Of a stretch of DNA of 64,000 bases, positions 1 through 64,000 are shown piece by piece. Within the stretch, counting starts at the first letter, position 1; each line of letters begins with the position of its first letter. The stretch is from assembly GCF_947494875.1 (NCBI RefSeq), contig NZ_CANLWM010000006.1:248001-312000 (forward strand). The letters run 5' to 3'. A program made the translations under genes and the position numbers. Below the pieces are notes generated by a model, which was given only the letters and a program-made list of their open reading frames with translations, searched no databases and was not told the DNA's origin. The stretch is from an uncultured Williamsia sp. GTDB lineage: Bacteria > Actinomycetota > Actinomycetes > Mycobacteriales > Mycobacteriaceae.

Positions 1-2
1 CC

Positions 3-1601
3 CGCGGTGCGCTCGCGAGCGTCGACATCGACGACCGCTCCATCGAGCTGACAGTGGATGCGGTCGGCCGTGAGACCCGCCGCGCGTTCGGGACCGTCGC
101 GATCGACTCCGCCTGGGACAGCGTCGGGCGGCTGCGTCGTCGTGCCGTCGTCGACGGCCTCGCCGACGCCGGGCGGCTCAACCTGGCACTCGGCCCGTCC
201 GCCTTGTCTGAGAATGTCCGCGCCGCCAGCGACTTCACCTATCGCGCCGACGGCGCACTGCTCGAGGTCGTGAGGGAGGGACCCGCGACTGAGAGTCTTG
301 CTCCGGCTGCACGCTTCGGTCTCGACGGCGCGGGGCGTGTCCACACGGTCACCGACCCGGCCGGCCAGGTCCGCGAGTCCTTCACCTACGACGCGAACCA
401 CAACATTGCCCGGGCTGGTTCGCCTGACGGGGAGTCGGGGTGGGAGTACCGGAATGGCCGACTTGTCGATGACGGCCGCAGCACCTACGGCTACGACGGC
501 GCAGGTCGCGTCGTCCAGGTCGTCCGGCGGCGGCTCAGTCGGAAACCGGATGTGTGGCGATACGGCTGGGATGCGTGGGACCGACTGAGGTGGGTGATCG
601 ATCCGTCTGGCCGTCGGTGGGAGTACGAGTACGACCCGCTCGGTCGCCGCACGGCCAAGATCGCCGACGACGGGTCGCGTGTTCTGTTCCGCTGGTCGGG
701 AACCCAGCTCGTCGAGCAACTCGACGCATCGACTGGCGAACTCACCTCATGGGTGTACGCGCCGGGTGGTCTCACCCCGGTGGCGCAGGTGTCCGGCCCA
801 GTGGCGTCTCGCGAAACCGGCGGTCTCCTCAACCTCGCCGGGGCAGATGGAGACGCTGCGCCTCTCACGCAGTCGGAGGTCGACCGTCGGTTCTTCGCGA
901 TCGTCAGCGACCAGATCGGTATGCCCGTCGGGCTCCTGGATCCCGACTCAGGTGAGATGGCCGGCCGCGCCACCACCACTCTGTGGGGACAGGCCACCTG
1001 GACCGGCGAATCGACGCCCATCCGCTTTCCAGGCCAGTACGCCGACGACGAATCCGGGTTGGTCTACAACCTCTTCCGCTACTACCACCCGGGCTCGGGC
1101 CGATATCTGACGCCAGATCCTCTCGGTCTTGCTCCGGCCCCCAATCCCTATGCGTATCCGACCAACCCGACGACCACAGCCGATCCGTTTGGTCTGATGC
1201 CCGATGGCTGTAAGCAAGACTTCCCCGGCGGGTCGCTGGAAGCACACGAGAATGCAGGCGGACACACCATCGAGAAGCACGTGGGAAAGTCTGATGACTA
1301 TCTGCGCAACCGCCTCGGGACCTCCGGAGTTCAGGCGGCGTCGACCTTTTCGGATCTCGCTACCGCGGAGAGGGCGATAGCGAAGTTGCTCGGCGACAGG
1401 TCCGGGGACATCGGTTCGTGGTTGAACGGCGCGCGACGGCGTCTCGTCCTCACCGGCGATGTCGGCGACATCGTGGGAAGAGTGCTCGAGCGTGGTGTCC
1501 CCAGTCCGTCGGCGGCTTCCGCGATCCGTGTCGTGCTTGATCGCGGCGGTCCAGAGAATCTCGCGTACCTCATCAGAACCGCCTTCCCCGTATTGGAGTG
1601 A
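3..1601 (+). CDS. RHS-repeat toxin, C-terminal part, with RNase A-like CdiA-CT tip (5' end outside window)
   Basis: The reading frame is open from the first bases, so this is the 3' end of a larger RHS/YD-repeat gene. YD-type repeats such as YGYDGAGRV and YEYDPLGRR occur around residues 160-225 of the visible part. The RHS core boundary follows (FRYYHPGSGRYLTPDPLGL, then a short linker ending in DPFGL). The last ~125 residues form the toxin tip. The segment GGHTIEKHVGK with a following ASTFSDLATAERAI matches what I know of the RNase A-like CdiA C-terminal toxins, where the His residues belong to the active site. The product is probably an exported contact-dependent or released toxin that cleaves RNA in rivals. 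The stop overlaps the immunity gene. The core identification is firm; the toxin class is recalled from the family motif. Confidence 0.85.
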   Translation, partial: RGALASVDIDDRSIELTVDAVGRETRRAFGTVAIDSAWDSVGRLRRRAVVDGLADAGRLNLALGPSALSENVRAASDFTYRADGALLEVVREGPATESLAPAARFGLDGAGRVHTVTDPAGQVRESFTYDANHNIARAGSPDGESGWEYRNGRLVDDGRSTYGYDGAGRVVQVVRRRLSRKPDVWRYGWDAWDRLRWVIDPSGRRWEYEYDPLGRRTAKIADDGSRVLFRWSGTQLVEQLDASTGELTSWVYAPGGLTPVAQVSGPVASRETGGLLNLAGADGDAAPLTQSEVDRRFFAIVSDQIGMPVGLLDPDSGEMAGRATTTLWGQATWTGESTPIRFPGQYADDESGLVYNLFRYYHPGSGRYLTPDPLGLAPAPNPYAYPTNPTTTADPFGLMPDGCKQDFPGGSLEAHENAGGHTIEKHVGKSDDYLRNRLGTSGVQAASTFSDLATAERAIAKLLGDRSGDIGSWLNGARRRLVLTGDVGDIVGRVLERGVPSPSAASAIRVVLDRGGPENLAYLIRTAFPVLE

Positions 1602-1603
1602 CC

Positions 1604-1936
1604 ATGAATTATCTCGAGACGCTTGTGCGGGACTATTACCACCAGGACTACGAGATGGATGGTGGAAGGTGGGGCGCCCTGGATGTGTTCATAGACAACT
1701 TCGGGGGCTCTGAGGCCGCAGTCGCGCTGATTCGTGAGATCGATCGGCTATTTGAGGCATCGGGCTCGGACGATGACCGCGTGTCAGATCATATCGCCAA
1801 GCTTGGTATCCAGATCATGCCGAGCGCTTCGGAAAAGAATTACGCTGGTTGGCTGCGCCAAGTTCGGGCACGAGCCGAGAACATGCTGCTCGCGCAGCCG
1901 GGCGGCCGGCGAGAGGACCGCGATGACGCGGAGTGA
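1604..1936 (+). CDS. CdiI-type immunity protein
   Basis: This 110-residue acidic protein lies directly behind the RHS toxin. I chose ATG 1604, preceded by GGAG at 1594-1597; GTG 1598, overlapping the toxin stop as GTGA, is the alternative. The beginning (NYLETLVRDYYHQDYEM) resembles the contact-dependent growth inhibition immunity proteins paired with RNase A-like CdiA tips. It should bind and block the toxin in the producing cell's cytoplasm. The function is inferred from position, size and N-terminal resemblance. The last ~10 residues (GRREDRDDAE) are charged and probably disordered. Confidence 0.7.
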   Translation: MNYLETLVRDYYHQDYEMDGGRWGALDVFIDNFGGSEAAVALIREIDRLFEASGSDDDRVSDHIAKLGIQIMPSASEKNYAGWLRQVRARAENMLLAQPGGRREDRDDAE

Positions 1937-2016
1937 GGGCGGCCCGACCAGAATGAGTGCCGTCTTTCACGAGGCGCACTCCGAGACACGGTCGAGTTTC
2001 GCGAAGTGAGTTGTTG

Positions 2017-3801
2017 ATGACCGACGATCGGTGGACCTTGGTTGATGTCGAGACCTCTGGCCTGAGTGTGCAGCGGGATCGTGTGCTGAGCATCGCGGTT
2101 CTCAATCTGGATGGCGACACGGTCGTGGACGAATACAGCACGCTCGTGAACCCCGGTTGCGATCCCGGACCGGTGCATGTCCATGGCCTTACTCCGGCGC
2201 GGCTGCGTGACGCTCCGCGATATGACGAAGTAGCCGCCGAGATTCATGGCAGGCTTCAATCGCGAATCCTAGTTGCCCATAATGCGGCCTTTGATCACGG
2301 CTTTCTTTCTGCAGAGGCCGTGCGACTCGGCGACGCGCTCCCCACGCAGCAGCGTTTGTGCACGGTGGCGTTGACCCGCCGATTGCAGCTGAACGTACCC
2401 AACGCGAAGCTCTCGACGCTGACCCGCTACTGGAGGATTCCGCACCGCCGGGCGCACGACGCGCGGGAGGACGTCGTCGCGTTGGCCGGAGTTTTCCGCC
2501 AGAGTCGTAGTTTGGCGGCCTCGTTGGGTCTGCCACTCCCGATCGTTTCCTGCGGTGTGGATGCCAAGGCAAGCCCGTCGCGAAGCGGCACCACGCGAGC
2601 GCCGCGTCCGCCCAAGCGGAATTGCCCATTCCGCAATCCAGGTCGCTTTCATGAGTCGACGGGACTGATTCAGGGCATGCGTGTCGCGATCACGGGACCG
2701 CTGTCGCGGCCTCGCGGCGAAGTGGTCGACGCGCTGACCACAGCCGGCCTCGACGTCACGGGTTCTGTGAGCGCGCGAACCAGCGTGCTGGTCACGAACG
2801 AGCCGTCTGACTCCACCAAGTCACGTGCTGCCGACGCGCATGGTGTTCCGATCATCGACGAGCGGACACTGTTTCGGCTTCTCGATCGAGTGCGCCCGGG
2901 TACGCCTGCGGACGCCCCGGTGGAAGTCGAGCCGCATCAGCCCGTTCGCGCGTCGGGCAATGCTCATGCGAATCCGATTGCGTCGGGCGTACAGCGCGGC
3001 CCATGGAGCCGTCGCCGCGTACTGCTCGTCGGTGGTCGCCATGTGGAGGCGACCATCATGCGTTCCCGGCTGATCCAGTTGGGTGCGCTCCCGGCGGTGA
3101 ACCTGACGGCGGGGGTCACTGATGTTCTGGTACTCGACGGCGGTGACGGCGATCCCCGCATGCCGCGCATCCGCGAGCGCGGGCTCACCGTGCTCGCGCC
3201 GCGAGATGTCAACGCACTGCTCGGAACGGCTGCCGGTGATCCGCCGTCGGCGCCGATGACGCCGCCATCTGATGAGCACGAGCCGGTGGTCGTGCCGGCA
3301 GGGGGAGTGGTCGATCTGCCGCCTGAGGTCGACGATCTGACCGTGAACGTCTCGTGGTCGGTCGCGTCGGATGCCGATGTCGACGTCGTCGCCTTCGAGC
3401 TCGGCACGGACGACTTGGTCCCGTCGGATTCTCATTTCGTGTTCTACAACCAACCGTATGGGCCGACCAGCGCGACTCAGTTGAGCATTGACGGTGACCG
3501 CGAGCAAGCCATTCACATCGACCTGGCGGCGATCGACGACGGCATCTCCCGTGTAACCGTCGCTGCTGCGCTGGACGGGCCTGGATCATTCGGTGACATC
3601 GGGGCGTTGGGTGTGACTGTCGATGGGGGAGAACGACTTCTCGCATCATCGGTGCTGGACGCTGCGACGACCGAACGCACGATGATCGTCGCCGAGATCT
3701 ACCGGCGGAGCGGGCTCTGGCGTGTTCGGGCGGTGGGGCAGGGATACGACCACGGCCTCGCGGAACTCGTGGTGGGATATGGAGTCGAGGTGGATCAGTA
3801 G
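2017..3801 (+). CDS. DEDD 3'-5' exonuclease - BRCT - TerD fusion protein
   Basis: A 594-residue multidomain protein. Residues 5-165 are a DnaQ-like exonuclease: VDVETSG carries the first two acids (D10, E12), AHNAAFDHGF carries Exo II and AHDAREDV carries Exo III. Residues ~225-300 form a BRCT-like domain (GMRVAITGPLSRPRGEV, a form typical of ligase and PolIII BRCTs). A second, weaker BRCT-like segment follows at ~335-410. Residues ~425-590 are a TerD-family domain (tellurite/stress, calcium-binding): an N-terminal 'VNVSW' strand, FYNQP, and an SIDGD acidic loop. ATG 2017 is chosen because AAGTGAG lies upstream and the extra 20 residues from 1957 look non-coding. It probably processes DNA under stress; the substrate is unknown. 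GC content is normal for the window. Confidence 0.8.
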   Translation: MTDDRWTLVDVETSGLSVQRDRVLSIAVLNLDGDTVVDEYSTLVNPGCDPGPVHVHGLTPARLRDAPRYDEVAAEIHGRLQSRILVAHNAAFDHGFLSAEAVRLGDALPTQQRLCTVALTRRLQLNVPNAKLSTLTRYWRIPHRRAHDAREDVVALAGVFRQSRSLAASLGLPLPIVSCGVDAKASPSRSGTTRAPRPPKRNCPFRNPGRFHESTGLIQGMRVAITGPLSRPRGEVVDALTTAGLDVTGSVSARTSVLVTNEPSDSTKSRAADAHGVPIIDERTLFRLLDRVRPGTPADAPVEVEPHQPVRASGNAHANPIASGVQRGPWSRRRVLLVGGRHVEATIMRSRLIQLGALPAVNLTAGVTDVLVLDGGDGDPRMPRIRERGLTVLAPRDVNALLGTAAGDPPSAPMTPPSDEHEPVVVPAGGVVDLPPEVDDLTVNVSWSVASDADVDVVAFELGTDDLVPSDSHFVFYNQPYGPTSATQLSIDGDREQAIHIDLAAIDDGISRVTVAAALDGPGSFGDIGALGVTVDGGERLLASSVLDAATTERTMIVAEIYRRSGLWRVRAVGQGYDHGLAELVVGYGVEVDQ

Positions 3802-3921
3802 GCGACGTAGCGCAAGTTCGGACTGATTCGGGTTGGCGTGGACCACCAATCGTCGCGGGAAGCTGAACAGCAGCCGCGGTGGATCGAACGACGCTATGAA
3901 ATTGACGCGTCGCACGCACTG

Positions 3922-4779
3922 TCACCACTCCGTGTCGCAGACGCCGCACACCCAGCGTGTGACATCCATGTCGGTGATGTCGCACCCGCGGAGGGAGGTC
4001 CCGAAGGGCGGCGGCCCGGGCGGGAAACCGCGGAGAATCGAGAACGCCTGATGCTCGCCGCATTCGGGGCAGGCCGGACGGTTGCTGAACATCAGTTCCT
4101 CCACCGTCGGACCGAGCGGCTGGTGCAGGATGTCGTGGCACGACGGGCAGACGCCGACTGCGCCGGAGTCCGCCGGTGACCAGTCGTCCGGTCGGTGAGC
4201 GCCGACATGGGTCTCGAACCGTGGCGCGAACCGACGGCTGGTGTCGCGACCGCACCCGCCACACCCCCACAGACGTGCCTTCTGAATTGCGTCGTCGTCG
4301 TGCGCCCGGTCGCAGGCGTTGTCGAGGTCGCGCCACGGGGTCGGTGAGTCGGCTTCGGCGCGGATCCCCGCGGTCAACGCAGCGGCGTCGCTCGAGGCCA
4401 GTGTTCCTGTGCGTCGCGGAATGCTGACAGCCACCCGCCGCTCGACAGCCTCCAGAGAAGCGCCATCAGGAAGGTGGGGGCCGACGTGATGCAGAGCTCC
4501 TTCGCCGTTCATCTCGGTCCACACCGAGACGCGTGCGACGGCCCACTCTCGAGCATCGACCAGAGTCACAACCGCGTCCCCGACCTCGATCCCGTCCGGG
4601 AGATCCCAGGACACGTCGGTGGCGTCAGCCCCTCTCTGGAACGCGGTCCACGGTTCGGCGATCGCGATGTGCAGAGGGCGCGACGGGTCGATCTCGGGTT
4701 GACGCCGTGCCGGCCGTCGACGGGAGATGGGGACGCGCTTCCTGGGCGCGTTGCGCGCGCCTGCTGTCGGCTCTCTCAT
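3922..4779 (-). CDS. HNH-type zinc protein with C-terminal zinc ribbon
   Basis: A 285-residue protein. ATG 4779 is chosen because AAAGGAG lies 6 bases upstream; the longer frame to 4887 is unlikely. The first ~45 residues are basic and probably disordered. The C-terminal half has a Cys-rich HNH-like centre: CGGCG, then an H-rich stretch (ETHVGAHRPDDW), then CPSCHDILHQ. A second pair, CPECGEH and CGVCDTEW, forms a zinc ribbon. The HNH reading is by motif only; the metal-binding His/Asn are not proven and a purely structural zinc role is possible. It is convergent with the TerD fusion and monocistronic. No partner gene is evident. Confidence 0.5.
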   Translation of the reverse strand: MREPTAGARNAPRKRVPISRRRPARRQPEIDPSRPLHIAIAEPWTAFQRGADATDVSWDLPDGIEVGDAVVTLVDAREWAVARVSVWTEMNGEGALHHVGPHLPDGASLEAVERRVAVSIPRRTGTLASSDAAALTAGIRAEADSPTPWRDLDNACDRAHDDDAIQKARLWGCGGCGRDTSRRFAPRFETHVGAHRPDDWSPADSGAVGVCPSCHDILHQPLGPTVEELMFSNRPACPECGEHQAFSILRGFPPGPPPFGTSLRGCDITDMDVTRWVCGVCDTEW

Positions 4780-5042
4780 GCGTGCTCCTTTCGCGGTCTC
4801 GTGCACCATAGGGCGACCCACCGACATCTCTGGGTGCGAGCCGACATCGCGCCCGCGGCCGTAGTGGGTGTCCTTGTTGCGACACAACGTCCGACGAACA
4901 CGCGCAGGATCACGACCCCGACGGCTCTCGATCCGCTTCGCCCGACCACGGGGCGGTCAGCCCCGACAGCGCGGCGGGACGCGCCATGAGCGCCGACGCG
5001 TGGAGTCAGCTGTGGTCGGCCGTGTGGGTTCCCGCCGTGGCA

Positions 5043-7868
5043 TCACCCGGTCGTGCCCGGCCGGTAGGCGGTGGTGCCCTCCGATCCGCGGCTGTTGCTG
5101 ACGAGCTTGGCGAAGCACTGGTTCGGGGCGATCGCCTTCGAGTCACACCACGCGTTCGCGCCCGCGGCGTCGAGGACGTTGGGCTGCGCCACGGTGATCC
5201 ACCACCCGCGGAGGTCGAAGGTCCGCCACTCGTCGGACCACAGCAGCCGTACCTCGGGATAGCGGGCCCGCAGATCGAGGTGTTGCCGGAGGATCTGCTC
5301 GGGCGTCCAGGCGACCATGGTGCGGTCGTCGACGTCGGTGGCCATCATCGGCGGCGTGCGGACCTGCTTGGCCGAGATCTGAGCCAGCCACCGGTCGAGG
5401 TACTGCGACTGCACCAGCGGGCGGTCGGCGTTCGCCTGGGCGCGGAGCGCGTCGACGGCGTTGACCGACAGGTCGACTCCGGTCTGGGCGGCCACCTGGG
5501 GTGCCCCGACGATCGCACTGCTCCCTCCCGTCGACCCGGAGAACTCCTGTCCCGGGGCGACGCTGTCGACACCGACGCCTGAGCACTCCACAGTCTCGCC
5601 ACCGGCGCCGACCGACGTGCTCGATCCGCTCCCACCGGCCAGCGACGACGGCAACCGGAAATACGTGCCTGCGGGGAAGGCGAAGTCGCGCAGGGTGTCC
5701 TGCTTGCCGGGCATCGCGAGGGGCGATTTTGCCAGGTCGAACGTCGACGACGCGACGACGCTTCTCTGATCGCGGACGGTGACCTGGTACATCGAGTTCG
5801 ACAGCACGTCACCCCCCGCGCAGCCGGGCGTGAACTTCAATCGCACGACGAGGCTCTGCGCGTCCACGGAGAAGGTGACCGGTGTGACCGTCGGCGGTGT
5901 GGTGCACCGCGTCACCGGACCCGACGCGTCCTGTGCGGCGGAAGGGATGACGCCGCCGAACAGTTCGGCTGCACCGCCCGTCGGGTGGAAGCCGACGATC
6001 GCACGCGTCCCGACGACCACGAGATCGTCGCCGACGGCGACGACCTTCTGGTAGTCGCCGGTGTCGGGCAGACCGACCGACCAGGACGTGTCCCCGGTGG
6101 CGACATCCATCGCGAACAGTGACCGGTCGCCCACGTCGGACGTCCCGAAGACCCGCTGCCCGTCGGTGGCGAGGTCGTAGGAGAACGACGTCGCCGGCTT
6201 CTCCCAGAGCGTTCGCCCGCTTCGGATGTCGATCCCCACGGACCGGCCCTGGTCCGAGGAGTTGAACACGGCGACGGTTCCGACGACGGCGACCACGTCG
6301 CCGCCGAAGCTGTCAGAGGACGTCCACGGCAGCGTCCACAGGACGTGGCCGTCCGTGGGGTCGATGGCGGAGTCGTAGGTGAAGGCCACGTCGACACCGC
6401 TTGCCGGCGCATACAGACGTGGCTGCGTGGGTGTCGACGAGGTGAAGTAGAGCCGCTTCCCGGTGTCGTCGAACATCAGAGCCGAGTCGCCCGGCGGGTG
6501 TGCGGTGTAGCGGTCGCGCGTGATCAGCGACCCCTGATCTGTTCTGCCCCCGATCTTCTGGCCCTGCTCGGTGTAGGCGAGAGACCACCCACCGGTGGCG
6601 CTGCCGTCGGTGAAGACGACGACGTCGTCCGACGCGGTCAGCGTCGTGCGGGTACCACCGGGGATCTGCTCGGTGCGGGTCCAGAAGGCGGTCGGGTTGG
6701 TGCGTGTCCCCAGGGACACCGTCGCCGTGGTGTCGTCGTGCTTCGCGTACGCGTACTTGTCGCCGAGCTTCTGCACCACCTGATAGTCGCCGGCGAGCTT
6801 CGCGATCTCGGATCCGTCTCGCGCCGAGAGCAATACGAGACCGTTGGGGGCGGTCGCGCATCCGATGGTGTCGTCGTCGAACACGTCGGAGCAGTTGAGT
6901 CCGCTGTAGCTGGTCTGGCGCCAGGCCTCCTGTCCCGTGCGGGGATCGACGGCCACCAGCGCACCGTTTCCCATGCCGGTGATGAGAAACCGGTCGGACC
7001 GGAGGAACCCGGTGGATTCCTCACCCCCGACGAGGTAGTTCGGTCGGGTGAACGCCTGGGCGCCGAGTTGCTCGGGTACGACGGCGAACGCCGGTGACGG
7101 GACTGTCGGGAACGCGCGGTGGACCATTCCCGACGGGAACGCGGTCGCTGCGGCTTCGGTGCTGTCGCTCCGTGACTGCCATGCACGCCATCCCACGAAC
7201 GCTCCCGCGCCGACGACGAGGATCACCACGACGGTGAGCGCGGCGGCGATCACCGGCATCCGCGATCGGGTGGACCGTGGCCCGGGGGAAAGCTGCTGCG
7301 GCGGGGACATCGACGTGGTGACCGGAGGAGGGAGGGGGTCGGTCGGCTGCGGGGGAGCGCCCGCTCCACCGAACGCCGGGTCGCCGGCCGGAGTTGTCTT
7401 GACCAACGACACCGGCGGTGTGGCCGGACTCTGCGTCGGTGGTTCCTCGGCCGGCGGGGGCGAGGGTGTCAGCGGAGCCGACGGCGTGATGGAGGCAGGC
7501 GGTGTCGTGGCCGGACCGCTCGTCGCCCCCGGGGCATGCGGCGAGGGTGGTTGTGTCGCGACGGGCGGTGTGGGCTGCGGCCACGCGGGCGGCATCGGTT
7601 GGCCACCGTCCCGAGTGGTGCCGGCGGGCACCCTGGTCGCCTGCAGCGCCCCGCGGAAGCGCGAGACCGCGCCGGTGAGGTGCATTGCCGTGTCACCCAG
7701 TCCGGCATGGGCGTTCATCCCGGTGATCAGGCACAGCGAGTACGCCCCGCACAGCAGGACGAGTAGCACACCGAAGGCCGTCCCGGCGGGGATGAGGAAC
7801 GCCACGATCGCGCCTGCGCCCATCGCGACGGCGATCAGCGGGCCGGCGATGTACCGGTTCGTGGTCAT
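5043..7868 (-). CDS. Membrane-anchored PQQ-like beta-propeller protein
   Basis: A 941-residue protein. Residues 5-55 contain two hydrophobic segments and residues ~90-195 are Pro/Ala-rich. A third membrane segment lies at ~205-230 (PVIAAALTVVVILVVGAGAF). The rest is outside or in the cell envelope. Residues ~260-650 hold repeated PQQ-type blade motifs (VAVDPRTGQEAW, IDPTDGHVLW, GIDIRSGRTLWEKP, MDVATGDTSW). Residues ~670-941 are a Cys-containing extracytoplasmic tail without a recognised family. The start overlaps the stop of the upstream gene by 4 bases (ATGA), so the two are co-expressed. Pro-rich membrane propellers of this kind occur in mycobacterial-type envelopes; the ligand or partner is unknown. 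Confidence 0.7.
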   Translation of the reverse strand: MTTNRYIAGPLIAVAMGAGAIVAFLIPAGTAFGVLLVLLCGAYSLCLITGMNAHAGLGDTAMHLTGAVSRFRGALQATRVPAGTTRDGGQPMPPAWPQPTPPVATQPPSPHAPGATSGPATTPPASITPSAPLTPSPPPAEEPPTQSPATPPVSLVKTTPAGDPAFGGAGAPPQPTDPLPPPVTTSMSPPQQLSPGPRSTRSRMPVIAAALTVVVILVVGAGAFVGWRAWQSRSDSTEAAATAFPSGMVHRAFPTVPSPAFAVVPEQLGAQAFTRPNYLVGGEESTGFLRSDRFLITGMGNGALVAVDPRTGQEAWRQTSYSGLNCSDVFDDDTIGCATAPNGLVLLSARDGSEIAKLAGDYQVVQKLGDKYAYAKHDDTTATVSLGTRTNPTAFWTRTEQIPGGTRTTLTASDDVVVFTDGSATGGWSLAYTEQGQKIGGRTDQGSLITRDRYTAHPPGDSALMFDDTGKRLYFTSSTPTQPRLYAPASGVDVAFTYDSAIDPTDGHVLWTLPWTSSDSFGGDVVAVVGTVAVFNSSDQGRSVGIDIRSGRTLWEKPATSFSYDLATDGQRVFGTSDVGDRSLFAMDVATGDTSWSVGLPDTGDYQKVVAVGDDLVVVGTRAIVGFHPTGGAAELFGGVIPSAAQDASGPVTRCTTPPTVTPVTFSVDAQSLVVRLKFTPGCAGGDVLSNSMYQVTVRDQRSVVASSTFDLAKSPLAMPGKQDTLRDFAFPAGTYFRLPSSLAGGSGSSTSVGAGGETVECSGVGVDSVAPGQEFSGSTGGSSAIVGAPQVAAQTGVDLSVNAVDALRAQANADRPLVQSQYLDRWLAQISAKQVRTPPMMATDVDDRTMVAWTPEQILRQHLDLRARYPEVRLLWSDEWRTFDLRGWWITVAQPNVLDAAGANAWCDSKAIAPNQCFAKLVSNSRGSEGTTAYRPGTTG

Positions 7869-8791
7869 GAACAGACTCCTGCGATGTGGGTGGTGGCCGA
7901 CGAGAACGTGGACGGGCTGAACATCCCGTCGATGTCCTCGAGTTCGCCACCGTCGTCGCGGACCTTGCCGTCGTCGTAGCCCTTCGCCTTGTCTGCCAGA
8001 TCACTCACCTCGTCGGTGACGTCGATCGTCGTGTCGTCGTTGACGACGCCGCGCGCCGACTCGTACGACGAACACAGTTCGGCCTTCGTCGTCGTGTGGA
8101 AGGTTCCCGAACCGACGGCGAGCGCGACGACCACGGCAAGCGCGAGGACGACGATCGCTGCCGTCGGGATGGCTGGGAGGTGGCGGGCGACCGAACTCGA
8201 CTGACGACGGTGGTTCGGCCAGGCGGTGGCCGGGGCCGGTGCGAGGCGCGTCGCGACACCAGAACCAGATCCGCCCGTCGGTGCGCTCGCCACCGCCAGC
8301 TGTGGGGTGATGGCGTGCAGCGCCGGGAACACCGTGTCCAAGAGGTCGTGGTGCGCAGCGAGTGCGGCGCGGGGTGGGCCGCTCCACCACAGCACGGTCA
8401 CCTCGCCCAGGGTGTCTCCGTCGTCGCCGGCGTGGACGGCCACCGAAGCCTCGTAGAGTCCCTGCGTGTCGTTGCCGACTGCGATCACGACGCGACCGTT
8501 CGCGTGATGGCGGTAGTGCGGCATGAGCGGCCCGGGCGTCGCTGCCTCCGCGACGCCGGGGAGTGTCGAGATCACCTGCGACGCCTCTTCGGCCGACATC
8601 GCGACTCGGAACGACTGTGCGGTTCCTAGCTCGTGGGCGTACCGATTGGTCTCGGCCTGCCTCCACAGGCCGCGGAAGGGCAGGGCCACCAGGGCGATCG
8701 CCGCGTCTGCGACCCCGTCGACCACCTTGTCGAGCACCCAGATCCCGACCGCGATCGCACCGATGATTCCCAGCGCCAGCAGGAGTGTCAT
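7865..8791 (-). CDS. Two-membrane-segment hypothetical protein
   Basis: A 308-residue protein. An N-terminal membrane helix (residues 2-21, LLLALGIIGAIAVGIWVL) is followed by a ~170-residue cytoplasmic-type domain. A second membrane helix lies at ~212-232 (AAIVVLALAVVVALAVG), and a ~75-residue acidic tail carries Cys residues near both ends. The tail has the look of a small extracytoplasmic DUF3558-like domain but no firm match. It is the first gene of a two-gene unit with the propeller protein. Two perfect palindromes precede it (8813-8828, 8842-8853). Function unknown. Confidence 0.6.
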   Translation of the reverse strand: MTLLLALGIIGAIAVGIWVLDKVVDGVADAAIALVALPFRGLWRQAETNRYAHELGTAQSFRVAMSAEEASQVISTLPGVAEAATPGPLMPHYRHHANGRVVIAVGNDTQGLYEASVAVHAGDDGDTLGEVTVLWWSGPPRAALAAHHDLLDTVFPALHAITPQLAVASAPTGGSGSGVATRLAPAPATAWPNHRRQSSSVARHLPAIPTAAIVVLALAVVVALAVGSGTFHTTTKAELCSSYESARGVVNDDTTIDVTDEVSDLADKAKGYDDGKVRDDGGELEDIDGMFSPSTFSSATTHIAGVCS

Positions 8792-8812
8792 TGCGGGCTC
8801 GCGTCGTGATAC

Positions 8813-8828
8813 CGGGGGGCGCCCCCCG
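8813..8828. promoter_or_regulatory. 16-bp perfect palindrome upstream of the membrane/propeller operon
   Basis: CGGGGGGCGCCCCCCG is a perfect 16-base palindrome ending 22 bases before the start codon of the leftward gene. It could be an operator, or a hairpin in the 5' leader that masks the ribosome binding site. No known regulator's consensus is recognised. Confidence 0.4.
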
Positions 8829-8841
8829 AGGGGTTGTAGCT

Positions 8842-8853
8842 CATCCCGGGATG
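8842..8853. promoter_or_regulatory. 12-bp perfect palindrome CATCCCGGGATG
   Basis: A second perfect palindrome lies 13 bases beyond the first, in the 323-base gap between the leftward operon and the rightward secreted-protein gene. Its size and position suit a dimeric repressor site. The remainder of the gap (8854-9114) shows no gene; it should hold both divergent promoters. Confidence 0.35.
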
Positions 8854-9114
8854 CTCGCAGCCGCGATTCCCCGTCGCTATCGGCTGATCGTGGGATTCAT
8901 GTGTGGGTCCGCGGAAACGGAAGGTACTTCGCTTCAGTATTCAGTCTTCCCTCACCGCAACGTGATTCATCCGATCAGCGGATCGCGTTTTCAGGTGTGC
9001 GACCTCGACGATCGAGGTGCCTCGTCCGAGGCTGTCGGCGCCAGGGGGCGATCGGAGTCAGTCTGCTCCGGTGCGACCATCGCTGTCGCCATCTCATCGC
9101 GAGCAAGGAACCAC

Positions 9115-9618
9115 ATGAACATTCGACGAATCGTCGCCTCAGCGATGGTCTCGACTGCCGCCGCCGCAACTCTCGCCGCCGCGCCTGCGGCTGCGGCGCC
9201 GGCGGGCCCCAGCGTCATCACCGACCTCCTCAACACGGGCTCGGCGATCCTGCGCTCCGCTCCGCAGACCCCGCGGGCGCCGCAGTCGCCGGGCAACTTG
9301 CGCAACGGGGTCGCGAGCATGAACCTGACGGTCACGAACTATTACGGAAGGAAGTACGGACCCGATCTCTACGCGACCGGATTCGCGCCAGGTGTCACCT
9401 GGTCGGCGCGGGATCGTGGGAACGGCGAGGTGAAGGGCCAGAACTGCCAGGTCGAGGTGTCCTTCCCGGGAACGAGTTTCGCGACCTATCGCTCGGCGGC
9501 GTGCCAGGGCGACGTCGGATTCACCAGCTTCTTCTATCGCACGCCCGGCACGTACACGATCGCTGTGGTGGATCGGGTGTCCGGCGCCTCGAGCAGCAAG
9601 ACCTTCCGGATCAGCTGA
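9115..9618 (+). CDS. Small secreted protein (signal peptide)
   Basis: A 167-residue protein. ATG 9115 is supported by AAGGAA 5 bases upstream. Residues 1-28 are a clear Sec signal peptide: RR charge, an Ala-rich core, and cleavage near APAAAAPA. The mature part has two Cys (in KGQNCQVEV and SAACQGDV), which probably form a disulfide in a beta-sandwich-like domain. The pattern of a surface immunoglobulin-like fold (FYRTPGTYTIAVVD near the end) is suggestive only. It is a single gene, followed by a strong terminator. Role unknown. Confidence 0.65.
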   Translation: MNIRRIVASAMVSTAAAATLAAAPAAAAPAGPSVITDLLNTGSAILRSAPQTPRAPQSPGNLRNGVASMNLTVTNYYGRKYGPDLYATGFAPGVTWSARDRGNGEVKGQNCQVEVSFPGTSFATYRSAACQGDVGFTSFFYRTPGTYTIAVVDRVSGASSSKTFRIS

Positions 9619-9624
9619 CGGGAT

Positions 9625-9653
9625 CGGGCGGGGTCGAGCGTCGACCCCGCCCG
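9625..9653 (+). terminator. Rho-independent-type hairpin
   Basis: A 13-bp perfect stem (9625-9637 with 9641-9653) around a 3-base GCG loop, six bases after the stop of the secreted-protein gene. The trailing sequence begins TTCG and has few T residues, as is usual in GC-rich actinobacteria. Confidence 0.75.
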
Positions 9654-9717
9654 TTCGCGTCAGGCGCCGTCAGGCGCGGGAGGAGAGTGTCTCCGTCAAT
9701 GGCGCCAGCGAGTCCAT

Positions 9718-10593
9718 TTAGACGGCGGCGAGCGCGTCGGAAATGGACGCCGCCTCACGGATCTGGGTCGTCTCGTGGCGGTCCATGCTGTCGTCGACGA
9801 GCAGCTCGAGGTCGTCGATGCCGTTGAGTCGCGCCAGATAGTCGTACTTGTTCTTTCGGCGCTGGATGCTGGCGACGACGTCGCAGTAGCTGTCGAGAGC
9901 GGTCAGCCGTTCGTACAGCGCACCGACGGCCCGCTCGATCGCCGTCGCTTTCTCGACGTACAACCGGACCACCTCGTCGTCGCTGCGCAGTTCGCCTTGT
10001 GGCTGCGGGCCGAGCACCTTCTGCTGGTGCCGGAGGCGTCGAGCGCGCTTCGTCACCTGGTTGACTTCTTCGGTCAGGTCGACGCGGACGGAGTGTTCGT
10101 CGAAGAACTCGAGCCGCCATACGCGGTACGTGTTGATTCGGGCCGCGAGCGTTCCCGCTGTCGCGGCGATGGTGCCGACGGGGTCGACGAGCATGTCTGC
10201 GTGCTCAGCCTTTTCGTCACCGCCGAGCGCGTAGGTTCGGGCGACCCGCGCGGCGACGGTCTCGTCGGTGTCCGGGGTCGCGTCGAGGTCGCCGGTGTAG
10301 AACGGCACCCAGTTCCACCCACGAGACCTGTTGCGATCGGTGAACTCTCGTCCGCACCAGACGTCGAGCGCCATGGCCTCATATCCCAGGACGTGTCCGT
10401 TCTCGGGCCGGCGCTCCTTCGGGAAGGACCGCCGCGCCGAGCTCCGCGTCGACTCGCACCACGTCGTCCGCTCAGCGTTCGCGGCTTTCAGGTCGGCCGC
10501 GAGCCGGACCAGAGGGGGCTTCGGCGTAGTCGGCTGAGCCGACGCAGCAGCCCGTCGCGCGCCCGCCCACCGCCTGCGACCCCGCTCGTTCAT
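9718..10593 (-). CDS. Hypothetical protein, helical, likely actinobacterial lineage-specific
   Basis: A 291-residue protein. The N-terminus is basic and Ala-rich (RRRWAGARRAAAS). The middle (VPFYTGDLDATPDTDETVAARVARTYALGG) looks like a compact domain. Residues ~180-270 are strongly helical and probably coiled coil, including RRKNKYDYLARLNGIDDLELL. No catalytic motif or signal peptide is visible. It lies downstream of the T7SS operon but is separated from it by a hairpin (10658-10685), so it is probably transcribed separately. I do not recognise the family. Confidence 0.55.
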   Translation of the reverse strand: MNERGRRRWAGARRAAASAQPTTPKPPLVRLAADLKAANAERTTWCESTRSSARRSFPKERRPENGHVLGYEAMALDVWCGREFTDRNRSRGWNWVPFYTGDLDATPDTDETVAARVARTYALGGDEKAEHADMLVDPVGTIAATAGTLAARINTYRVWRLEFFDEHSVRVDLTEEVNQVTKRARRLRHQQKVLGPQPQGELRSDDEVVRLYVEKATAIERAVGALYERLTALDSYCDVVASIQRRKNKYDYLARLNGIDDLELLVDDSMDRHETTQIREAASISDALAAV

Positions 10594-10657
10594 GCCGCCA
10601 GTGAAGCACCCGATTCAGACACAGGGTAGGCACCCGCCGGTTGCAGGCGGCGGAGCG

Positions 10658-10685
10658 CTCGGGTGGCTCACCGAAGCCACCCGAG
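10658..10685 (-). terminator. Hairpin straddling the end of the T7SS operon
   Basis: An 11-bp perfect stem (CTCGGGTGGCT at 10658-10668 with 10675-10685) and a 6-base loop. It overlaps the last codons and the stop of the leftward lipoprotein gene, so the final sense codons form one arm. Confidence 0.6.
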
Positions 10686-11222
10686 ACCCCTCATGACCGT
10701 CTTCGCCGCCGGCGCCGTTCGTTGACACCAGTCAACGCTTGGGCTCGATGGGCGAGTGAGTTGCAGGTCGGGGAGCACGATGACCGTGATTGCTTGGTCG
10801 GTCGGCCCGGTTCTCGCCGTGAACTCGGCCTGGCACATCGCATCGGTCTGTCTCGGCGGAAAGAGCTCGACGCCGTCGCCCACATCGACCGGACCCGTGG
10901 AGATCGATGCCAACCGATCCCGTCCGCCTGCGACCTGGACGACGTTGATCCCCAGAGTGTTCTCCCCGGTAGACCACCTACACCCGGGCGCGGTGCCTGA
11001 CATCGATGTGTCGACCTCGCTTCTCACCTGCGCGTCTCCAGGCTGGCCGCCGGAGCCGGGCTGCAGGTCGAACAGCTTCACCACCTCCGCCGACGGAAGG
11101 CCTTGGCACAGTGACTCTGAGGCAGCGTTTGGCGCGCCCGCGTCGCCGGCGGTCGTGCATGCGGACGCGGTCGCGACGATCGCCGCCGAGCCCAACGACG
11201 CAACGAGTCGTTCGACTCTCAC
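10668..11222 (-). CDS. DUF3558-like lipoprotein
   Basis: A 184-residue protein starting with GTG in a GTGA overlap with the preceding gene's stop. Residues 1-22 are a lipoprotein signal with lipobox-like ATASAC; Cys22 would be acylated. The mature part has the DUF3558 pattern: one Cys pair early (LCQGLP), GCRWS in the middle, and later Cys residues at DAMCQAEF and DWCQRT. Lipoproteins of this type are abundant in mycobacteria and often sit near T7SS genes. It is the last gene of the 13.8-10.7 kb operon and may help its effector or immunity function at the membrane. Confidence 0.7.
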   Translation of the reverse strand: MRVERLVASLGSAAIVATASACTTAGDAGAPNAASESLCQGLPSAEVVKLFDLQPGSGGQPGDAQVRSEVDTSMSGTAPGCRWSTGENTLGINVVQVAGGRDRLASISTGPVDVGDGVELFPPRQTDAMCQAEFTARTGPTDQAITVIVLPDLQLTRPSSPSVDWCQRTAPAAKTVMRGLGWLR

Positions 11223-11764
11223 CCTCGGCGCCTCATCCGGGACCAGGCGCTCGGACGCTTGACCCGTGGCGGTGCCTTCCGCCCCGTTGCCGCTTCGAAC
11301 TCCTCTGTCGAGATGTACTTCTGCAGCAGACCGACGACAAGGGCGACAAGTACACCCACGACGAACAGTTGGGCGATGATCACGAGGCCACCGCCGAAAA
11401 GCCCAGCCCTGTATCCGGCGGACCCCGCTTGGCGGTGCTGCTCGACAGTGGTGCCGGCGCGCATGATCATCGGTACGCCGAGCTTTTTCTCTTCTTCTGA
11501 CCGGCGCATCAAGGAGAAGCCCCAGACAAAGCTGCCCGCCACAGCGAGCGACATGGCCCCCACCAACAGAACTCTTCCGACCCCAGTGGTGCCGTTCGCC
11601 GCTGCAGCGAAGAGCCCGACGATGATCCACACGACGAATGCGAGGATCGCGCTCCAAAAGACAAGCAGCGCTGCACGCCGAATCCAATAGCGGAACCCGC
11701 GTTCGTACCAGGTCGTTCCGAGTAGGCGGATTGGCTTGATCTCGAGATTGTCGCGAGTGCTCAC
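11219..11764 (-). CDS. Multi-pass membrane protein, candidate immunity of the T7SS effector
   Basis: A 181-residue protein with a GTG start in a GTGA overlap with the effector gene's stop. Three or four hydrophobic segments are visible: ~30-55 (AALLVFWSAILAFVVWIIVG), ~62-85, and ~122-145 (GLVIIAQLFVVGVLVALVVG). The ends are basic (PPRVKRPSAWSRMRRRG). No enzyme motif is seen. Translational coupling behind an effector whose C-terminus is membrane-seeking suggests a membrane immunity protein. This is inference from position and topology. Confidence 0.55.
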   Translation of the reverse strand: MSTRDNLEIKPIRLLGTTWYERGFRYWIRRAALLVFWSAILAFVVWIIVGLFAAAANGTTGVGRVLLVGAMSLAVAGSFVWGFSLMRRSEEEKKLGVPMIMRAGTTVEQHRQAGSAGYRAGLFGGGLVIIAQLFVVGVLVALVVGLLQKYISTEEFEAATGRKAPPRVKRPSAWSRMRRRG

Positions 11765-13062
11765 CCGAAGACCGACTTCCACAGGGAGGCTGTCGTGTTC
11801 CCGACGCCCTTGCCCATGTCGACCATGTCCGACCACGTGTTGGAAGCGGTGTTGCCGGATCCATGAATGATCCCGGCGACGACGCCGTGATCGTGGATGT
11901 CTTCGGACCAATGCTCGTGAAACGCGTTGTAGCCGACTCCGCCGACAGCGATCCCCGTGAAGCCGGCCAGCGCGGAAACTGCGACCACAGGAGCTTCGAT
12001 GGGCGCGGCCGCAACGGCCAGAGCGCCTGCAGCAAGCCCGACACCACCTGCCGCGTAATCGTTGACGTGGGCGGTGGTCTCGCTCCATCCCTTCTGGTGG
12101 TCGTCGATGGCCTGCAGTTCGGCGACGACGCCGGTTGCGGCGACGTCGATGACCGGGATGTCGCTGAGAAACTTCAGCTTGCCGGGCAGCTTCTCAGACA
12201 GGCCGGCGATCCCCTTGAGGTCGGACATCTTGGTGTTGAGGATCTGTGACATGGGCAGCTCGCCCTTGCCCGCCTGGGCGTCCGCGAGCTGGGTCTTCAG
12301 GTCGTCCAGCGCCTGCGAACCGGCGAGGTGATCGAGGCGTGCTTGGGTTCCCTCCGGAACCGCCATTCCGCGTTGCTTGTAGGCGGCCTGCTCGGCTTTC
12401 AGCTTCCATCGGAGTTCGCGGAAGTTCTCCCGCGACTTCGCGATCTCCTGCGGCAGAGCCTGTTTGACCCGGGCGTTTCTGTCGTTCGGCACCACGTAGA
12501 ACGCCTTGAAGTAGTCGCCCATCGTGATAGCACCGTCGAGGGTCAAACCTTTGCCACCCTCGGACACGACCGGTTCCGCGAGGCCGGCGAGGTCGGACGC
12601 CGCGTCGAGGCGGAATCCCTGCGCCAACTGTTTGGCCTCTGCGTAGGCGGCTTGGTAATCCTCCTGCGCCTGCAGGGCTGCCACAGCTGCCGGCGAAGTC
12701 GGGTCGCCTGTGATCACGAGCGGGAGTGGCTGCCCTTCGGCGCCGATCTGCGCGCCGCGGGACTGTGCGTCGTGGGCGCTGTTGTAGAGAGCGGACTCCA
12801 GCGCGGCAAGGTGGTCTCCCAGTCCGGCGATGATGTCGCCTGCCTTGCCTGCCATCGCACCGATCCCTCCGGCACGGACCGCATCGGAGGTCCACAGTTT
12901 GCGGAACGCCTGCGCGGCCTCACCCGACCAGCTCGCGTCGTCTCTTAACTTGTCGACGCCATCGGTCAGCTTCGCCACGATCGGTTCGATCAACCCGGGA
13001 GCGCGCTGCAGCGTGCTGCCCATGGACTGCAGGCCGGCGATGTCGCCGCCGATCCAGCTCAT
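11761..13062 (-). CDS. T7SS (ESX) effector with WXG-like N-terminus and glycine-rich hydrophobic C-terminus
   Basis: A 433-residue protein. ATG 13062 overlaps the stop of the upstream small ESX-type gene (ATGA). Residues 1-120 are helical with a W-x-G-like turn (DDASWSGEAAQAFRKLW), the mark of T7SS substrates. The middle is coiled coil. Residues ~330-390 are hydrophobic and glycine-rich (AAGGVGLAAGALAVAAAP, GIAVGGVGYNAF), followed by a ~50-residue His/Asp-containing tail. No nuclease, NADase or ADP-ribosyl transferase motif is seen. The layout (ESX partner, effector, membrane protein, lipoprotein) suggests an interbacterial toxin acting on membranes; this is inference. Confidence 0.65.
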   Translation of the reverse strand: MSWIGGDIAGLQSMGSTLQRAPGLIEPIVAKLTDGVDKLRDDASWSGEAAQAFRKLWTSDAVRAGGIGAMAGKAGDIIAGLGDHLAALESALYNSAHDAQSRGAQIGAEGQPLPLVITGDPTSPAAVAALQAQEDYQAAYAEAKQLAQGFRLDAASDLAGLAEPVVSEGGKGLTLDGAITMGDYFKAFYVVPNDRNARVKQALPQEIAKSRENFRELRWKLKAEQAAYKQRGMAVPEGTQARLDHLAGSQALDDLKTQLADAQAGKGELPMSQILNTKMSDLKGIAGLSEKLPGKLKFLSDIPVIDVAATGVVAELQAIDDHQKGWSETTAHVNDYAAGGVGLAAGALAVAAAPIEAPVVAVSALAGFTGIAVGGVGYNAFHEHWSEDIHDHGVVAGIIHGSGNTASNTWSDMVDMGKGVGNTTASLWKSVFG

Positions 13063-13364
13063 CGGAAGTCCTTGTTCAGGTTGTCCCAAAGGAAGCGGTT
13101 CTTGTTGACGTCCTCCGTGCGGTCGTACTCGTCGCGGGCATCGTGCAGCTTGGCGGAGTGGTCCTCGATGGATGCGGCCATGGACTTGTGAAGCACGTCG
13201 AGCATCTCCATGACGGCGGTCATCGCGCTGTTGCAACTCCCGTCGCCGCTGTCGACGACAGGCGGGGTCACGCTGGCGGCAGCGGATCGGTAGTCGCCGG
13301 CTGCACCGGCAAATCGCGCCGACAGTGCGTCGAGATCCTGGAGGACGACGGAGAACGTGCTCAT
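13059..13364 (-). CDS. ESX/WXG100-like small T7SS partner protein
   Basis: A 101-residue, all-helical protein whose stop overlaps the effector start. ATG 13364 overlaps the upstream gene's stop by 4 bases. The N-terminal helix (LDALSARFAGAAGDYRSAAAS) and the C-terminal helix ending in DNLNKDFR fit the size and helical-hairpin habit of EsxA/EspC-like proteins, though no WXG is present. It probably pairs with the downstream effector for export. Confidence 0.6.
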   Translation of the reverse strand: MSTFSVVLQDLDALSARFAGAAGDYRSAAASVTPPVVDSGDGSCNSAMTAVMEMLDVLHKSMAASIEDHSAKLHDARDEYDRTEDVNKNRFLWDNLNKDFR

Positions 13365-13834
13365 CGGACTTCCTCTTGCAGAGCGGCCAGGCGGTCGGCG
13401 CTCCACAACTTCTGAACGACCCTGGGAACGGGGTCGAGAACGATGGAGATGCCGGAGTAGACGGCGCCGATCTGGGCGGGAGTCAGTCCCAACCACGGCT
13501 GATGCTCGCCGAGCGTCTCGACCAGTCCGTCGACGGACGAGAACGCTGGGATCAGTGGCCGCCCGTTCGACTCCGTCAGTTCGATGTCGAAGCCTCTCGA
13601 TCCATCGGGTCGCGGATGAGCAGGCACGACGACGACCTCCGGCAGCTGTGTACCGACGGTCGTGGTTTCGGCCTCTTCCACCGAGCTCGCTGCGGCTGCG
13701 TGGGCTGCCTCGGCGGCAGCGACCTCGCGCCACCTGGCGACGCTCGACTCCGGCGGCTCGACTGCCCACCCGTGCTCCTCGACCCACTCGTCCTGCAGCT
13801 GTGCCGCCGTCAGGTCACCTGGTTGCCACCGCAC
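13361..13834 (-). CDS. SseB-like / T7SS-associated protein
   Basis: A 157-residue protein with a GTG start, first gene of the operon. The central part (DIELTESNGRPLIPAFSS, then GLVETLGEHQPWLGLTP) resembles the SseB/SAV_915-type domain that often precedes T7SS substrates in actinobacteria. The N-terminal third is Ala-rich and helical. The family call rests on the 'PLIPAFSSVDGL' pattern. Its role may be as a chaperone or as a secreted accessory. Confidence 0.45.
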   Translation of the reverse strand: MRWQPGDLTAAQLQDEWVEEHGWAVEPPESSVARWREVAAAEAAHAAAASSVEEAETTTVGTQLPEVVVVPAHPRPDGSRGFDIELTESNGRPLIPAFSSVDGLVETLGEHQPWLGLTPAQIGAVYSGISIVLDPVPRVVQKLWSADRLAALQEEVR

Positions 13835-13946
13835 CCGTGTCCACCCCTGTGTCGTACGGAAGTTCTGCTCGAGGACAACTTAGCGGTGCGAAGCGCGCCC
13901 GTCGTGCTCTGGGTCGGAGTTGTCCACAGGAGTCGCGTGGTGTTTA

Positions 13947-13960
13947 TATCGCACGCGATA
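13947..13960. promoter_or_regulatory. Inverted repeat TATCGC-AC-GCGATA before the MntA/HepT pair
   Basis: A 6-bp perfect inverted repeat with a 2-base centre, 24 bases upstream of the antitoxin start. A third half-site GCGATA lies at 13968-13973. It is a good candidate operator for the antitoxin's own N-terminal HTH domain, giving autorepression. Confidence 0.5.
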
Positions 13961-13983
13961 ACCCTCGGCGATACGCTGACGAC

Positions 13984-14427
13984 ATGGACCTGCGCGGGGA
14001 ACGATTGGCGGCTGGGATGAGTCAGTCGCAATTGGCTCGTGCTGCGAAGGTCTCGCAGCCCAATCTGTCTGCCTATGAGAACGGGCGGCGGGTCCCGAGT
14101 CCTGACGTGCTCGTGCGGATCGCGGCCGCGTTGGAGGGCCGACCGTCCGCGAGGGTCGAGCGTCATCGTGACGAGATCCGCGCCACCGTCGAGAGGTTTC
14201 GTGGCCACCGTCCACGAATCGTCGGCTCGGTCGCCAGGGGGGAGGATCGTCCGGGGTCCGACGTCGACATTCTCGTCGACTTCACCGACGAGGCGACCCT
14301 CCTCGACGAGGTCGGGATGCGCCTCGCGCTCACCGATTTGTTGCGGGTGAAGGTCGACGTCATCGCGTCGGACTCCCTGCGCGGTGAGATCCGCGATCGA
14401 TTGTTGAGCGAAGCGGTGGCCGTGTGA
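13984..14427 (+). CDS. mntA: HTH-nucleotidyltransferase fusion antitoxin (MntA-like)
   Basis: A 147-residue protein. Residues 1-55 are an XRE-type HTH (GMSQSQLARAAKVSQPNLSAYENGRR). Residues ~60-147 are a minimal nucleotidyltransferase (MNT) domain with the signature GSVARGEDRPGSDVDILVDF and a further Asp at VKVDVI, the metal ligands of the family. In characterised HepT-MntA pairs the MNT protein neutralises the HEPN toxin by AMP-ylating it. The toxin gene overlaps its stop. The fused HTH suggests it also represses its own promoter. Confidence 0.85.
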   Translation: MDLRGERLAAGMSQSQLARAAKVSQPNLSAYENGRRVPSPDVLVRIAAALEGRPSARVERHRDEIRATVERFRGHRPRIVGSVARGEDRPGSDVDILVDFTDEATLLDEVGMRLALTDLLRVKVDVIASDSLRGEIRDRLLSEAVAV

Positions 14428-14771
14428 ATGACGGTTGCAAGGCCCGGGACGCGGTGCACGCTGTGATCGGTGTGTGCGACAGACTGATCGAGCTGACCGA
14501 CGTCGGCTTCGAGTCCTTTCGAACGGACACCCGCAGTCAGTGGGCTGTGGAGATGGGGTTGATCCGCATCGGGGAGGGGATCAACCGAATCCCCCATGAC
14601 GTCCTCAAGCGGTTCGACGGCCAGCCGTGGCGGGAGATCGTGGGGATGCGGAACTTCGCTGCTCATCAATACGACGATCTCGACCCGAAGCGGGTCTGGC
14701 GTACCGCCACCCTCGATGTACCCGCGCTCCGCGCCTATCTCTCCGACACCGTGCTGCCAGGAATGGATTGA
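14424..14771 (+). CDS. hepT: HEPN toxin (HepT-like RNase)
   Basis: A 115-residue helical protein that begins in a GTGA overlap with the antitoxin stop. It carries the HEPN Rx4-6H motif as RNFAAHQY (Arg-4 residues-His then Tyr), which is the ribonuclease site and, through the Tyr, the AMP-ylation target in HepT. The upstream helix has the usual acidic position (GEGINRIP). Toxin of a type VII toxin-antitoxin pair; confidence is high from motif and context. Confidence 0.85.
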   Translation: MNDGCKARDAVHAVIGVCDRLIELTDVGFESFRTDTRSQWAVEMGLIRIGEGINRIPHDVLKRFDGQPWREIVGMRNFAAHQYDDLDPKRVWRTATLDVPALRAYLSDTVLPGMD

Positions 14772-14801
14772 CGAGCAGCGTGGCCCAGATGCGAACGGTG
14801 G

Positions 14802-16007
14802 TCAGGGTTTCTGTTCCGAGATCGTTGTGTCCGCAAGGAACGACGGGTGCACGCAATCCCAGGTCGCGAGCAGGGCGTCGTCGATGATGTGCCGGGCGAC
14901 AGCCTCGGCGTCCGAGCCGCCGATGGTCAACCACGCCCCGTCGTCCGACCAGCCGGCCTCGAACAGCAACTCCGACTGCTCGTTTGAGCACTCCTGATCG
15001 GGGTGCAGGGTCGTCGCGTCGATGGCGGCAGTGAACCCGCCGGTGTCCGACGCGGTCACCACAACCACACCGTGCGGGCCTTCGGGGTACTCCCACGACT
15101 GCGCGACGGTCAGCCGCTGCCCGGGCTCGAGGGCCTCGATCTCCGCGGACAGCTCCTCGACGTAGCCCTCCCACGCCTCGGCCACCATGAGATCCACCGA
15201 CGGTCGGGCAACTCGACTGGCAGTGGGCGTCCCGTCGGGCTCGTCGCCGATGCCGAGTGCGTTGCGCAGCAGGGGAAGACCCTCGTCGAGGAACTCGAAC
15301 CACCGACGGAGGTACCAGCAGAAGTAGAGGAAGTTGTACCCGTCGCAGGGCGCGAACGTCGCGGCGTGCAGGTCGCCGTCTCGGACCACGAGGGTGATGT
15401 GGTCGAACTTCTTCCCGATCAGGCGCGTCAACGTCTCCGTCGAGACGTCGAACGGCAGGTCGGTGATGACGCGCGCGAAGATGTCGAGCTGCGGCTTCTC
15501 CATCGACACCGCCACCGACGTCGGGAAGTCGGCGCCGGGGATCCGGATGATGAAGTCGGGGCCGATGACTGGTGCCCCGCCGATGAACGCGGCGATGTCG
15601 TCGCGCACGCGTCGCCGCAGGGCGTCGGGACCGAGACGCCGCGGCGGCGGCGTACCGTCCGGCTGGTAGTCGCCGAGGGGTGCGATCTCGTCGGGATGGT
15701 CGAGCAGCCAATGGGTCCGGGCGATCTCGACGACGGTCACGGCGATGTCGTACGCCTGATACCCGATCTGGGTGAGCCGGTCGGATCGAACCTCCGCCCA
15801 TTCCGGCGCGGCCCCGTCGTCCGGGCGCGGCCCGGTGAGCCGCATACCCTGCCCCGTCCGCAGATCGATCCGCAGACCGGCACCCGCGTCACCCTCGGCG
15901 GGCGCGACGAACATCCAGTCCATGATGGTGTCCCGGTCGATCCGGCGGGCCAGTGAATCGGTGAACGCCTCCCACGCGGCGTCGGCGAGCGTCAGTTGGT
16001 CGATCAT
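14802..16007 (-). CDS. TY-chaperone / YbjN-like two-domain protein
   Basis: A 401-residue protein. ATG 16007 has a strong GAGGAGG upstream. The N-terminal region (~1-110: WEAFTDSLARRIDRDTIMDWMFV) and central region (~130-260: FIIRIPGADFPTSVAVSMEKP, FNFLYFCWYLRRWFEFLDEG-like helix) resemble actinobacterial proteins annotated as T3SS (YopN, CesT)/YbjN peptide-binding chaperone domains. A third, related domain lies at ~275-400. They are thought to be peptide-binding chaperones in NTP-dependent conflict or secretion contexts. It stands alone, convergent with the toxin-antitoxin pair. Confidence 0.5.
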   Translation of the reverse strand: MIDQLTLADAAWEAFTDSLARRIDRDTIMDWMFVAPAEGDAGAGLRIDLRTGQGMRLTGPRPDDGAAPEWAEVRSDRLTQIGYQAYDIAVTVVEIARTHWLLDHPDEIAPLGDYQPDGTPPPRRLGPDALRRRVRDDIAAFIGGAPVIGPDFIIRIPGADFPTSVAVSMEKPQLDIFARVITDLPFDVSTETLTRLIGKKFDHITLVVRDGDLHAATFAPCDGYNFLYFCWYLRRWFEFLDEGLPLLRNALGIGDEPDGTPTASRVARPSVDLMVAEAWEGYVEELSAEIEALEPGQRLTVAQSWEYPEGPHGVVVVTASDTGGFTAAIDATTLHPDQECSNEQSELLFEAGWSDDGAWLTIGGSDAEAVARHIIDDALLATWDCVHPSFLADTTISEQKP

Positions 16008-16228
16008 GGTGACCTCCTCAGATGCTGACGCGGGCCGGTCATCAGCAAGGTCGATCGGGGCCGTCGGGTCCGCGATGCGGAACCCGAACTCGGCGGAAGA
16101 ACCACCGTTCACCTGCAGGTTAGGGGAGGGGTCCGACAAGCCCCGCGGGCTCGTTCGGTAGCGCGGGGAACGAACGCGGCCAGGTGATCGTTCAGAAAGT
16201 GAAAGACAGTGGAGACGGAACCGAGGGG

Positions 16229-16870
16229 ATGAGCGACATGTTGTCGACAGTCGTGAACGTTGCCGAGCAGGCGGCCGACGCCGCACTGGGGATGGTGGGG
16301 ATCCGTGTGCTGACAGAGGAGCCGTCGCACACCACGCGCCGGTTGACCGACAGCGTCGAGATCCGACGCTACGGCCCGCGGATCGCGGCCGAGACCACCG
16401 TGGAGGGTGTCGACGAGGAGAAGGCGCGGTCGGACGGGTTCCGTCGCCTGGCCGGCTACATCTTCGGTGGCAACCAGGCGGGCGAGAAGGTTGCGATGAC
16501 CGCGCCGGTCAGCCAGGGCGCGACGAGCGGTCAGAAGATCGCGATGACCGCGCCGGTGTCGACGTCGAGTGACGAGAACGGCTGGGCCATCCGGTTCTTC
16601 ATGCCGTCGAAGTGGACCATGGCGACGTTGCCGACGCCGAAGGAAGACCGCGTGCGTCTCGTCGAGGTGCCGGAGGAGGCCGTCGCCGCGGTGCGCTTCA
16701 GCGGCTCCCGCAGCCCCGAGGCGGTCGCGACGAAGACGAAGGAGCTGCTCGACGTGCTCGCCGCGAAAGGCGTCGAGACTGCCGGCGAGCCGGTCAGCTG
16801 GTTCTACGACCCGCCGTGGACCCTGCCCTTCCGTCGCCGCAACGAGGTGGTTGTCCCGATCGCGGAGTGA
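16229..16870 (+). CDS. SOUL family heme-binding-like protein
   Basis: A 213-residue protein. ATG 16229 is given; ATG 16238, 9 bases after GAGGGG, is equally likely. The SOUL domain is clear: VEIRRYGPRIAAETTV, FRRLAGYIFGGNQ, two AMTAPV blocks, FFMPSKW, VRFSGSRSPE and SWFYDPPWTLPFRRRNEV. Family members bind heme or porphyrins in some organisms; in actinobacteria the function is not established. There is no signal peptide. It is a single gene, convergent with the Nudix gene. Confidence 0.85.
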   Translation: MSDMLSTVVNVAEQAADAALGMVGIRVLTEEPSHTTRRLTDSVEIRRYGPRIAAETTVEGVDEEKARSDGFRRLAGYIFGGNQAGEKVAMTAPVSQGATSGQKIAMTAPVSTSSDENGWAIRFFMPSKWTMATLPTPKEDRVRLVEVPEEAVAAVRFSGSRSPEAVATKTKELLDVLAAKGVETAGEPVSWFYDPPWTLPFRRRNEVVVPIAE

Positions 16871-16877
16871 CCAGCAC

Positions 16878-17573
16878 TCACGCACGGAGCATCGGGGGAT
16901 GCAATGCGGTCGCCGAGCCGGCCCGATATAGCTGTGCGTGGCGTCCTCGCGATCCGGTGGAAGCGGTCCGGCCGACGACGGGACGTACGAAGTCCGGTGT
17001 GGCGAGGACCTTGCGCCGAAAGTTGGCCCGGTCCCACGTGGTTCCCCACACCGTCTCGTACACGGTCTGCAGGTCGCGCATGGTGAAGGTCTCCTCGACG
17101 AACTCGGTTGCCAACGTGGAGTACTCGAGTTTCGAGCGGACGCGTTCGAGCGCGTCGTCGACCATCTCGCGGTGGTCGAACGCCATCTCGCTCGGGAGGT
17201 CGTCCACCTCGATCCACATGGCCTCTGCGGCATCCGTTCCTGCGACCGGGTCGGGAAGATTGGGCGCGAACGCAACGTACGCGACCGAGACCACACGCAT
17301 CCGGGGGTCGCGATCGGGTGACCCGTAGGTGGCCAACTGCTCGATGTGACCGTCGAACAACGCGAGCCCGGTCTCCTCGAGAAGCTCGCGCGACGCGGCG
17401 TCGTCGATGGACTCGTCCGCGCGGACGAAGCCTCCGGGGAGGGCGAGGTCTCCACGGAACGGCTCCTCGCCGCGGGTGATCAGCATCAGGCACAGCCGGT
17501 TTCGGCGGATCGTCAGGATGGTGAGGTCGACGGTGACGGCGAACGGCGGGAAGTCAGCACTGCTGTAAGTCAC
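16878..17573 (-). CDS. nrtR: Nudix hydrolase with C-terminal winged helix (NrtR-type)
   Basis: A 231-residue protein with a GTG start in a GTGA overlap with nadR. Residues 47-70 hold an intact Nudix box (Gly48, Glu54, Arg62-Glu63, Glu66-Glu67, Gly69). Residues ~150-215 fit the winged-helix domain of the NrtR family (TMRDLQTVYETVWG, NFRRKV). NrtR proteins repress NAD genes and sense ADP-ribose; many have lost catalysis, but this Nudix box looks complete, so it could also hydrolyse ADP-ribose-type substrates. The pnuC-nadR context and the operator at 19325-19341 support a regulator of this operon. Confidence 0.8.
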   Translation of the reverse strand: MTYSSADFPPFAVTVDLTILTIRRNRLCLMLITRGEEPFRGDLALPGGFVRADESIDDAASRELLEETGLALFDGHIEQLATYGSPDRDPRMRVVSVAYVAFAPNLPDPVAGTDAAEAMWIEVDDLPSEMAFDHREMVDDALERVRSKLEYSTLATEFVEETFTMRDLQTVYETVWGTTWDRANFRRKVLATPDFVRPVVGRTASTGSRGRHAQLYRAGSATALHPPMLRA

Positions 17574-18658
17574 TGCATCACCGTCGGAGGGGTGAACTGA
17601 GAGCGATGAGTGAGCATTCGGTCGACGACTCGTGTCGCCAGGTCGAGTCTGTCGTCGAGGCTTCCTGTCAGCAGAACCCACGACAAACCCTGCCGCGTGA
17701 GCGCGTCGATGAACCAGCCGGTCATCTCCGCGCGGATGTGTTCGCCGTCGCGAATGCCGTCCTGCACGAACGGAACCCCGTGATGGTCGGTGACGAGGTA
17801 GATGCGTCCTCGGTCGTCGGCAGTGTGGCAGGCGAAGCGGCTGTGTGGACCGAGATACCGGCGCTCCCAGACGGTGGTCGCGAATGCGTCGGTGTCGCAG
17901 ACGAGGAGGGGTGATCCATCGCGGGCTGCTGCGTCCTCCAGTGCCTGCTGGGTGCGGGCGATAAGTGCGAAGTCCTCGCCGGTCCACGTCAGCTCTGACA
18001 TGTCGGCGGTCGGGTCCTGCTCACGGAGCGCGTGCAGTTTCGCGTCGGTGGTGTCTCGGCCGTATTCGGGGACCCAGCGGGTTTCGGTCCAGATCCCTCC
18101 ACGCTCTCGGAACCTCTGCGCCAGTGCCTGACTGACGGTCGTGGTTCCCGTCGACTCGGAACCCAGAACCACGGCGCGGGTGGTGAGGCCGGCCCGTGCG
18201 GGGGCGTCCAGACGGCGCCAGTTGCCGGCCAGATCTGCGCGGCACGCGGTACCGGAGATCGGTACGCGGAGTCGTGCAGGATCGACGGCGACGTGGTCGG
18301 CGTCGAACCACCGGGCCAGCTCCGGACCGTAGGCCTCGCTGCTGACGACGACGTCGATCGACTCGTCGGTGACGGTGCGGATGGCCGCCCGCATGCAGGC
18401 GACCTGCGCTGCCCACACCGGTGTGGAGGTCAGGTCGACCGGCGCGTCGCACCGGATGCCGGTGACAGCAACGTTGGGATCGTGGCTACGCGATTCACGC
18501 AACCATGCGACGCGGTCGGCGAGCGAGATCGTCTCTGCTGCTGTCGACATCGCCACCACGACGACACGATCGGCGATCTCGGCCGCGTGCCTGATCAGCA
18601 TGTGGTGGCCGGCGTGTGGCGGATAGAACTTCCCGATCACCAGGGCACGGCGGAACAT
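17570..18658 (-). CDS. nadR: NadR-type NMN adenylyltransferase / ribosylnicotinamide kinase
   Basis: A 362-residue bifunctional protein of NAD salvage. Residues 1-150 are the nucleotidyltransferase domain (GKFYPPHAGHH carries the HxGH motif). Residues ~160-350 are the kinase domain, with a P-loop-like GSESTGTTT in which the usual Walker Lys is Thr. The protein should phosphorylate nicotinamide riboside to NMN and adenylate NMN to NAD. It lies 7 bases after pnuC and overlaps the Nudix gene, forming one operon. Whether kinase activity survives the Lys-to-Thr change is uncertain; I recall similar variants in actinobacterial homologues. Confidence 0.85.
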   Translation of the reverse strand: MFRRALVIGKFYPPHAGHHMLIRHAAEIADRVVVVAMSTAAETISLADRVAWLRESRSHDPNVAVTGIRCDAPVDLTSTPVWAAQVACMRAAIRTVTDESIDVVVSSEAYGPELARWFDADHVAVDPARLRVPISGTACRADLAGNWRRLDAPARAGLTTRAVVLGSESTGTTTVSQALAQRFRERGGIWTETRWVPEYGRDTTDAKLHALREQDPTADMSELTWTGEDFALIARTQQALEDAAARDGSPLLVCDTDAFATTVWERRYLGPHSRFACHTADDRGRIYLVTDHHGVPFVQDGIRDGEHIRAEMTGWFIDALTRQGLSWVLLTGSLDDRLDLATRVVDRMLTHRSQFTPPTVMQ

Positions 18659-18665
18659 GTCGGCG

Positions 18666-19307
18666 CTACCTCTGTGCGACCAGCACGGCGTCGTGGGCGA
18701 TCTCGGCGCTGTCTCGACGCCAGGCGCGCAGGCCCATGACGCAGAGGGCGAGGAAGCCGACGTAGAGGATCGCGGTGAGGACGAGGTCCTTGTAGAGGTA
18801 GAGAGGGACGTAGATCAGGTCGGCGGTGATCCACACTAGCCACGACTCCCAGCGCTTCTTCGCCTGACCCCACGTCGCCATCAGCGACAGCGTCGTGGTG
18901 AGCGCGTCCCAGAACGGCACCACCGATTCGGTGGCGAGCGCGAGCAGCGTCGTGATGAGGATGGTCCCGACGACCCCGGCGCCGATGAGCCAGAACCACT
19001 CTCGACGCGATGTGCCCGTCACCGCCGACGGCGACGCATCCCGTCCCGCGACCCACAGGTACCAGCCCCACAGGGCGAGCGCGATGTAGACGACCTGCAG
19101 TGCGGAGTCCGCATACAGCCCGGCGGTGATGAACAACAGGATGAATGTGACGTTGTTCGCGATGCCGATGGGCCAGTTCCACACGTTCTGCCGCGCAACC
19201 AGATAAACGCAGACGGCGCCGGTGGCGAAGCCGATCACCTCGACCCATGACGTGGGCGCGCCGAACGATGTGAACGCAGTCGACCCCAGCCAGTCGATGA
19301 CCCCCAC
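18666..19307 (-). CDS. pnuC: PnuC nicotinamide riboside transporter
   Basis: A 213-residue membrane protein with a GTG start behind GAGGAGG. Seven hydrophobic segments are visible. Trp-rich motifs typical of PnuC are present: ARQNVWNWPIGIANN, LWGWYLW, and the C-terminal RWESWLVWITADL. It takes up nicotinamide riboside by facilitated diffusion, with NadR trapping it by phosphorylation. First gene of the pnuC-nadR-nudix operon. Confidence 0.9.
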   Translation of the reverse strand: MGVIDWLGSTAFTSFGAPTSWVEVIGFATGAVCVYLVARQNVWNWPIGIANNVTFILLFITAGLYADSALQVVYIALALWGWYLWVAGRDASPSAVTGTSRREWFWLIGAGVVGTILITTLLALATESVVPFWDALTTTLSLMATWGQAKKRWESWLVWITADLIYVPLYLYKDLVLTAILYVGFLALCVMGLRAWRRDSAEIAHDAVLVAQR

Positions 19308-19324
19308 GACGACCTCCTCAATTT

Positions 19325-19341
19325 GTAGTCGATCTGACTAC
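19325..19341. promoter_or_regulatory. NrtR-like operator GTAGTC-N5-GACTAC
   Basis: A perfect 6-bp inverted repeat with a 5-base spacer, flanked by TT on the left and AAA after a G on the right, 18 bases upstream of the pnuC start. Position and symmetry fit repression of the NAD operon by its own Nudix/winged-helix protein. It may also affect the divergent gene at 19435. Confidence 0.6.
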
Positions 19342-19434
19342 GAAAGTGGACGATAGCACCCCTCGCGGCTGTTCATCTCCATGATTTGTCGGTGGCCGTC
19401 GCTACCGTCAGGTTGTCGAGACGAGGAGGAACAG

Positions 19435-19875
19435 ATGACACGGGATACCGAGCCGGCGGGTACACGCGAGTGGTCCGACATGACGGAGTGGGTCGTCGAT
19501 TCCGTATCAGACAAGCCGGTGGGTTTCGTCTTCGACCTGGGTCCGCGCGACTACGGACCGGCCGAGGAGGAAGAGGGCGTCGAAGCTATCTGCGCTCAGG
19601 TGGTCGTCCTGCGAGATGACGTCCTCATGCTTCGTCGCTCGCGGACGGTGCTGCACCGTCTGAACCTCGGCGACCACTCCGCCGACGACCTGCCGCTCGA
19701 GGAGTGGCTCGACGGCGAGCACTTCGAGGACTGCACGGACGGCTACATCTTCACCCAGGACGTCGACCTGGTCGCCGACGCGGTGACGTCGTGGTTCCGC
19801 GACTGCGGCCTCGTCACGACGCCCGATGAACTCGGCTGCAGCTATGAGTTCCCGGACGAGCTCCTGCCGGGTTAA
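19435..19875 (+). CDS. Conserved-looking acidic hypothetical protein
   Basis: A 146-residue, strongly acidic protein. ATG 19435 has GAGGAGGAAC just upstream. The central part (EAICAQVVVLRDDVLMLRRSRTVLHRLNLGDH) looks like a folded alpha/beta domain, followed by EEWLDGEHFEDCTDGYIFTQ. No catalytic motif is recognised. It is the last high-GC gene before the composition drops at the island edge. Confidence 0.55.
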   Translation: MTRDTEPAGTREWSDMTEWVVDSVSDKPVGFVFDLGPRDYGPAEEEEGVEAICAQVVVLRDDVLMLRRSRTVLHRLNLGDHSADDLPLEEWLDGEHFEDCTDGYIFTQDVDLVADAVTSWFRDCGLVTTPDELGCSYEFPDELLPG

Positions 19876-19951
19876 GTAAACGATCCAGAACCTTACGAAA
19901 GTCGCGCTAACGTTGCGTCATCGGTCAATAGTGAACTGGAGGACGGCTACC

Positions 19952-20539
19952 GTGCCAAAAACGCCTGGACTGCTATGTCTCGAAGGTGAATGGGATGAGG
20001 ATGATCCCGCGATCCGCATCAGTGTGGAACCGACACTTCGAGTCCTAGAGAAGTCCGGATACTTCGACGTCGTCCATCGTGATGTCTGCACCGAGCAGGA
20101 GCTTTGGCGCCACCTAGATCGCTGGTCCCACCACAAAGCGTTTAAGGGATACACGACTCTATACCTCGGGTTTCATGGCTCGCCTAACGAATTCTACGTT
20201 GGTGACGTTGCCGTCGGATTGGAGCAGCTTTCCCAGCGACTCGAGGGCAAATGCGACGATCGTGTGATCTACTTCGCTTCATGTGGTGTGCTTAAAGCGG
20301 ACGACTCAACTTTGAAGGCGTTCTGCAAGCGAACTGGCGCAAAGGCCGTTATGGGTTATACAGAAGAGGTGGATTGGCTCGAATCTGCCGCCTTCGAACT
20401 CGTAAATATTGGAACTATCGCGACTACTTCTAGTCCAAAAATGGCTCACAAATCGATCGTCAAAGGCTACGGAGAGCTGGCCTCCCGGCTAGGCTTCCGT
20501 GTCGCAACCGCGACATGGGCTTCCGACTGGGGTTACTAG
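19952..20539 (+). CDS. Caspase-like / CHAT-like protein (possible DUF6642-type)
   Basis: A 195-residue protein. GTG 19952 is chosen because CTGGAGGA lies 8 bases upstream. It has the two-part signature of clan CD proteases: TLYLGFHGSPNEF gives a candidate catalytic His75, and RVIYFASCGVL gives a candidate Cys111, spaced and placed as in caspase/CHAT folds. The N-terminal LCLEGEW and SVEPTLRVLEK recall the DUF6642-type family. It stands alone, without a sensor domain, at the left edge of the defence island with lower GC than the left flank. It could be an effector or regulator in defence; protease activity is an inference. Confidence 0.55.
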   Translation: MPKTPGLLCLEGEWDEDDPAIRISVEPTLRVLEKSGYFDVVHRDVCTEQELWRHLDRWSHHKAFKGYTTLYLGFHGSPNEFYVGDVAVGLEQLSQRLEGKCDDRVIYFASCGVLKADDSTLKAFCKRTGAKAVMGYTEEVDWLESAAFELVNIGTIATTSSPKMAHKSIVKGYGELASRLGFRVATATWASDWGY

Positions 20540-20606
20540 GCACGTGTGCATGGCCGACATGAGGGCTCTACGGGTGTGGTCCGGGTGTCCACCTACCGTG
20601 GGGACT

Positions 20607-20861
20607 ATGGCATTAGTGAGAAGTCTGGCTCGTGGCACCGGCGTGGTTCGGCCGATTCAGTCCGAGGTTGATGCGACCTGGGTTGTCGCGCACGACGATT
20701 ACTATGGGACTGTCCTTAAGATCTCGACGTACGGCTCGGACAGCCGAGCCTCCTCGCCGAAGCCGAGTCAGGTAATCGAGGTCAACGCGGACGTTGCGCA
20801 CGAACTGGTTGACCTTTTGACCGAGACGTTCGGACCTCGCTCGCAGGGCAAGGCGCGATGA
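20607..20861 (+). CDS. Small hypothetical protein
   Basis: An 84-residue protein. ATG 20607 is the most natural start, though no strong ribosome binding site is seen; an upstream extension to 20499 would overlap the previous gene. The core reads DATWVVAHDDYYGTVLKISTYGS and ends in a helix (ADVAHELVDLLTETFG). No motif is recognised. Its stop overlaps the next small frame as ATGA. Confidence 0.45.
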   Translation: MALVRSLARGTGVVRPIQSEVDATWVVAHDDYYGTVLKISTYGSDSRASSPKPSQVIEVNADVAHELVDLLTETFGPRSQGKAR

Positions 20862-20968
20862 GGCAGACGTTGCCTTCGGGAAATGGGTATGAGTGGAGCG
20901 ACACCGTCCACCGCGTTCATTCGTGTTCGACCGGCAATCGGTTCAATCAGGTCATCGCGACCTGGTAG
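20858..20968 (+). CDS. Possible 36-aa small protein or truncated gene start
   Basis: ATG 20858 lies in an ATGA overlap with the previous stop and opens a frame of 36 codons (beginning MRQTLPSGNGYEW) to TAG 20966-20968. The overlap suggests a translated downstream partner, but the short length suggests the 5' remnant of a gene cut by rearrangement. The following stretch to 21207 has no clear gene. Confidence 0.3.
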   Translation: MRQTLPSGNGYEWSDTVHRVHSCSTGNRFNQVIATW

Positions 20969-21207
20969 TTGTGGTTGCAGGACAACGCTTCTCGGGTGGA
21001 GCCCTTACGAGAATCGCCACGCTAGTGGGCCGCGTCGAATACTGTTTCCATGCAGTAGCAGCACGTGCCTTCCTGTCGCAGTCCCAGCCGCCAGCTTTTT
21101 TCATTTTCTTCGCGCGTTCCCCTCGCTGCCGACCTGCCAAGCAGCACGGCGCACCACGGCGTCCTAACGTCTGCTGTTCTGACCACCGCACCGTTGCCTG
21201 GTGAAAA

Positions 21208-22351
21208 TTAGCGCGGACACGAGCGCCTCTTGGTGAGGTCGCGTCGGGTGGAGGCATGTCCGTCGGAAAGTTTGTCGGGCCGAAGCTGTTGGCAGTGGGC
21301 CGATTCAGTTGTGAGGTGATGCAGTGCTTCTCGAGTTTGAGGATCGGTGGCGTCGATGACGCACCCCTTCATCCCTCCTGTGAGCAGCACCTTGTAGAAG
21401 TTGCGGACGAGCTGGTTGAACCGCGCGTCGGAAACTCGGGTTGCCGGCGCGTGCCTTGCGAACGGCGTGGTGAACGGTCTGGACAGCGGCCTGCTGGTCG
21501 CCGAGCAGATTAAAGCGCTCGCGAATTTGCACTTCATCGGCTGCCACCTTCAGCAGCTGCCGCGATGGTGCGATGGCAGAGCGGAGCAGGGTGTCGGCAG
21601 CCGCTGCTCCGGACGCCGGCGCGAGCCGGGAACGAAGGAACTCGATGAACTTGCCGAGAGCCGCGCCGGTGAACAACCGTCCCGTCGTCGACACCGGCAC
21701 TGCGGACAGGTCCGCAACAGTTGCGGTGTTCGTCGCGTTGTGCAGGTACGCCGCACCTGCGAGCGCATCCGGCTGATCCGCCAAAGCCCGGACGAAGTCC
21801 GCGAGGTAGCTGCAGTAGCCCTGAACCTGCCGTACCGGACGCAATTTTGGACCACCGTTCATCCCGGGAACCGTCACGAGCTCCGGATCGCCCTCGAACA
21901 TCGTCGCTGCCGACCATTGCTTGAGTTCGAGGACGACGTAGGAAGCCTGCCCAGTCGCTGGATGGATACCGGCGAGTACGACGTCGGCGCGTTGCGATGT
22001 GAGGGGCAGGTGGATGAGCATCTCGACGTCTCCGAGGCCGGCAGAACGCAGGTCGGACGCGAGCGCCGGCAGACTCCGCCGCCACGACTGCTGCTCTGAG
22101 GGCGAGGCGCGGTATCCGCGAGTGATGAGCATCTGTCCCAGCAACTGCTCGACGAGCGAGTCCGGGTCAGCAACGCCGAGCTCGTCCGCAGTCCTGCGTA
22201 GCAGTGTCAAGAACCGTCCCCAAGGAACCACGAAACAAGTCGTGCGGTGGGGACATGCCCTCACGGGGAGTCCGTCGAGCCGTGCTTCTACGCTACCGCC
22301 TGCCGGTTCGGTCGATCTCACGCCAGGACGTGGGAGCGAGTTCTCGCTCAA
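21208..22351 (-). pseudogene. DUF2075-type nuclease-helicase, internally deleted and frameshifted
   Basis: The first ~280 codons (from 22351) match the N-terminal half of DUF2075 proteins. They include a nuclease-like domain (RADVVLAGIHPATGQASYVVLELKQW, giving the D...ExK pattern) and the linker FNLLGDQQAAVQTVHHAVRKA, which normally leads straight into a P-loop. Instead the frame runs into unrelated residues. In another frame, ~21430-21310, the family's C-terminus appears (RFNQLVRNFYKVLLTGGMKGC, then DPQTREAL). The whole Walker A/B helicase core is missing. This is a decayed defence-type helicase with an internal deletion plus frameshift. Confidence 0.75.
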
Positions 22352-22370
22352 GTCGCGCCACGGTCACGAC

Positions 22371-23564
22371 CTATAGACCACCCTGGATCGCTGCGAGTCT
22401 TTCCGTAATCGCGTTGATGGGGACCGCATCTGTAAGCGGCCCCCAGGAGAGTCGCAGTGCCCCGTCGATTCTCGATTGTGGCAATCCGGCTGCTGTCAGG
22501 ACGTGACTCGATGTGTAGCTCTGCGATGTGCATGCCGAGCCATTGGAAAGCGCGGCCACATCCTTCAGCGCCACGATTGCAGCCTCGGAGTCGACGCCCG
22601 GAATGGAGACGTTGAGCGTGGTGGCGATCGTCCGGCCGAGATCGCCGTTGAATTCGGCCCCTAGTGCGATGAGGGCGTCTGCGAGGGCTTCTCTAATCGC
22701 CATCGCTGCTGACTCGCGCTGGGAGTGCTCAGACAATGCCAGTGCGGATGCCATTCCGAGTCCAGCGATCAATGCGACGGGAAGGGTGCCGGGCCGTAGT
22801 CCGCGCTCCTGGCCTCCGCCAAACATGAGCGGTTGGAGGGGTGGGCGCTTGTATCCTCTGCGCCGGCCGATCAATGCTCCGACCCCTTTTGGTCCGCCCA
22901 CTTTGTGGCCCGATAGTGACAGCAAGTCGATACGTTGGTGACGCAACGGGTGGATCAGCTTGCCGAAGGCCTGTGCTGCGTCGACGTGGAAATACGCCTC
23001 ATGATCTGCCAGAAGGTCGGCGGCTTCGTCAACAGGCTGAATGACGCCCGTTTCATTGTTTACGGCCATAATCGATACAAGTAGCGTGTCGCCCCGAAGA
23101 GCGGAAGCTATGTCGGTCGCCGACACCCACCCGCCCTCTGTGGGATCGACCAGGGTGACTTCGAAGCCAGACTTCGCGAGCTGCTCGAGGGGTTCGAGAA
23201 CCGCCTTATGTTCGATCTTTGTCGACACGATGTGCATGCGTCCCGTCCGCCGACCATGGTCGGCGAGCCCCAAGATTGCGAGGTTGTTGCTCTCAGTAGC
23301 TCCGCTGGTAAAGGTGACCTCGTCGGAGTTCGCAGCTACGACGTCCGCGACCTCCTCACGTGCGCGGTTCACGCGCTCTTTGGCGATTTGACCGAATGTG
23401 TGCGTTCGGCTGCCGCTGTTGCCGAACTCCAGCGTCATGAACCGCATCACCTCGGCGGCCACTCGCTCGTCCATCGGAGTCGTTGCGTTGTGGTCGAGAT
23501 ACGCAGGCCGAGAGGGGGTTGTGGACAGATCTGCCCGCGTGTCGGAGTCGCTCGCTACGGTCAT
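22371..23564 (-). CDS. dndA: Cysteine desulfurase DndA (DNA phosphorothioation)
   Basis: A 397-residue PLP-dependent, NifS-like desulfurase. AYLDHNATTP begins the fold. His119 lies in TKIEHK, the PLP lysine is K221 in SGHKVGGPKG, and the persulfide cysteine is C345 in NGSACTS. It supplies sulfur to DndC for replacing a non-bridging phosphate oxygen in the DNA backbone. It is divergent from dndB across an 88-base promoter region, the classic dndA / dndBCDE arrangement known from Streptomyces. Full family length. Confidence 0.92.
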   Translation of the reverse strand: MTVASDSDTRADLSTTPSRPAYLDHNATTPMDERVAAEVMRFMTLEFGNSGSRTHTFGQIAKERVNRAREEVADVVAANSDEVTFTSGATESNNLAILGLADHGRRTGRMHIVSTKIEHKAVLEPLEQLAKSGFEVTLVDPTEGGWVSATDIASALRGDTLLVSIMAVNNETGVIQPVDEAADLLADHEAYFHVDAAQAFGKLIHPLRHQRIDLLSLSGHKVGGPKGVGALIGRRRGYKRPPLQPLMFGGGQERGLRPGTLPVALIAGLGMASALALSEHSQRESAAMAIREALADALIALGAEFNGDLGRTIATTLNVSIPGVDSEAAIVALKDVAALSNGSACTSQSYTSSHVLTAAGLPQSRIDGALRLSWGPLTDAVPINAITERLAAIQGGL

Positions 23565-23640
23565 GTTCGGATCCTACCGCGTTGTATGGGTCGTGTTCGG
23601 GTAAGTTCGGCAGATGTTTGGATGTGTGGTCCGAACATGA
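23561..23640. promoter_or_regulatory. dndA-dndB divergent promoter with repeated GTTCGG operator elements
   Basis: An 11-bp perfect inverted repeat frames the region: TCATGTTCGGA at 23561-23571 and its complement at 23630-23640. Two more GTTCGG copies lie between, at 23595-23600 and 23605-23610, 10 bases apart (one helical turn). The outer left arm includes the dndA start codon. In Salmonella, DndB is reported to bind inverted repeats in the dnd promoter and repress it; these elements are natural candidates for DndB binding here. Confidence 0.55.
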
Positions 23641-23652
23641 TAGGAGTGGAGC

Positions 23653-24810
23653 ATGACCGGAGACGGGGCGGCTGCGACGACGCCAGCAATGTCTGGAACT
23701 GGTTCGCGCGCCGGAGAGTTCGAGTACGTCTTCCCGGCCATTCGAGGTGTTCAGGCTGGTCGTCAGTACTACGTCACGATGTGCCCCTTGCGAATCATCC
23801 CGCGGCTCTTTCTCTTCAACGAGGAAGAGCTTCCGCCCGAGATGCGTGCACAACGTTCACTTAATCGAAACCGAATTCCTGAAATTGCCCGGTATATTGT
23901 CGAGAATCCAGACTCCTACGTTTTTTCCGCGCTCACCGCAAGTGTAAACGCCGAAGTTCGATTCGAGTCAATCGTTGACGGTACCGGCCCCGCTGCTCGT
24001 GTCGGAACGCTAACCATCCCAATGTCTGCGACCTTCGTAATCAACGACGGTCAGCACCGGCGGGCGGCGATACAACAAGCGCTTACTGAAAATCCGGATA
24101 TCGGGGACGAGACGATCGCGATAGTCATGTTCGTCGACGTCGAGTTGGATCGTTGTCAGCAGATGTTTGCAGATCTCAATCGACACGCTATTCGTCCGGC
24201 CCCTTCGATTGGGGTGCTCTACGACCACCGGGATCCTCTGGCTGAGCTGACACGCACCGTCGTGACACGGACGCCCTTCCTGCGGGACGTCACCGAGATG
24301 GAAAGCAGTAGTCTCGCACAGCGATCGCGGAAGCTGTTCACCCTCTCTGCAATCCATACCGCAACGGGATCACTTCTCGAAGACGTGGAGCACGATTCGG
24401 AATCCAGGCGGGTTGAGCTTGCATCCCTGTATTGGGAGTCAGTTGCACGTCAGTTTCCGCTTTGGCAGCAGGTGTACCGAGGCTACGTGACGGCTGGCGA
24501 GGTACGTCGGGATTTCATCCACACGCACAGCATCGTGCTTCACGCACTCGGACGTGTGGGCAACTCGTTGCTGCGGGAGTCTCCTGATCCGAAATCTTGG
24601 GTGGGCCGACTCGACAAGTTGCAAAGTATCGACTGGCACCGCGCCAATCGCGAAGTGTGGGAAGGCCGAGCAATGTCCGGTGGAAATGTGAGTAAGAGCC
24701 GTCGCAATGTTGATTTGACGACCGCCTACATTCGAACACGACTCGGCATGCCGTTGCCCCCAGACGAACAACGCGCAGAAGACGCATTCAATCGAGGGGA
24801 GAACAAGTGA
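23653..24810 (+). CDS. dndB: DndB, DGQHR-domain regulator of phosphorothioation
   Basis: A 385-residue protein. The defining motif is at residues 132-136 (FVINDGQHRRAAI), with the companion FADLNRHA further on, typical of the DGQHR family. DndB lowers modification, at least partly as a transcriptional repressor of dnd genes. The stop overlaps dndC by 4 bases, so dndBCDE and the methyltransferase gene form a single coupled operon. GGAG in 'ataggagtggagc' precedes the start. Confidence 0.92.
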   Translation: MTGDGAAATTPAMSGTGSRAGEFEYVFPAIRGVQAGRQYYVTMCPLRIIPRLFLFNEEELPPEMRAQRSLNRNRIPEIARYIVENPDSYVFSALTASVNAEVRFESIVDGTGPAARVGTLTIPMSATFVINDGQHRRAAIQQALTENPDIGDETIAIVMFVDVELDRCQQMFADLNRHAIRPAPSIGVLYDHRDPLAELTRTVVTRTPFLRDVTEMESSSLAQRSRKLFTLSAIHTATGSLLEDVEHDSESRRVELASLYWESVARQFPLWQQVYRGYVTAGEVRRDFIHTHSIVLHALGRVGNSLLRESPDPKSWVGRLDKLQSIDWHRANREVWEGRAMSGGNVSKSRRNVDLTTAYIRTRLGMPLPPDEQRAEDAFNRGENK

Positions 24811-26345
24811 CTACCAAGCTTCCGATTCGACCGAGGTCGGCGTTCGACGACCTGGGATTCAAGGGCTCAGTTGATGCGCTCGTTGCGCAGACGCAGCAGC
24901 TATATCTTGCTGACGGTGTTCCCTGGGTAGTCGGTTACTCGGGGGGAAAAGACTCGACCGCGACGCTTCAGCTCGTCTGGCTCGCACTCGAAGGCCTCGA
25001 CCCTGAGAAGCGCACAAAGCCCGTACACGTCATAAGCACCGACACCCTGGTGGAGAACCCAGTCGTCGCCGCGTGGGTGACCCATTCGCTGGATGTCATG
25101 GCTGAAGCGGCGGCTGAGAGGTCGCTCCCGCTGACACCCCATCGTCTGACCCCGGCAGTCACTGACACCTTTTGGGTGAACCTCATTGGTCGCGGTTATC
25201 CGGCACCTCGGCCGAAGTTTCGCTGGTGCACGGAGCGCCTGAAGATCAAACCCTCCAACACGTTCATCCGTCAGATGGTGCGGTCTCACGGCGAGGCGAT
25301 ACTTGTTCTCGGCACGCGGAAGGCAGAGAGTTCGGGTCGCCATGCGCGGATGGCAGCGCTGCAGTCACGACGTATGCGCGACCTCTTGAGTCCTAATGAC
25401 TCACTTCCCAATGCACTGGTTTATTCACCAGTGGAGGATTGGTCGAACGATGATGTGTGGACCTTCTTGATGCAGTCACCCAACCCGTGGGGCTACTCCA
25501 ACAAGGAACTTCTCACCATGTATCAGGGCGCATCTGCTGACGGCGAGTGCCCGTTGGTCGTGGACTCCACCACACCGAGTTGTGGTGACAGCCGATTCGG
25601 CTGCTGGACATGCACTCTCGTCGAGCAGGACAAATCCATGGCCGCAATGATACAGAACGACGAAGAGAAGGAATGGATGCTTCCACTTCTTGATCTTCGT
25701 AACGCGCTGGACGTCGCCGACGATCGGCACTTGCGCGACTTCCGCCGAATGAACGGCTCTGTGCAGCTCTTCCACGACCGACCAATCCCTGGCCCTTACA
25801 AGCAGAGTGCGCGCGAGGACTGGCTGAAGCGACTATTGGAGGCCCAAGCATGGATTCGGAAGAACGGTCCAGACTACGTAAACAAGCTGGATCTCATCAC
25901 CCTCGCTGAGCTCGAAGAAATTCGTCGGATATGGGTGGTGGACAAGCACGAGTTCGAGGACAGTCTTCCGGGGATCTACCAATCCGCTATGGGTGAGGTC
26001 TACCCGGGCGGCAAGCTCGACGAGCACCTGCCTCTTGGCGCTGACATGATCGATGCGCTGCGTCAGGTAGCCGGGGACGACCGGCTCCATTTCGAACTTG
26101 TCCGAGAGCTGCTGGATATCGAGCAGCGGCATCGTGCGCAAGTACGCCGGGCTGGCTTGTTCGAGTCGCTCGAGAAAGCGATGCGACGGGGCTTCTACGA
26201 CGACGAGGCCGACGCCACACAGCGTGCGCAGCACCGTAAGGCGGCGACGGAGCGCGCTAACTCCGATGTGTCAGAACATGATCAGCCCAATGTGATCGAC
26301 GTAGCTGATGGCTACGTTCGGCCAGTTCCTGAGGCGGGCCTGTGA
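24807..26345 (+). CDS. dndC: DndC sulfurtransferase (PAPS-reductase-like, Fe-S)
   Basis: A 512-residue protein starting with GTG in the GTGA overlap. Residues 45-50 are the PP-loop SGGKDS of ATP pyrophosphatases, which activates the DNA phosphate. Cys141 (FRWCTERLKIKP), Cys248, Cys259, Cys266 and Cys269 (SCGDSRFGCWTC) are the expected iron-sulfur and sulfur-carrying residues. It accepts sulfur from DndA and works with DndD and DndE on DNA. The length is normal for the family. The ~45-residue C-terminal tail is charged and may be disordered. Confidence 0.93.
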   Translation: MTTKLPIRPRSAFDDLGFKGSVDALVAQTQQLYLADGVPWVVGYSGGKDSTATLQLVWLALEGLDPEKRTKPVHVISTDTLVENPVVAAWVTHSLDVMAEAAAERSLPLTPHRLTPAVTDTFWVNLIGRGYPAPRPKFRWCTERLKIKPSNTFIRQMVRSHGEAILVLGTRKAESSGRHARMAALQSRRMRDLLSPNDSLPNALVYSPVEDWSNDDVWTFLMQSPNPWGYSNKELLTMYQGASADGECPLVVDSTTPSCGDSRFGCWTCTLVEQDKSMAAMIQNDEEKEWMLPLLDLRNALDVADDRHLRDFRRMNGSVQLFHDRPIPGPYKQSAREDWLKRLLEAQAWIRKNGPDYVNKLDLITLAELEEIRRIWVVDKHEFEDSLPGIYQSAMGEVYPGGKLDEHLPLGADMIDALRQVAGDDRLHFELVRELLDIEQRHRAQVRRAGLFESLEKAMRRGFYDDEADATQRAQHRKAATERANSDVSEHDQPNVIDVADGYVRPVPEAGL

Positions 26346-28312
26346 TTCTCAACGAGCTTGTCCTGCACAACGTCGGTACTTTCGCTGGACGCCAAGCCAT
26401 CGATTTGACGCCTCCGTCTGCTGCCAAGCCGATCGTGCTTGTAGGTGGGCTGAATGGAGCGGGAAAGACAACAATTCTCGAGGCTATTCAGCTGGCGCTC
26501 TACGGGTCTCTTGCGCATCAAGCGGGCCGGCGGGCTGGTAGCTACGAGAAGTATATCCGCGGTTTGATTCACCGCGGTGTGCCGGCCAGCGAGGGTGCCG
26601 CTGTCGAATTGACGTTTACGGCCCATCAAGAGGGGCAAGAGCATACTTACTGGATTCGGCGTAGTTGGAAGTCGGAGTCCTTTCGCGAAATCCTGCTGGT
26701 GTCGGTGGACGGACGTCACCACCCATCTTTGGCATCGACTTGGAACGAACATGTCGAGACGTTTCTCCCGCGTGGAATAACAGGGCTCTTTTTCTTCGAC
26801 GGCGAGCAAATCGAAGCTCTGGCAGACCTAGACAGGTCGCGTCAGGTACTCGCTTCGGCTCTAGCAGCGCTCCTCGGCTTGGATCTCGTGGAGCGTTTAG
26901 CGACTGACCTGTCGGTTCTCAAGCGTCGTCATCGTGGCGAACACGTTCCGGAGGGCCTGCGTCAAGAGGTCGAAGAAAAAATGCAGGCGGTCACCCTGAG
27001 CCGGCAGTCGGAAGAGACCGCAGCCCAGGCCGAGCGTGATCGGCATTCCGATCTCGAACGAGCGAAGAAGCTATTCCATGAAGCGACTGAGGCTTACCGC
27101 GCGGCGGGTGGTGAGTTGCTCGAGCAACGCGAAAGTGCCGAAGCTAAATCCGCAATGGTGCGGGCAAGTTTGACTCAGTGCGAGGACGATATTCGCCACG
27201 AGTTATCAGAAGTTTCGCCGCTTCTGCAGCTTGACGAACTAATGCTCCAACTGGCCAACCAGGCGCGAGACGAGGAGGTGGCGCGGCAGAACGCCGCCCT
27301 AATTCACGAGCTGGCTTCCCGCGACGACGCTGTGGTGCAGGAGTTGCAGGGTGCGGATGTCAACTCGAAAGCCATCGCAACCATACGAGAGTATTTCGAG
27401 GCGGACAGGCTTCGGCGAGAGGCTTCGGCCAGCATCAGCGAGGTTGGGGACCTAGTCAGCTACGCCGTCGTCGATGGGCTGCGCAGCGGGTCGATTCCTG
27501 AAGCAAGGAGGCGTCTGCAGCTTGCGATAGACCGTCGGTCGGCCTTGAAGACCGATCTCGACCAGGCCGAGCGGGTACTGGTCGCGATACCTGACCCTGA
27601 AGCGTTGGCTCCACTCCTCCGGGTGCGCGAGGCGACCAGAGACGGCCTTCGGAAAGCTGAAGCTGCCGCTGACCTTGCCACCGGAGTAGCCGGCATTGCG
27701 CGATCCGAAAGGATTAAGCGTGCTGAAGCCTACGAAGCGGCCCTCGACAAGGCGGCGCACGCAAATTTCGCCGCGGACGACGATCGGCGTCTAGTCGACC
27801 ACGTCGATCGCGTCCGGCAGACCCTCGAAGGACTGCGGGTGGCGGCGACTACTCGCCACCTCGAGAGGATCTCGAGCCTGGTTCTCGAAGCCCTTGGAAT
27901 GCTCCTCAGGAAGCAGCAGCTCGTGACCGAGGTGCGGATTGATCCATACGACTACACGGTCTCGCTGACCGGCGCTGACGGCCACGCGCTTCCAGCGAAG
28001 GACCTGTCAGCAGGCGAACGCCAGCTATTGGCTGTCGCGCTTCTCTGGGGGTTGGCGCGCGCCTCCGGACAGCCCCTTCCAGTCGTCATCGACACACCGC
28101 TAGGGCGACTCGATTCATCGCATCGCGGTCACCTCATGGACCGGTACTTTCCGCATGCGAGTCATCAGGTCGTCCTGTTGTCGACTGACACCGAGATTGA
28201 CGAGGACGCCTACCGGCGGATCGCGCCCAAGGTCGGGCGTAGCTACCACCTCAAGTTCGATGGCGACAGAAATGCCACGACCGTTCGCGACGGATACTTT
28301 TGGGAGCAATGA
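26342..28312 (+). CDS. dndD: DndD SMC-like ATPase
   Basis: A 656-residue ATPase. Walker A is at residues 35-44 (GGLNGAGKTT). A long central coiled coil follows. The ABC signature LSAGERQ is at ~555-561 and Walker B (VVIDTPLGRLD) at ~578-588. DndD is thought to nick or remodel DNA and hydrolyse ATP during sulfur insertion. It overlaps dndC and dndE by 4 bases each. A divergent relative with the same domain plan lies in the convergent operon at 30637-32694. Confidence 0.93.
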   Translation: MILNELVLHNVGTFAGRQAIDLTPPSAAKPIVLVGGLNGAGKTTILEAIQLALYGSLAHQAGRRAGSYEKYIRGLIHRGVPASEGAAVELTFTAHQEGQEHTYWIRRSWKSESFREILLVSVDGRHHPSLASTWNEHVETFLPRGITGLFFFDGEQIEALADLDRSRQVLASALAALLGLDLVERLATDLSVLKRRHRGEHVPEGLRQEVEEKMQAVTLSRQSEETAAQAERDRHSDLERAKKLFHEATEAYRAAGGELLEQRESAEAKSAMVRASLTQCEDDIRHELSEVSPLLQLDELMLQLANQARDEEVARQNAALIHELASRDDAVVQELQGADVNSKAIATIREYFEADRLRREASASISEVGDLVSYAVVDGLRSGSIPEARRRLQLAIDRRSALKTDLDQAERVLVAIPDPEALAPLLRVREATRDGLRKAEAAADLATGVAGIARSERIKRAEAYEAALDKAAHANFAADDDRRLVDHVDRVRQTLEGLRVAATTRHLERISSLVLEALGMLLRKQQLVTEVRIDPYDYTVSLTGADGHALPAKDLSAGERQLLAVALLWGLARASGQPLPVVIDTPLGRLDSSHRGHLMDRYFPHASHQVVLLSTDTEIDEDAYRRIAPKVGRSYHLKFDGDRNATTVRDGYFWEQ

Positions 28313-28707
28313 TGCCGATCGAACACGTGCGAGTTAACCAACAGGCGCGAGATCAGTTGATCACGTTGAAGCGTCGTACTGGGGTGCAGCAGTGGAACGT
28401 TCTGTGCCGCTGGGCCCTGTGCAGATCACTCGCCGAACCCGCGCCGCCGCCGATCATTCGACTGACTCTCGACAGCAACGTCGAGATGAGTTGGCGAACC
28501 TTTGGTGGGGACCTTGGTGATGTGCTGTGGTCGCTCGTTCGGTTACGAGCACGAAATGACGGGCTGGAGCTCGATGACGACACGCTGGGTCAACAATTTC
28601 GGCTTCATCTTCATCGCGGTATCGGCTACCTGGTCGGCGACCCACGGGTGTCGGATGTCGCCGGACTAGCAAGTCTGGGGCTGGCTGAACAACCTGCTTC
28701 TGCATGA
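28309..28707 (+). CDS. dndE: DndE, DNA-binding phosphorothioation subunit
   Basis: A 132-residue protein. ATG 28309 overlaps the dndD stop (ATGA); ATG 28312 is an alternative. The N-terminus EHVRVNQQARDQLITLKRRTG and the pattern QWNVLCRWALCRSL fit the small helical DndE, which forms oligomers that bind nicked DNA. The tail HLHRGIGYLVGD also fits. It overlaps the methyltransferase gene by 4 bases. Confidence 0.9.
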   Translation: MMPIEHVRVNQQARDQLITLKRRTGVQQWNVLCRWALCRSLAEPAPPPIIRLTLDSNVEMSWRTFGGDLGDVLWSLVRLRARNDGLELDDDTLGQQFRLHLHRGIGYLVGDPRVSDVAGLASLGLAEQPASA

Positions 28708-30161
28708 CCGAAATGCGTATTGCGCGCCACAAGACTGCGCTCAGCCGCAGCTCGTTGTCACGACCGATCGCTACCGCCATTGCGGACGGTCTAATCGGTC
28801 AGGAAAGCACTCTTTTCGACTACGGCTGCGGTAAAGGTGATGACATTCGCTATCTGGCCGCGATGGGCTACCTTGTCGAAGGCTGGGACCCAACCCACCG
28901 ATCGAATGTCAAACCGCGGCCGGCCGAGGTGGTGAACCTTGGGTTTGTGCTTAATGTGATCGAAGACCCTCTTGAGCGAGTACACGTACTAAATCGAGCA
29001 TGGTCATTAACTGAAAAAGTCCTTGTTGTGGCCGCTCGAATGGTGTGGGACGCTCGCGGCCTTTCGGGCCGACCGATGGGCGACGGGGTGCTCACACGAA
29101 ATGGGACATTTCAGAAATTCTACGAACAAGCTGAACTTGCGCAATGGATTGAGTCGGCTAGTGATGTAAAGCCTTACGCTGCGGCGCCCGGGATATTCTA
29201 CCTCATCCGGGACGAGTCGTTGGCGCAGCGATTCCTCGCGTCGCGGGTGTACTCTTATCGTCCGCGGATCACAATAAGTTCGCAAGACCAATACGCGGCG
29301 AACGAGACAATTTTGCAACCGCTTCTGGAATTCATGAACCATCATGCCAGGCCTCCGAAGTCTCACGAACTAGCGCCCGACGTGGTGCAGGCACTAACTG
29401 AAGCGATCGGCGGAGTTGGAAAAGCGCAGCGGCTCATTCGTCGCGTGACGGACGATGAACATTGGGAACAGGTAGCGCAGCATCGTCGGGCCGAGCTTCT
29501 TACGTACGTTGCATTGTCGAGGTTTGGGCGTCGACCGAAATTCGGTCAGCTTGACAACACCCTCGCTGGTGATCTTCGTGCGACTTTCGGGACGTACCAA
29601 CGTGCGTGCCTCGAGGCGGACCGCTTACTACTCGCGTGTGGCGACCAAGCTTTGCTCCAGGTCAACGCACGTGGTTCCAAGATCGGCAAACAGACACCGA
29701 CCGCGCTCTACGTACATCGATCAGCAATGCCGGAAGTTTCGCCCGTTCTTCAGGTGTACGAGGGCTGCGCGCGCGTGTTGGCAGGGACAGTCCCGAGTGC
29801 GAATATGATTAAGTTATCGGTTGTCGAACCTCAGATTTCCTTCCTGACCTATCCGGAATTTGATCGCGATCCCCATCCACGGTTGCAATCGTCCGTGACG
29901 GTAAACCTTCGTCGCCTGAGCGTCGAGTGGCGTGACTACTCTCGCTCCGAGAATCCGCCGTTGCTGCACCGAAAAGAGGAGTTCCTCGGATCAGATGACC
30001 CACGACGTCCACTCTATTCGCGTCTTACGCGAGCGGAAGTCCAGGCGGGATTGTACCGTACTCCAGAGAAGATAGGAACGACTCTGGGTTGGCTTGACAC
30101 TCTAAAGAATGCTGGGTTGACGCACCGTGGTCACAAATTGGTGCCGTGGGAGCCGGGGTAG
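28704..30161 (+). CDS. DNA phosphorothioation-associated putative methyltransferase
   Basis: A 485-residue protein, fifth gene of the dnd operon. Residues 38-47 (FDYGCGKGDD) form a SAM-binding motif I, followed by GWDPTHRSN and LGFVLNVIED, a Rossmann methyltransferase pattern. The C-terminal ~280 residues belong only to this dnd-linked family, as I recall it (annotated as a dnd-related methyltransferase). The substrate is unknown; RNA or DNA are both possible. The gene ends five bases from a convergent operon. Confidence 0.85.
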   Translation: MTEMRIARHKTALSRSSLSRPIATAIADGLIGQESTLFDYGCGKGDDIRYLAAMGYLVEGWDPTHRSNVKPRPAEVVNLGFVLNVIEDPLERVHVLNRAWSLTEKVLVVAARMVWDARGLSGRPMGDGVLTRNGTFQKFYEQAELAQWIESASDVKPYAAAPGIFYLIRDESLAQRFLASRVYSYRPRITISSQDQYAANETILQPLLEFMNHHARPPKSHELAPDVVQALTEAIGGVGKAQRLIRRVTDDEHWEQVAQHRRAELLTYVALSRFGRRPKFGQLDNTLAGDLRATFGTYQRACLEADRLLLACGDQALLQVNARGSKIGKQTPTALYVHRSAMPEVSPVLQVYEGCARVLAGTVPSANMIKLSVVEPQISFLTYPEFDRDPHPRLQSSVTVNLRRLSVEWRDYSRSENPPLLHRKEEFLGSDDPRRPLYSRLTRAEVQAGLYRTPEKIGTTLGWLDTLKNAGLTHRGHKLVPWEPG

Positions 30162-30188
30162 CTCCGTCAGCTCCAGCTAACCCCTCGG
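30153..30188. terminator. Possible bidirectional hairpin between convergent dnd operons
   Basis: CCGGGGTAGCT (30153-30163) pairs with AGCTAACCCCTCGG (from 30175) with one bulged base. It spans the stops of both convergent genes, which leave only five bases between them. It has no T tract; the call rests on symmetry and place. Confidence 0.35.
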
Positions 30189-30640
30189 AGGAGTTCATCA
30201 ACACTGGCCGGTGCAGCACCTCCGCCGCTAGCAAGCGCTTCTGAAATCAGGGCATCAACAACTAGATCCGCCGTGAGGTGTCGGACGTTAACCTGCTCCT
30301 GGATCACATCTAGACCGCCGTTCGCGAACTCCTCAAAAATGCGAACACGCTCTTCCAGCCTCGGGGCGTCCAAAATTTCAGGATCATTGCCAACTATATT
30401 CGCTGCAATCATATTTATCAACGCCTCGGAATGGACAGGTGCGGTCATTGTCTCATAACGGATTGGATCACCAGCAGCATCGGAGTAGGACGCCCGGCGG
30501 TTGAAGTGGAAACCTATACCTGCAGCTAAAAGCAGTATGTCGCGAAAGGTGCCGAAGCCGGCATCTTCCTGCAGCTCTTTCATCAGACGTTCGTGCTGTT
30601 GGGGTCTGCGTATGCGAACGTCGGAAGGAACTGAACTCAT
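30167..30640 (-). CDS. dnd system-associated small protein (dnd_assoc_4-like)
   Basis: A 157-residue protein. The pattern VRIRRPQQHERLMKEL, FGTFRDILLLAAGIGFHF and ILDAPRLEERVRIFEEFANG fits the small family that I recall as dnd-associated protein 4. It is found beside phosphorothioation genes and nothing is known of its mechanism. ATG 30640 overlaps the upstream SMC gene's stop. It is the last gene of the five-gene leftward operon 37314 to 30167. Noticeably AT-richer than the flanking chromosome. Confidence 0.7.
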   Translation of the reverse strand: MSSVPSDVRIRRPQQHERLMKELQEDAGFGTFRDILLLAAGIGFHFNRRASYSDAAGDPIRYETMTAPVHSEALINMIAANIVGNDPEILDAPRLEERVRIFEEFANGGLDVIQEQVNVRHLTADLVVDALISEALASGGGAAPASVDELLRGVSWS

Positions 30641-32694
30641 GAGATCTCCATTAGTAATGCGAAGTCATCCTCGGCGGATCGGATATACGGGTAAGAATTT
30701 CCTCTTAGCAAGATGTCTTCTTCACGAGCTTCGGCGAGACTGCTGTGTGCCTCGATGACTCCGAGGTTGCTGACGTAGGGGTCAAGGACATTGACGACCT
30801 TTCCCAAGCCTTGGCTCTTGCTTACCAGGACTACCAACTGAGGCGCAAGCTGCGCTAGCGCCCGGGCGACTGTTTCCTGATAGTTCTCATCCAGAGAGCC
30901 GAACGCCGCATCCATCACAATCGGGTAGGTTCCCGAGTCGGGGCCTGGATCGCCCTCGGCTCGGCTCTCGCTCCGAACCTCGCGCGCGACTTTGGAAACT
31001 GCCGCGACGAAGCTCAGGCTCAAGATTTGGTTCTCTCCCGTGGATTTACCCACTGGTAGGTGCACGCCGTCCACAATCGTGTGCAAGTTGAGCTCAAAGG
31101 AACTGCTTAGCGACGGGACATAGTTCTTGTATGTGATGCCGCGGTATATTGACTTCAACTCCGAGTCTAGACGTAGACGCATCCGCTCTGCACGTATCTC
31201 AAGAATCTCCTCGAGAGCTCGCTTTACATTCTGAACAACGTCGGATCGGGATCGCGCCTTCGCCGCCAAGTGGTCTGTGACCTCGGCATTCTTACGATCT
31301 CTTATCTTCTGCTCAATCTCTTTGCTGATCGTGTCCAAGTCATGAATTACTGCTCCGATTTTTCGCTGCTTCAGCGAATGACGTTCATTTAAATCGATAC
31401 GCTTGGACTCCAGAGCTTGCACGTCCTCAAGCCCTGGTCCTTTGAGTTTTCCGTCGAGTTCCGACAGTGTCTCCTCAAGGTCCGATATCTGGGATCGAAG
31501 ATCACTGATTTGTTTCACGTGACGACCTAAGTTTTCCTCGAAATCTCCCCGCGCAGAGTCCATCGGTTCAATCTGAGCACTGAGCTTCTGCCACGCTGTT
31601 TCAACGGCTTGTAACCCTGCGTGCTGTCGCCAGCTAGTAACTTTCTCCCATGGCCCGGTGCCGACCTGAAGCGTTGTACCGCAAATACACTCACCCTCGA
31701 CCAGGAGTTTGTCGACGAACTCGCGCTTAAGGGGTGTGGGGAGAGCGCCCCTCTCGTATAGCGACGTCGCCATTGCGTTGGTGGCTGCGCCAAGATCCTC
31801 GGTGAAGGCGAGAAACCCGCGCGTAGCGAGGAGATTCGCCTTCTCTCTGCGCGCAGAGTTGAGTGCCAGACGCGATTCACCAAGCGCCTTCGAGGTGGCA
31901 TCACGCTGGAGCTGAATGGGCGCAACTCGTTCGTGCTTCCTAAGAAGATCGGTCACCTTCTCTCTCTCGTCGGCTAGCACGGCGAGATCCGCTTCTAAGA
32001 TCCTATTCTCTTCGTTAAGTGCCGCTTCCCGATCCCGGAGGTCGTCAATAGCGGACTGGATCTCGCTGGCTTTATCGCCGCCATGCTTACGAATATCAGC
32101 CGCAAATCGTTTGTCAACTTTTGGCAAATGCAATATCGCACGCTCTACTTGTTCTAGATCCAGGAGGACCTTTATATCTTGCTGGACCTCGCTATATGCA
32201 CTCTTTTCTACCAGCTTTTCAATTCTTTCACCGTTGAAGAAAAAGAATCTGCTGATGCTTTGTGGGAGGATCGATAGGATGCGTTCCTGGGGGGCTCGGA
32301 CCGTATCAGTTGTACCGTCAAGCCGAGTTTTCCATAATTGAATGTCGGGTGACATTCGGCTCTGATCCTCGCTATCCTTGAACAGAGTCGCTCGCCGCAA
32401 CAGACGAAAGCGCTCACCATCGTGGTCGAAAACGACCTCTACATGAGCTGTGACGGAACTGCCGACGCGGGCGGCTTGCCAGACAGTGTTCGTTACGAAC
32501 TGTTGTTGTTGCTCGACATCGTCCGAGAACTCCCCGTAAAGAGCCCATGTAAACGCGTTCAGAAGGGTCGTTTTTCCTGCGCCGTTCGCGCCAAATATCA
32601 AGTTCACGGGCTTAACAGTGTCTGACTCGAGGTTGAATCTCTGAATGCCTTTGAACTGTCTGAAGTTATTCAACTCGATTGACAAGAGTCTCAC
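30637..32694 (-). CDS. DndD-like SMC ATPase with CxC hinge motif, second copy
   Basis: A 685-residue protein. Walker A is at 35-42 (GANGAGKT), with the same FFFNGERIEKL element seen in DndD (FFFDGEQIEAL). Long coiled coils flank Cys336-x-Cys338 (GECICGTTL), which could form a Rad50-like zinc hook. The ABC signature is at 551-556 (STGENQ) and Walker B at 591-602 (PIVMDAAFGSLD). It overlaps genes on both sides. It probably senses or acts on unmodified DNA with the PLD-helicase, but this is inferred from the operon. It is diverged well beyond an allelic copy of the dndD upstream. Confidence 0.85.
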   Translation of the reverse strand: MRLLSIELNNFRQFKGIQRFNLESDTVKPVNLIFGANGAGKTTLLNAFTWALYGEFSDDVEQQQQFVTNTVWQAARVGSSVTAHVEVVFDHDGERFRLLRRATLFKDSEDQSRMSPDIQLWKTRLDGTTDTVRAPQERILSILPQSISRFFFFNGERIEKLVEKSAYSEVQQDIKVLLDLEQVERAILHLPKVDKRFAADIRKHGGDKASEIQSAIDDLRDREAALNEENRILEADLAVLADEREKVTDLLRKHERVAPIQLQRDATSKALGESRLALNSARREKANLLATRGFLAFTEDLGAATNAMATSLYERGALPTPLKREFVDKLLVEGECICGTTLQVGTGPWEKVTSWRQHAGLQAVETAWQKLSAQIEPMDSARGDFEENLGRHVKQISDLRSQISDLEETLSELDGKLKGPGLEDVQALESKRIDLNERHSLKQRKIGAVIHDLDTISKEIEQKIRDRKNAEVTDHLAAKARSRSDVVQNVKRALEEILEIRAERMRLRLDSELKSIYRGITYKNYVPSLSSSFELNLHTIVDGVHLPVGKSTGENQILSLSFVAAVSKVAREVRSESRAEGDPGPDSGTYPIVMDAAFGSLDENYQETVARALAQLAPQLVVLVSKSQGLGKVVNVLDPYVSNLGVIEAHSSLAEAREEDILLRGNSYPYIRSAEDDFALLMEIS

Positions 32695-32882
32695 GGGAGC
32701 GCCTCCTTGACGGCAGCTAACAGATCTTCAGTGGCTTCATACTTTGCAACGTGAAGTTTGGATCGCTCTATTTCCAAAACTTTCTTGAGAAGCTGCCGCT
32801 CAACTAGAGACAGCTCCTGCACTACCTGCTCCTCAGTGCGATCATCCGTTGACATTGGGTCCTTCATTGTTGATAACCTCAC
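32691..32882 (-). CDS. 63-aa acidic helical protein within the dnd-linked operon
   Basis: GTG 32882 overlaps the helicase stop (GTGA) and the gene's own stop overlaps the SMC gene start, so translation is coupled on both sides. The sequence is helical and charged (TEEQVVQELSLVERQLLKKVLEIERSK), probably one long helix or coiled coil. It could be a small adaptor between the helicase and the ATPase. No family is recognised. Confidence 0.65.
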   Translation of the reverse strand: MRLSTMKDPMSTDDRTEEQVVQELSLVERQLLKKVLEIERSKLHVAKYEATEDLLAAVKEALP

Positions 32883-35026
32883 ATATCCATAAGTTGGTAG
32901 CGCTCTTTTAATGGCCGAAGAACCCGCAATGTCTCCTCGTAGTTTTGCGAAAGTTTTCCAAACTCGTTCGCCCTCGACAGTTCACGAACGAGCAGACGGC
33001 GCTCGAGCTCGAAATTTATGGGTATGCCGTCTCTGGGAACCGCCAAGTAGTCAAAAATCTCCGCTCGCTCCTTTCCGTCGGCTTTCCGAAGCAAACGTCC
33101 GCGACGCTGAATGAACTGTCGGGGATTACTGCTGCTTGCCAACAGGTAGCCAGTACGTGCGTCCGGTATATCGACCCCCTCATCTAGGCAACGCATCGCG
33201 ATCAGCACCTGAAGATCGTCGCCCCGTCCAAATCGTCGTAGTAGTTCTTTTCGTTCGGTTCTTGGTGTGTCGGAGACGTAGACGTGTGCGGTGAGTCGCA
33301 TTTGGTTACCGATCAAGTCGGTGACCTCCCGCAGTTGATTAGGTCCGTCGGGCTCACCTGTGTTTGCTGGCCGTGCACCCTCGGCGCAATAGACAAGTTG
33401 GAACCAGGCGTCGCGGTGAGCTTTCAGATCACCGGCCAACGCGGCCAACTTGCCTGCCGCGTGCCCCAGTACTCCCGCTCGTTTGCGAAGAAGCAGTCCG
33501 AGCATGGATTCGGGATCTGCAGCCCCCAGTTCCTCGCCAGCAGCCATACGTACGGCAATTTTTGCTGAAAGCTCCGCGTAAAGCTCGGTTTCAGCCTCGT
33601 CCAGGGTGATTAGACGCGGATGGTAGTTATACCTACAAAGCGCGCCAATTTGAATCGCTTGATCGAGTCCGAGCTCGAAAAGCACGTTTCCAAAGTATGT
33701 GACTAGCGCGCTTGTCCCCAAATCGTCGTTCCAACGCTCTGGTGTTGCTGAAAGACCCAGTCGATAAGTGGCTTTAGCTGGCAGCATTGACCTCAACGAC
33801 GCCGATCCGAGGTTATGTACCTCATCGGCGATGATGAGAAACGGCTGACCTATGCGGTCCATGATTGCCTGAAACTTATCGCCCGAAAATGACTTGTTGG
33901 TGGCTACCATCGCTACGAGCGGCCGGAGACCGAGCCTCATCTGGGTGAGCTGCTCTTCTACCACGGGCAGCCATGCGCGACTCGCTTCGTATACCGGAAT
34001 TCCGCGTATTCCGAATTCACGCAGTTCTTTCATCCATTGATCGACTAGATGTTGAAGCGGTGCAACAATTAACACCACAAGAGGCTCTTCTCGTTGCTGC
34101 GAAATTGCTTCTGCAAGCTTGCACGCGGCTATCAGCGATGTCTTAGTTTTGCCGGTGCCTGTCGCCATCTTCAAGATTCCGCGACCTTGCTCAGCGAACC
34201 ATGCGTCCACCGCCTTGCGTTGATAGTCGCGGATCCTTAAGGCCTCGGGTATCGCAAAGCGTTCCGGAGAGTCTTCGTCGGAAGCAGGGAATGCTAGAGC
34301 ATCGGCGGTTGCTGGAAGGATGTATTTCCTCTCTTTTCCTAAGTCGATCAATCTATCTCGAGAAACTTCGGGAAAGTCCTCGACAGAGAGCATAGGCGTA
34401 TTGTTTGCCCACAGAGTGTTGAAGTCATGTTCCAAACTAGCCGCGCGTTCCCCGTCGCCGTCGAGCCACCCCCGATACACTTCGATCGACTCAAAATTCG
34501 CCACCAGTCCGCCCGCCGTCTCGTTGCTGCTGCCTGTGAACGCGACCAGGTCCCCTGATGGGTCTCGAAATATGCCAAGCTTTTCATGATATATTCCGAT
34601 GCGTCCTTCGTGTCTCACGAACGCGAGCTTGATATCAAGCTTCTCATCGGCAATTAGTCGACCAAGAAGCCCGAGCCCATCCAATACCGAAGCCGCATCT
34701 TCCAAATTCAAGACCCGCTCTGTGGCCCGTGTCAAGATGTCGCGGAGGCTGTAACCGCGCTCGATGTCGAGAACATCGTCTTGCGTCAAATTCGGCGAAG
34801 CAATGAGACGCATTTGACCGCCGTTTCTCGCGAATTTCTCGATCCCTCGTGAGTAGAGAGCCAAACTAGTAGAAGTAAAATATCCCACCGCTCGCGAGTA
34901 AGTGGAAGCAACTCGGAAAGCGGGCAAATAGAAGTCCTTGACAACGTCCCCGCGGTTGCTCCGATAGCGAGCATTTAGTGGAAGGTCACGAAGCCCCGGC
35001 TTCGTCTTCTTCTCCGTTGAGGTCAT
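32879..35026 (-). CDS. PLD-like nuclease - DEAD/SNF2-type helicase (dnd-linked restriction protein)
   Basis: A 715-residue protein. The N-terminal ~210 residues resemble a phospholipase-D nuclease: YHEKLG at 146-151 gives a single HxK, followed by FTGSSNETAGG, as in type III-like restriction helicases. The helicase follows: Q-motif region RIRDYQRKAV, Walker A GTGKT (290-294), DEVH (401-404), LSATPERW, and motif VI QFIQRRGRLLRK near the end. I recall a dnd-linked family of this architecture annotated as a phosphorothioation-system restriction enzyme. It probably acts on non-phosphorothioated invader DNA. Coupled to both neighbours. Confidence 0.85.
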   Translation of the reverse strand: MTSTEKKTKPGLRDLPLNARYRSNRGDVVKDFYLPAFRVASTYSRAVGYFTSTSLALYSRGIEKFARNGGQMRLIASPNLTQDDVLDIERGYSLRDILTRATERVLNLEDAASVLDGLGLLGRLIADEKLDIKLAFVRHEGRIGIYHEKLGIFRDPSGDLVAFTGSSNETAGGLVANFESIEVYRGWLDGDGERAASLEHDFNTLWANNTPMLSVEDFPEVSRDRLIDLGKERKYILPATADALAFPASDEDSPERFAIPEALRIRDYQRKAVDAWFAEQGRGILKMATGTGKTKTSLIAACKLAEAISQQREEPLVVLIVAPLQHLVDQWMKELREFGIRGIPVYEASRAWLPVVEEQLTQMRLGLRPLVAMVATNKSFSGDKFQAIMDRIGQPFLIIADEVHNLGSASLRSMLPAKATYRLGLSATPERWNDDLGTSALVTYFGNVLFELGLDQAIQIGALCRYNYHPRLITLDEAETELYAELSAKIAVRMAAGEELGAADPESMLGLLLRKRAGVLGHAAGKLAALAGDLKAHRDAWFQLVYCAEGARPANTGEPDGPNQLREVTDLIGNQMRLTAHVYVSDTPRTERKELLRRFGRGDDLQVLIAMRCLDEGVDIPDARTGYLLASSSNPRQFIQRRGRLLRKADGKERAEIFDYLAVPRDGIPINFELERRLLVRELSRANEFGKLSQNYEETLRVLRPLKERYQLMDM

Positions 35027-37314
35027 AGGAGATCCATAATCTCGTGCACATCAACATCGACATCAACTCTTGCAGCTTCCGTTGCGGACACGAAAAGATG
35101 GCGCGCATCCGTCAGAAGTTTCGCGATATCTTCGTCCCCACGCTCCCGGTAAGCCCCGATAATGCTATCCATGGGAGAGTCGTCGGGAAGTTCAACAGCC
35201 CGCGCTAGAGATAATCGAGCGCTTTCGATATCGCCAAAAGGTTCGGCGTCGATAAGGGTGAGGGCATCTTTAAGGGGCTCGCCGACCAGACTTCGGGCGA
35301 GTCTGAAACCGAATCTGCCTGACTCCTCAAGAACGAGAAATGCCTCTGCGTTAAGTTTCGCATCCGCGGCCAGGAGGAACCGCCGGATGGTTCCGAAGCT
35401 GGGTTGTATTCCTGTCCATGTAACTGTTTGCGGTCCGAGTGGAGATTCAAGTTGAACCATCTCTCCCGCGTTCAAACTAAGCAATGTCGCCACCGCCCTG
35501 GGAGCGATTGAGCCGCTGCCACGAAGATGGTCCGCGGTGACTTGAACCCGATACGCCCATCCATCATTTACTCTGAAAAGTCGACGTGTATTTGTGGGCG
35601 TTTTACGAGCGATCCGATCTGAGTCGCCAAACTGGACAAATCCATTTTTAATACTGAATGGAGGTGCGGACGCGTAGGCGACCACGCTATTAGCACTGAC
35701 GCTATAGTTACGTGTGATAGATTCAACAATTTCCGACAAACGGATGTGGCCGCCTCCCGCGACAACTTGTTCCGTAATCAGGGACCGGATCCCCCCGTAA
35801 GCGTCCAAGCCCCACTCTTTCAGCGCCCATTTGTCGCGATCAACCCTCTCCAACCGCGGATCTAGGCCCATCGCGTTACGCAGAGCACCGAGTGTTCGTT
35901 CATGCGTGAACTCTTCGATTATTTCCTGAGCACTGAGTGGTCGTCCGCTAAGTGATAGGATCGCAGCAGCATAGTCACCTACGGACGACGTGCGCGTTAG
36001 GGCATAATCTTTGTAGACGACATACCCGCATTCCGACAGCCAGCGTGCACTTATTGCCGCTCTGCGAGACGCGTGTTGTGTTTCAATTATTGAAATCGTC
36101 TTCAAGTCGACGACTCCGTATGGATCTGAGAGTTCCTGCAAATGTGTGTTGGTAAGTTCGCGCACCGCATTAATGGTGGGAACGACACACCAGTCGCCCT
36201 CGATCTCGTACGCGTCGTCAAGTCGGTCAAAGAACCTCCAAGCTGGCTGACCTAATTGGGGAACGGTGTATCCAAGTGCAGGAAGGAGATCAACAATCTC
36301 GTCAAGCGGACGAATTGTCGACGTCATTCCCCGCACCGTCTTCGCTACAGCGGCCAGTGGAGCAGATTCTGATACTGCACTAGTCAGTGTGCCGCGAGCT
36401 TTTGCCTCAATCTGACGAATGCGCTCTCGGGTAACGCCGTGCTGGTGACCGATATCATCGAGGGTCATAGGTTTGTCGGCGAACAGACGCGCCGCGAGCA
36501 CCTCTATTGCCCGCGAGTCGAGACGCAGTAATGTCTGGTCAATAAGAGAAGCAGCGTCTGCGACAGGTTTGTCGGCAACAACTTCTTTGGCAGTAAGCTG
36601 CTCGATTCGCTTTCTTGCGTCCACGATTCGGGCCGGTGTTCCAAGAGGAAACGGATCACCGAGAAGTTCCCTCTCAGGCAATCCGATAGTCGCAAACCAA
36701 TGTGAAGCATAGATTAGGTCATCAATGAGCGATTTTGCCCAATCTGCAATAAAATTCGCATCATCTAGGCGTCGGCGATCGGTCGGCGCGTTTCTTGGGA
36801 CGGTATCGCTAACCGCCGATGTTGGCTGACGCGTGGAAATTTCGGCCAGCACGCGAAACATCGATTCCGCAGTTCCGACGCCTATTTGGCGCCAGTCCAG
36901 CAACTCTTCTATAGAAATTCCTAGAATTTGCTCAGTAGTAACTGCTTCGAATCGAATAAAGGCATTGAGGGCCCGAGCTGGGAGGTTAAGCTTGAGGAGC
37001 TGGACGTCCGGGGAGAGCCCAGGAAAAATCTGGCCGACAGTCCACCGTGGAAGACGCTCCATCGCTAGTTCGACGACGGTTGCCATGCGTTGCTGCCGCG
37101 TGGCCGGGTCGACAGAGTCCAGCCGCTCGCTTGACCAGGAAATCTCGTTGGGTTGGTCAGCCTCTATGACGCCGGGAAGCCATGGGAACGCGTCCCCCCA
37201 CGTTTGAGGATGAGTGTCCTCGTTTCGTTCAGCTGCCAGGGACATAGATCGGTTCTTCAACTTCCTGTAGTGCAGGTATGGCGCGAACCGCGGGGGAACG
37301 GAGTGCTCCCGCAA
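35023..37314 (-). CDS. RNAP-alpha-CTD-like / sigma-region-4-like regulator of the dnd-linked operon
   Basis: A 763-residue protein, first gene of the operon; GTG or ATG near 37314 or 37245 could start it. Residues ~110-160 (NLPARALNAFIRFEAVTTEQ, then a G-V-G turn) strongly resemble the RNA polymerase alpha C-terminal domain. Residues 265-310 form a sigma-70 region-4-type HTH (MTLDDIGHQHGVTRERIRQI). Residues ~400-560 include repeated winged-helix-like units (RPLSAQEIIEEF, HIRLSEIVESI). The tail is predicted beta-rich. It may bind DNA like a transcription factor or recognise phosphorothioate sites; it may be one of the Pbe-type proteins, which I cannot match by name. Confidence 0.7.
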   Translation of the reverse strand: MREHSVPPRFAPYLHYRKLKNRSMSLAAERNEDTHPQTWGDAFPWLPGVIEADQPNEISWSSERLDSVDPATRQQRMATVVELAMERLPRWTVGQIFPGLSPDVQLLKLNLPARALNAFIRFEAVTTEQILGISIEELLDWRQIGVGTAESMFRVLAEISTRQPTSAVSDTVPRNAPTDRRRLDDANFIADWAKSLIDDLIYASHWFATIGLPERELLGDPFPLGTPARIVDARKRIEQLTAKEVVADKPVADAASLIDQTLLRLDSRAIEVLAARLFADKPMTLDDIGHQHGVTRERIRQIEAKARGTLTSAVSESAPLAAVAKTVRGMTSTIRPLDEIVDLLPALGYTVPQLGQPAWRFFDRLDDAYEIEGDWCVVPTINAVRELTNTHLQELSDPYGVVDLKTISIIETQHASRRAAISARWLSECGYVVYKDYALTRTSSVGDYAAAILSLSGRPLSAQEIIEEFTHERTLGALRNAMGLDPRLERVDRDKWALKEWGLDAYGGIRSLITEQVVAGGGHIRLSEIVESITRNYSVSANSVVAYASAPPFSIKNGFVQFGDSDRIARKTPTNTRRLFRVNDGWAYRVQVTADHLRGSGSIAPRAVATLLSLNAGEMVQLESPLGPQTVTWTGIQPSFGTIRRFLLAADAKLNAEAFLVLEESGRFGFRLARSLVGEPLKDALTLIDAEPFGDIESARLSLARAVELPDDSPMDSIIGAYRERGDEDIAKLLTDARHLFVSATEAARVDVDVDVHEIMDLL

Positions 37315-37470
37315 CTGGTCAACCGAGAGGTATCAACGGCTGGGCTCGGGTTGGCGCCGGGTTAAACGATTGGTTCGGCTCACTCGGTTTGGTTGCGCAC
37401 ACGCGGTTGACTCTACGGCTACACCGGAAGCGTGTATCTGAAACGGACTCTCGCGGTACGGTCTAGACGG

Positions 37471-38199
37471 ATGGCAACTAACTCTTCTCAGCCAGCGCAC
37501 GCGCCAGAGCGGTTCACGGCACTGAACTCGGACCTGGCGCCGGCAGGGCCCGGAATCTACGCGTGGTATGCGCACGTGCCACTAGGCGTGAATGATTGGC
37601 GTCCGAACTTGGTCGATGGATCGGATGCGGCGGCTTCGGCGTTCCACCGAGGCCTATCGAAGTACGCCAGTGCTCATCGTCCGCCTCCGATCGAGCTAGT
37701 CGGTTCTGGAACCTACGATCTGAGGTGGGAGGGAACGCTTCACTTAGGTGCGGTCACAGATGCTCGCGCCGGTGAAGCGTCGTCGCTGCTGGGAGCGCGG
37801 ATGGACTTCGTCATGGAGGACCCCGATTCTAGGCAGCGCCTGCTCAGCCTGATGCGCGCAGCTCCGCCAATTTTCGCTACACCCCTTTACATTGGGGTTG
37901 CCACCAACCTTCGCGCGCGTCTTGGTGAGCACAAGCGTGACTACGAGTCGGCAAAGGCCGCAATTCGTTCTGACCCGACTCGGAGTGCGCACATGCAATT
38001 CGAGGGAAAGTCGTTTGGTGAGAGATTGGCGGGTTGTGGGCTGACACTCGATTCTGTGGAGGTCTGGGTACTGCAAGCCCAGCTTCACGAGCCTGATCGG
38101 TCAGCGGAAACTCGTGCAGCAATGCCTGCGCGCGTGGTTGCACAGGCTGCCGAGTGGATCCTGCAACGAGTATTTCAACCTGCGCTCGGAAGGAAGTAA
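37471..38199 (+). CDS. GIY-YIG domain protein next to the second DGQHR gene
   Basis: A 242-residue protein. ATG 37471 is taken because the 13 codons upstream look non-coding. GIY is at residues 28-30 (PGIYAWY) and YIG at 140-142 (LYIGVATNLRARLGEH, with the catalytic-type Arg). A late Glu228 in AAEWILQRVFQPALGRK matches the family's E...P-x-L/N-x-K end. A ~110-residue insertion separates GIY and YIG, which is unusual. All expected catalytic positions are present, so a nicking or cleaving nuclease is likely. It is one base before the DGQHR gene and divergent from the sigma-like gene. Confidence 0.75.
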   Translation: MATNSSQPAHAPERFTALNSDLAPAGPGIYAWYAHVPLGVNDWRPNLVDGSDAAASAFHRGLSKYASAHRPPPIELVGSGTYDLRWEGTLHLGAVTDARAGEASSLLGARMDFVMEDPDSRQRLLSLMRAAPPIFATPLYIGVATNLRARLGEHKRDYESAKAAIRSDPTRSAHMQFEGKSFGERLAGCGLTLDSVEVWVLQAQLHEPDRSAETRAAMPARVVAQAAEWILQRVFQPALGRK

Positions 38200-38200
38200 C

Positions 38201-40384
38201 GTGGGTATCGGAAGCGCTAAGAATACTAGATCGTTTCAAGAGCGAGTTCAGGGCACTTTAGGCACCTTCGCAACGCCGGCCGGTCGAGTTGATTACCTTA
38301 TGACCAAGGCTCGGCTGGGGGAGGACGCTACTGATCCGGAACGGCGTCTCACTCGACATCTAGTTCCTTTCCGCGAAGTCATTCCTTCGGAGGACCTCGA
38401 CTTTAATCAGCTTTTGCAGAGGGACCTTGACGATCATCGCGTGGCCATAAATCTCGTACCGTATCTACTGAATCCGGCCAAAAATGGTCCCGCATTCTTT
38501 CCCCCAATTCTGGCGATTCTTCTGCCGTTTCAGTATCAGAGGCCATCTTCTTTCCCCGTATTAGACAACGTCGGCTCTGTCACAGATTCAGGTTTAGACT
38601 GGGATGAGAGTGTGGCGGGTGACGCCGTCAAGATGCGTCGGCTTCTCGTTGACGGCTCTCGCGAGGTTAATCCGATCCCGCTGGGAGAGGTTCATTGGAA
38701 CTCCGAGTTTGCTCGCCTGGTCGTTGTCGATGGTCAACATCGCGCCATGGCCTTGTTAGCGGTAGATCGAACGATGCGATCGGCATGGCAAGGGACCCGG
38801 GGGGCTCGATATAAGTACTTTTACGAGTCCACTATTACGGATATGCTCAGCGACGGCGCGTCTGTCAGTGATCTCGAGGTGCCAGTAACTATTGTGTGGT
38901 TCCCCGAGATGTTTGGACCCGGGCATGAACCACATAAAGCGGCGCGAAAACTATTCGTCGATGTCAATAAGGAGGCGCGGACGCCAAGCGAGTCGCGCCT
39001 GATTCTTCTGTCGGACACGCAGCTGTCTAATATCTTTGTTCGGACGGCGCTGTCAACACTTCGGAACGATGCTGGAGGCGGGTTCCTGCCGCTTTATTCA
39101 ATCGAGTACGACAACCCCGATACTAAGACAACCCAGTCCGCACGATGGTCCGCGATGACCAATATTCACGCACTCAAGCTCATGGTCCTAAGGGCAGTAT
39201 TTGGTCCGCCAAAATATATCAATGATATGACGGCACAGATTGGCCGAAGAGAGCCGTTGGATGAAATGGACACATTCATGCGGATGCAGCTCGATGTCGA
39301 GACGCTATTTCCGGCAGTCGTCGATGAGAGCGAAGAGTTCGCGAGAACCTCGCTTGGAAATGCGGATTTCCCGGAATCGGCTGTCGAACCTATGTCGGCC
39401 CGATTTATGGAGACATGGGGTTTCTCCCTGCTAACTTTGCTGAGCGAAATCCACCCCTATCGGGCTCACGCCCAAGCTCTTAGGGTGCTAAAGCAAAATT
39501 GGATCGCCGATGACGCAATCTCGTCGTTGGCATTCGATGCAGTTTTCGGCGGCGTAGGGATGTTCTGGACTCTGCGTGAGGCTGCGACGCACTGGCAAGA
39601 AAACGTCGCAGCTCCTGGACGCTCTTCTACAGCTGAGAAGCCGGATGTCGTGCGAGCGTGGGAGCTTATCGCGGTGCGGCAGACTGAATTTGAGGAGTTG
39701 CGAGCAAAAGAGCTTCTTGGTTCTGCGTCGCGGAAGGACGATGCTGCCCGGGTCTATCAGGCGGTTAATACACACGCGTGCCAGCTTGGACTTGCGCTCT
39801 CGTTTGCAAGCTTATTCTGTGTGGCCCGCGAAGATGGTCTAACTCCCCAGGAGCTAGCCATTCCCCTGGCTTCGACGGTTAATTTCTGGATGAACAGTCG
39901 AACTCACGGAAAGTACGACAGACGATTGGCTCTATCGAAGCGAGCTTCTAATTCACCGAAGTGGCCGCTTAACCTTATCGCGAACATGGATATGCCGAGG
40001 GCAGTACAGTTCAGGTATTTTTGGCTAGAAATTTTCGCGTGTCCGGCTGGGGAGGAACATCTGACTGGTCTCATTCGCCGCGACAAGCTCGAAATTCTGA
40101 GAGACGAGGCACGAAGCGCTTATGTGGCTTATGTTACTCAAGAGAAGCAGAAGGCGTTGCGGACTACACGCCCGGAGCTCAATCTGCAGAATCGAGAGGA
40201 GCTTGCGCGGCGGGAAGCGAATCGTGAGATTCGAGAGGCACTTTTAAAATGGTTTGATTTAGATGAGGAAAAATTGGAGGCGTGGTTTTCGAGTTTGTCT
40301 GCTTCTCAGGAGTCGGTGATCGACCCAGAAAATGAAGTGGATGAGCCTTCTACCTTCGATGAGAATGATGCTTCGGTGGAATAG
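38201..40384 (+). CDS. Large DGQHR-domain protein (second DndB-like protein)
   Basis: A 727-residue protein. GTG 38201 is preceded by GGAAGGA. DGQHR is at ~179-183 (RLVVVDGQHRAMALLAV), with the companion FVDVNKEARTPS that mirrors DndB's FADLNRHA. The protein is almost twice the length of DndB; its C-terminal ~350 residues are helical and charged and have no recognised domain. DGQHR proteins recur around phosphorothioation and other defence genes. Pairing with a GIY-YIG gene suggests a two-component nuclease unit in which this protein recognises DNA or its modification. AT-rich, like the rest of the island. Confidence 0.8.
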   Translation: MGIGSAKNTRSFQERVQGTLGTFATPAGRVDYLMTKARLGEDATDPERRLTRHLVPFREVIPSEDLDFNQLLQRDLDDHRVAINLVPYLLNPAKNGPAFFPPILAILLPFQYQRPSSFPVLDNVGSVTDSGLDWDESVAGDAVKMRRLLVDGSREVNPIPLGEVHWNSEFARLVVVDGQHRAMALLAVDRTMRSAWQGTRGARYKYFYESTITDMLSDGASVSDLEVPVTIVWFPEMFGPGHEPHKAARKLFVDVNKEARTPSESRLILLSDTQLSNIFVRTALSTLRNDAGGGFLPLYSIEYDNPDTKTTQSARWSAMTNIHALKLMVLRAVFGPPKYINDMTAQIGRREPLDEMDTFMRMQLDVETLFPAVVDESEEFARTSLGNADFPESAVEPMSARFMETWGFSLLTLLSEIHPYRAHAQALRVLKQNWIADDAISSLAFDAVFGGVGMFWTLREAATHWQENVAAPGRSSTAEKPDVVRAWELIAVRQTEFEELRAKELLGSASRKDDAARVYQAVNTHACQLGLALSFASLFCVAREDGLTPQELAIPLASTVNFWMNSRTHGKYDRRLALSKRASNSPKWPLNLIANMDMPRAVQFRYFWLEIFACPAGEEHLTGLIRRDKLEILRDEARSAYVAYVTQEKQKALRTTRPELNLQNREELARREANREIREALLKWFDLDEEKLEAWFSSLSASQESVIDPENEVDEPSTFDENDASVE

Positions 40385-40478
40385 GTTCTTTTACTTTAGA
40401 TATTGAGTCCGAGAATCGATTGCCGAGACCAGGTAGATGAAGATTTCCTTCGCAGGTCCTTGCGAATTTCGAGCGAAG

Positions 40479-40494
40479 CTCCTGAGCTCCTGAG
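40479..40494 (+). repeat. Tandem 8-bp repeat CTCCTGAG x2 at the island edge
   Basis: Two adjacent copies lie in the 113-base gap between the DGQHR gene and the disrupted AddB-like frame. Just before them CTTCGC (40447-40452) can pair with GCGAAG (40473-40478) as a hairpin. This may be a terminator region for the island or a recombination scar. Confidence 0.4.
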
Positions 40495-40497
40495 CCC

Positions 40498-40719
40498 TTG
40501 AGCCTAATGATTTCACAAGCAAGCATTGTTCTAGTGCCGGGCGAGGCAGCGCGAAGTGATCTTATTTTGAGGATGATCGCCCGGCGTGGTTTGGTAAACA
40601 CCGTCATTTCCTCGCAACCGGCCTTTAGCGCAGAGGTAGGGCGTCGGCTATTTGTCCGTCTAGCTGCACTCAAGCCTGAGACGCTTGCTGTTGCGATCGG
40701 TGCCCGGCTCGCGTGGTAG
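40498..40719 (+). pseudogene. 5' part of the AddB-like gene, cut off by an in-frame TAG
   Basis: A 73-codon frame (possible TTG start at 40498) reads SIVLVPGEAARSDL, RRGLVN, then ALKPETLAVAIGARLAW and meets TAG at 40717-40719. The same frame continues without interruption as PGLSDETVDEP into the 40771 gene. The pattern is that of an AddB-type N-terminus running through the stop. Codon use is more AT-rich than in the downstream part, so the break coincides with the composition boundary of the island. Confidence 0.5.
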
Positions 40720-40770
40720 CCCGGTCTGTCCGACGAGACCGTCGACGAGCCGATCACGGCTCACACCCTG

Positions 40771-43239
40771 GTGGCGGCGTCGTGGGAGATCGCGCACCTG
40801 GACCGCTCGGCGATCTCTGCGCCGACACCGCTTGTGGCGGAGCTGCTGCGGATTCACGACGCGGCGGTGGCCTCGCTCGGCGATCGCTACTACCTGCCAT
40901 GCGAAGCGCACCGTGCCGCGATGGCGAACCTTGACTCGCTCGGTGAGGTGCTCGTCTACTGCCCGACGCCGCGGACGCCGCAGGAAAAGGAACTGCTCGA
41001 CGCGCTAGCTGCTCGGGGGACGGTGATTGATCCGCCCGAGCCGACGTTCGGGACGCAGGTCATCCATGCGTCGGACGCAGACGACGAGGTGCGGGCGATC
41101 GCGCGGCTTGTTCGGCAGCATCTGGCCGATGGGACGCCTGCACATCGGATCGGGATTCACTACGGATCGCGTGAGCCGTACCTGCGTCTACTGCACGAGC
41201 ACCTTGGGGCCGCCGGTGTCGTATTCAATGGGCCGGCCGCAGAGGGTCTCGCGGACCGGCCGATTGCGCGTGCCCTTCGCACGTTGCTGAGCTTCGATCC
41301 CGACGACATCCCGCGACGGGAACTGCTCGACGCATCGTCCGAACGCGTTCTGATCCAGCCGCCGTTGGCCGACGAAGTGATGGGTCAGCCGCTCATCGAG
41401 AGACTGACCCGCAAGAAGGTCCCGATTGTGCGAGGTGACGATTGGGAACGGCTCGCGCCCGGACGGGTAGAGGGCAGCCACACGGCCGCCGCTGAAGCCC
41501 TGCATGCATGGGTCACTGAACTACGCCGTCAGCTCACGAAGATCCGCCAGGCAGCTAGTTGGACCGAGGTGTCCACAGCCCTCTCCGGCCTGATCGACTC
41601 GATGTTCCGATCGCCGGCCGATGAACTCGCCGCGCGAGACCTCGAGGCGATCCGCACCTTCATCGCCGACCTCACTCAGATCGACGGCATCGCGCCGGCG
41701 CCGACAGCCGCACGGATCGCAGATGCGGTGGACCGACGCATCCGATCGCACGTCGGGCGCGTCGGCACACGCGGCGTCGGCGTCAGCATCGGACCGCACA
41801 GCGACGGCGTCGGACGCGACCTCGACGTCAGCATCATCGTCGGCGCGGCGGAGGGGATCGTCCCCGCACGCCGCACCCCGAACCCGCTGCTCCCGCCCGA
41901 GGTCACCGGCATCACGCCCGCCGACGACATCGCCTACCAACGCGCCGTCTTCGAACGCACCCTCGCCGCCGGCGAACACCACCGCGTCATCACCTTCCCC
42001 CGCGGCAGCCTCCGCGGAGGCGCCGAGAAGGTCCCGTCACGCTGGCTGCTCCCGACGCTGGAACACCTCGCCGGCCACCCCGTCGGCATCACCAGCTGGG
42101 GCGACGACACCCGCGGCGTCGACGCCATCGTCACCGTCGAGTCCTTCGACTCAGCCGTCCAATCCGTCGACCCACGCCTCGGGACCAGCGCCGCGTCGGC
42201 CACCGAGTGGCGACAACGCGCCCTTGCCGTCGTCCCTGCACGCGAGCGCCGCGGTGTCCTCGACGACCCGATCGTCACCCTCGGCATGGCCATGCGCAGC
42301 GATCGCCTCAACGGCCGCTTCACTCGGTTCAACGGCAACGTCTCCGACGTTGCTGATCTGATCCGCGTATTCGACGAGCCCATCGCGGCAACCACACTCG
42401 AACGGTGGGTCGCCAGCCCGTATCGCTACTTCCTCACCGACATCCTCAAGGTGCGCGTCCTCGACGATCCCGACGCCGACCCGCAGATCGACGCGCTCAC
42501 CAGCGGCAACGTCATCCACCGAACGCTGGAGAAGTACATCCAGGAGCGGATCGACGGCGGCGAGCCATCCCTGGACCGACTGCTGACACTGGCCGACGCC
42601 GAACTCGCACGGGAGCGCAATGATTCACCCGGCTGGCTCGCCCAGCTGTGGGAGCGCGACCGGGCGCGCATCCGCGCCGACATCGAGGACTTCTACGAAC
42701 ACGACCTCGCCGACCACGGCACCGGCTGGCGACCCCACGCCGTCGAGCACAAATTCGACGCGCTCGAGCTCGTTCTGCCCGGAGCGCCGATTACCCTGAG
42801 CGGTTTCATCGACCGCATCGACCTCCGTGAGGGAGCCGTACGCGTCACGGACTACAAGAGCGGCTCACCCAAGCCGTTCGGCGGGATCACCGCCGACGCA
42901 CCCACCGACGGCGGAACCAAGTTCCAGCTCCCGATCTACGCTCACGCCGCCCGCGATCTCGGCGCCCCCGTCGACACCCGCTACTGGTTCATCACCCGCC
43001 AGGGTGGCTACGCGGAAGTCGGGTATCAGATCGACGATGCGGTTCAGGCCATCCTCGTCGACGACTTGCGCCTGGTCTGCGACGCGATCCGCGCCGGGTA
43101 TTTCCCGCCGAAACCCGTCGAAAGTCATTGGGGTGACGACCTGCTCGAGCTCATCGGGATCGCCGGCCTCCGACGCAGCTGGACCAACCTCGACGACGTC
43201 GACGAGATCGCCGAGTACACAACGAAGTACGGGAAGTGA
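40771..43239 (+). CDS. AddB-like PD-(D/E)XK helicase-nuclease subunit, N-terminally truncated
   Basis: An 822-residue protein from GTG 40771, the first usual start after the in-frame stop. The body matches AddB/RexB-type subunits: an inactive helicase fold (EVRAIARLVRQHLADG, GIHYGSREPYLRLL) and a C-terminal RecB-like nuclease with GNVIHRTLEKY, GFIDRIDLREG and VTDYKSG, which supplies the D...D-x-K catalytic set. Intact homologues carry roughly 70-180 more residues in front. The 3' end overlaps the AddA-like gene by 4 bases. It may still work as a nuclease if the stop is tolerated or an internal start is used. Confidence 0.75.
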   Translation: MAASWEIAHLDRSAISAPTPLVAELLRIHDAAVASLGDRYYLPCEAHRAAMANLDSLGEVLVYCPTPRTPQEKELLDALAARGTVIDPPEPTFGTQVIHASDADDEVRAIARLVRQHLADGTPAHRIGIHYGSREPYLRLLHEHLGAAGVVFNGPAAEGLADRPIARALRTLLSFDPDDIPRRELLDASSERVLIQPPLADEVMGQPLIERLTRKKVPIVRGDDWERLAPGRVEGSHTAAAEALHAWVTELRRQLTKIRQAASWTEVSTALSGLIDSMFRSPADELAARDLEAIRTFIADLTQIDGIAPAPTAARIADAVDRRIRSHVGRVGTRGVGVSIGPHSDGVGRDLDVSIIVGAAEGIVPARRTPNPLLPPEVTGITPADDIAYQRAVFERTLAAGEHHRVITFPRGSLRGGAEKVPSRWLLPTLEHLAGHPVGITSWGDDTRGVDAIVTVESFDSAVQSVDPRLGTSAASATEWRQRALAVVPARERRGVLDDPIVTLGMAMRSDRLNGRFTRFNGNVSDVADLIRVFDEPIAATTLERWVASPYRYFLTDILKVRVLDDPDADPQIDALTSGNVIHRTLEKYIQERIDGGEPSLDRLLTLADAELARERNDSPGWLAQLWERDRARIRADIEDFYEHDLADHGTGWRPHAVEHKFDALELVLPGAPITLSGFIDRIDLREGAVRVTDYKSGSPKPFGGITADAPTDGGTKFQLPIYAHAARDLGAPVDTRYWFITRQGGYAEVGYQIDDAVQAILVDDLRLVCDAIRAGYFPPKPVESHWGDDLLELIGIAGLRRSWTNLDDVDEIAEYTTKYGK

Positions 43240-46200
43240 CGATGACCGAGCAGGCACTCGTCGACGCCGCGGCCCGTCGACGCATCACCACCGACACCCG
43301 CAGCACGCTGTTCGTCGAAGCCGGCGCCGGTAGCGGCAAGACCCACGCGATGGTGTCGCGCATCTGCCGGCTCGTGATCGAGGACGGCGTCGACCTCGAC
43401 CGCATCGCCGCCATCACCTTCACCGAGAAGGCCGCCGCCGAACTCCGCGAACGCGTGCGCGTCGAACTCGCCCAGCACAGTGGGGCCCACGCCGAACGAG
43501 CACTGCTCGCCGTCGACACAGCCGCACTCGGCACCCTGCACGCGTTCGCGGCGCGAGTCATCAGCGAACACCCGCTGGAGGCGCACGTGCCACCGCGGAT
43601 CTCCGTCGTCGACGCACTCGGCTCGCAGCTCGGCTTCGACCACCGCTGGCAGCGGATCCGTGCGCAGCTCTTCGGTGACCGCGGCATGTGCCCACCGGAT
43701 CTGGTCGCCGCGACAAGCATCATCCTCGCCGCCGGGGCGTCCATCGACCAGGTGCGCGGGTACGCCGATGCGCTCGACCAGAGCTGGGACAGGCTCGTCG
43801 TCGGCGAGTCAGCGCCAGCTCTCGCCGAAGCCGACATCAGCGAGATCGAGTCGCTCGTCGACGATCTCCGCCGACTGTTGGGCGACTGCTCTGACATGGA
43901 AGACGGACTCGCCGTGCGAATCTCCGAGGTGCTCGCTTGGCGTGATGATCTGCGCGCAGGAATCGACACAGATCGCTGGGTGGCCCTGGCGCTCGCTGCG
44001 CCGGGCGCGCCGAACAAGGGGAAGGGAGCGTGCTGGACCGGTGGCGCCGCGCGCGTCAAGGAGATCAAGGAACAGCTGCGCGAGCTGAAGGCCCTCGGTC
44101 CAGAGGTGGCCGGACGCTACATCGGCAGCGCCGTCGCCGTTCTGACTCATCACCTGTCGCGGACCATTCTCGACGAGGCCGACGCGCGACGGCGGACAGG
44201 CGCGTTGGAGTTCCACTACCTGTTGGTACTGGGTCGCAACGTCACTCGTGACCCGGCGGTGCAGGAGGCGGTGCACGCACGGTACGAGCGGATCATGCTC
44301 GACGAGTTCCAGGACACCGGCCCGCTGCAGCTCGAACTGGTGAACAACATCGTCGCCGGGGCCGACGTCACGGGGCGCCTGTTCACCGTCGGTGATCCGA
44401 AGCAGTCCATCTACCGCTTCCGTCGCGCCGACATCGCCGCGTACATGACTGCACGGGAGGCGACGCCGGCGTCCGACATCGTCAGCCTCACGACAAACTT
44501 CCGGTCGACGGTGCCCGTCATCTCCTGGGTGAACCAGGTGTTCGGCGCGCTCATCGCTGCAGAGCCGCGGATCCAGCCGGAGTATCAACCGCTCGACGCC
44601 GCATCGGGTCGCCCGGAGTGGGGCCCCGCCGGCGGATCGGGTGCGTTCGTCTTCGCGGACACGGCCGACGTCACTGAGGACGAGGCGACCCTCAGCGGCA
44701 GCGAGCTCGCGCGGACGCGGGAAGCCCGCGACGTCGCGCAGATCATCTACACCGCGGTGACCGCCGGGTGGCGCAAGGAGGTGCGTGCCGGCGCCGGCTA
44801 CACGCACGAGCCGATCAATCTGCGGGACATCTGCATCCTCATCCCGTCGCGCACGGTGTTGCCCTACCTCGAACGGTCGCTCGACGGCGCGGGTATCGAG
44901 TTCCGCTCCGAGGCATCGTCGCTCGTGTACTCGACGCAGGAGGTCCACGATCTGCTGCTGACTGCGCGGGCGCTGGCGAACACGGCCGACGAGGCGGCCC
45001 TCGTCGGTGCGCTGCGTACTCCGCTGTTCGGGTGTGGTGACGACGACCTGCTGCGCTGGAATACCGCAGGGGGTCAATGGAACTGGTACGGCGATCCCCC
45101 GGCCGGACAGGAGGAGTCACCCGTCGCCGCCGGGTTGCGCTACCTGCGCGAGGTGTGGTTCGAGCTGGGGCAGCTGACGCCGGGGCGCCTGCTGAGCAAG
45201 CTCGCCGTCGATCGCCGGGTGTTCGAGGTGTCGATGGATTCACCGCGACACCGAGACGTCTGGCGGCGGCTGCGGTTCGTCGTCGATCAGGCGCACGCCT
45301 GGTACGAGGAGGACCGCGGATCGCTGCGCGAGTACCTCGACTGGGCGGCGACGCAGCAGGAGGAGACCGCGCGCGTCGCCGAGGCGGTGCTGCCGGAGAT
45401 CGGCGTGAATGCGGTCCGCATCATGACGATTCACGCCGCGAAGGGTCTGCAGTTCCCGATGGTGGTGCTCGCCGGGATGAGTGGGGGAGTGCGGCGTGCG
45501 GCCGAGGCGCTGATCGTCGACGACGACGGCGTCATGCACTCCTACATCTCGAAGGGTGCCAAGAGCGTCGACTATGACACTGCAAACGCACGCGAGAAGC
45601 AGCATGCGATGGCCGAGCGGATCCGGCTGCTGTACGTCGCGTGCACGCGGGCCGAGTCGCAGCTTGCGGTGTCGGGGTACGGCGGCACTCGCGATGCGTG
45701 GAGCGCGGTCCTGCAGCCCGGGCTCGACGCCGTCGTCGATCCGGTGACGCCGGAGCTTCGCGACGTTCAGCGGCTCGAGGAGCCGGTCGTCGAGCGGTCG
45801 ACGGGCGGGGAAACCTGGGATGAGTGGGTCGCGACGACCGCAGTGGTGCAGGAGAACTCGTCGAAGGTGTCGCTGATGTCGGTGACGTCGATCGTGCACG
45901 GGGAGTCGCCGGCTCAGGCTGCCGTGAAAGGTGGGTACGCGGTGCCGCCGCGACCGGACGACGAGGTGTTGCCGGCGTTGACCGGAGCTGTCGATCACGG
46001 CAAGCAGGTCGGGACCGCGCTGCACGCTGTCCTCGACACGATTGGGCTCGTCGAGCCGGATGACCCGTCGGTGGCGGAGGTCGCCGAGGCCATCGGCCGG
46101 AGAGCGGGTGTCTTCGACATCGAGGCGTTCACTGCGATGGTGCGATCGACGCTGGCGAGCGACGTCGTTCGACGAGCTGCCGCCTCCGAGCACTGGACCG

Positions 46201-46466
46201 AGATGCCGCTGTACGGAATGGCGCCGAATGGTGAGACCGCGATCGAGGGCATCGCCGACCTCGTCTACCGCGACAACGGTGACCTGGTCATCGCCGACTA
46301 CAAGACCGACCTCGGCGTCACCGCCGCCACCTTCGACGCCTACTTCACCCAGCCCGGCATTTACGCGTCGCCGCTGTCGAAGGCGACGGGGGAGCGAGTA
46401 GGCCGAGTTGAACTCGTCTTATGTCGCGCAAACGGCTCATCCGTGATGACTCGCGTGTTGGACTGA
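43236..46466 (+). CDS. AddA-like UvrD/REP helicase with C-terminal RecB-type nuclease
   Basis: A 1,076-residue protein. Walker A is at ~27-36 (EAGAGSGKTH), motif Ia is AAITFTEKAAAELRERVR, and motif II is MLDEFQDTGPLQ. QSIYRFRRADI, TTNFRST, TIHAAKGLQFPMV and LLYVACTRA are further superfamily 1 helicase motifs. The nuclease ends in GIADLVYRDN, then IADYKTDLG. Together with the AddB-like subunit it should resect double-strand breaks or degrade foreign DNA ends. Its intact state and coupling to a broken partner are notable. GC content returns to that of the chromosome. Confidence 0.85.
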   Translation: MTMTEQALVDAAARRRITTDTRSTLFVEAGAGSGKTHAMVSRICRLVIEDGVDLDRIAAITFTEKAAAELRERVRVELAQHSGAHAERALLAVDTAALGTLHAFAARVISEHPLEAHVPPRISVVDALGSQLGFDHRWQRIRAQLFGDRGMCPPDLVAATSIILAAGASIDQVRGYADALDQSWDRLVVGESAPALAEADISEIESLVDDLRRLLGDCSDMEDGLAVRISEVLAWRDDLRAGIDTDRWVALALAAPGAPNKGKGACWTGGAARVKEIKEQLRELKALGPEVAGRYIGSAVAVLTHHLSRTILDEADARRRTGALEFHYLLVLGRNVTRDPAVQEAVHARYERIMLDEFQDTGPLQLELVNNIVAGADVTGRLFTVGDPKQSIYRFRRADIAAYMTAREATPASDIVSLTTNFRSTVPVISWVNQVFGALIAAEPRIQPEYQPLDAASGRPEWGPAGGSGAFVFADTADVTEDEATLSGSELARTREARDVAQIIYTAVTAGWRKEVRAGAGYTHEPINLRDICILIPSRTVLPYLERSLDGAGIEFRSEASSLVYSTQEVHDLLLTARALANTADEAALVGALRTPLFGCGDDDLLRWNTAGGQWNWYGDPPAGQEESPVAAGLRYLREVWFELGQLTPGRLLSKLAVDRRVFEVSMDSPRHRDVWRRLRFVVDQAHAWYEEDRGSLREYLDWAATQQEETARVAEAVLPEIGVNAVRIMTIHAAKGLQFPMVVLAGMSGGVRRAAEALIVDDDGVMHSYISKGAKSVDYDTANAREKQHAMAERIRLLYVACTRAESQLAVSGYGGTRDAWSAVLQPGLDAVVDPVTPELRDVQRLEEPVVERSTGGETWDEWVATTAVVQENSSKVSLMSVTSIVHGESPAQAAVKGGYAVPPRPDDEVLPALTGAVDHGKQVGTALHAVLDTIGLVEPDDPSVAEVAEAIGRRAGVFDIEAFTAMVRSTLASDVVRRAAASEHWTEMPLYGMAPNGETAIEGIADLVYRDNGDLVIADYKTDLGVTAATFDAYFTQPGIYASPLSKATGERVGRVELVLCRANGSSVMTRVLD

Positions 46467-46644
46467 ATAGTGATCGAAATCGGGAAACCCTTGCCTGCGT
46501 CGAACGCGCGACGAGTCGCCCCGCGAACGTCGAGCCATCGCATAGATGCGTCGACTCGTACAGTTCGAGAAATGGCTGTTCGTCGAGCGCGAAAGAATTC
46601 GGTAGACGGGACGATCCCGCGACCGTGCGGCAAGATCGCCTAAC

Positions 46645-48717
46645 ATGTGTGTGTATCCGATGCCGATTTCCCAGACGGAGCGGCTGGACCCATCTTTACT
46701 CGGCAACGAGCCAGAGTCGCTCGACCCGTACCAAGCGTTGACAACCAGCCTGACCACGTTTCGGTCGATCGTCGACGGGCTTCGCGACCGCGCTGTCCAC
46801 GAGGCGGAGGATGCCTTCGTCGCCGGGACCAATGCTCTCAGCCACATCGAGTCAACTGCAACGCCCACACAGCCAGAGCAAACTCGGCCGCTGATGCGTG
46901 TGGTGATGATGGGGCGGACCATGGCAGGCAAGTCATCCCTGCTCGCCGCATTGACGGACTCGCATCAGGATCGAATAGGTGACGGGCGCCAGCGCTTCTC
47001 CCGAGACGTTCTCGGAGCAGCGGCCTCTGCGGGGGGTCAGATCGAGGTGGTTGACACTCCGGGGGTCGGGGCCCAAGACGGCGCTGATGACACGGAGATG
47101 GCCCTCGATGCTGCGCGAACCGCAGATGTAATTCTGTGGGTGAACAGCAGCGACTCAATCCAGCAGGAGTCTGCCACTACCTTGAAGTACCTGGCAGCGA
47201 TTGGGAAGCCGATCATCGTTGTGATCAACTGCCGACAATCGCTCGGGGGCGTCGGCGAACTGAACCTCCTCCGTTTTCCCAACCGCGTCTTCGGCGACAA
47301 GGAGGGTCTTGTCGACGAGATCAAACGGCATTTGGCTGACGTGGGCGTGCAACCCCTTGCGGTCGTGCGCGTCCACGCGCTCGCCGCGTCGCAATCATTC
47401 GTCGGTGGCGCCCGCGGTACCCAACTTCGAGATGCGAGTCGAATTGACGACCTGACGGCAGCACTCCAGCGGGAGCACGATGCCAACCGTGAGATCCGCC
47501 GTACCCTCCGCCTCGTCGACCGGGAGCGCGCACATGCGCACGCTATCGCCTGTTCCCTTGAGGCAGGAGCGGCCACTTTTCGCCAACAGGCGGAGCAGGA
47601 CCGTGCTTCAACGGAAGATGCGCACGCGCGACTCCAGCGTGTGGTGCGCGCGACAGGCGAAAAAATGGAGTCGGACATCGAAATCTTGGTGGGCCGACGT
47701 CGCGATTGGCACCTCAAAGTAACCGACTTCGGGAAGTCACTCGAAGCGCGATGGTTCCGTACGCTGGCCGCTCTCAGGGACGAATTACAAACGACCCTGC
47801 AAGAGCGGCTGATCGGCCTCGCTGATGAGATCAAGTCCACGATCGAAGAAGCCAACACGGAGTGGGCAGAGGTGGCTCACGAGCAGTTTCATTTTCGCGA
47901 GCTTTCGGACCCAGACGCTGTGTGGGGCAACCGGATTCTGCGAGCAGGGGTCGGGATAGGCGGCGCAGCGGCCATGATCGGAATCGGCGCGCTGGCGGCA
48001 GGCCCGGTGGGATTTGCGATCGCCGCCGTCGGCAGTCCCGTGCTCGGCGCCGTGTTGAGACCGTTGAAGCGGGTCCCTGACCGCGTTTTTCAGGGCAAGG
48101 CCGCCGTACTGCGAAAGAGACGCGGCGAGGTGGGTAAACAGGTCGGCCCGATCCTGGATGACCTCGCTGAGCACTATCGGACGGCGATAGGAGCTCGACT
48201 CGCGGATTTGTATGACTTTCTGTCGCGGGAGCGTGCGCGCGACGACCGACATTGCGCCGCGCTGGATCGTCTGGCCGAAGTGTGGGCCGACGGCGCCGAC
48301 GAATTGCGTGCGCTGTTACGCAAACTCGACCGAGACACTGCCTCGGCTCTACTCCGCATCGGAGGCTGCGAGGACCTCGCGAGTTCCGTCAAAAAAGCGA
48401 CCCGGGTCCCAGGAGTCTGCATTCTGGTCGAGTTCGAGCAGTCTGCTTCTGTCGAGTCACTCCCGGCCAATATCGGCGAGCGCCTCGCCGGCGGCAGCAC
48501 TCAGACGCTCGGAAGCGAGCCATCAAGCGCAGTGTCGTATGTGCGCGGTCTCGTCGACGCAGCAGTTGAGATCGTCAAGGTGGATAACACCTGCGCCGTG
48601 ATTCGCGTCGACGCTGACGTTCCAAGTTCGGTCACCCGAGCGTGGTCTGAAGGTCTGAGTTCTCACGTCGGGAAGCAGATTCAGATCGAGTCAAGCCGAA
48701 GGACCAGAACCCCATGA
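46645..48717 (+). CDS. Dynamin-like GTPase A
   Basis: A 690-residue protein. G1 is at 90-98 (GRTMAGKSS) and G3 at 137-140 (DTPG). The base-recognition position is degenerate (INCRQS at ~194-199 instead of NKxD). Coiled coils flank the GTPase domain. Residues ~433-472 are a glycine-rich hydrophobic stretch (GIGGAAAMIGIGALAAGPVG), a likely membrane paddle. It is overlapped by a second GTPase gene. Bacterial dynamin pairs remodel or protect membranes and some act in phage defence; the role here is inferred. Confidence 0.75.
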   Translation: MCVYPMPISQTERLDPSLLGNEPESLDPYQALTTSLTTFRSIVDGLRDRAVHEAEDAFVAGTNALSHIESTATPTQPEQTRPLMRVVMMGRTMAGKSSLLAALTDSHQDRIGDGRQRFSRDVLGAAASAGGQIEVVDTPGVGAQDGADDTEMALDAARTADVILWVNSSDSIQQESATTLKYLAAIGKPIIVVINCRQSLGGVGELNLLRFPNRVFGDKEGLVDEIKRHLADVGVQPLAVVRVHALAASQSFVGGARGTQLRDASRIDDLTAALQREHDANREIRRTLRLVDRERAHAHAIACSLEAGAATFRQQAEQDRASTEDAHARLQRVVRATGEKMESDIEILVGRRRDWHLKVTDFGKSLEARWFRTLAALRDELQTTLQERLIGLADEIKSTIEEANTEWAEVAHEQFHFRELSDPDAVWGNRILRAGVGIGGAAAMIGIGALAAGPVGFAIAAVGSPVLGAVLRPLKRVPDRVFQGKAAVLRKRRGEVGKQVGPILDDLAEHYRTAIGARLADLYDFLSRERARDDRHCAALDRLAEVWADGADELRALLRKLDRDTASALLRIGGCEDLASSVKKATRVPGVCILVEFEQSASVESLPANIGERLAGGSTQTLGSEPSSAVSYVRGLVDAAVEIVKVDNTCAVIRVDADVPSSVTRAWSEGLSSHVGKQIQIESSRRTRTP

Positions 48718-50465
48718 CTCCGAACTTGTTCAAAGAATCCTCGCGCGCTGCACGCGTCCTGAGTACCGAGCTCCGAAACATCCTTGAGGATCTCGATCCA
48801 ATGCTCGGCCAGCCACTGCTTGATCGTATGTCGGTAGAAGCGCACCCCACTCCGCTCTTGGTGTTCACGGGTTATCACAGCGCAGGCAAATCGACGCTGA
48901 TCGAGGCGCTGACGAATAGAGCATTCAGGATCCCAATCGGCTCGGGCGTCACCACCGACAAGGTCACCGAGTACGACTGGGACGGCGACGTGCGGCTGGT
49001 GGACACGCCTGGTGTGCACGCCGATCGGCCAGGCCACGACGAACTTGCCGAGCGAGCGCTGGCAGCGGCGGACCTCGTGCTGTTCGCCGTGCCCGTCGAA
49101 CTTTTCGACGATGTGCTCGTCACGCATCTCCGCGACGTGCTCGGGAGGCTCGCGAAGTCGCGTCAGACGCTTATCGTCATCACGAAGGCGGGGACGATGG
49201 ACGCTGCTCCCGGGCACCGCGAAGCGGCGATCAAGGATGCACTTGGCTCGTTCGAAGAAGTGCCCTGGGTCGAGTGCGACGCTCAGTATTACCTCGATGG
49301 CCTCGACTTGAGTGAAACCTCCCCGAGCGACTCCCAAGCCTTCATCCAGGCGTCCGGATTGGCGAAATTGTCAGCCCTCATCAACAGCTTCGCCAGCCGG
49401 AACGGCGAACTAGGCAGGTTGAGCCAGCCACTGCAGCTCCTCGTAGCCATCTCGCTCGAGGCGTCGGCCTTGCTAACTGAAGACCCGAGCGCCCAAGCAG
49501 CCCTCTCGGTTCTTGCGCGCCATCGTCTCACGCTGTCCAAGAGGCGGATCCATCTCAGTGATCTCCTGAGTGAACGATCAGCTGTGTTCTGTAATGACGC
49601 CATACGAGCCGCAACCGAATTCGCGGACGCCATCGAGCGCGACGAAGAATCCGGCGAGCTCTCGGACGTGGTGCTTTCGACCCACACGGCAGCACTCAAC
49701 GAGGCCCTCGGCGCGGCGCTCGAGCGGTTCCGGACCTCCGTGAAGCAGGTTCTCGAGATTCAGTTCGATGACCTTGCCTCAGAGGTTCTTGCGATCGCAG
49801 CGACCCCGTACGGCCGCATCGCAGGCAATATCGCCGACCCGGAGACCGCCGACTTCGAAAGCCAAGAGGTGCTTGTACGGCCGGGCAAAGCGGGAGCGCC
49901 AGCTGCTCCGCGTTGGAGAGGTGACCTCTCGAAGTACCTGAACCAGTTTGGCAAGTTCTGGGGTGCCGGGAGCGGAGTTAAGGGTGCCGCCGGAAGCAAT
50001 GGGCACGGGGTCGTGCTGAAGATTGGCCACGCTTTCGGCAAGAAATTCAAGCCATGGGAGGCTGTCAAAGCCGCGAACTCAATCGGCAAAGCAGCCAAGG
50101 TCGGCGGAGCCGTCGTCGGTGTCGGGCTTGAAGCTTACGGTGTCTACGCCCACGAGCGCGCAGCCGTCAAGGCGGAGAACGCCCGTAACGATCGGCGTCG
50201 AAGCGTCACGCAGCAGATCATGGCTCAAGCTGAAGCCATCGTTACTGATGCAATTGACACGATCGGGAAGGATTTGGACGGAATTTTCAGGCCCGAGTTT
50301 CAACGCATCGACGCGATGGCTGAGGAGATACAAGAAGCGCAGTCAACACGCACCGACCTTCGTGATCGCCTCGTTTCGATCCGGGCCCAGGCCAGCTCAA
50401 CCCTAGTCGCGTTGGCGTCGTCAACCGCCGAAGTCGACCAAGTCGCCCTAGAGGGGGAGCCGTGA
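48714..50465 (+). CDS. Dynamin-like GTPase B
   Basis: A 583-residue protein starting in an ATGA overlap. G1 is at 53-60 (GYHSAGKS), G2 Thr in GVTTDKV, G3 at 97-100 (DTPGVHADRPGHDE) and G4 TKAG at 157-160. The middle is helical. Residues ~400-470 are glycine- and lysine-rich with a short hydrophobic run (VGGAVVGVGLEAYGVYAHE), followed by helices (AEAIVTDAIDTIGKDL). With GTPase A it should form a hetero-oligomer at membranes, as bacterial dynamin tandems do. The gene ends convergent with a frameshifted small gene. Confidence 0.75.
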   Translation: MTPNLFKESSRAARVLSTELRNILEDLDPMLGQPLLDRMSVEAHPTPLLVFTGYHSAGKSTLIEALTNRAFRIPIGSGVTTDKVTEYDWDGDVRLVDTPGVHADRPGHDELAERALAAADLVLFAVPVELFDDVLVTHLRDVLGRLAKSRQTLIVITKAGTMDAAPGHREAAIKDALGSFEEVPWVECDAQYYLDGLDLSETSPSDSQAFIQASGLAKLSALINSFASRNGELGRLSQPLQLLVAISLEASALLTEDPSAQAALSVLARHRLTLSKRRIHLSDLLSERSAVFCNDAIRAATEFADAIERDEESGELSDVVLSTHTAALNEALGAALERFRTSVKQVLEIQFDDLASEVLAIAATPYGRIAGNIADPETADFESQEVLVRPGKAGAPAAPRWRGDLSKYLNQFGKFWGAGSGVKGAAGSNGHGVVLKIGHAFGKKFKPWEAVKAANSIGKAAKVGGAVVGVGLEAYGVYAHERAAVKAENARNDRRRSVTQQIMAQAEAIVTDAIDTIGKDLDGIFRPEFQRIDAMAEEIQEAQSTRTDLRDRLVSIRAQASSTLVALASSTAEVDQVALEGEP

Positions 50466-50741
50466 GCCACCCCCCCCGGGGAGTACGACCGCCGGCTTCA
50501 GCCAGGTCGGCCGGCGTGAGCTTCAGGGCGACGTTTGAAAGGTTGTCGACGGCCACTGGTGAGAGATCGTCGATGGCGCTGTCGAGTCTCTCGGCGAGGG
50601 ACTGGCAGATGCACTTCTGAGATTCCGAATTGCCCTCCTGCCAACAAGAGCCGATTGCTCGCAGTTGGAGAAGGTCGCAATGTCGGCTCCCAGGGGGTTC
50701 CGGAACCGGAGCGTTGTTTCTGTGGGAGCGTCTTCCGTCAC
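50466..50741 (-). pseudogene. Small protein gene with probable frameshift(s)
   Basis: Reading leftward, GTG 50741 follows a strong AGGAGGAGGG and opens with VTEDAPTETTLRFRNPLGAD in a GC3-rich frame. At about 50660 the coding-like signal switches frame and continues as RAIGSCWQEGNSES, SLAERLDSAIDDLSP and NLSNVALKLTPADLAEA. It then meets a G8 run (forward C8 at 50470-50477) where another one-base shift would bring a TAG near 50454. This suggests a ~95-aa gene broken by one or two indels, or a sequencing error in the homopolymer. Function unknown. The rest of the 528-base gap (50742-50993) shows nothing clear. Confidence 0.4.
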
Positions 50742-50993
50742 CCCTCCTCCTGGCCACCACTTCGCTGTCCGTAGAGGACCGACAAGCGATAAAGGCTGTT
50801 GAGAGGCGCGCGCGGCTCATTAATGCAGCGGTTACATGGCCGCGGCCTGCGGGATTGTCGAGAGAGTCACCTCGTCAGTGAATGCTCTGGAATGTTCCTC
50901 GTGCGTTGTCATGCTTGGGCGGTAGAGCGACGGCGGATTCGAGCGCGACAGCGTGCTTCTCTCGACCTATCTACTCACGAGCGCCCCCCGCTG

Positions 50994-52514
50994 CTACCAC
51001 TCACTGGTCTCAAGAGCCGTCTGATGCGTCTCGGCGATGGACACCAGCTGCCCGACGGTCAGGTTCGCCGCCGGAATGCTTCGGTAGATAAAGGCTGGAT
51101 CGAAGCGATTGAATCCGTCGACGGGTCCAGCAGACGCCGCCGATGTCCCGAGGGTCGCCGCGATACTGTTGAATTCGAACAGCCCGGGGTGGGCGCTCCC
51201 CCAGTCGATCCGCTTCTGGCGTGCTGCATCGGTGCTGCCTGCCAGCGTCGGGATGTTCGCGAAGAGGCGCAGTCTTCCGCCTTGCAGCTGCCAACCTGCA
51301 GCTGTCGTCTTCTTGTATCCGGTCTTCGTGTAGAACGCCTCGACGAGCGGGAGCGAGTTCGACATCCCCGGTCTTACCGACCGGCGAAGTTTGGTCTCCG
51401 CAAGACGCGACCTGACGTAGGCGGCGATCGCGTCGGCCTGAAGCTTCGCCAGTGACCTCCGGATCTGATTACCGAAGGAGTCGTCGTCGGGGACCAGGAT
51501 TCCCGCGTACGGGATGGAGTCGTCTGAGATATGAGTGACACTGCTGGCGAGTTCGTCCAGGGACTCGATCAACGAACAGTACAGAGCGACCGTCAACCAC
51601 TCGTACGACGTCGAGTCACCAGGAATGCTGCTCCGCATCATCTTCGCGAGATCGGCGTAGGAGACGCGCGTCCACGTCACCTTCTCGTCGTTCTTCCGCC
51701 CTTTGGCGGTGTACTCGCCCTCCGGCCAGCCGGGATCGGCAAGGCTGAGCAGCACGGGTCGTGCTCCGGACAGATCTTTCGACTTCCGGATCTTCGCCGA
51801 GTAGAGGTGCAGCTGTTCCGTGTCAGGGAGGCTGAACACTTTGTTCTCGAGGACGAAGCCCTTGCCTGCGTCGTCCAGAACCACCAGATCCAGGTTCTTG
51901 CTCTCCCGTTGAATCGATGCGGCATGGTTCGGCGTCTCGTCGAGGCCGGCAAGTGATTGAAAGACGGGCATTGCCTCCGGGGCCATGACGTCGAAATACC
52001 AAGCAAGGAGGTTCGAGTGGAAAAGCTCCCTCGAACCAGGCATGAGCCGAGCGAGTGGATTGGAACGAAGGTCGGAGATCGCGGTGGTCACCGGGCCCGG
52101 CGCGGGTGCGTCCCCAGCGGAGCCGTCGGAGATGATGACATCAAACATCCGCGGGTCCGTCTGCCACCTATTGGTGGGGCCCACGGCCTCGTCGTCGAGC
52201 ACGTACATCGCGATGGCTACTCGGGAGAGGGTCGTCCCTGTTTTCTCCGCGACGTCCCACTCGACCACGGCAAGCTGATCGACGCGAACGGACTCGTAGT
52301 CGAGCAGATCAAAGGGCAGATTATCGTCGGGGTGCATGGGTATCCAGTCGCCCAGATCTCGATAGAAGCACCCTGATGTGGTGCTCAGATAGAGGATCCT
52401 GGCGACCTTGTCGTCAGCGTCGATCAGCGCCTCGAACGAATCCGTACTCACGCGCTTCACGATGCCCGATGTTGCCCACCCCGGTAGGGCGATCTGATCG
52501 ATCAGGGCGGCCAC
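50994..52514 (-). CDS. PD-(D/E)XK nuclease family protein (PDDEXK_4-like)
   Basis: A 506-residue protein with a GTG start three bases after the hydrolase stop. The catalytic set is visible: Glu204 (QRESKNLDLVVLDD) with Asp209, then the E-x-K at 223-225 (VLENKVF) and Gln234 (TEQLHLYS), the order typical of the PDDEXK_4 family. The N-terminal ~140 residues are a separate, acidic alpha/beta domain. Residues ~165-195 (LLAWYFDVM) are the usual family lead-in. The DNA or RNA target is unknown. It pairs with a membrane-type hydrolase, which suggests a two-gene defence unit. Confidence 0.7.
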   Translation of the reverse strand: MAALIDQIALPGWATSGIVKRVSTDSFEALIDADDKVARILYLSTTSGCFYRDLGDWIPMHPDDNLPFDLLDYESVRVDQLAVVEWDVAEKTGTTLSRVAIAMYVLDDEAVGPTNRWQTDPRMFDVIISDGSAGDAPAPGPVTTAISDLRSNPLARLMPGSRELFHSNLLAWYFDVMAPEAMPVFQSLAGLDETPNHAASIQRESKNLDLVVLDDAGKGFVLENKVFSLPDTEQLHLYSAKIRKSKDLSGARPVLLSLADPGWPEGEYTAKGRKNDEKVTWTRVSYADLAKMMRSSIPGDSTSYEWLTVALYCSLIESLDELASSVTHISDDSIPYAGILVPDDDSFGNQIRRSLAKLQADAIAAYVRSRLAETKLRRSVRPGMSNSLPLVEAFYTKTGYKKTTAAGWQLQGGRLRLFANIPTLAGSTDAARQKRIDWGSAHPGLFEFNSIAATLGTSAASAGPVDGFNRFDPAFIYRSIPAANLTVGQLVSIAETHQTALETSEW

Positions 52515-52517
52515 GAT

Positions 52518-54323
52518 TCAGCGCTGGTCGTTCTCCAGATCGATCTGCTGGGCGTCCGCCGGCACCAGTCCGTTGCTCTCGAGGAATGTAACCAGGTTGC
52601 GGGCCAGGTCTCGCTCCGCGATTAGGGCGGTGAGGGATCGGGACTTCGGGTCGCTGATCGGCTCCACCGTGTTCACCTGTGCCGAAAGCTCGGCGGAGAC
52701 CGCAGTTGCTTTTCGCCAGATGTCCTCGTCGTAGTCGTGTCCGAACTTGTGCTGCGCATATGCGACTGCGGTAGCGAGCAGCAGCTGACCGGAGTTCAGT
52801 CGTGCGCCGTCGACTCTTCCGCCGACAGCGGCTGCGGTCGTGATCGCCGCGCCGGTTCCTGCGATCCCGCCGATCGCCGCAATACCGCCGGCCATTCCGC
52901 CGGGTCCGAGCGCGGCCAACCCGCCGCTCAGGGCAGCCGCGCCGGCCGCCCCCGTAGGTGCCAGGGCGAACAGGCTGTAGGGCGCAATCGCGATGACCGC
53001 GACCCCGGCGGCCGCGAAAGCAATACGGCCCCAATTCGCCCCGGGCTTGGTCATCTTGGTGATCGTCGCGTTGAACGCGCGAACGACTGACTCCAACTCG
53101 CCACCGAAGCCGGGCGGTAGCCCGGACTTCGAAGCGATCGACGGAAGCGCCTTGAACGCAGCATCCTCGATGTCGATCTCAAACGGAGCGATGAGGTCAC
53201 TGAGCGCGAGGATCGTCAGCTGCTCGATCAGTCCCTTGACCGTCCAGTAGTTCGGGATGCCGGGAGTCTTCCCCTCGGCGAGCTGGTGGAATTCGCGGGG
53301 GAGTGGGATCCCGTTCGAGTCGGCCTCCCAGATCTCTGCGACCAGTTCGGCGCGCTTGATGCGTGCTGCTTCTGCGTAACGCGGCTGTACCTTTTTGTCT
53401 GTGATCGCATCTCGAACTGCATAGCGAAAATGCAGCTCGAGAATCAGCGCTGCCAGATCATCGTTCAGCGACGTCGTGACGCGGCTGGTGCGAGGAGGCG
53501 TCAGCGGTGAACTGTGGAACGCAGTTCCGACGGCGCGCGCTACGGCGGTGTTTCGCAGATACACCTTCGAGCGGTGTCCGGCCCCACCGATGTCGACGCG
53601 GAAGTCTTGGACGTCGGCGAAGACGCCCGCGAGTCCGCGAGCACGTGTCACCGGATCGCGAGGGCTGAAGAAGTTCAGCCAGGAATCTGTCGAACCGTAG
53701 GGGAAGTTCCCGATCAGTTCTCGCCTCGACGTGGTGAAGAGCGCTGTGTTGGCCGGGCTTCCGATGGTGACCACCCGTCGGACATCGATGTTCCTGGGGA
53801 GACGACTGATCAGATCGACGGTCACCACGCTGCCCAAGCTGTGTCCGACGATGACGACCTCACCCTCGGCGGGCAGTTGCGAGAGCACTCGTTGCAGGAC
53901 GGCTCCGCGGATGCCCTTCTGGTAGGCGTATGCCTTGATCTGGCCGATCTCGTTGGCAAAAAGTTTCTCGGGAAGGGCACCTTTCAACTTGCCAAGCGCC
54001 CACTCTGGTGGTTCGACGTCCAGAAGCGGAAATCCCAGGCTTTGCACCGACGGGTCTGCGCCGACGGCCCTTGCGGCCTCGATCTGCCGGTTCAGGAATT
54101 CGGCGCGCTCGGCGGAGACATCGGCCTTGGCGCCCTGAGCTGTCGGCTTCGGGATGGGAGCTTCCGCGTCAGGCGACAACAAGATGTCTGCGTACAGCGG
54201 CGCGATGATGTCGTCATCGCTGATCGGAGAAAGTTTCTGCGCTTCGAGGCCCTCGTTGAGGCCGGCGAGCCATCCGCGGTCGACGTCACCGTCGCCGACG
54301 CCGTGCAGATACACAAGTTTCAT
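52518..54323 (-). CDS. Alpha/beta hydrolase (lipase-like) with glycine-rich membrane segment
   Basis: A 601-residue protein. ATG 54323 is chosen because the fold begins exactly there (MKLVYLHGVGDG, the oxyanion strand); earlier codons look non-coding. The nucleophile elbow is at 160-164 (GHSLG, Ser162), followed by RRVVTIGSPAN. His candidates lie near residue 255 (GGAGHRSKVY). Residues ~450-535 contain hydrophobic, Gly/Ala-rich runs (AAAGVAVIAIAPYSLFALAP, LAALGPGGMAGGIAAIGG) that could insert in membranes. It is probably a phospholipase or esterase. Coupled to the nuclease gene. The region 54324-54627 upstream holds no further gene. Confidence 0.65.
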   Translation of the reverse strand: MKLVYLHGVGDGDVDRGWLAGLNEGLEAQKLSPISDDDIIAPLYADILLSPDAEAPIPKPTAQGAKADVSAERAEFLNRQIEAARAVGADPSVQSLGFPLLDVEPPEWALGKLKGALPEKLFANEIGQIKAYAYQKGIRGAVLQRVLSQLPAEGEVVIVGHSLGSVVTVDLISRLPRNIDVRRVVTIGSPANTALFTTSRRELIGNFPYGSTDSWLNFFSPRDPVTRARGLAGVFADVQDFRVDIGGAGHRSKVYLRNTAVARAVGTAFHSSPLTPPRTSRVTTSLNDDLAALILELHFRYAVRDAITDKKVQPRYAEAARIKRAELVAEIWEADSNGIPLPREFHQLAEGKTPGIPNYWTVKGLIEQLTILALSDLIAPFEIDIEDAAFKALPSIASKSGLPPGFGGELESVVRAFNATITKMTKPGANWGRIAFAAAGVAVIAIAPYSLFALAPTGAAGAAALSGGLAALGPGGMAGGIAAIGGIAGTGAAITTAAAVGGRVDGARLNSGQLLLATAVAYAQHKFGHDYDEDIWRKATAVSAELSAQVNTVEPISDPKSRSLTALIAERDLARNLVTFLESNGLVPADAQQIDLENDQR

Positions 54324-54627
54324 CAAGGCCCTTCGGCTCGTACAGATACACCGTCGACGTGCTGCCGTGTTCAGCGAATCCGTCGGAGCCGGCACCGCTG
54401 TCAGGATTACGGAGCTTAGGTCGACACCCCGACACATTCCCCATGTCGTGTTTGTCCGTCCTGTTTTATCAGATCGCTAACCGACGACATTGCTTCGTGA
54501 AGATGAACCTGCCAGCGAGATGGCGTGGATGAGTTGTGGCAACCGAGCCTGTGGACAGTGCAACGCGCTCGCCGACGTCGAACTGTACTGTCTTACGGCG
54601 AACGGTTGACGACGCAGAGGAGGGCTC

Positions 54628-54930
54628 GTGTCATCAGTCTGGGTTGACCCTGAGCGGTTACGTGCGCTCGCGGACAAGGCGACCTCAGCCGCGGACACCG
54701 CTCAGTCCGCACACGTCGATCGTGCGGTCGAGGCCGGTTGCGACGGCCTCCCGGGTTCGTCGCTGCAGTGGGCGGCGCAGCAGATCGGTCATCAGCTAGG
54801 CCAGCAGGTGACGGCGTACGCCGAATCCGCCCGCGGCACGGCCGGCCATGTCGCCGGCGCAGCCCGGGACTACCGGATGACCGACCAAGACGCGGCCACC
54901 GTCCTGAACAAGGCGTGGCCGGCGCAGTGA
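54628..54930 (+). CDS. EspC/WXG100-like T7SS partner protein
   Basis: A 100-residue protein with a GTG start, AGAGGAGGG 5 bases upstream. It forms two helices, with a break at SLQWAAQQIGHQ, and ends VLNKAWPAQ. It matches the ESX secretion-associated (EspC/DUF2580-type) family in its opening (VWVDPERLRALADKATSAAD) and length. It should pair with the overlapping effector for export. Confidence 0.7.
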   Translation: MSSVWVDPERLRALADKATSAADTAQSAHVDRAVEAGCDGLPGSSLQWAAQQIGHQLGQQVTAYAESARGTAGHVAGAARDYRMTDQDAATVLNKAWPAQ

Positions 54931-56321
54931 TCCCGTCACGCTCGAGGCTCGAGACCTGGCGCCCAGAAGGGCTTGCAAACGCCGCACCCGGGATCACCGC
55001 CGGCGGCGACAGCATCGAGCAAGCTTCATCGGCGGCCCGCACCTATTGCGCGGCATTGCCCGTCGATCAGGGATGGACCGGTGTCGCGCACGACGCTGCG
55101 CAAGGCGCCTTCGACCGAGGGTTCAAGTTCGCCGCTTACGTCTCCGACATCTGCTCGGCGGTCGCGTCCGCATTGACCACTGCGTACCACGCGGTCTCGC
55201 GAGCGAAGAACGATCTGCTCGATGCGACACACGGCGTCGAGGCGACAGGCAAGTTCACCGTCGACGACCAGTGGGTGGTCGAACTGGCAGCGATTCCATG
55301 GACTGCAGACGAGATCGACGACGCACGGGGAGCGCAGCGCGAAGCGCAGACGGTGATCAACGAGCGCCTCGTCGCGTTGGCCGACGCGGACAATCCTCAG
55401 ACACTTCTGGGTGCGGTGAAGGCGCTTGGGATCACTCCGCCAAGTGAGCTCTTCGGAATGCCTCTGCCGGGTTCGCTTCCCCCGTCCGATGAGGCGCCCA
55501 ACCCTGCGAGCCCGGTCACCGGACTGCTGCAGCAGGACACCATCCGGCGGCAATGGGAGGCATCCACGCCGCGCAAGGTCAGTGAGGAGCACGTGCCCGA
55601 GCATGACGGCTATCAGGGGTACCGCAGGAAGACCTTGGAGATGCAGGACGGCAGCCGTCAGGTGATCGACACCGTCGATCCTCCTGCCCGTCCATGGGAA
55701 GAGAATCCGAACACCGCTCAGCACGACAAGGTCTCGGTGACGACCTTCGATCCGTCCGGCAAATACGTGTCCACGGTGTCGTCGTACAAGTGGGTGGACG
55801 GAACTCAGAACACCGAGACCCATTTTGCGAGCGGAACGACGATCGTCTACACGCAGACACCGAACGGTGTGAAGTCGGCCAGGATCGACGTCGGCGGTTA
55901 CAGCCGCGAGATCCCGGCGGATGACAAGCTCTGGCAGCATCCTGTGTCCGACACGGTGGGGAGCGCACTCACCGGCGTGGAAAATGGGCTTGAGAAGTCC
56001 GACGACATCCCCCGTGTTTCTGCCGCCACCGCCAGCAAAGTGGAGGTCGGGTCGCGGTATGCCGGGCCTGCCGTCGGCATCGCAACCTCACTCGTCGACG
56101 TGTACCAAGCGCGGACCCTGGAGGACAAGTGTGTCGCGGTCGCATCCGGGACCGGAGGGTTCGTCGGGGGCGAGGTCGGCGGACAGGCCGGCGCTTGGGG
56201 GCTCGGTTTGTTCACCGAGAATCCGGTGGGTGCTGGTTTCGGTGCCTTCGCCGGAAGCCTGGGTGGAGGCTGGATTGGGTCATCCCTCGGTGAGAAGGTG
56301 GGTGACATGCTGTGTCGGTGA
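54927..56321 (+). CDS. T7SS effector with glycine-rich C-terminus (second module)
   Basis: A 464-residue protein. GTG 54927 overlaps the partner's stop (GTGA). Residues 1-140 form a WXG-like helical domain (PVDQGWTGVAHDAAQ). Residues ~220-350 contain beta repeats (TTFDPSGKYVSTVSSYKW, TETHFASGTTIVYTQTPNG) that resemble a surface module. Residues ~400-460 are hydrophobic with GxxxG-type spacing (GGFVGGEVGGQAGAWGLGLF, GAFAGSLGGGWIGSSLG). No enzymatic toxin motif is visible. It lies in the same order as the 13 kb module: partner, effector, membrane protein. The toxin role is inferred. Confidence 0.65.
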   Translation: MIPSRSRLETWRPEGLANAAPGITAGGDSIEQASSAARTYCAALPVDQGWTGVAHDAAQGAFDRGFKFAAYVSDICSAVASALTTAYHAVSRAKNDLLDATHGVEATGKFTVDDQWVVELAAIPWTADEIDDARGAQREAQTVINERLVALADADNPQTLLGAVKALGITPPSELFGMPLPGSLPPSDEAPNPASPVTGLLQQDTIRRQWEASTPRKVSEEHVPEHDGYQGYRRKTLEMQDGSRQVIDTVDPPARPWEENPNTAQHDKVSVTTFDPSGKYVSTVSSYKWVDGTQNTETHFASGTTIVYTQTPNGVKSARIDVGGYSREIPADDKLWQHPVSDTVGSALTGVENGLEKSDDIPRVSAATASKVEVGSRYAGPAVGIATSLVDVYQARTLEDKCVAVASGTGGFVGGEVGGQAGAWGLGLFTENPVGAGFGAFAGSLGGGWIGSSLGEKVGDMLCR

Positions 56322-57142
56322 CGTCAGAACTGCCGCCGCCGAACGGGTTTCAGCCGAAATGGAATCCGTATTCACTGAAAGCCGTCGCAGGGCTGTTGAT
56401 GTTCACAGCGTTCGGAGTGTTCTTTGCCTTTCTCAGTGTCCGTGCAGTGGTCGAGACCCGTTGGCCGTACCTTCTTTTCTACGTGCCCGCCGCAGTGGTG
56501 TGCCTGATCCCGACGTTGCTCATCGGACGCGTCCGGCCTGGCGCCGACAGTTCCGCCATGCAGGAGTTCACGGCTGAGCACGGAGATGGTGAGCTACGCC
56601 TTCAGCGTGAGCTCGGTGCCACGGTGGGGCTGATCGCCGTATCCCTCATTGCGACCCTCGGTTGCGCGACCTTCTCGATCGGTGTGTGGACTGGGTCGCT
56701 CGAGTTCGATCTGTCGCGCCGCCAGCACGGCAGCTTTCCGGTGCTGGTGGCGATGCTCGGTCTCTTCTTCGCGTCGGTCGCCATCGCAACTGCGCTGCGC
56801 GGAACGAGTGGATGGCTCGCGCTGACGCCGACTGAGATCGACTTCATGGAATGGGGCATCAGCCGTCGCCGGATCGCGTGGGACGAGATTGCCGACATGA
56901 CGTTGACGCCGCAGCAGAAAAAGAAGCGCGACCGCATGTACTCGCCGAGTCGTGCGTGGTTGCTGAAGAAGGGCCCTCAGAAGCGCCCGACTTCGATCGC
57001 GATCAACTGGCCGATGGGCAACCGCGCAGCGTTCTGGCTCATTCACTTCTACTGGTCGCACCCGGAGCTTCGGGACGAACTTGCCGACGACCGAGTTGTC
57101 GACCGAATCGCAGCCGGCCGAATCCTCGACGAAGTGGCCTGA
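56318..57142 (+). CDS. Membrane protein with PH-like domain, candidate immunity
   Basis: A 274-residue protein with GTG 56318 in a GTGA overlap. Four hydrophobic segments are visible at ~20-45, ~52-70, ~105-130 and ~143-165. They are followed by a cytoplasmic domain with PH-like spacing (LTPTEIDFMEWGISRRRIAWDEIADM) and a basic tail. Position right behind the effector suggests immunity, as for 11219-11764, although the two membrane proteins do not look like close homologues. Confidence 0.6.
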   Translation: MTSELPPPNGFQPKWNPYSLKAVAGLLMFTAFGVFFAFLSVRAVVETRWPYLLFYVPAAVVCLIPTLLIGRVRPGADSSAMQEFTAEHGDGELRLQRELGATVGLIAVSLIATLGCATFSIGVWTGSLEFDLSRRQHGSFPVLVAMLGLFFASVAIATALRGTSGWLALTPTEIDFMEWGISRRRIAWDEIADMTLTPQQKKKRDRMYSPSRAWLLKKGPQKRPTSIAINWPMGNRAAFWLIHFYWSHPELRDELADDRVVDRIAAGRILDEVA

Positions 57143-57172
57143 CGAACCGTACGGCCGTGTCAGGGTGGTGGG

Positions 57173-58825
57173 ATGGCGCAGACCATCCCGGCTGAACCCC
57201 GCTTCGCGAACTCCGCAGAGAAGAAGGTCTACCGGTGCCTCGTCGACCAGTTCGTCGGCGATGACCTGATCGTCGTCGGGCAGCGGGTCACCGATCACGA
57301 CAAGGATCACGAGATCGACTTCGTCGTCGCCATCGACGGCGTCGGGATCGTGTGTCTCGAGGTGAAGGCCGGCGAGATCACCCACGACGGTGCCGATTGG
57401 TGGCAGGGCAGGGACGACGGCCGGCACCGGATCGACCCGGTGGCTCAGGTCCTGGGTGCGTGTTACGCATTGCGGAGTTTCGTCGAGGCCGATCCGCGGT
57501 GGACGCAGGGCCGTGTGCGGTGGACCCACATGGTGGTCTTCCCGCACACGTCGATCGCGGCGGACTTTGCATTGCCCGACTGCCCGCGGTGGAAGGTGAT
57601 CGACCGCGATCAGCTCGACCAGTTCTTGCCACTGCTGCGTGCTGCGCTGGTCGATCGTGACACCGGTGAGCTGTTCATCGGCTCGAAGGGGATCGAAGAG
57701 CTGCAGCTCGCGTTGGGCGGGCGTGGTCTCCCGCAACACGACGTCGTCGCGCGTGCGCAGGAGAACGAGGACAGTGCCGACATCCTCTCGGAGCAGCAGG
57801 TCATGATCTTGCACGCGGCGTCGCTTCTACCGCGCGTCGAGGTCCGCGGTGGCGCCGGCAGTGGCAAGACGTTTTTGGCCATGGAGAAGGCGCGGCGGAT
57901 GGGTCGCGACGGTAAGCGCGTCGCGCTGATCTGCTACTCGCACGGCCTTGCGTCGTTCCTGCGTCGGTCCACCGACCGCTGGTCTCGTCGTGAGCAACCC
58001 GCGTACGTGGGCGAGTTCCATGAGCTCGGCAAGCAGTGGGGTGCGCCGGCCGGACCAGACGAAGGTGTGCGCACCGACGACACGGTTCGGTTCTGGGAGC
58101 ACGAGTTGCCCGCGATCATGGCGGGTCTCGCCGGCGAGCTGCCGCCAGGTAAGCGTTTCGACGCGATCGTCGTCGACGAGGCGCAGGACTTCGCCGACGA
58201 CTGGTGGACACCTCTGTTGGCGTGCCTTCGTGATCCCGAGAACGGGGGTGTGTACGTGTTCAGCGACGAGGGCCAGCGCGTGTTCGACCGGCAGGGATCG
58301 CCGCCGGTCCCCCTGGTGCCGTTGATCCTTGACGCGAACATCCGCAACACGCGTCAGATCGCCGAGGCGTTCACGCCGCTGGTCGGCCAGCGGATGCGCA
58401 TGCACGGTGGTGACGGCCCGGCGGTCCGCTTCATCTCGTGTAGTCCGCAGGATGCGGTCGACGAAGCCGACGGCCAGGTCGAGCTGTTGATCGACGAGGG
58501 GTGGCGCTCCGAGGACATCGCACTCCTCACCACGGGGAGTAGACATCCCGTTCAGGCCGAGAGGCAAGCCGACGGCAACGCGGCCTACTGGGACACGTTC
58601 TGGGACGGGGACGACATCTTCTACGGGCACGTCCTCGGATTCAAGGGTCTCGAACGCAATGTCGTGGTGCTCGCCATGAATCAGACTGCAGCACATGACC
58701 GCTCGAAGGAGCGCCTGTACGTCGGATTGTCCCGCGCACGCGAACAACTCGTCGTCTGTGGTGACCCGGCTTTCGTTCTCGAGGTCGGTGGATCGGAACT
58801 TGCTCGCCGGCTCGGTGTGGCGTGA
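57173..58825 (+). CDS. NERD-domain UvrD-like helicase
   Basis: A 550-residue protein. NERD nuclease-like domain is at ~20-115 (HEIDFVVAIDGVGIVCLEVK gives D...ExK). Walker A is at ~225-234 (GGAGSGKTF), motif II reads IVVDEAQDFADDW, then ANIRNTRQIAEAF and YVGLSRAREQLVV near the end. The combination is common in actinobacteria and is usually taken as DNA repair or defence. ATG 57173 begins 30 bases after the membrane protein; a start with GGTGGG near it is weakly supported. It may be transcribed with the preceding genes but shows no overlap. Confidence 0.8.
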   Translation: MAQTIPAEPRFANSAEKKVYRCLVDQFVGDDLIVVGQRVTDHDKDHEIDFVVAIDGVGIVCLEVKAGEITHDGADWWQGRDDGRHRIDPVAQVLGACYALRSFVEADPRWTQGRVRWTHMVVFPHTSIAADFALPDCPRWKVIDRDQLDQFLPLLRAALVDRDTGELFIGSKGIEELQLALGGRGLPQHDVVARAQENEDSADILSEQQVMILHAASLLPRVEVRGGAGSGKTFLAMEKARRMGRDGKRVALICYSHGLASFLRRSTDRWSRREQPAYVGEFHELGKQWGAPAGPDEGVRTDDTVRFWEHELPAIMAGLAGELPPGKRFDAIVVDEAQDFADDWWTPLLACLRDPENGGVYVFSDEGQRVFDRQGSPPVPLVPLILDANIRNTRQIAEAFTPLVGQRMRMHGGDGPAVRFISCSPQDAVDEADGQVELLIDEGWRSEDIALLTTGSRHPVQAERQADGNAAYWDTFWDGDDIFYGHVLGFKGLERNVVVLAMNQTAAHDRSKERLYVGLSRAREQLVVCGDPAFVLEVGGSELARRLGVA

Positions 58826-59083
58826 CGGGCCGATCCATCGCCGATGTTGAATGCGTGCGCACGCCACCGCCCACCGTCACTCGTGGAAGTAGTCCGGTCA
58901 CCACTGCGTAGCTGCAGTGGACGCACGTCCACGGCTGGTCGCAGGCTGTCCGGCGTGGCTCGCCGATACAGGTGGCGGAACGGGATGACACCTCGCTGCC
59001 CCCGGCTTCGCCGCGCTGCCGGGCACCCGTATCGAGACCGGAAATCGACCAAAGCTGTCGTGGTCTGCGGATATCGTCGGGCC

Positions 59084-60196
59084 GTGCCTCAGCTCCCTAA
59101 TTCGATCGAGCCCAACTGGACGCCGGGCCCGAAGGTCGCCCAGTGGGCGAAGAAGCATGGGTTCGGCGACCCAGTGCCCGCGACGGACTCAGACTTCCGC
59201 GCCTTTTCGAAGGCTCACGGTGGGGCGGCGCCTGGCCTTTACCTCTGGGGGGACTCGGAGCACCGCATCTACATCGGTATCGCGACACAGCACGTCGTGA
59301 AACGCATGAGATCGCACGTCAAGGAGTTCCTACCGGTGTCGAACATCCAGAACTTTAGGTATCGGCCGATGGCGAAAACGTCGGCGGAGCTTCGTGAGGT
59401 CGAGCGCAAGCTGGTCCACAAAGCCGTGGAGGACTCATCCAACTTTGTCGTCATGAATCGTGAGCATGCAGCGGTCATCGTGGGTGACTCTGTACTAGAT
59501 GACGTCATGAGCCAGGCGGATCAAGCCGCCTGGCTCGAGGATCCGATCTCTACCTGGCGTTCCTCGTCTAGTTCGCAGGCTGTGGATCGCGCGGCTGCTG
59601 CGGAAAAGGCCTGGAGAAAGTTTGAGAAGCGGTCGGATAAGGCCGACATTGTCGAAGCAGTGGCGCTCTACGCCCGACTATGTATCCCCTACGCCCCGCA
59701 GACGGTGTACGACTGGTGGGTCATCACATGCCCGGGTTGGAAGAACAAGGACTTCGAGCGAGTTTGCACCGTGAACATGGCATTCCTCGAGTTGCTCTGG
59801 TTTGTGGAGGACCGGAAGTCCGGCAAGCTCACGGTGTCAGTCGGAACTGACAAAAACTTCCTGCCGACTCTGTGGTCGACTGTGCAGCTGAGGATGTTTC
59901 CGATCGGCCAGCAGCACCAGTCCGGTGGTTCATATGAGGAGGTCATTCAGTTTGCGTCCATCGCTGATTTCAAGGACGCGCTGACACGGTCTGGTGCCCT
60001 GCGACGTGGAGCCGCGAGATTCGCACTGAATCGAATGCGACGCGGGAAAGTGGGTGGGCGATATATGTCGTCACACAGCCCGCAGCTTGCAAACGCGGTA
60101 CTCGACCGCGCGAATGAGCTGAATGTGAAGCCGGTCGAGGAGAAGAGTCTCAAGACACGCCTCCCCAAGGGCTGGTTCAAGAACTTTTTCAGGTGA
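59084..60196 (+). CDS. GIY-YIG nuclease domain protein
   Basis: A 370-residue protein; GTG 59084 is the likely start but is not firmly fixed. GLY at 51-53 and YIG at 63-65 (RIYIGIATQHVVKRMRSH) are followed by Glu107 (ELREVERKL) and Asn125 (VVMNREH), the canonical GIY-YIG catalytic series with normal spacing. The remaining ~240 residues have no recognised domain; they include KAWRKFEKRS and a basic end (RLPKGWFKNFFR). Its stop overlaps an HD phosphohydrolase gene. The two genes probably act together; a defence role is possible. Confidence 0.7.
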   Translation: MPQLPNSIEPNWTPGPKVAQWAKKHGFGDPVPATDSDFRAFSKAHGGAAPGLYLWGDSEHRIYIGIATQHVVKRMRSHVKEFLPVSNIQNFRYRPMAKTSAELREVERKLVHKAVEDSSNFVVMNREHAAVIVGDSVLDDVMSQADQAAWLEDPISTWRSSSSSQAVDRAAAAEKAWRKFEKRSDKADIVEAVALYARLCIPYAPQTVYDWWVITCPGWKNKDFERVCTVNMAFLELLWFVEDRKSGKLTVSVGTDKNFLPTLWSTVQLRMFPIGQQHQSGGSYEEVIQFASIADFKDALTRSGALRRGAARFALNRMRRGKVGGRYMSSHSPQLANAVLDRANELNVKPVEEKSLKTRLPKGWFKNFFR

Positions 60197-60687
60197 TGGC
60201 GGGGAATGAAAGCACGGGCCGATCGGATCTTGTGCAGATCGCAGACGCCATCGCAGTCGAGGCGCACCGTGGACAGATGGACAAGCTAGGCGTCGACTAC
60301 ATCGAACATCCGCGAGCGGTATCGCGTCGGGTCGATCCCGAGCGGCCGGACCTCGTGGCTGCGGCGCTTCTGCACGACGTGATCGAGGACTCGGAGTTCA
60401 CCGCGTCCGACCTGCTCGAGCGGGGTATCCCGCAGGCCGTGATCGACGTCGTCGGCAAGGTGACGCGTCGCGACGACCAGTCCCCCGACGATTACTACGC
60501 CGAGATCAGCCGCGACCCCGACGCGACCGCGGTGAAGCTCGCCGACCTGGGCGAGAACACCGACCCCGGCCGGATGGGGCGGCTGCCGCCGGAGATGCAG
60601 GTGAAGCTCCGGACGAAGTACACGAAAGCGTTCCGGGCGCTTGGACGTCATGACCTCGCCGATGAACTCGACGGGCGTCAACCATGA
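60193..60687 (+). CDS. HD phosphohydrolase, SpoT/MESH1-like
   Basis: A 164-residue protein; GTG 60193 (GTGA overlap) or ATG 60196. The HD signature is clear: AHRGQMDKLGVDYIEHP, AALLHDVIED and VKLADLGENTDPGR, the pattern of small (p)ppGpp hydrolase-type HD proteins. It probably hydrolyses a nucleotide phosphate. It is coupled between a GIY-YIG nuclease gene and a 71-aa gene, an unusual trio. Confidence 0.75.
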   Translation: MMAGNESTGRSDLVQIADAIAVEAHRGQMDKLGVDYIEHPRAVSRRVDPERPDLVAAALLHDVIEDSEFTASDLLERGIPQAVIDVVGKVTRRDDQSPDDYYAEISRDPDATAVKLADLGENTDPGRMGRLPPEMQVKLRTKYTKAFRALGRHDLADELDGRQP

Positions 60688-60899
60688 GCACCTCAGCGGA
60701 TGTCGACGCGGTTCTGCGCGGCGACCGCTCCTATGACTTCGTCTCAGCCCGTGACCAGGAGGAAGTGCGGGTGCGTTGGGCAGCTGACTTCGACCGGCGA
60801 ATCGAGTCAATCGACCTCTCTGGCCGGTTCATCGCTGAGGGTCGTCCGTTCGTCGAACTTGATTCCGACGGTCAGCTTGCCATCAGGCGCCCACGGTGA
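60684..60899 (+). CDS. 71-aa hypothetical protein coupled to the HD gene
   Basis: ATG 60684 overlaps the HD gene's stop. The sequence is acidic, with two small blocks (AADFDRRIESIDLSGR and VELDSDGQLAIRR). It has no signal peptide or metal motif. Coupling suggests it belongs to the operon. No family is recognised. Confidence 0.5.
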   Translation: MSTSADVDAVLRGDRSYDFVSARDQEEVRVRWAADFDRRIESIDLSGRFIAEGRPFVELDSDGQLAIRRPR

Positions 60900-61060
60900 C
60901 TAGCGGACCCGGCGTATCGCGGGGATGCCGCGAGCTCACATCTCCTAAACAGACATTGGCTTGACGGTCGTTGCCGGTCCTCGTGAGGACGGGACCAAAA
61001 CCGGACTCTCGTTGGTTGAGAGGGAGGACGACGCAGCCAGCGTCGTCGGAGGAGGTTCTC

Positions 61061-61531
61061 TTGAACTCGCGTTACAGCAAGACCGACGAGGCCGTGAAGG
61101 CGTTGACCCCCGATCAGTACCGGGTCACCCAGAAGGACGGCACCGAGCCGGCGTTCCACAACGAGTACTGGGACAACCACGAGCCCGGCATCTACGTCGA
61201 CGTGGTGTCCGGCGAGCCGCTGTTCTCCTCGACCGACAAGTACGACAGCGGGACCGGGTGGCCCAGCTTCACCCGACCCATCGAGGACGACGCGGTGACC
61301 ACCAAGTCCGACCGCAAGCTGTTGATGAAGCGCACCGAGGTGCGCTCGGCGTCGGCCGACAGCCACTTGGGCCACGTCTTCGGCGACGGCCCCCGCTCGG
61401 CGGGCGGGCAGCGATACTGCATGAACAGTGCTGCGCTGCGGTTTGTCCCCGTCGACCAGCTCGAGGAGCAGGGTTACGGCGAGTACCGCGCCCTGTTCAC
61501 CACCACGACCACCGAGGAGAACGCACGATGA
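61061..61531 (+). CDS. msrB: Peptide-methionine (R)-S-oxide reductase MsrB
   Basis: A 156-residue enzyme. TTG 61061 has a strong GGAGGAGG upstream. GTGWPSF, SHLGHVF and the catalytic Cys in RYCMNSAAL are present. The usual zinc CxxC pairs are absent (VSGEPLF replaces the common CGxPLF), so this is a zinc-free form. It repairs methionine-R-sulfoxide. The stop overlaps msrA by 4 bases. Confidence 0.92.
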
Positions 61532-62076
61532 GCACCGACACCGGCCAGGTCACCACCCGCCCCGGCACCGAGACCGCCGTCCTCGCGGGCGGCTGCTTCT
61601 GGGGCATGGAGGACCTGATCCGCCGCCAGCCCGGCGTCATCTCGACGCGCGTCGGCTACACCGGCGGCAGCAACGACCACGCCACCTACCGTCGCCACCC
61701 CGGTCACGCGGAGGCGGTGGAGATCGTGTTCGACCCGACGCAGACCACCTATCGCGACATCCTGGCGTTCTTCTTCCAGGCGCACGACCCGACGACGAAG
61801 GACCGTCAGGGCAACGACGTGGGGTCGAGCTACCGGTCGGCGATCTTCCCGCAGAGCGATGAGCAGGAGCGGGTTGCCCGCGACACCATCGCCGATGTGA
61901 ACGCCTCAGGGCTGTGGCCCGGGCCGGCGGTCACCACGATCGAGCCCGCGGGCCCGTTCTGGGAGGCCGAGCCGGAGCACCAGGACTACCTGATCCGCAA
62001 CCCCGGCGGCTACACCTGCCACTACGTCCGTCCGAACTGGGTCCTGCCCAAGCGTGACGAGGCGACGGCACAGTAA
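61528..62076 (+). CDS. msrA: Peptide-methionine (S)-S-oxide reductase MsrA
   Basis: A 182-residue enzyme with the catalytic [17 protein letters not shown] and [19 protein letters not shown] signature. It reduces methionine-S-sulfoxide, complementing MsrB. It is translationally coupled to msrB. A strong hairpin terminator follows. Confidence 0.95.
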
Positions 62077-62090
62077 GTCGTTCGACGCAG

Positions 62091-62118
62091 CGCCCCCGTT
62101 CTCTTCGGAACGGGGGCG
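62091..62118 (+). terminator. Hairpin terminator after msrBA
   Basis: An 11-bp perfect stem (62091-62101 with 62108-62118), 6-base loop, 14 bases after the msrA stop, with a T/G-rich tail. Confidence 0.8.
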
Positions 62119-62268
62119 TTGTGCTGTGTTGTGGTTGTCGGGCCTGTCGTGCGTTTGTGCGGCGTGCCGATGTAGATTCCACAGTCGGACACGACGGGGC
62201 GTGATGGGGGAGTCGACGTCGAATACCCTGACCCCCGACAAGTCGTTCTGACCGCTAAGGAGCACTCC

Positions 62269-62400
62269 GTGGGGACTCGGGTTCGGGCCTGTTCCACATG
62301 TGCGCGAAGCGGCAACGGCGCTGATTATCTGGCGTTGATGGATCGCCCCGCCCCGGCGAAGTACCTGTGGTTCGCGAAGAGCGGCCAGCGTCGGTTATGA
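62269..62400 (+). CDS. Possible 43-aa small protein before espG-like gene
   Basis: GTG 62269 lies behind TAAGGAG at good spacing, and the stop overlaps the EspG-like start as ATGA (62397-62400). The peptide has a CxxC (RACSTCARSG) and ends in KSGQRRL. Ribosome binding site and coupling support translation. Function unknown; the rest of 62119-62268 shows no gene. Confidence 0.4.
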   Translation: MGTRVRACSTCARSGNGADYLALMDRPAPAKYLWFAKSGQRRL

Positions 62401-63194
62401 GTTCCGGGGATGCATGGACGCTCTCGACTCACGAGTTTCGCCTCTTGTGGGAGGCGCAGGCCGACGCGGCTCCGTACCCCCAGACTTTCGCCTACGGCGG
62501 TGTCGGGGAGGTGTTCCAGGACGCCGATGAGCGGCGAAGCGTCGAGAAGAAGTTGCTCGAGCGGCTTCGTTCGACTTCGACGCCGGCGAAAGAAGCGGCG
62601 TTTGCGGCCTTCACCAGGCCACGGCTAAGTCTGGACGTGATCGGTGGTTACGCAGGCAAATTCGGTCCTGCCCACTTTCGCATCCATGGGGCGTGGCGGG
62701 GTAAGCCTGAGAACGCATTCGTGGCGGTACAGGGGTCGACGCCTGACCTCACGATCGGCGGCGACGTGTCCATCACGACCCACCCGTCGGAGGATTGGAC
62801 CCGAGCAGTGGTTCAACGGTTCCCGACGCGACCGGCTGCAGGGCGCCGCCAGGTCGACAACGCAGTGCCAACGTCCACGCAGCTGATGGGGGAGTCCGTA
62901 GTGAGGACCGTGATTGCCAACGCGTCGAGTACATCGGCGGCCGCTGCTTTCGTCCACCTCAAACCGGTTCTAGGTGCTGTCATCACCGTGCGTGTCGGGG
63001 CGCTGGCGGACGGGGTCACGCCAGGCGAGGCTGAGATCCACGTCGCGGATATCGAGGACGAGGGCCGGTATGCACTGGTGATGGACAGCCCCGCTACGGC
63101 GCTCGGAGTAGACGCCGAAGGCTTGGCTCGTTTGATCAATAAGGTGTTCAACTCCGTTCGTGACCGCCGTCGTCGACGAGTGGATGCGCTGTGA
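62397..63194 (+). CDS. EspG-family ESX secretion chaperone
   Basis: A 265-residue protein. ATG 62397. The pattern WTLSTHEFRLLWEAQADAAP, then PRLSLDVIGG, FAYGG and a beta-rich middle fits the ESX-1_EspG family, which binds PE/PPE-type or related T7SS substrates in the cytoplasm. The C-terminal helix DAEGLARLINKVF also fits. It probably serves an ESX cluster continuing beyond the window. Confidence 0.7.
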   Translation: MSSGDAWTLSTHEFRLLWEAQADAAPYPQTFAYGGVGEVFQDADERRSVEKKLLERLRSTSTPAKEAAFAAFTRPRLSLDVIGGYAGKFGPAHFRIHGAWRGKPENAFVAVQGSTPDLTIGGDVSITTHPSEDWTRAVVQRFPTRPAAGRRQVDNAVPTSTQLMGESVVRTVIANASSTSAAAAFVHLKPVLGAVITVRVGALADGVTPGEAEIHVADIEDEGRYALVMDSPATALGVDAEGLARLINKVFNSVRDRRRRRVDAL

Positions 63195-63259
63195 AGTACT
63201 TAGCTGGCGTCGATGGCATCATCTTTTGGCGTACAGCTGTTCGAGATTTAGGGGGCGAT

Positions 63260-63979
63260 ATGGCGGCTCGGAGATATCAGCGACGATTTTGGGTGCCGAT
63301 TGCTCTCGTCACGGCGCTTGGCTTCCTCGCGACCGGCTGCTCGTCGTCTGGCGGTGCGGCTCCAACCGGCGCGTCTTCGTCGTCGAACTCGTCTCTCCTC
63401 CCGACACCTCCGGGTACCGTCCCTGATTCGATCGAGGACGTGAACTCGACGAAGGACATGACCGGCGTCGTTACAACACTCAGCGATCACGACTCACCGA
63501 GAAATCCGTATTTTGATCTCATTCCGAATGTTTGCGCTTTCCTGCCTGACTCGCTGACCAAGGATCGGCTGGGTATGGCAGAGAAGAACACGGGATTTGC
63601 TGGGAAACACTCTTTACTGCAGCTCTGCAATATGGCTACTACGAGCGGCCCAAACTACGAGCAGCTGGGTCTGGTAGTGACCATCCAGGCGACAAGCATT
63701 GCAGACGTCTCGTCTAATCCTGAACACCGCGACATCGACAAGAGCGTCCCTGTTTGGCGGAACGTGACTGGGGTTCTCTATAAGAATCCCGCCGACGATA
63801 CGCAAGGGGACCAAGTCTGCAATTTAGCTTGGGGTACCTTCTATGGATCTGCGGTCGTAACGGTATCCACGACAGGCGGGTACAAGGCAGACCCGTGCAG
63901 TAAGGCGCGCGAATTTTCGGCGGAGATCGCGCCGTACCTACCATCCCGTCCTGTGCAAATGCGACCTTCGGAGGGCTGA
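63260..63979 (+). CDS. DUF3558-like lipoprotein
   Basis: A 239-residue protein; ATG 63260 with GGGGG upstream (the frame opens earlier at 63191). Residues 1-29 form a lipoprotein signal with lipobox ATGC (LGFLATGCSSSGG). The mature part has a Ser/Pro linker and then the DUF3558 pattern: NPYFDLIPNVCAFLPDSL, LLQLCNMA, and a final Cys pair (DQVCNLAWGTF, ADPCSKAREFSAEIAPYLP). It lies behind the EspG-type gene, as often seen for T7SS loci. Confidence 0.75.
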   Translation: MAARRYQRRFWVPIALVTALGFLATGCSSSGGAAPTGASSSSNSSLLPTPPGTVPDSIEDVNSTKDMTGVVTTLSDHDSPRNPYFDLIPNVCAFLPDSLTKDRLGMAEKNTGFAGKHSLLQLCNMATTSGPNYEQLGLVVTIQATSIADVSSNPEHRDIDKSVPVWRNVTGVLYKNPADDTQGDQVCNLAWGTFYGSAVVTVSTTGGYKADPCSKAREFSAEIAPYLPSRPVQMRPSEG

Positions 63980-63980
63980 A

Positions 63981-64000
63981 ATGTCGGATTCGCCGCTTAG
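63981..64000 (+). CDS. Start of next gene (cut by window end)
   Basis: ATG 63981 follows GGAGGG (63970-63975) and comes one base after the lipoprotein stop. Only MSDSPL can be read, consistent with a WXG100/Esx-type or similar N-terminus but not diagnostic. Confidence 0.5.

What the first reader, a model, noticed from the sequence alone, without database searches (positions are those of the whole stretch)
37471..40384. GIY-YIG nuclease paired with a large second DGQHR protein
The two genes are one base apart, divergent from the dnd-linked operon and share its low GC. DGQHR is the hallmark of DndB, but this protein is about twice as long. The GIY-YIG partner keeps its catalytic residues yet has a ~110-residue insertion. 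This may be an undescribed phosphorothioate-linked or phosphorothioate-independent defence pair.
Basis: partly seen in the sequence, partly recalled or inferred. Interest (0 to 1): 0.75.

Follow-up and report, generated by a model that had tools for sequence, protein, structure and literature searches.

The report
Nuclease–DGQHR pair tied to DNA sulfur
Two adjoining bacterial genes, a DNA-cutting enzyme and a large relative of a DNA-sulfur-modification protein, recur side by side beside both known kinds of DNA-sulfur defence machinery, so they are probably an undescribed cutting module of that defence rather than a coincidence.

Summary
A 242-aa GIY-YIG nuclease (37471-38199) and a 727-aa DGQHR protein (38201-40384) abut on the + strand, diverging from a Pbe-type operon and lying downstream of dndBCDE.

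The pair is conserved. Of 84 DGQHR loci compared, 54 have the same nuclease family directly upstream; 70 have phosphorothioate (PT) genes in the fetched stretch (39 Dnd, 31 Ssp). Of the other 14 assemblies, 10 have dndC elsewhere. The dndC base rate is 3 of 396 genomes. On the DGQHR tree, Dnd- and Ssp-linked members separate with two changes. All 53 aligned nucleases keep the catalytic residues; the long insertion is a family trait. DndF was found in 0 of 40 assemblies searched (control).

Best reading: a two-gene PT-linked restriction or effector module, in which a ParB/sulfiredoxin-type reader gates a separate GIY-YIG nuclease, like DndI, SspE or GmrSD split over two genes. PT linkage is shown; NTPase activity, PT sensing and cutting are inferred. 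One published section notes GIY-YIG genes at Dnd borders; I found no description of the pair or its Ssp link in the papers searched.

The parts
37471..38199 (+). GIY-YIG nuclease with an inserted domain between the GIY and YIG motifs (242 aa); proposed cutting subunit
   Evidence: Pfam GIY-YIG E 0.025, below cut-off; catalytic set in 53 of 53; AlphaFold2 pLDDT 89.3; strand with the GIY motif, insertion, strand with YIG, helix with R150, strand 196-202, helix 220-235 with E228; family profile finds UvrC E 0.008, T4 endonuclease II E 0.34, I-TevI E 0.85 in PDB sequences
38201..40384 (+). large DGQHR (DndB-like, ParB/Srx superfamily) protein, 727 aa; N-terminal half DndB-like with QR (73-74), DGQHR (177-181) and FxxxN (252-256), C-terminal half helical and without a known family; proposed reader/NTPase subunit
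   Evidence: pLDDT 88.5; 64 of 64 members match TIGR03187 at E 0.001; hhalign to DndB, probability 92.9, E 3.7e-7 over residues 49-336
37315..37470 (.). divergent intergenic region between the pair and the Pbe-type operon; likely to hold the pair's promoter (inferred); an imperfect 19-nt tandem repeat at 37370-37407
   Evidence: no sigma-70 consensus promoter found there
23653..24810 (+). canonical DndB (context)
   Evidence: TIGR03233 494.6 bits, over cut-off
24807..26345 (+). DndC, PT sulfurtransferase (context)
   Evidence: TIGR03183 661.6 bits at G000:C6:272885-274189 = window 24885-26189
26342..28312 (+). DndD (context)
   Evidence: TIGR03185 560.8 bits
28300..28707 (+). DndE (context)
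28704..30161 (+). DNA phosphorothioation-associated putative methyltransferase (context)
   Evidence: TIGR04096 583.6 bits
30167..30640 (-). PbeD-like / dnd-associated protein 4 (context)
   Evidence: TIGR04062 65.6 bits, just below its cut-off of 74.25
30637..32694 (-). PbeC-like ABC ATPase (context)
   Evidence: PADLOC PbeC E 8e-244
32879..35026 (-). PbeA-like PLD nuclease-helicase (context)
   Evidence: PADLOC PbeA E 4e-246; TIGR04095 534.2 bits, below its cut-off of 600
35023..37314 (-). 763-aa protein with a sigma-70 region 4 match, first gene of the Pbe-type operon, divergent from the pair (context)

Best explanation
The pair is a two-gene, phosphorothioate-linked restriction (effector) module. 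The DGQHR protein is a ParB/sulfiredoxin-type NTPase reader that senses whether DNA carries the host's PT marks, or the state of the modification complex. Through its large helical C-terminal half it holds and licenses the co-translated GIY-YIG nuclease, which cuts DNA lacking the marks. It would work like DndI, SspE or GmrSD, which combine a DGQ(Q/H)R reader with an HNH nuclease, but here reader and cutter are separate genes and the cutter is a GIY-YIG enzyme with an inserted domain. Shown: adjacency, linkage to both Dnd and Ssp systems, intact catalytic residues, DndB homology of the N-terminal half, correlated divergence of the two proteins. Inferred: NTPase activity, PT sensing, complex formation, cutting, and which DNA (marked or unmarked) is cut.
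For: (1) Long GIY-YIG directly upstream of DGQHR in 54 of 84 loci, gap -16 to +22 nt, median 1 (the script looked no further back than 16 nt). (2) PT genes in the fetched stretch in 70 of 84 loci (39 Dnd, 31 Ssp); 10 of the other 14 assemblies have DndC over cut-off; base rate of DndC 3 of 396 genomes of the phylum, own included. Of 7 plasmid records with the long DGQHR I opened 6, and 6 of 6 carry Dnd or Ssp genes. (3) In two Asticcacaulis plasmids the order GIY, DGQHR, cysteine desulfurase, SspB, ATP-binding protein, PAPS-reductase-family protein runs on one strand with gaps under 40 nt (SspB by PADLOC). (4) The DGQHR tree needs only 2 changes between Dnd and Ssp, loci without PT genes in the stretch not counted. 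(5) GIY and DGQHR distances correlate at rho 0.85-0.88 in Dnd loci and 0.81 in Ssp loci, more than DGQHR with DndB, DndC, DndD, DndE or SspD (0.63, 0.69, 0.34, 0.80, 0.48). (6) Catalytic letters unchanged in 53 of 53. (7) DndF in 0 of 40 assemblies that hold a Dnd-clade long DGQHR gene (positive control 2 of 2). PbeA (TIGR04095) at 270 bits or more in 17 of 40 by my count, over the family's own cut-off in 4 of 40. So in 23 of 40 neither was found by these two searches. (8) Canonical DndB is in the stretch as well in 34 of 39 Dnd loci, so the long protein does not replace the regulator. (9) DndI, whose reader belongs to the same superfamily, is a PT-sensing ATPase with a nuclease domain (PMC11662687, passages seen).
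Against: Nothing biochemical was tested. 13 of 84 DGQHR loci have neither the long GIY nor the GHKL partner (one, L034, starts at a contig edge), so DGQHR can persist alone. In 4 of 84 (L035, L053, L070, L081) neither DndC nor DUF4007/SspB was found in the assembly. Three of the 31 Ssp calls rest on one gene in the stretch (L059 and L063 SspD, L062 a cysteine desulfurase). The pair is rare among PT systems: 1 of 39 plasmid records with DndC has the long DGQHR. Profile comparison with DUF262 (the SspE/DndI/GmrSD reader) is weak: probability 3.6 and 42.8. Foldseek gave no usable match. The distance correlations are not corrected for shared ancestry, and the tree is a quick one with several long branches.
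Confidence: 0.57

Rival explanations
1. Suicide or back-up effector: the GIY-YIG enzyme is an indiscriminate DNase held inactive by the DGQHR protein and released when the PT system is inhibited by an invader; it does not discriminate marked from unmarked DNA.
For: PMC10853773 (section 17 read) proposes this role for standalone nucleases including URI/GIY-YIG at Dnd borders; the pair sits at the border of the Dnd/Pbe block in the window; abutting genes and correlated divergence fit a toxin with a restrainer.
Against: DGQHR occurs without the long GIY (13 of 84 with no partner seen, 17 of 84 with a GHKL ATPase instead), unlike a dedicated antitoxin. In two Asticcacaulis plasmids the pair is the 5' part of an apparent ssp operon. 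The DGQHR tree follows Dnd against Ssp, which suggests reading of the mark or binding of the machinery.
Confidence: 0.22
2. Modification accessory: the pair nicks or marks sites for sulfur insertion or tunes PT level (DGQHR as a second DndB-like regulator, GIY-YIG as a nickase), and is not an effector.
For: DndB regulates PT (PMC4507180, passages seen); DGQHR is on the same strand as the modification genes in 57 of 69 loci counted and looks operonic with ssp genes in some.
Against: Most PT loci on plasmids lack it (long DGQHR in 1 of 39 DndC records), canonical DndB is present as well in 34 of 39 Dnd loci, and the compact-GIY/GHKL replacement is easier to understand as an effector swap.
Confidence: 0.13
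3. Mobile-element nuclease or passenger: a GIY-YIG homing-type endonuclease that mobilises the island, next to a stray DndB paralogue.
For: GIY-YIG enzymes are often homing nucleases (recalled); the region is variable: none of the 7 other genomes of the genus searched carries the DGQHR gene.
Against: The pairing recurs in records titled as actinobacteria, cyanobacteria, proteobacteria and Poribacteria, distances co-vary, and both strong GIY matches in 396 genomes lie next to DGQHR.
Confidence: 0.04

Closest known systems
DndB (TIGR03233, PF14072)
   Same: N-terminal half homologous (hhalign probability 92.9, E 3.7e-7); DGQHR, QR and FxxxN motifs
   Different: Twice the length, extra helical C-terminal half; below DndB and DGQHR curated cut-offs; coexists with a canonical DndB in 34 of 39 Dnd loci
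DndI and SspE (DUF262 + HNH PT-sensing nucleases; PMC11662687, passages)
   Same: ParB-superfamily DGQ(Q/H)R reader coupled to a nuclease and to PT genes
   Different: Reader and nuclease are separate genes; nuclease is GIY-YIG, not HNH; reader is DndB-type, not detectably DUF262
GmrSD type IV restriction (PMC4619093, abstract start and passages)
   Same: ParB/Srx NTPase plus nuclease, known both as one protein and as two separate proteins
   Different: Cuts glucosylated hydroxymethylcytosine DNA; HNH nuclease
PbeABCD (PMC6459918, passages)
   Same: PT-linked effector operon, present divergently in the window
   Different: No match of either protein to its PADLOC models; PbeA at 270 bits or more in 17 of 40 assemblies with long DGQHR
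DndFGH
   Same: Restriction module of Dnd systems
   Different: No match of either protein; DndF in 0 of 40 assemblies with long DGQHR (control); DndG and DndH were not searched for
URI/GIY-YIG genes at Dnd borders (PMC10853773, section 17)
   Same: GIY-YIG gene at the border of a Dnd locus, as here
   Different: That section does not mention pairing with a DGQHR protein, an inserted domain, or Ssp systems

Membership tests
GIY-YIG nuclease superfamily | catalytic set: two motif tyrosines, Gly of YIG, helix Arg, His/Tyr, metal-binding Glu (list recalled) | tested here: met
   Y30, Y140, G142, R150, H154, E228 unchanged in 53 of 53
GIY-YIG nuclease superfamily | short GIY-YIG spacing (about 10 residues) | tested here: not met
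   87-124 residues in 53 members, 109 in the window; 10 in 11 of 11 compact proteins
GIY-YIG nuclease superfamily | Pfam PF01541 over gathering score | tested here: not met
   15.3 against 22.6 bits; 10 of 53 members match at E 0.01
GIY-YIG nuclease superfamily | fold | tested here: inconclusive
   Order of strands and helices in the model fits; family profile finds UvrC, T4 endonuclease II and I-TevI weakly, and also an unrelated ubiquitin ligase; Foldseek unusable
DGQHR domain / ParB-Srx superfamily | QR pair, DGQHR, FxxxN (as listed in PMC4619093) | tested here: met
   Q73 R74, D177-R181, F252 and N256 invariant in 64 of 64
DndB (TIGR03233) | curated family score | tested here: not met
   no TIGR03233 match for the window protein at E 0.1; PF14072 20.8 against 29.1, TIGR03187 24.9 against 58.85
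DndB (TIGR03233) | first gene of dndBCDE | tested here: not met
   that place is taken by canonical DndB at 23653-24810
PT-dependent restriction modules | genetic linkage to PT modification genes | tested here: met
   70 of 84 loci in the stretch, 10 of the other 14 elsewhere in the assembly
PT-dependent restriction modules | restriction that depends on PT state | not testable with these tools
   needs phage or plasmid assays
DndI/SspE | DUF262 reader fused to HNH nuclease | tested here: not met
   separate genes, GIY-YIG nuclease; no DUF262 match for the window protein; hhalign 3.6 and 42.8
DndFGH / PbeABCD | sequence homology to those proteins | tested here: not met
   no PADLOC match for either protein at E 0.01

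The most novel reading that the evidence does not exclude
The long DGQHR protein is a common adaptor of phosphorothioate immunity: a PT-state reader that serves both Dnd and Ssp chemistries and into whose slot different cutters plug (the long GIY-YIG as ancestral partner; a compact GIY-YIG plus GHKL ATPase in actinobacterial Dnd loci; a GmrSD-type gene beside it in at least one cyanobacterium). That would make a third class of PT restriction beside DndFGH/SspFGH/Pbe and SspE/DndI.
Probability: 0.33. Interest if true: 0.78.

Novelty: new variant of a known kind. Interest (0 to 1): 0.62.

Why it matters
Many Dnd loci lack DndFGH, and what restricts in them is an open question raised by PMC10853773 (section 17). 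Here 0 of 40 assemblies had DndF and 23 of 40 had no PbeA match of 270 bits or more, so a conserved nuclease-reader pair is a direct candidate. The same family of pairs in Dnd and Ssp systems would also let one reader family be compared across the two PT chemistries.

Tried and rejected
Fold comparison: Foldseek against PDB and BFVD (nuclease model only) listed no match with E below 0.1 for two confident models, and 142 of the 150 listed rows have an rmsd of 10 Angstrom or more, so I use them for nothing. The second aligner was unavailable.

Shared regulation by DndB: the published operator pattern TACG-N10-CGTA at up to 2 mismatches is at chance level in the window (239 against 238 expected), and I saw no palindrome shared by the two intergenic regions. 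Left undecided.

DUF262 homology of the long DGQHR protein: weak, kept only as a motif-level analogy.

Labels: in my scripts the cyanobacterial helicase/GHKL/PLD trio was named SspF/G/H by position. PADLOC does not confirm those names, so I do not claim SspFGH. The 31 loci counted as Ssp-linked each have an SspB, SspC, SspD or cysteine desulfurase hit. L053, whose only hit was the helicase, was set to 'none' by hand before the count.

Rows dropped: L046 (DGQHR frame in pieces), L087 and L088 (viral collection) were left out of the tree. The genome scan kept the best 80 of 106 relatives, 77 loci; 76 of the 77 are in the 84 rows, and the other 8 are the window, L009 and six plasmid loci. L014 could not be searched for DndF or PbeA; L046 was searched there. 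That the GIY hits lie near DGQHR is no test, since those loci were chosen by DGQHR. The independent checks are 2 strong matches in 396 genomes, both adjacent; a third is marginal, E 9e-5; 3 of 3 plasmid records.

A slip: one search translated from the wrong base; one search is the correct one. The DndF search warned that nothing rang; one search is the positive control I then ran.
Full report
What is there. On the + strand at 37471-38199 lies a 242-aa GIY-YIG protein, and at 38201-40384 a 727-aa DGQHR protein, one base apart. Upstream on the same strand are DndB, DndC, DndD, DndE and a PT-associated methyltransferase (23653-30161); on the opposite strand, divergent from the pair, are a PbeD-like, a PbeC-like and a PbeA-like gene and a 763-aa protein with a sigma-70 region 4 match. 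GC content of the pair is low, like that of the island.

The nuclease. Pfam sees it only below threshold. Aligned with 52 relatives, it keeps Y30, Y140, R150, H154 and E228 in all 53 sequences. Between the two motif tyrosines lie 87-124 residues in the 53 members, against 10 in 11 compact GIY-YIG proteins found in related loci, so the insertion is a feature of the family. AlphaFold2 gives mean pLDDT 89.3, and the order of elements fits a GIY-YIG core with an insertion that forms a helix, two strands and two helices. The family profile finds UvrC (E 0.008), T4 endonuclease II and I-TevI (E 0.34, 0.85) among PDB sequences, along with an unrelated ubiquitin ligase domain (E 0.32 and 0.69).

The DGQHR protein. 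It matches DndB and DGQHR models only below their cut-offs; 64 of 64 family members scanned, window included, match TIGR03187 at E 0.001, and 5 of 64 match TIGR03233. The three motifs that PMC4619093 lists for DGQHR domains (QR, DGQHR, FxxxN; passages seen) are invariant in the 64 sequences. Residues 49-336 are homologous to DndB (hhalign probability 92.9, E 3.7e-7); the C-terminal half is helical and without a known family (pLDDT 88.5). I read it as a DndB paralogue with a large extra domain, not DndB: canonical DndB is also present in the window, and in the stretch in 34 of 39 Dnd loci.

Conservation of the pair. A scan of one genome per species with the DGQHR alignment found 106 relatives; the best 80 were kept, as 77 loci. 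The long GIY gene lies directly upstream in 54 of 84, the GIY stop and the first possible DGQHR start being -16 to +22 nt apart, median 1 (the script looked no further back than 16 nt). In 17 of 84, all Dnd loci in records titled as actinobacteria, a GHKL ATPase precedes DGQHR instead, with a compact GIY-YIG ORF before it in 14 of 17; L013 has the long GIY beside DGQHR and a GHKL/compact-GIY module on the other strand. In 13 of 84 neither is found (one at a contig edge). In L083 the gene before DGQHR is a GmrSD-type protein.

Linkage to phosphorothioation. Dnd genes lie in the fetched stretch in 39 loci and Ssp genes in 31; three of the 31 rest on a single gene (L059, L062, L063). PADLOC confirms SspB, SspC and SspD in L004 and SspB in L003. 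For the 14 others, DndC over its cut-off is elsewhere in 10 assemblies; in 4 (L035, L053, L070, L081) neither DndC nor DUF4007/SspB was found. DndC is over cut-off in 3 of 396 genomes of the phylum, the window's own included, and the DGQHR protein is found in 2 of 396. In two Asticcacaulis plasmids GIY, DGQHR, cysteine desulfurase, SspB, an ATP-binding protein and a PAPS-reductase-family protein run on one strand. Conversely the pair is a minority accessory: of 39 plasmid records with DndC, 1 has the long DGQHR.

Evolution. On a tree of 84 DGQHR proteins the Dnd and Ssp labels need 2 changes, loci without a label not counted (quick tree with several long branches). Pairwise distances of GIY and DGQHR correlate at 0.85-0.88 (Dnd, 18-20 loci) and 0.81 (Ssp, 26 loci), higher than those of DGQHR with DndB, DndC, DndD, DndE or SspD (not corrected for ancestry). 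In 396 genomes 2 have a strong GIY match and both are beside DGQHR; a third match is marginal (E 9e-5). None of the 7 other genomes of the genus searched has the DGQHR gene.

What else could restrict. DndF was found in 0 of 40 assemblies with the long DGQHR gene (40 of the 41 loci asked for; positive control 2 of 2); DndG and DndH were not searched for. PbeA (TIGR04095) reaches 270 bits or more in 17 of 40 by my count, and the family's own cut-off in 4 of 40; 9 of the remaining 23 carry the long GIY pair. There the pair, or its compact-GIY/GHKL counterpart, is the candidate effector; other effector families were not searched for.

Mechanism. DndI, whose reader domain belongs to the same superfamily, is an ATPase stimulated by PT DNA, is held to cut PT-lacking DNA, and harms cells that lack PT (PMC11662687, passages seen). 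I infer that the DGQHR protein reads PT state and gates the GIY-YIG nuclease. Rivals are a suicide effector (as proposed for Dnd-border nucleases in PMC10853773, section 17 read) and a modification accessory.

Novelty. I searched for phosphorothioate with GIY-YIG and DndB; DGQHR; PbeABCD; SspFGH with SspABCD; GIY-YIG with SspB; DUF4007 with GIY-YIG; phosphorothioate with GHKL; DndB with SspD; phosphorothioate with URI nuclease; and DndB with GIY-YIG. In the passages I read no paper describes this pair or its presence in Ssp systems; supplements and most subscription papers were not available. PMC10853773 notes URI/GIY-YIG genes at Dnd borders. PMC8416521 lists, in Rhodococcus qingshengii RL1, DndA-E, the methyltransferase, protein 4, a helicase and a GIY-YIG gene with nearby locus tags, which looks like the window's order (table passage). 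I rate it a new variant of a known kind.

Noticed in passing
window 35023-37314 (-): 763-aa protein with a sigma-70 region 4 match and a weak RNA polymerase alpha C-terminal-domain match heads the Pbe-type operon; strong relatives precede PbeA in L020, L021 and L038, weaker ones in L018, L027, L028, L031 and L054. It is far larger than the 66-aa PbeB of archaea.
   Followed up: partly
L012:7114-9717 and other actinobacterial Dnd loci: A module of a 154-aa protein without a Pfam match, a compact GIY-YIG protein (about 130 aa) and a GHKL ATPase (577 aa, similar to MzaB) sits between dndE and the long DGQHR gene, replacing the long GIY partner.
   Followed up: partly
L089:18072-19975 (-): In Aliivibrio wodanis, between dndBCDE and dptFGH, a 426-aa DGQHR protein (TIGR04172-like, below cut-off) follows at 2 nt a 206-aa gene without a family match that reads to me like a small membrane protein: another DGQHR protein paired with a different partner.
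   Followed up: no
L083:7474-9813: In a Laspinema ssp locus a GmrSD-type (DUF262 + DUF1524) gene lies directly upstream of the long DGQHR gene in place of GIY-YIG.
   Followed up: partly
L004:14355-18912: Some cyanobacterial ssp loci carry a helicase, GHKL ATPase and PLD trio after the DGQHR gene; the names SspF/G/H are not confirmed by PADLOC.
   Followed up: partly
L046:7559-11936: In Mycobacterium parascrofulaceum the long DGQHR gene beside dnd genes is in pieces; described only.
   Followed up: no
window 40771-46466 (+): A PD-(D/E)XK nuclease gene and a UvrD-type helicase-nuclease gene (AddB/AddA-like, name recalled) flank the pair on the right; the helicase is found in the own genome and 1 of 7 others of the genus at E 1e-100, so this flank is variable too.
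   Followed up: partly
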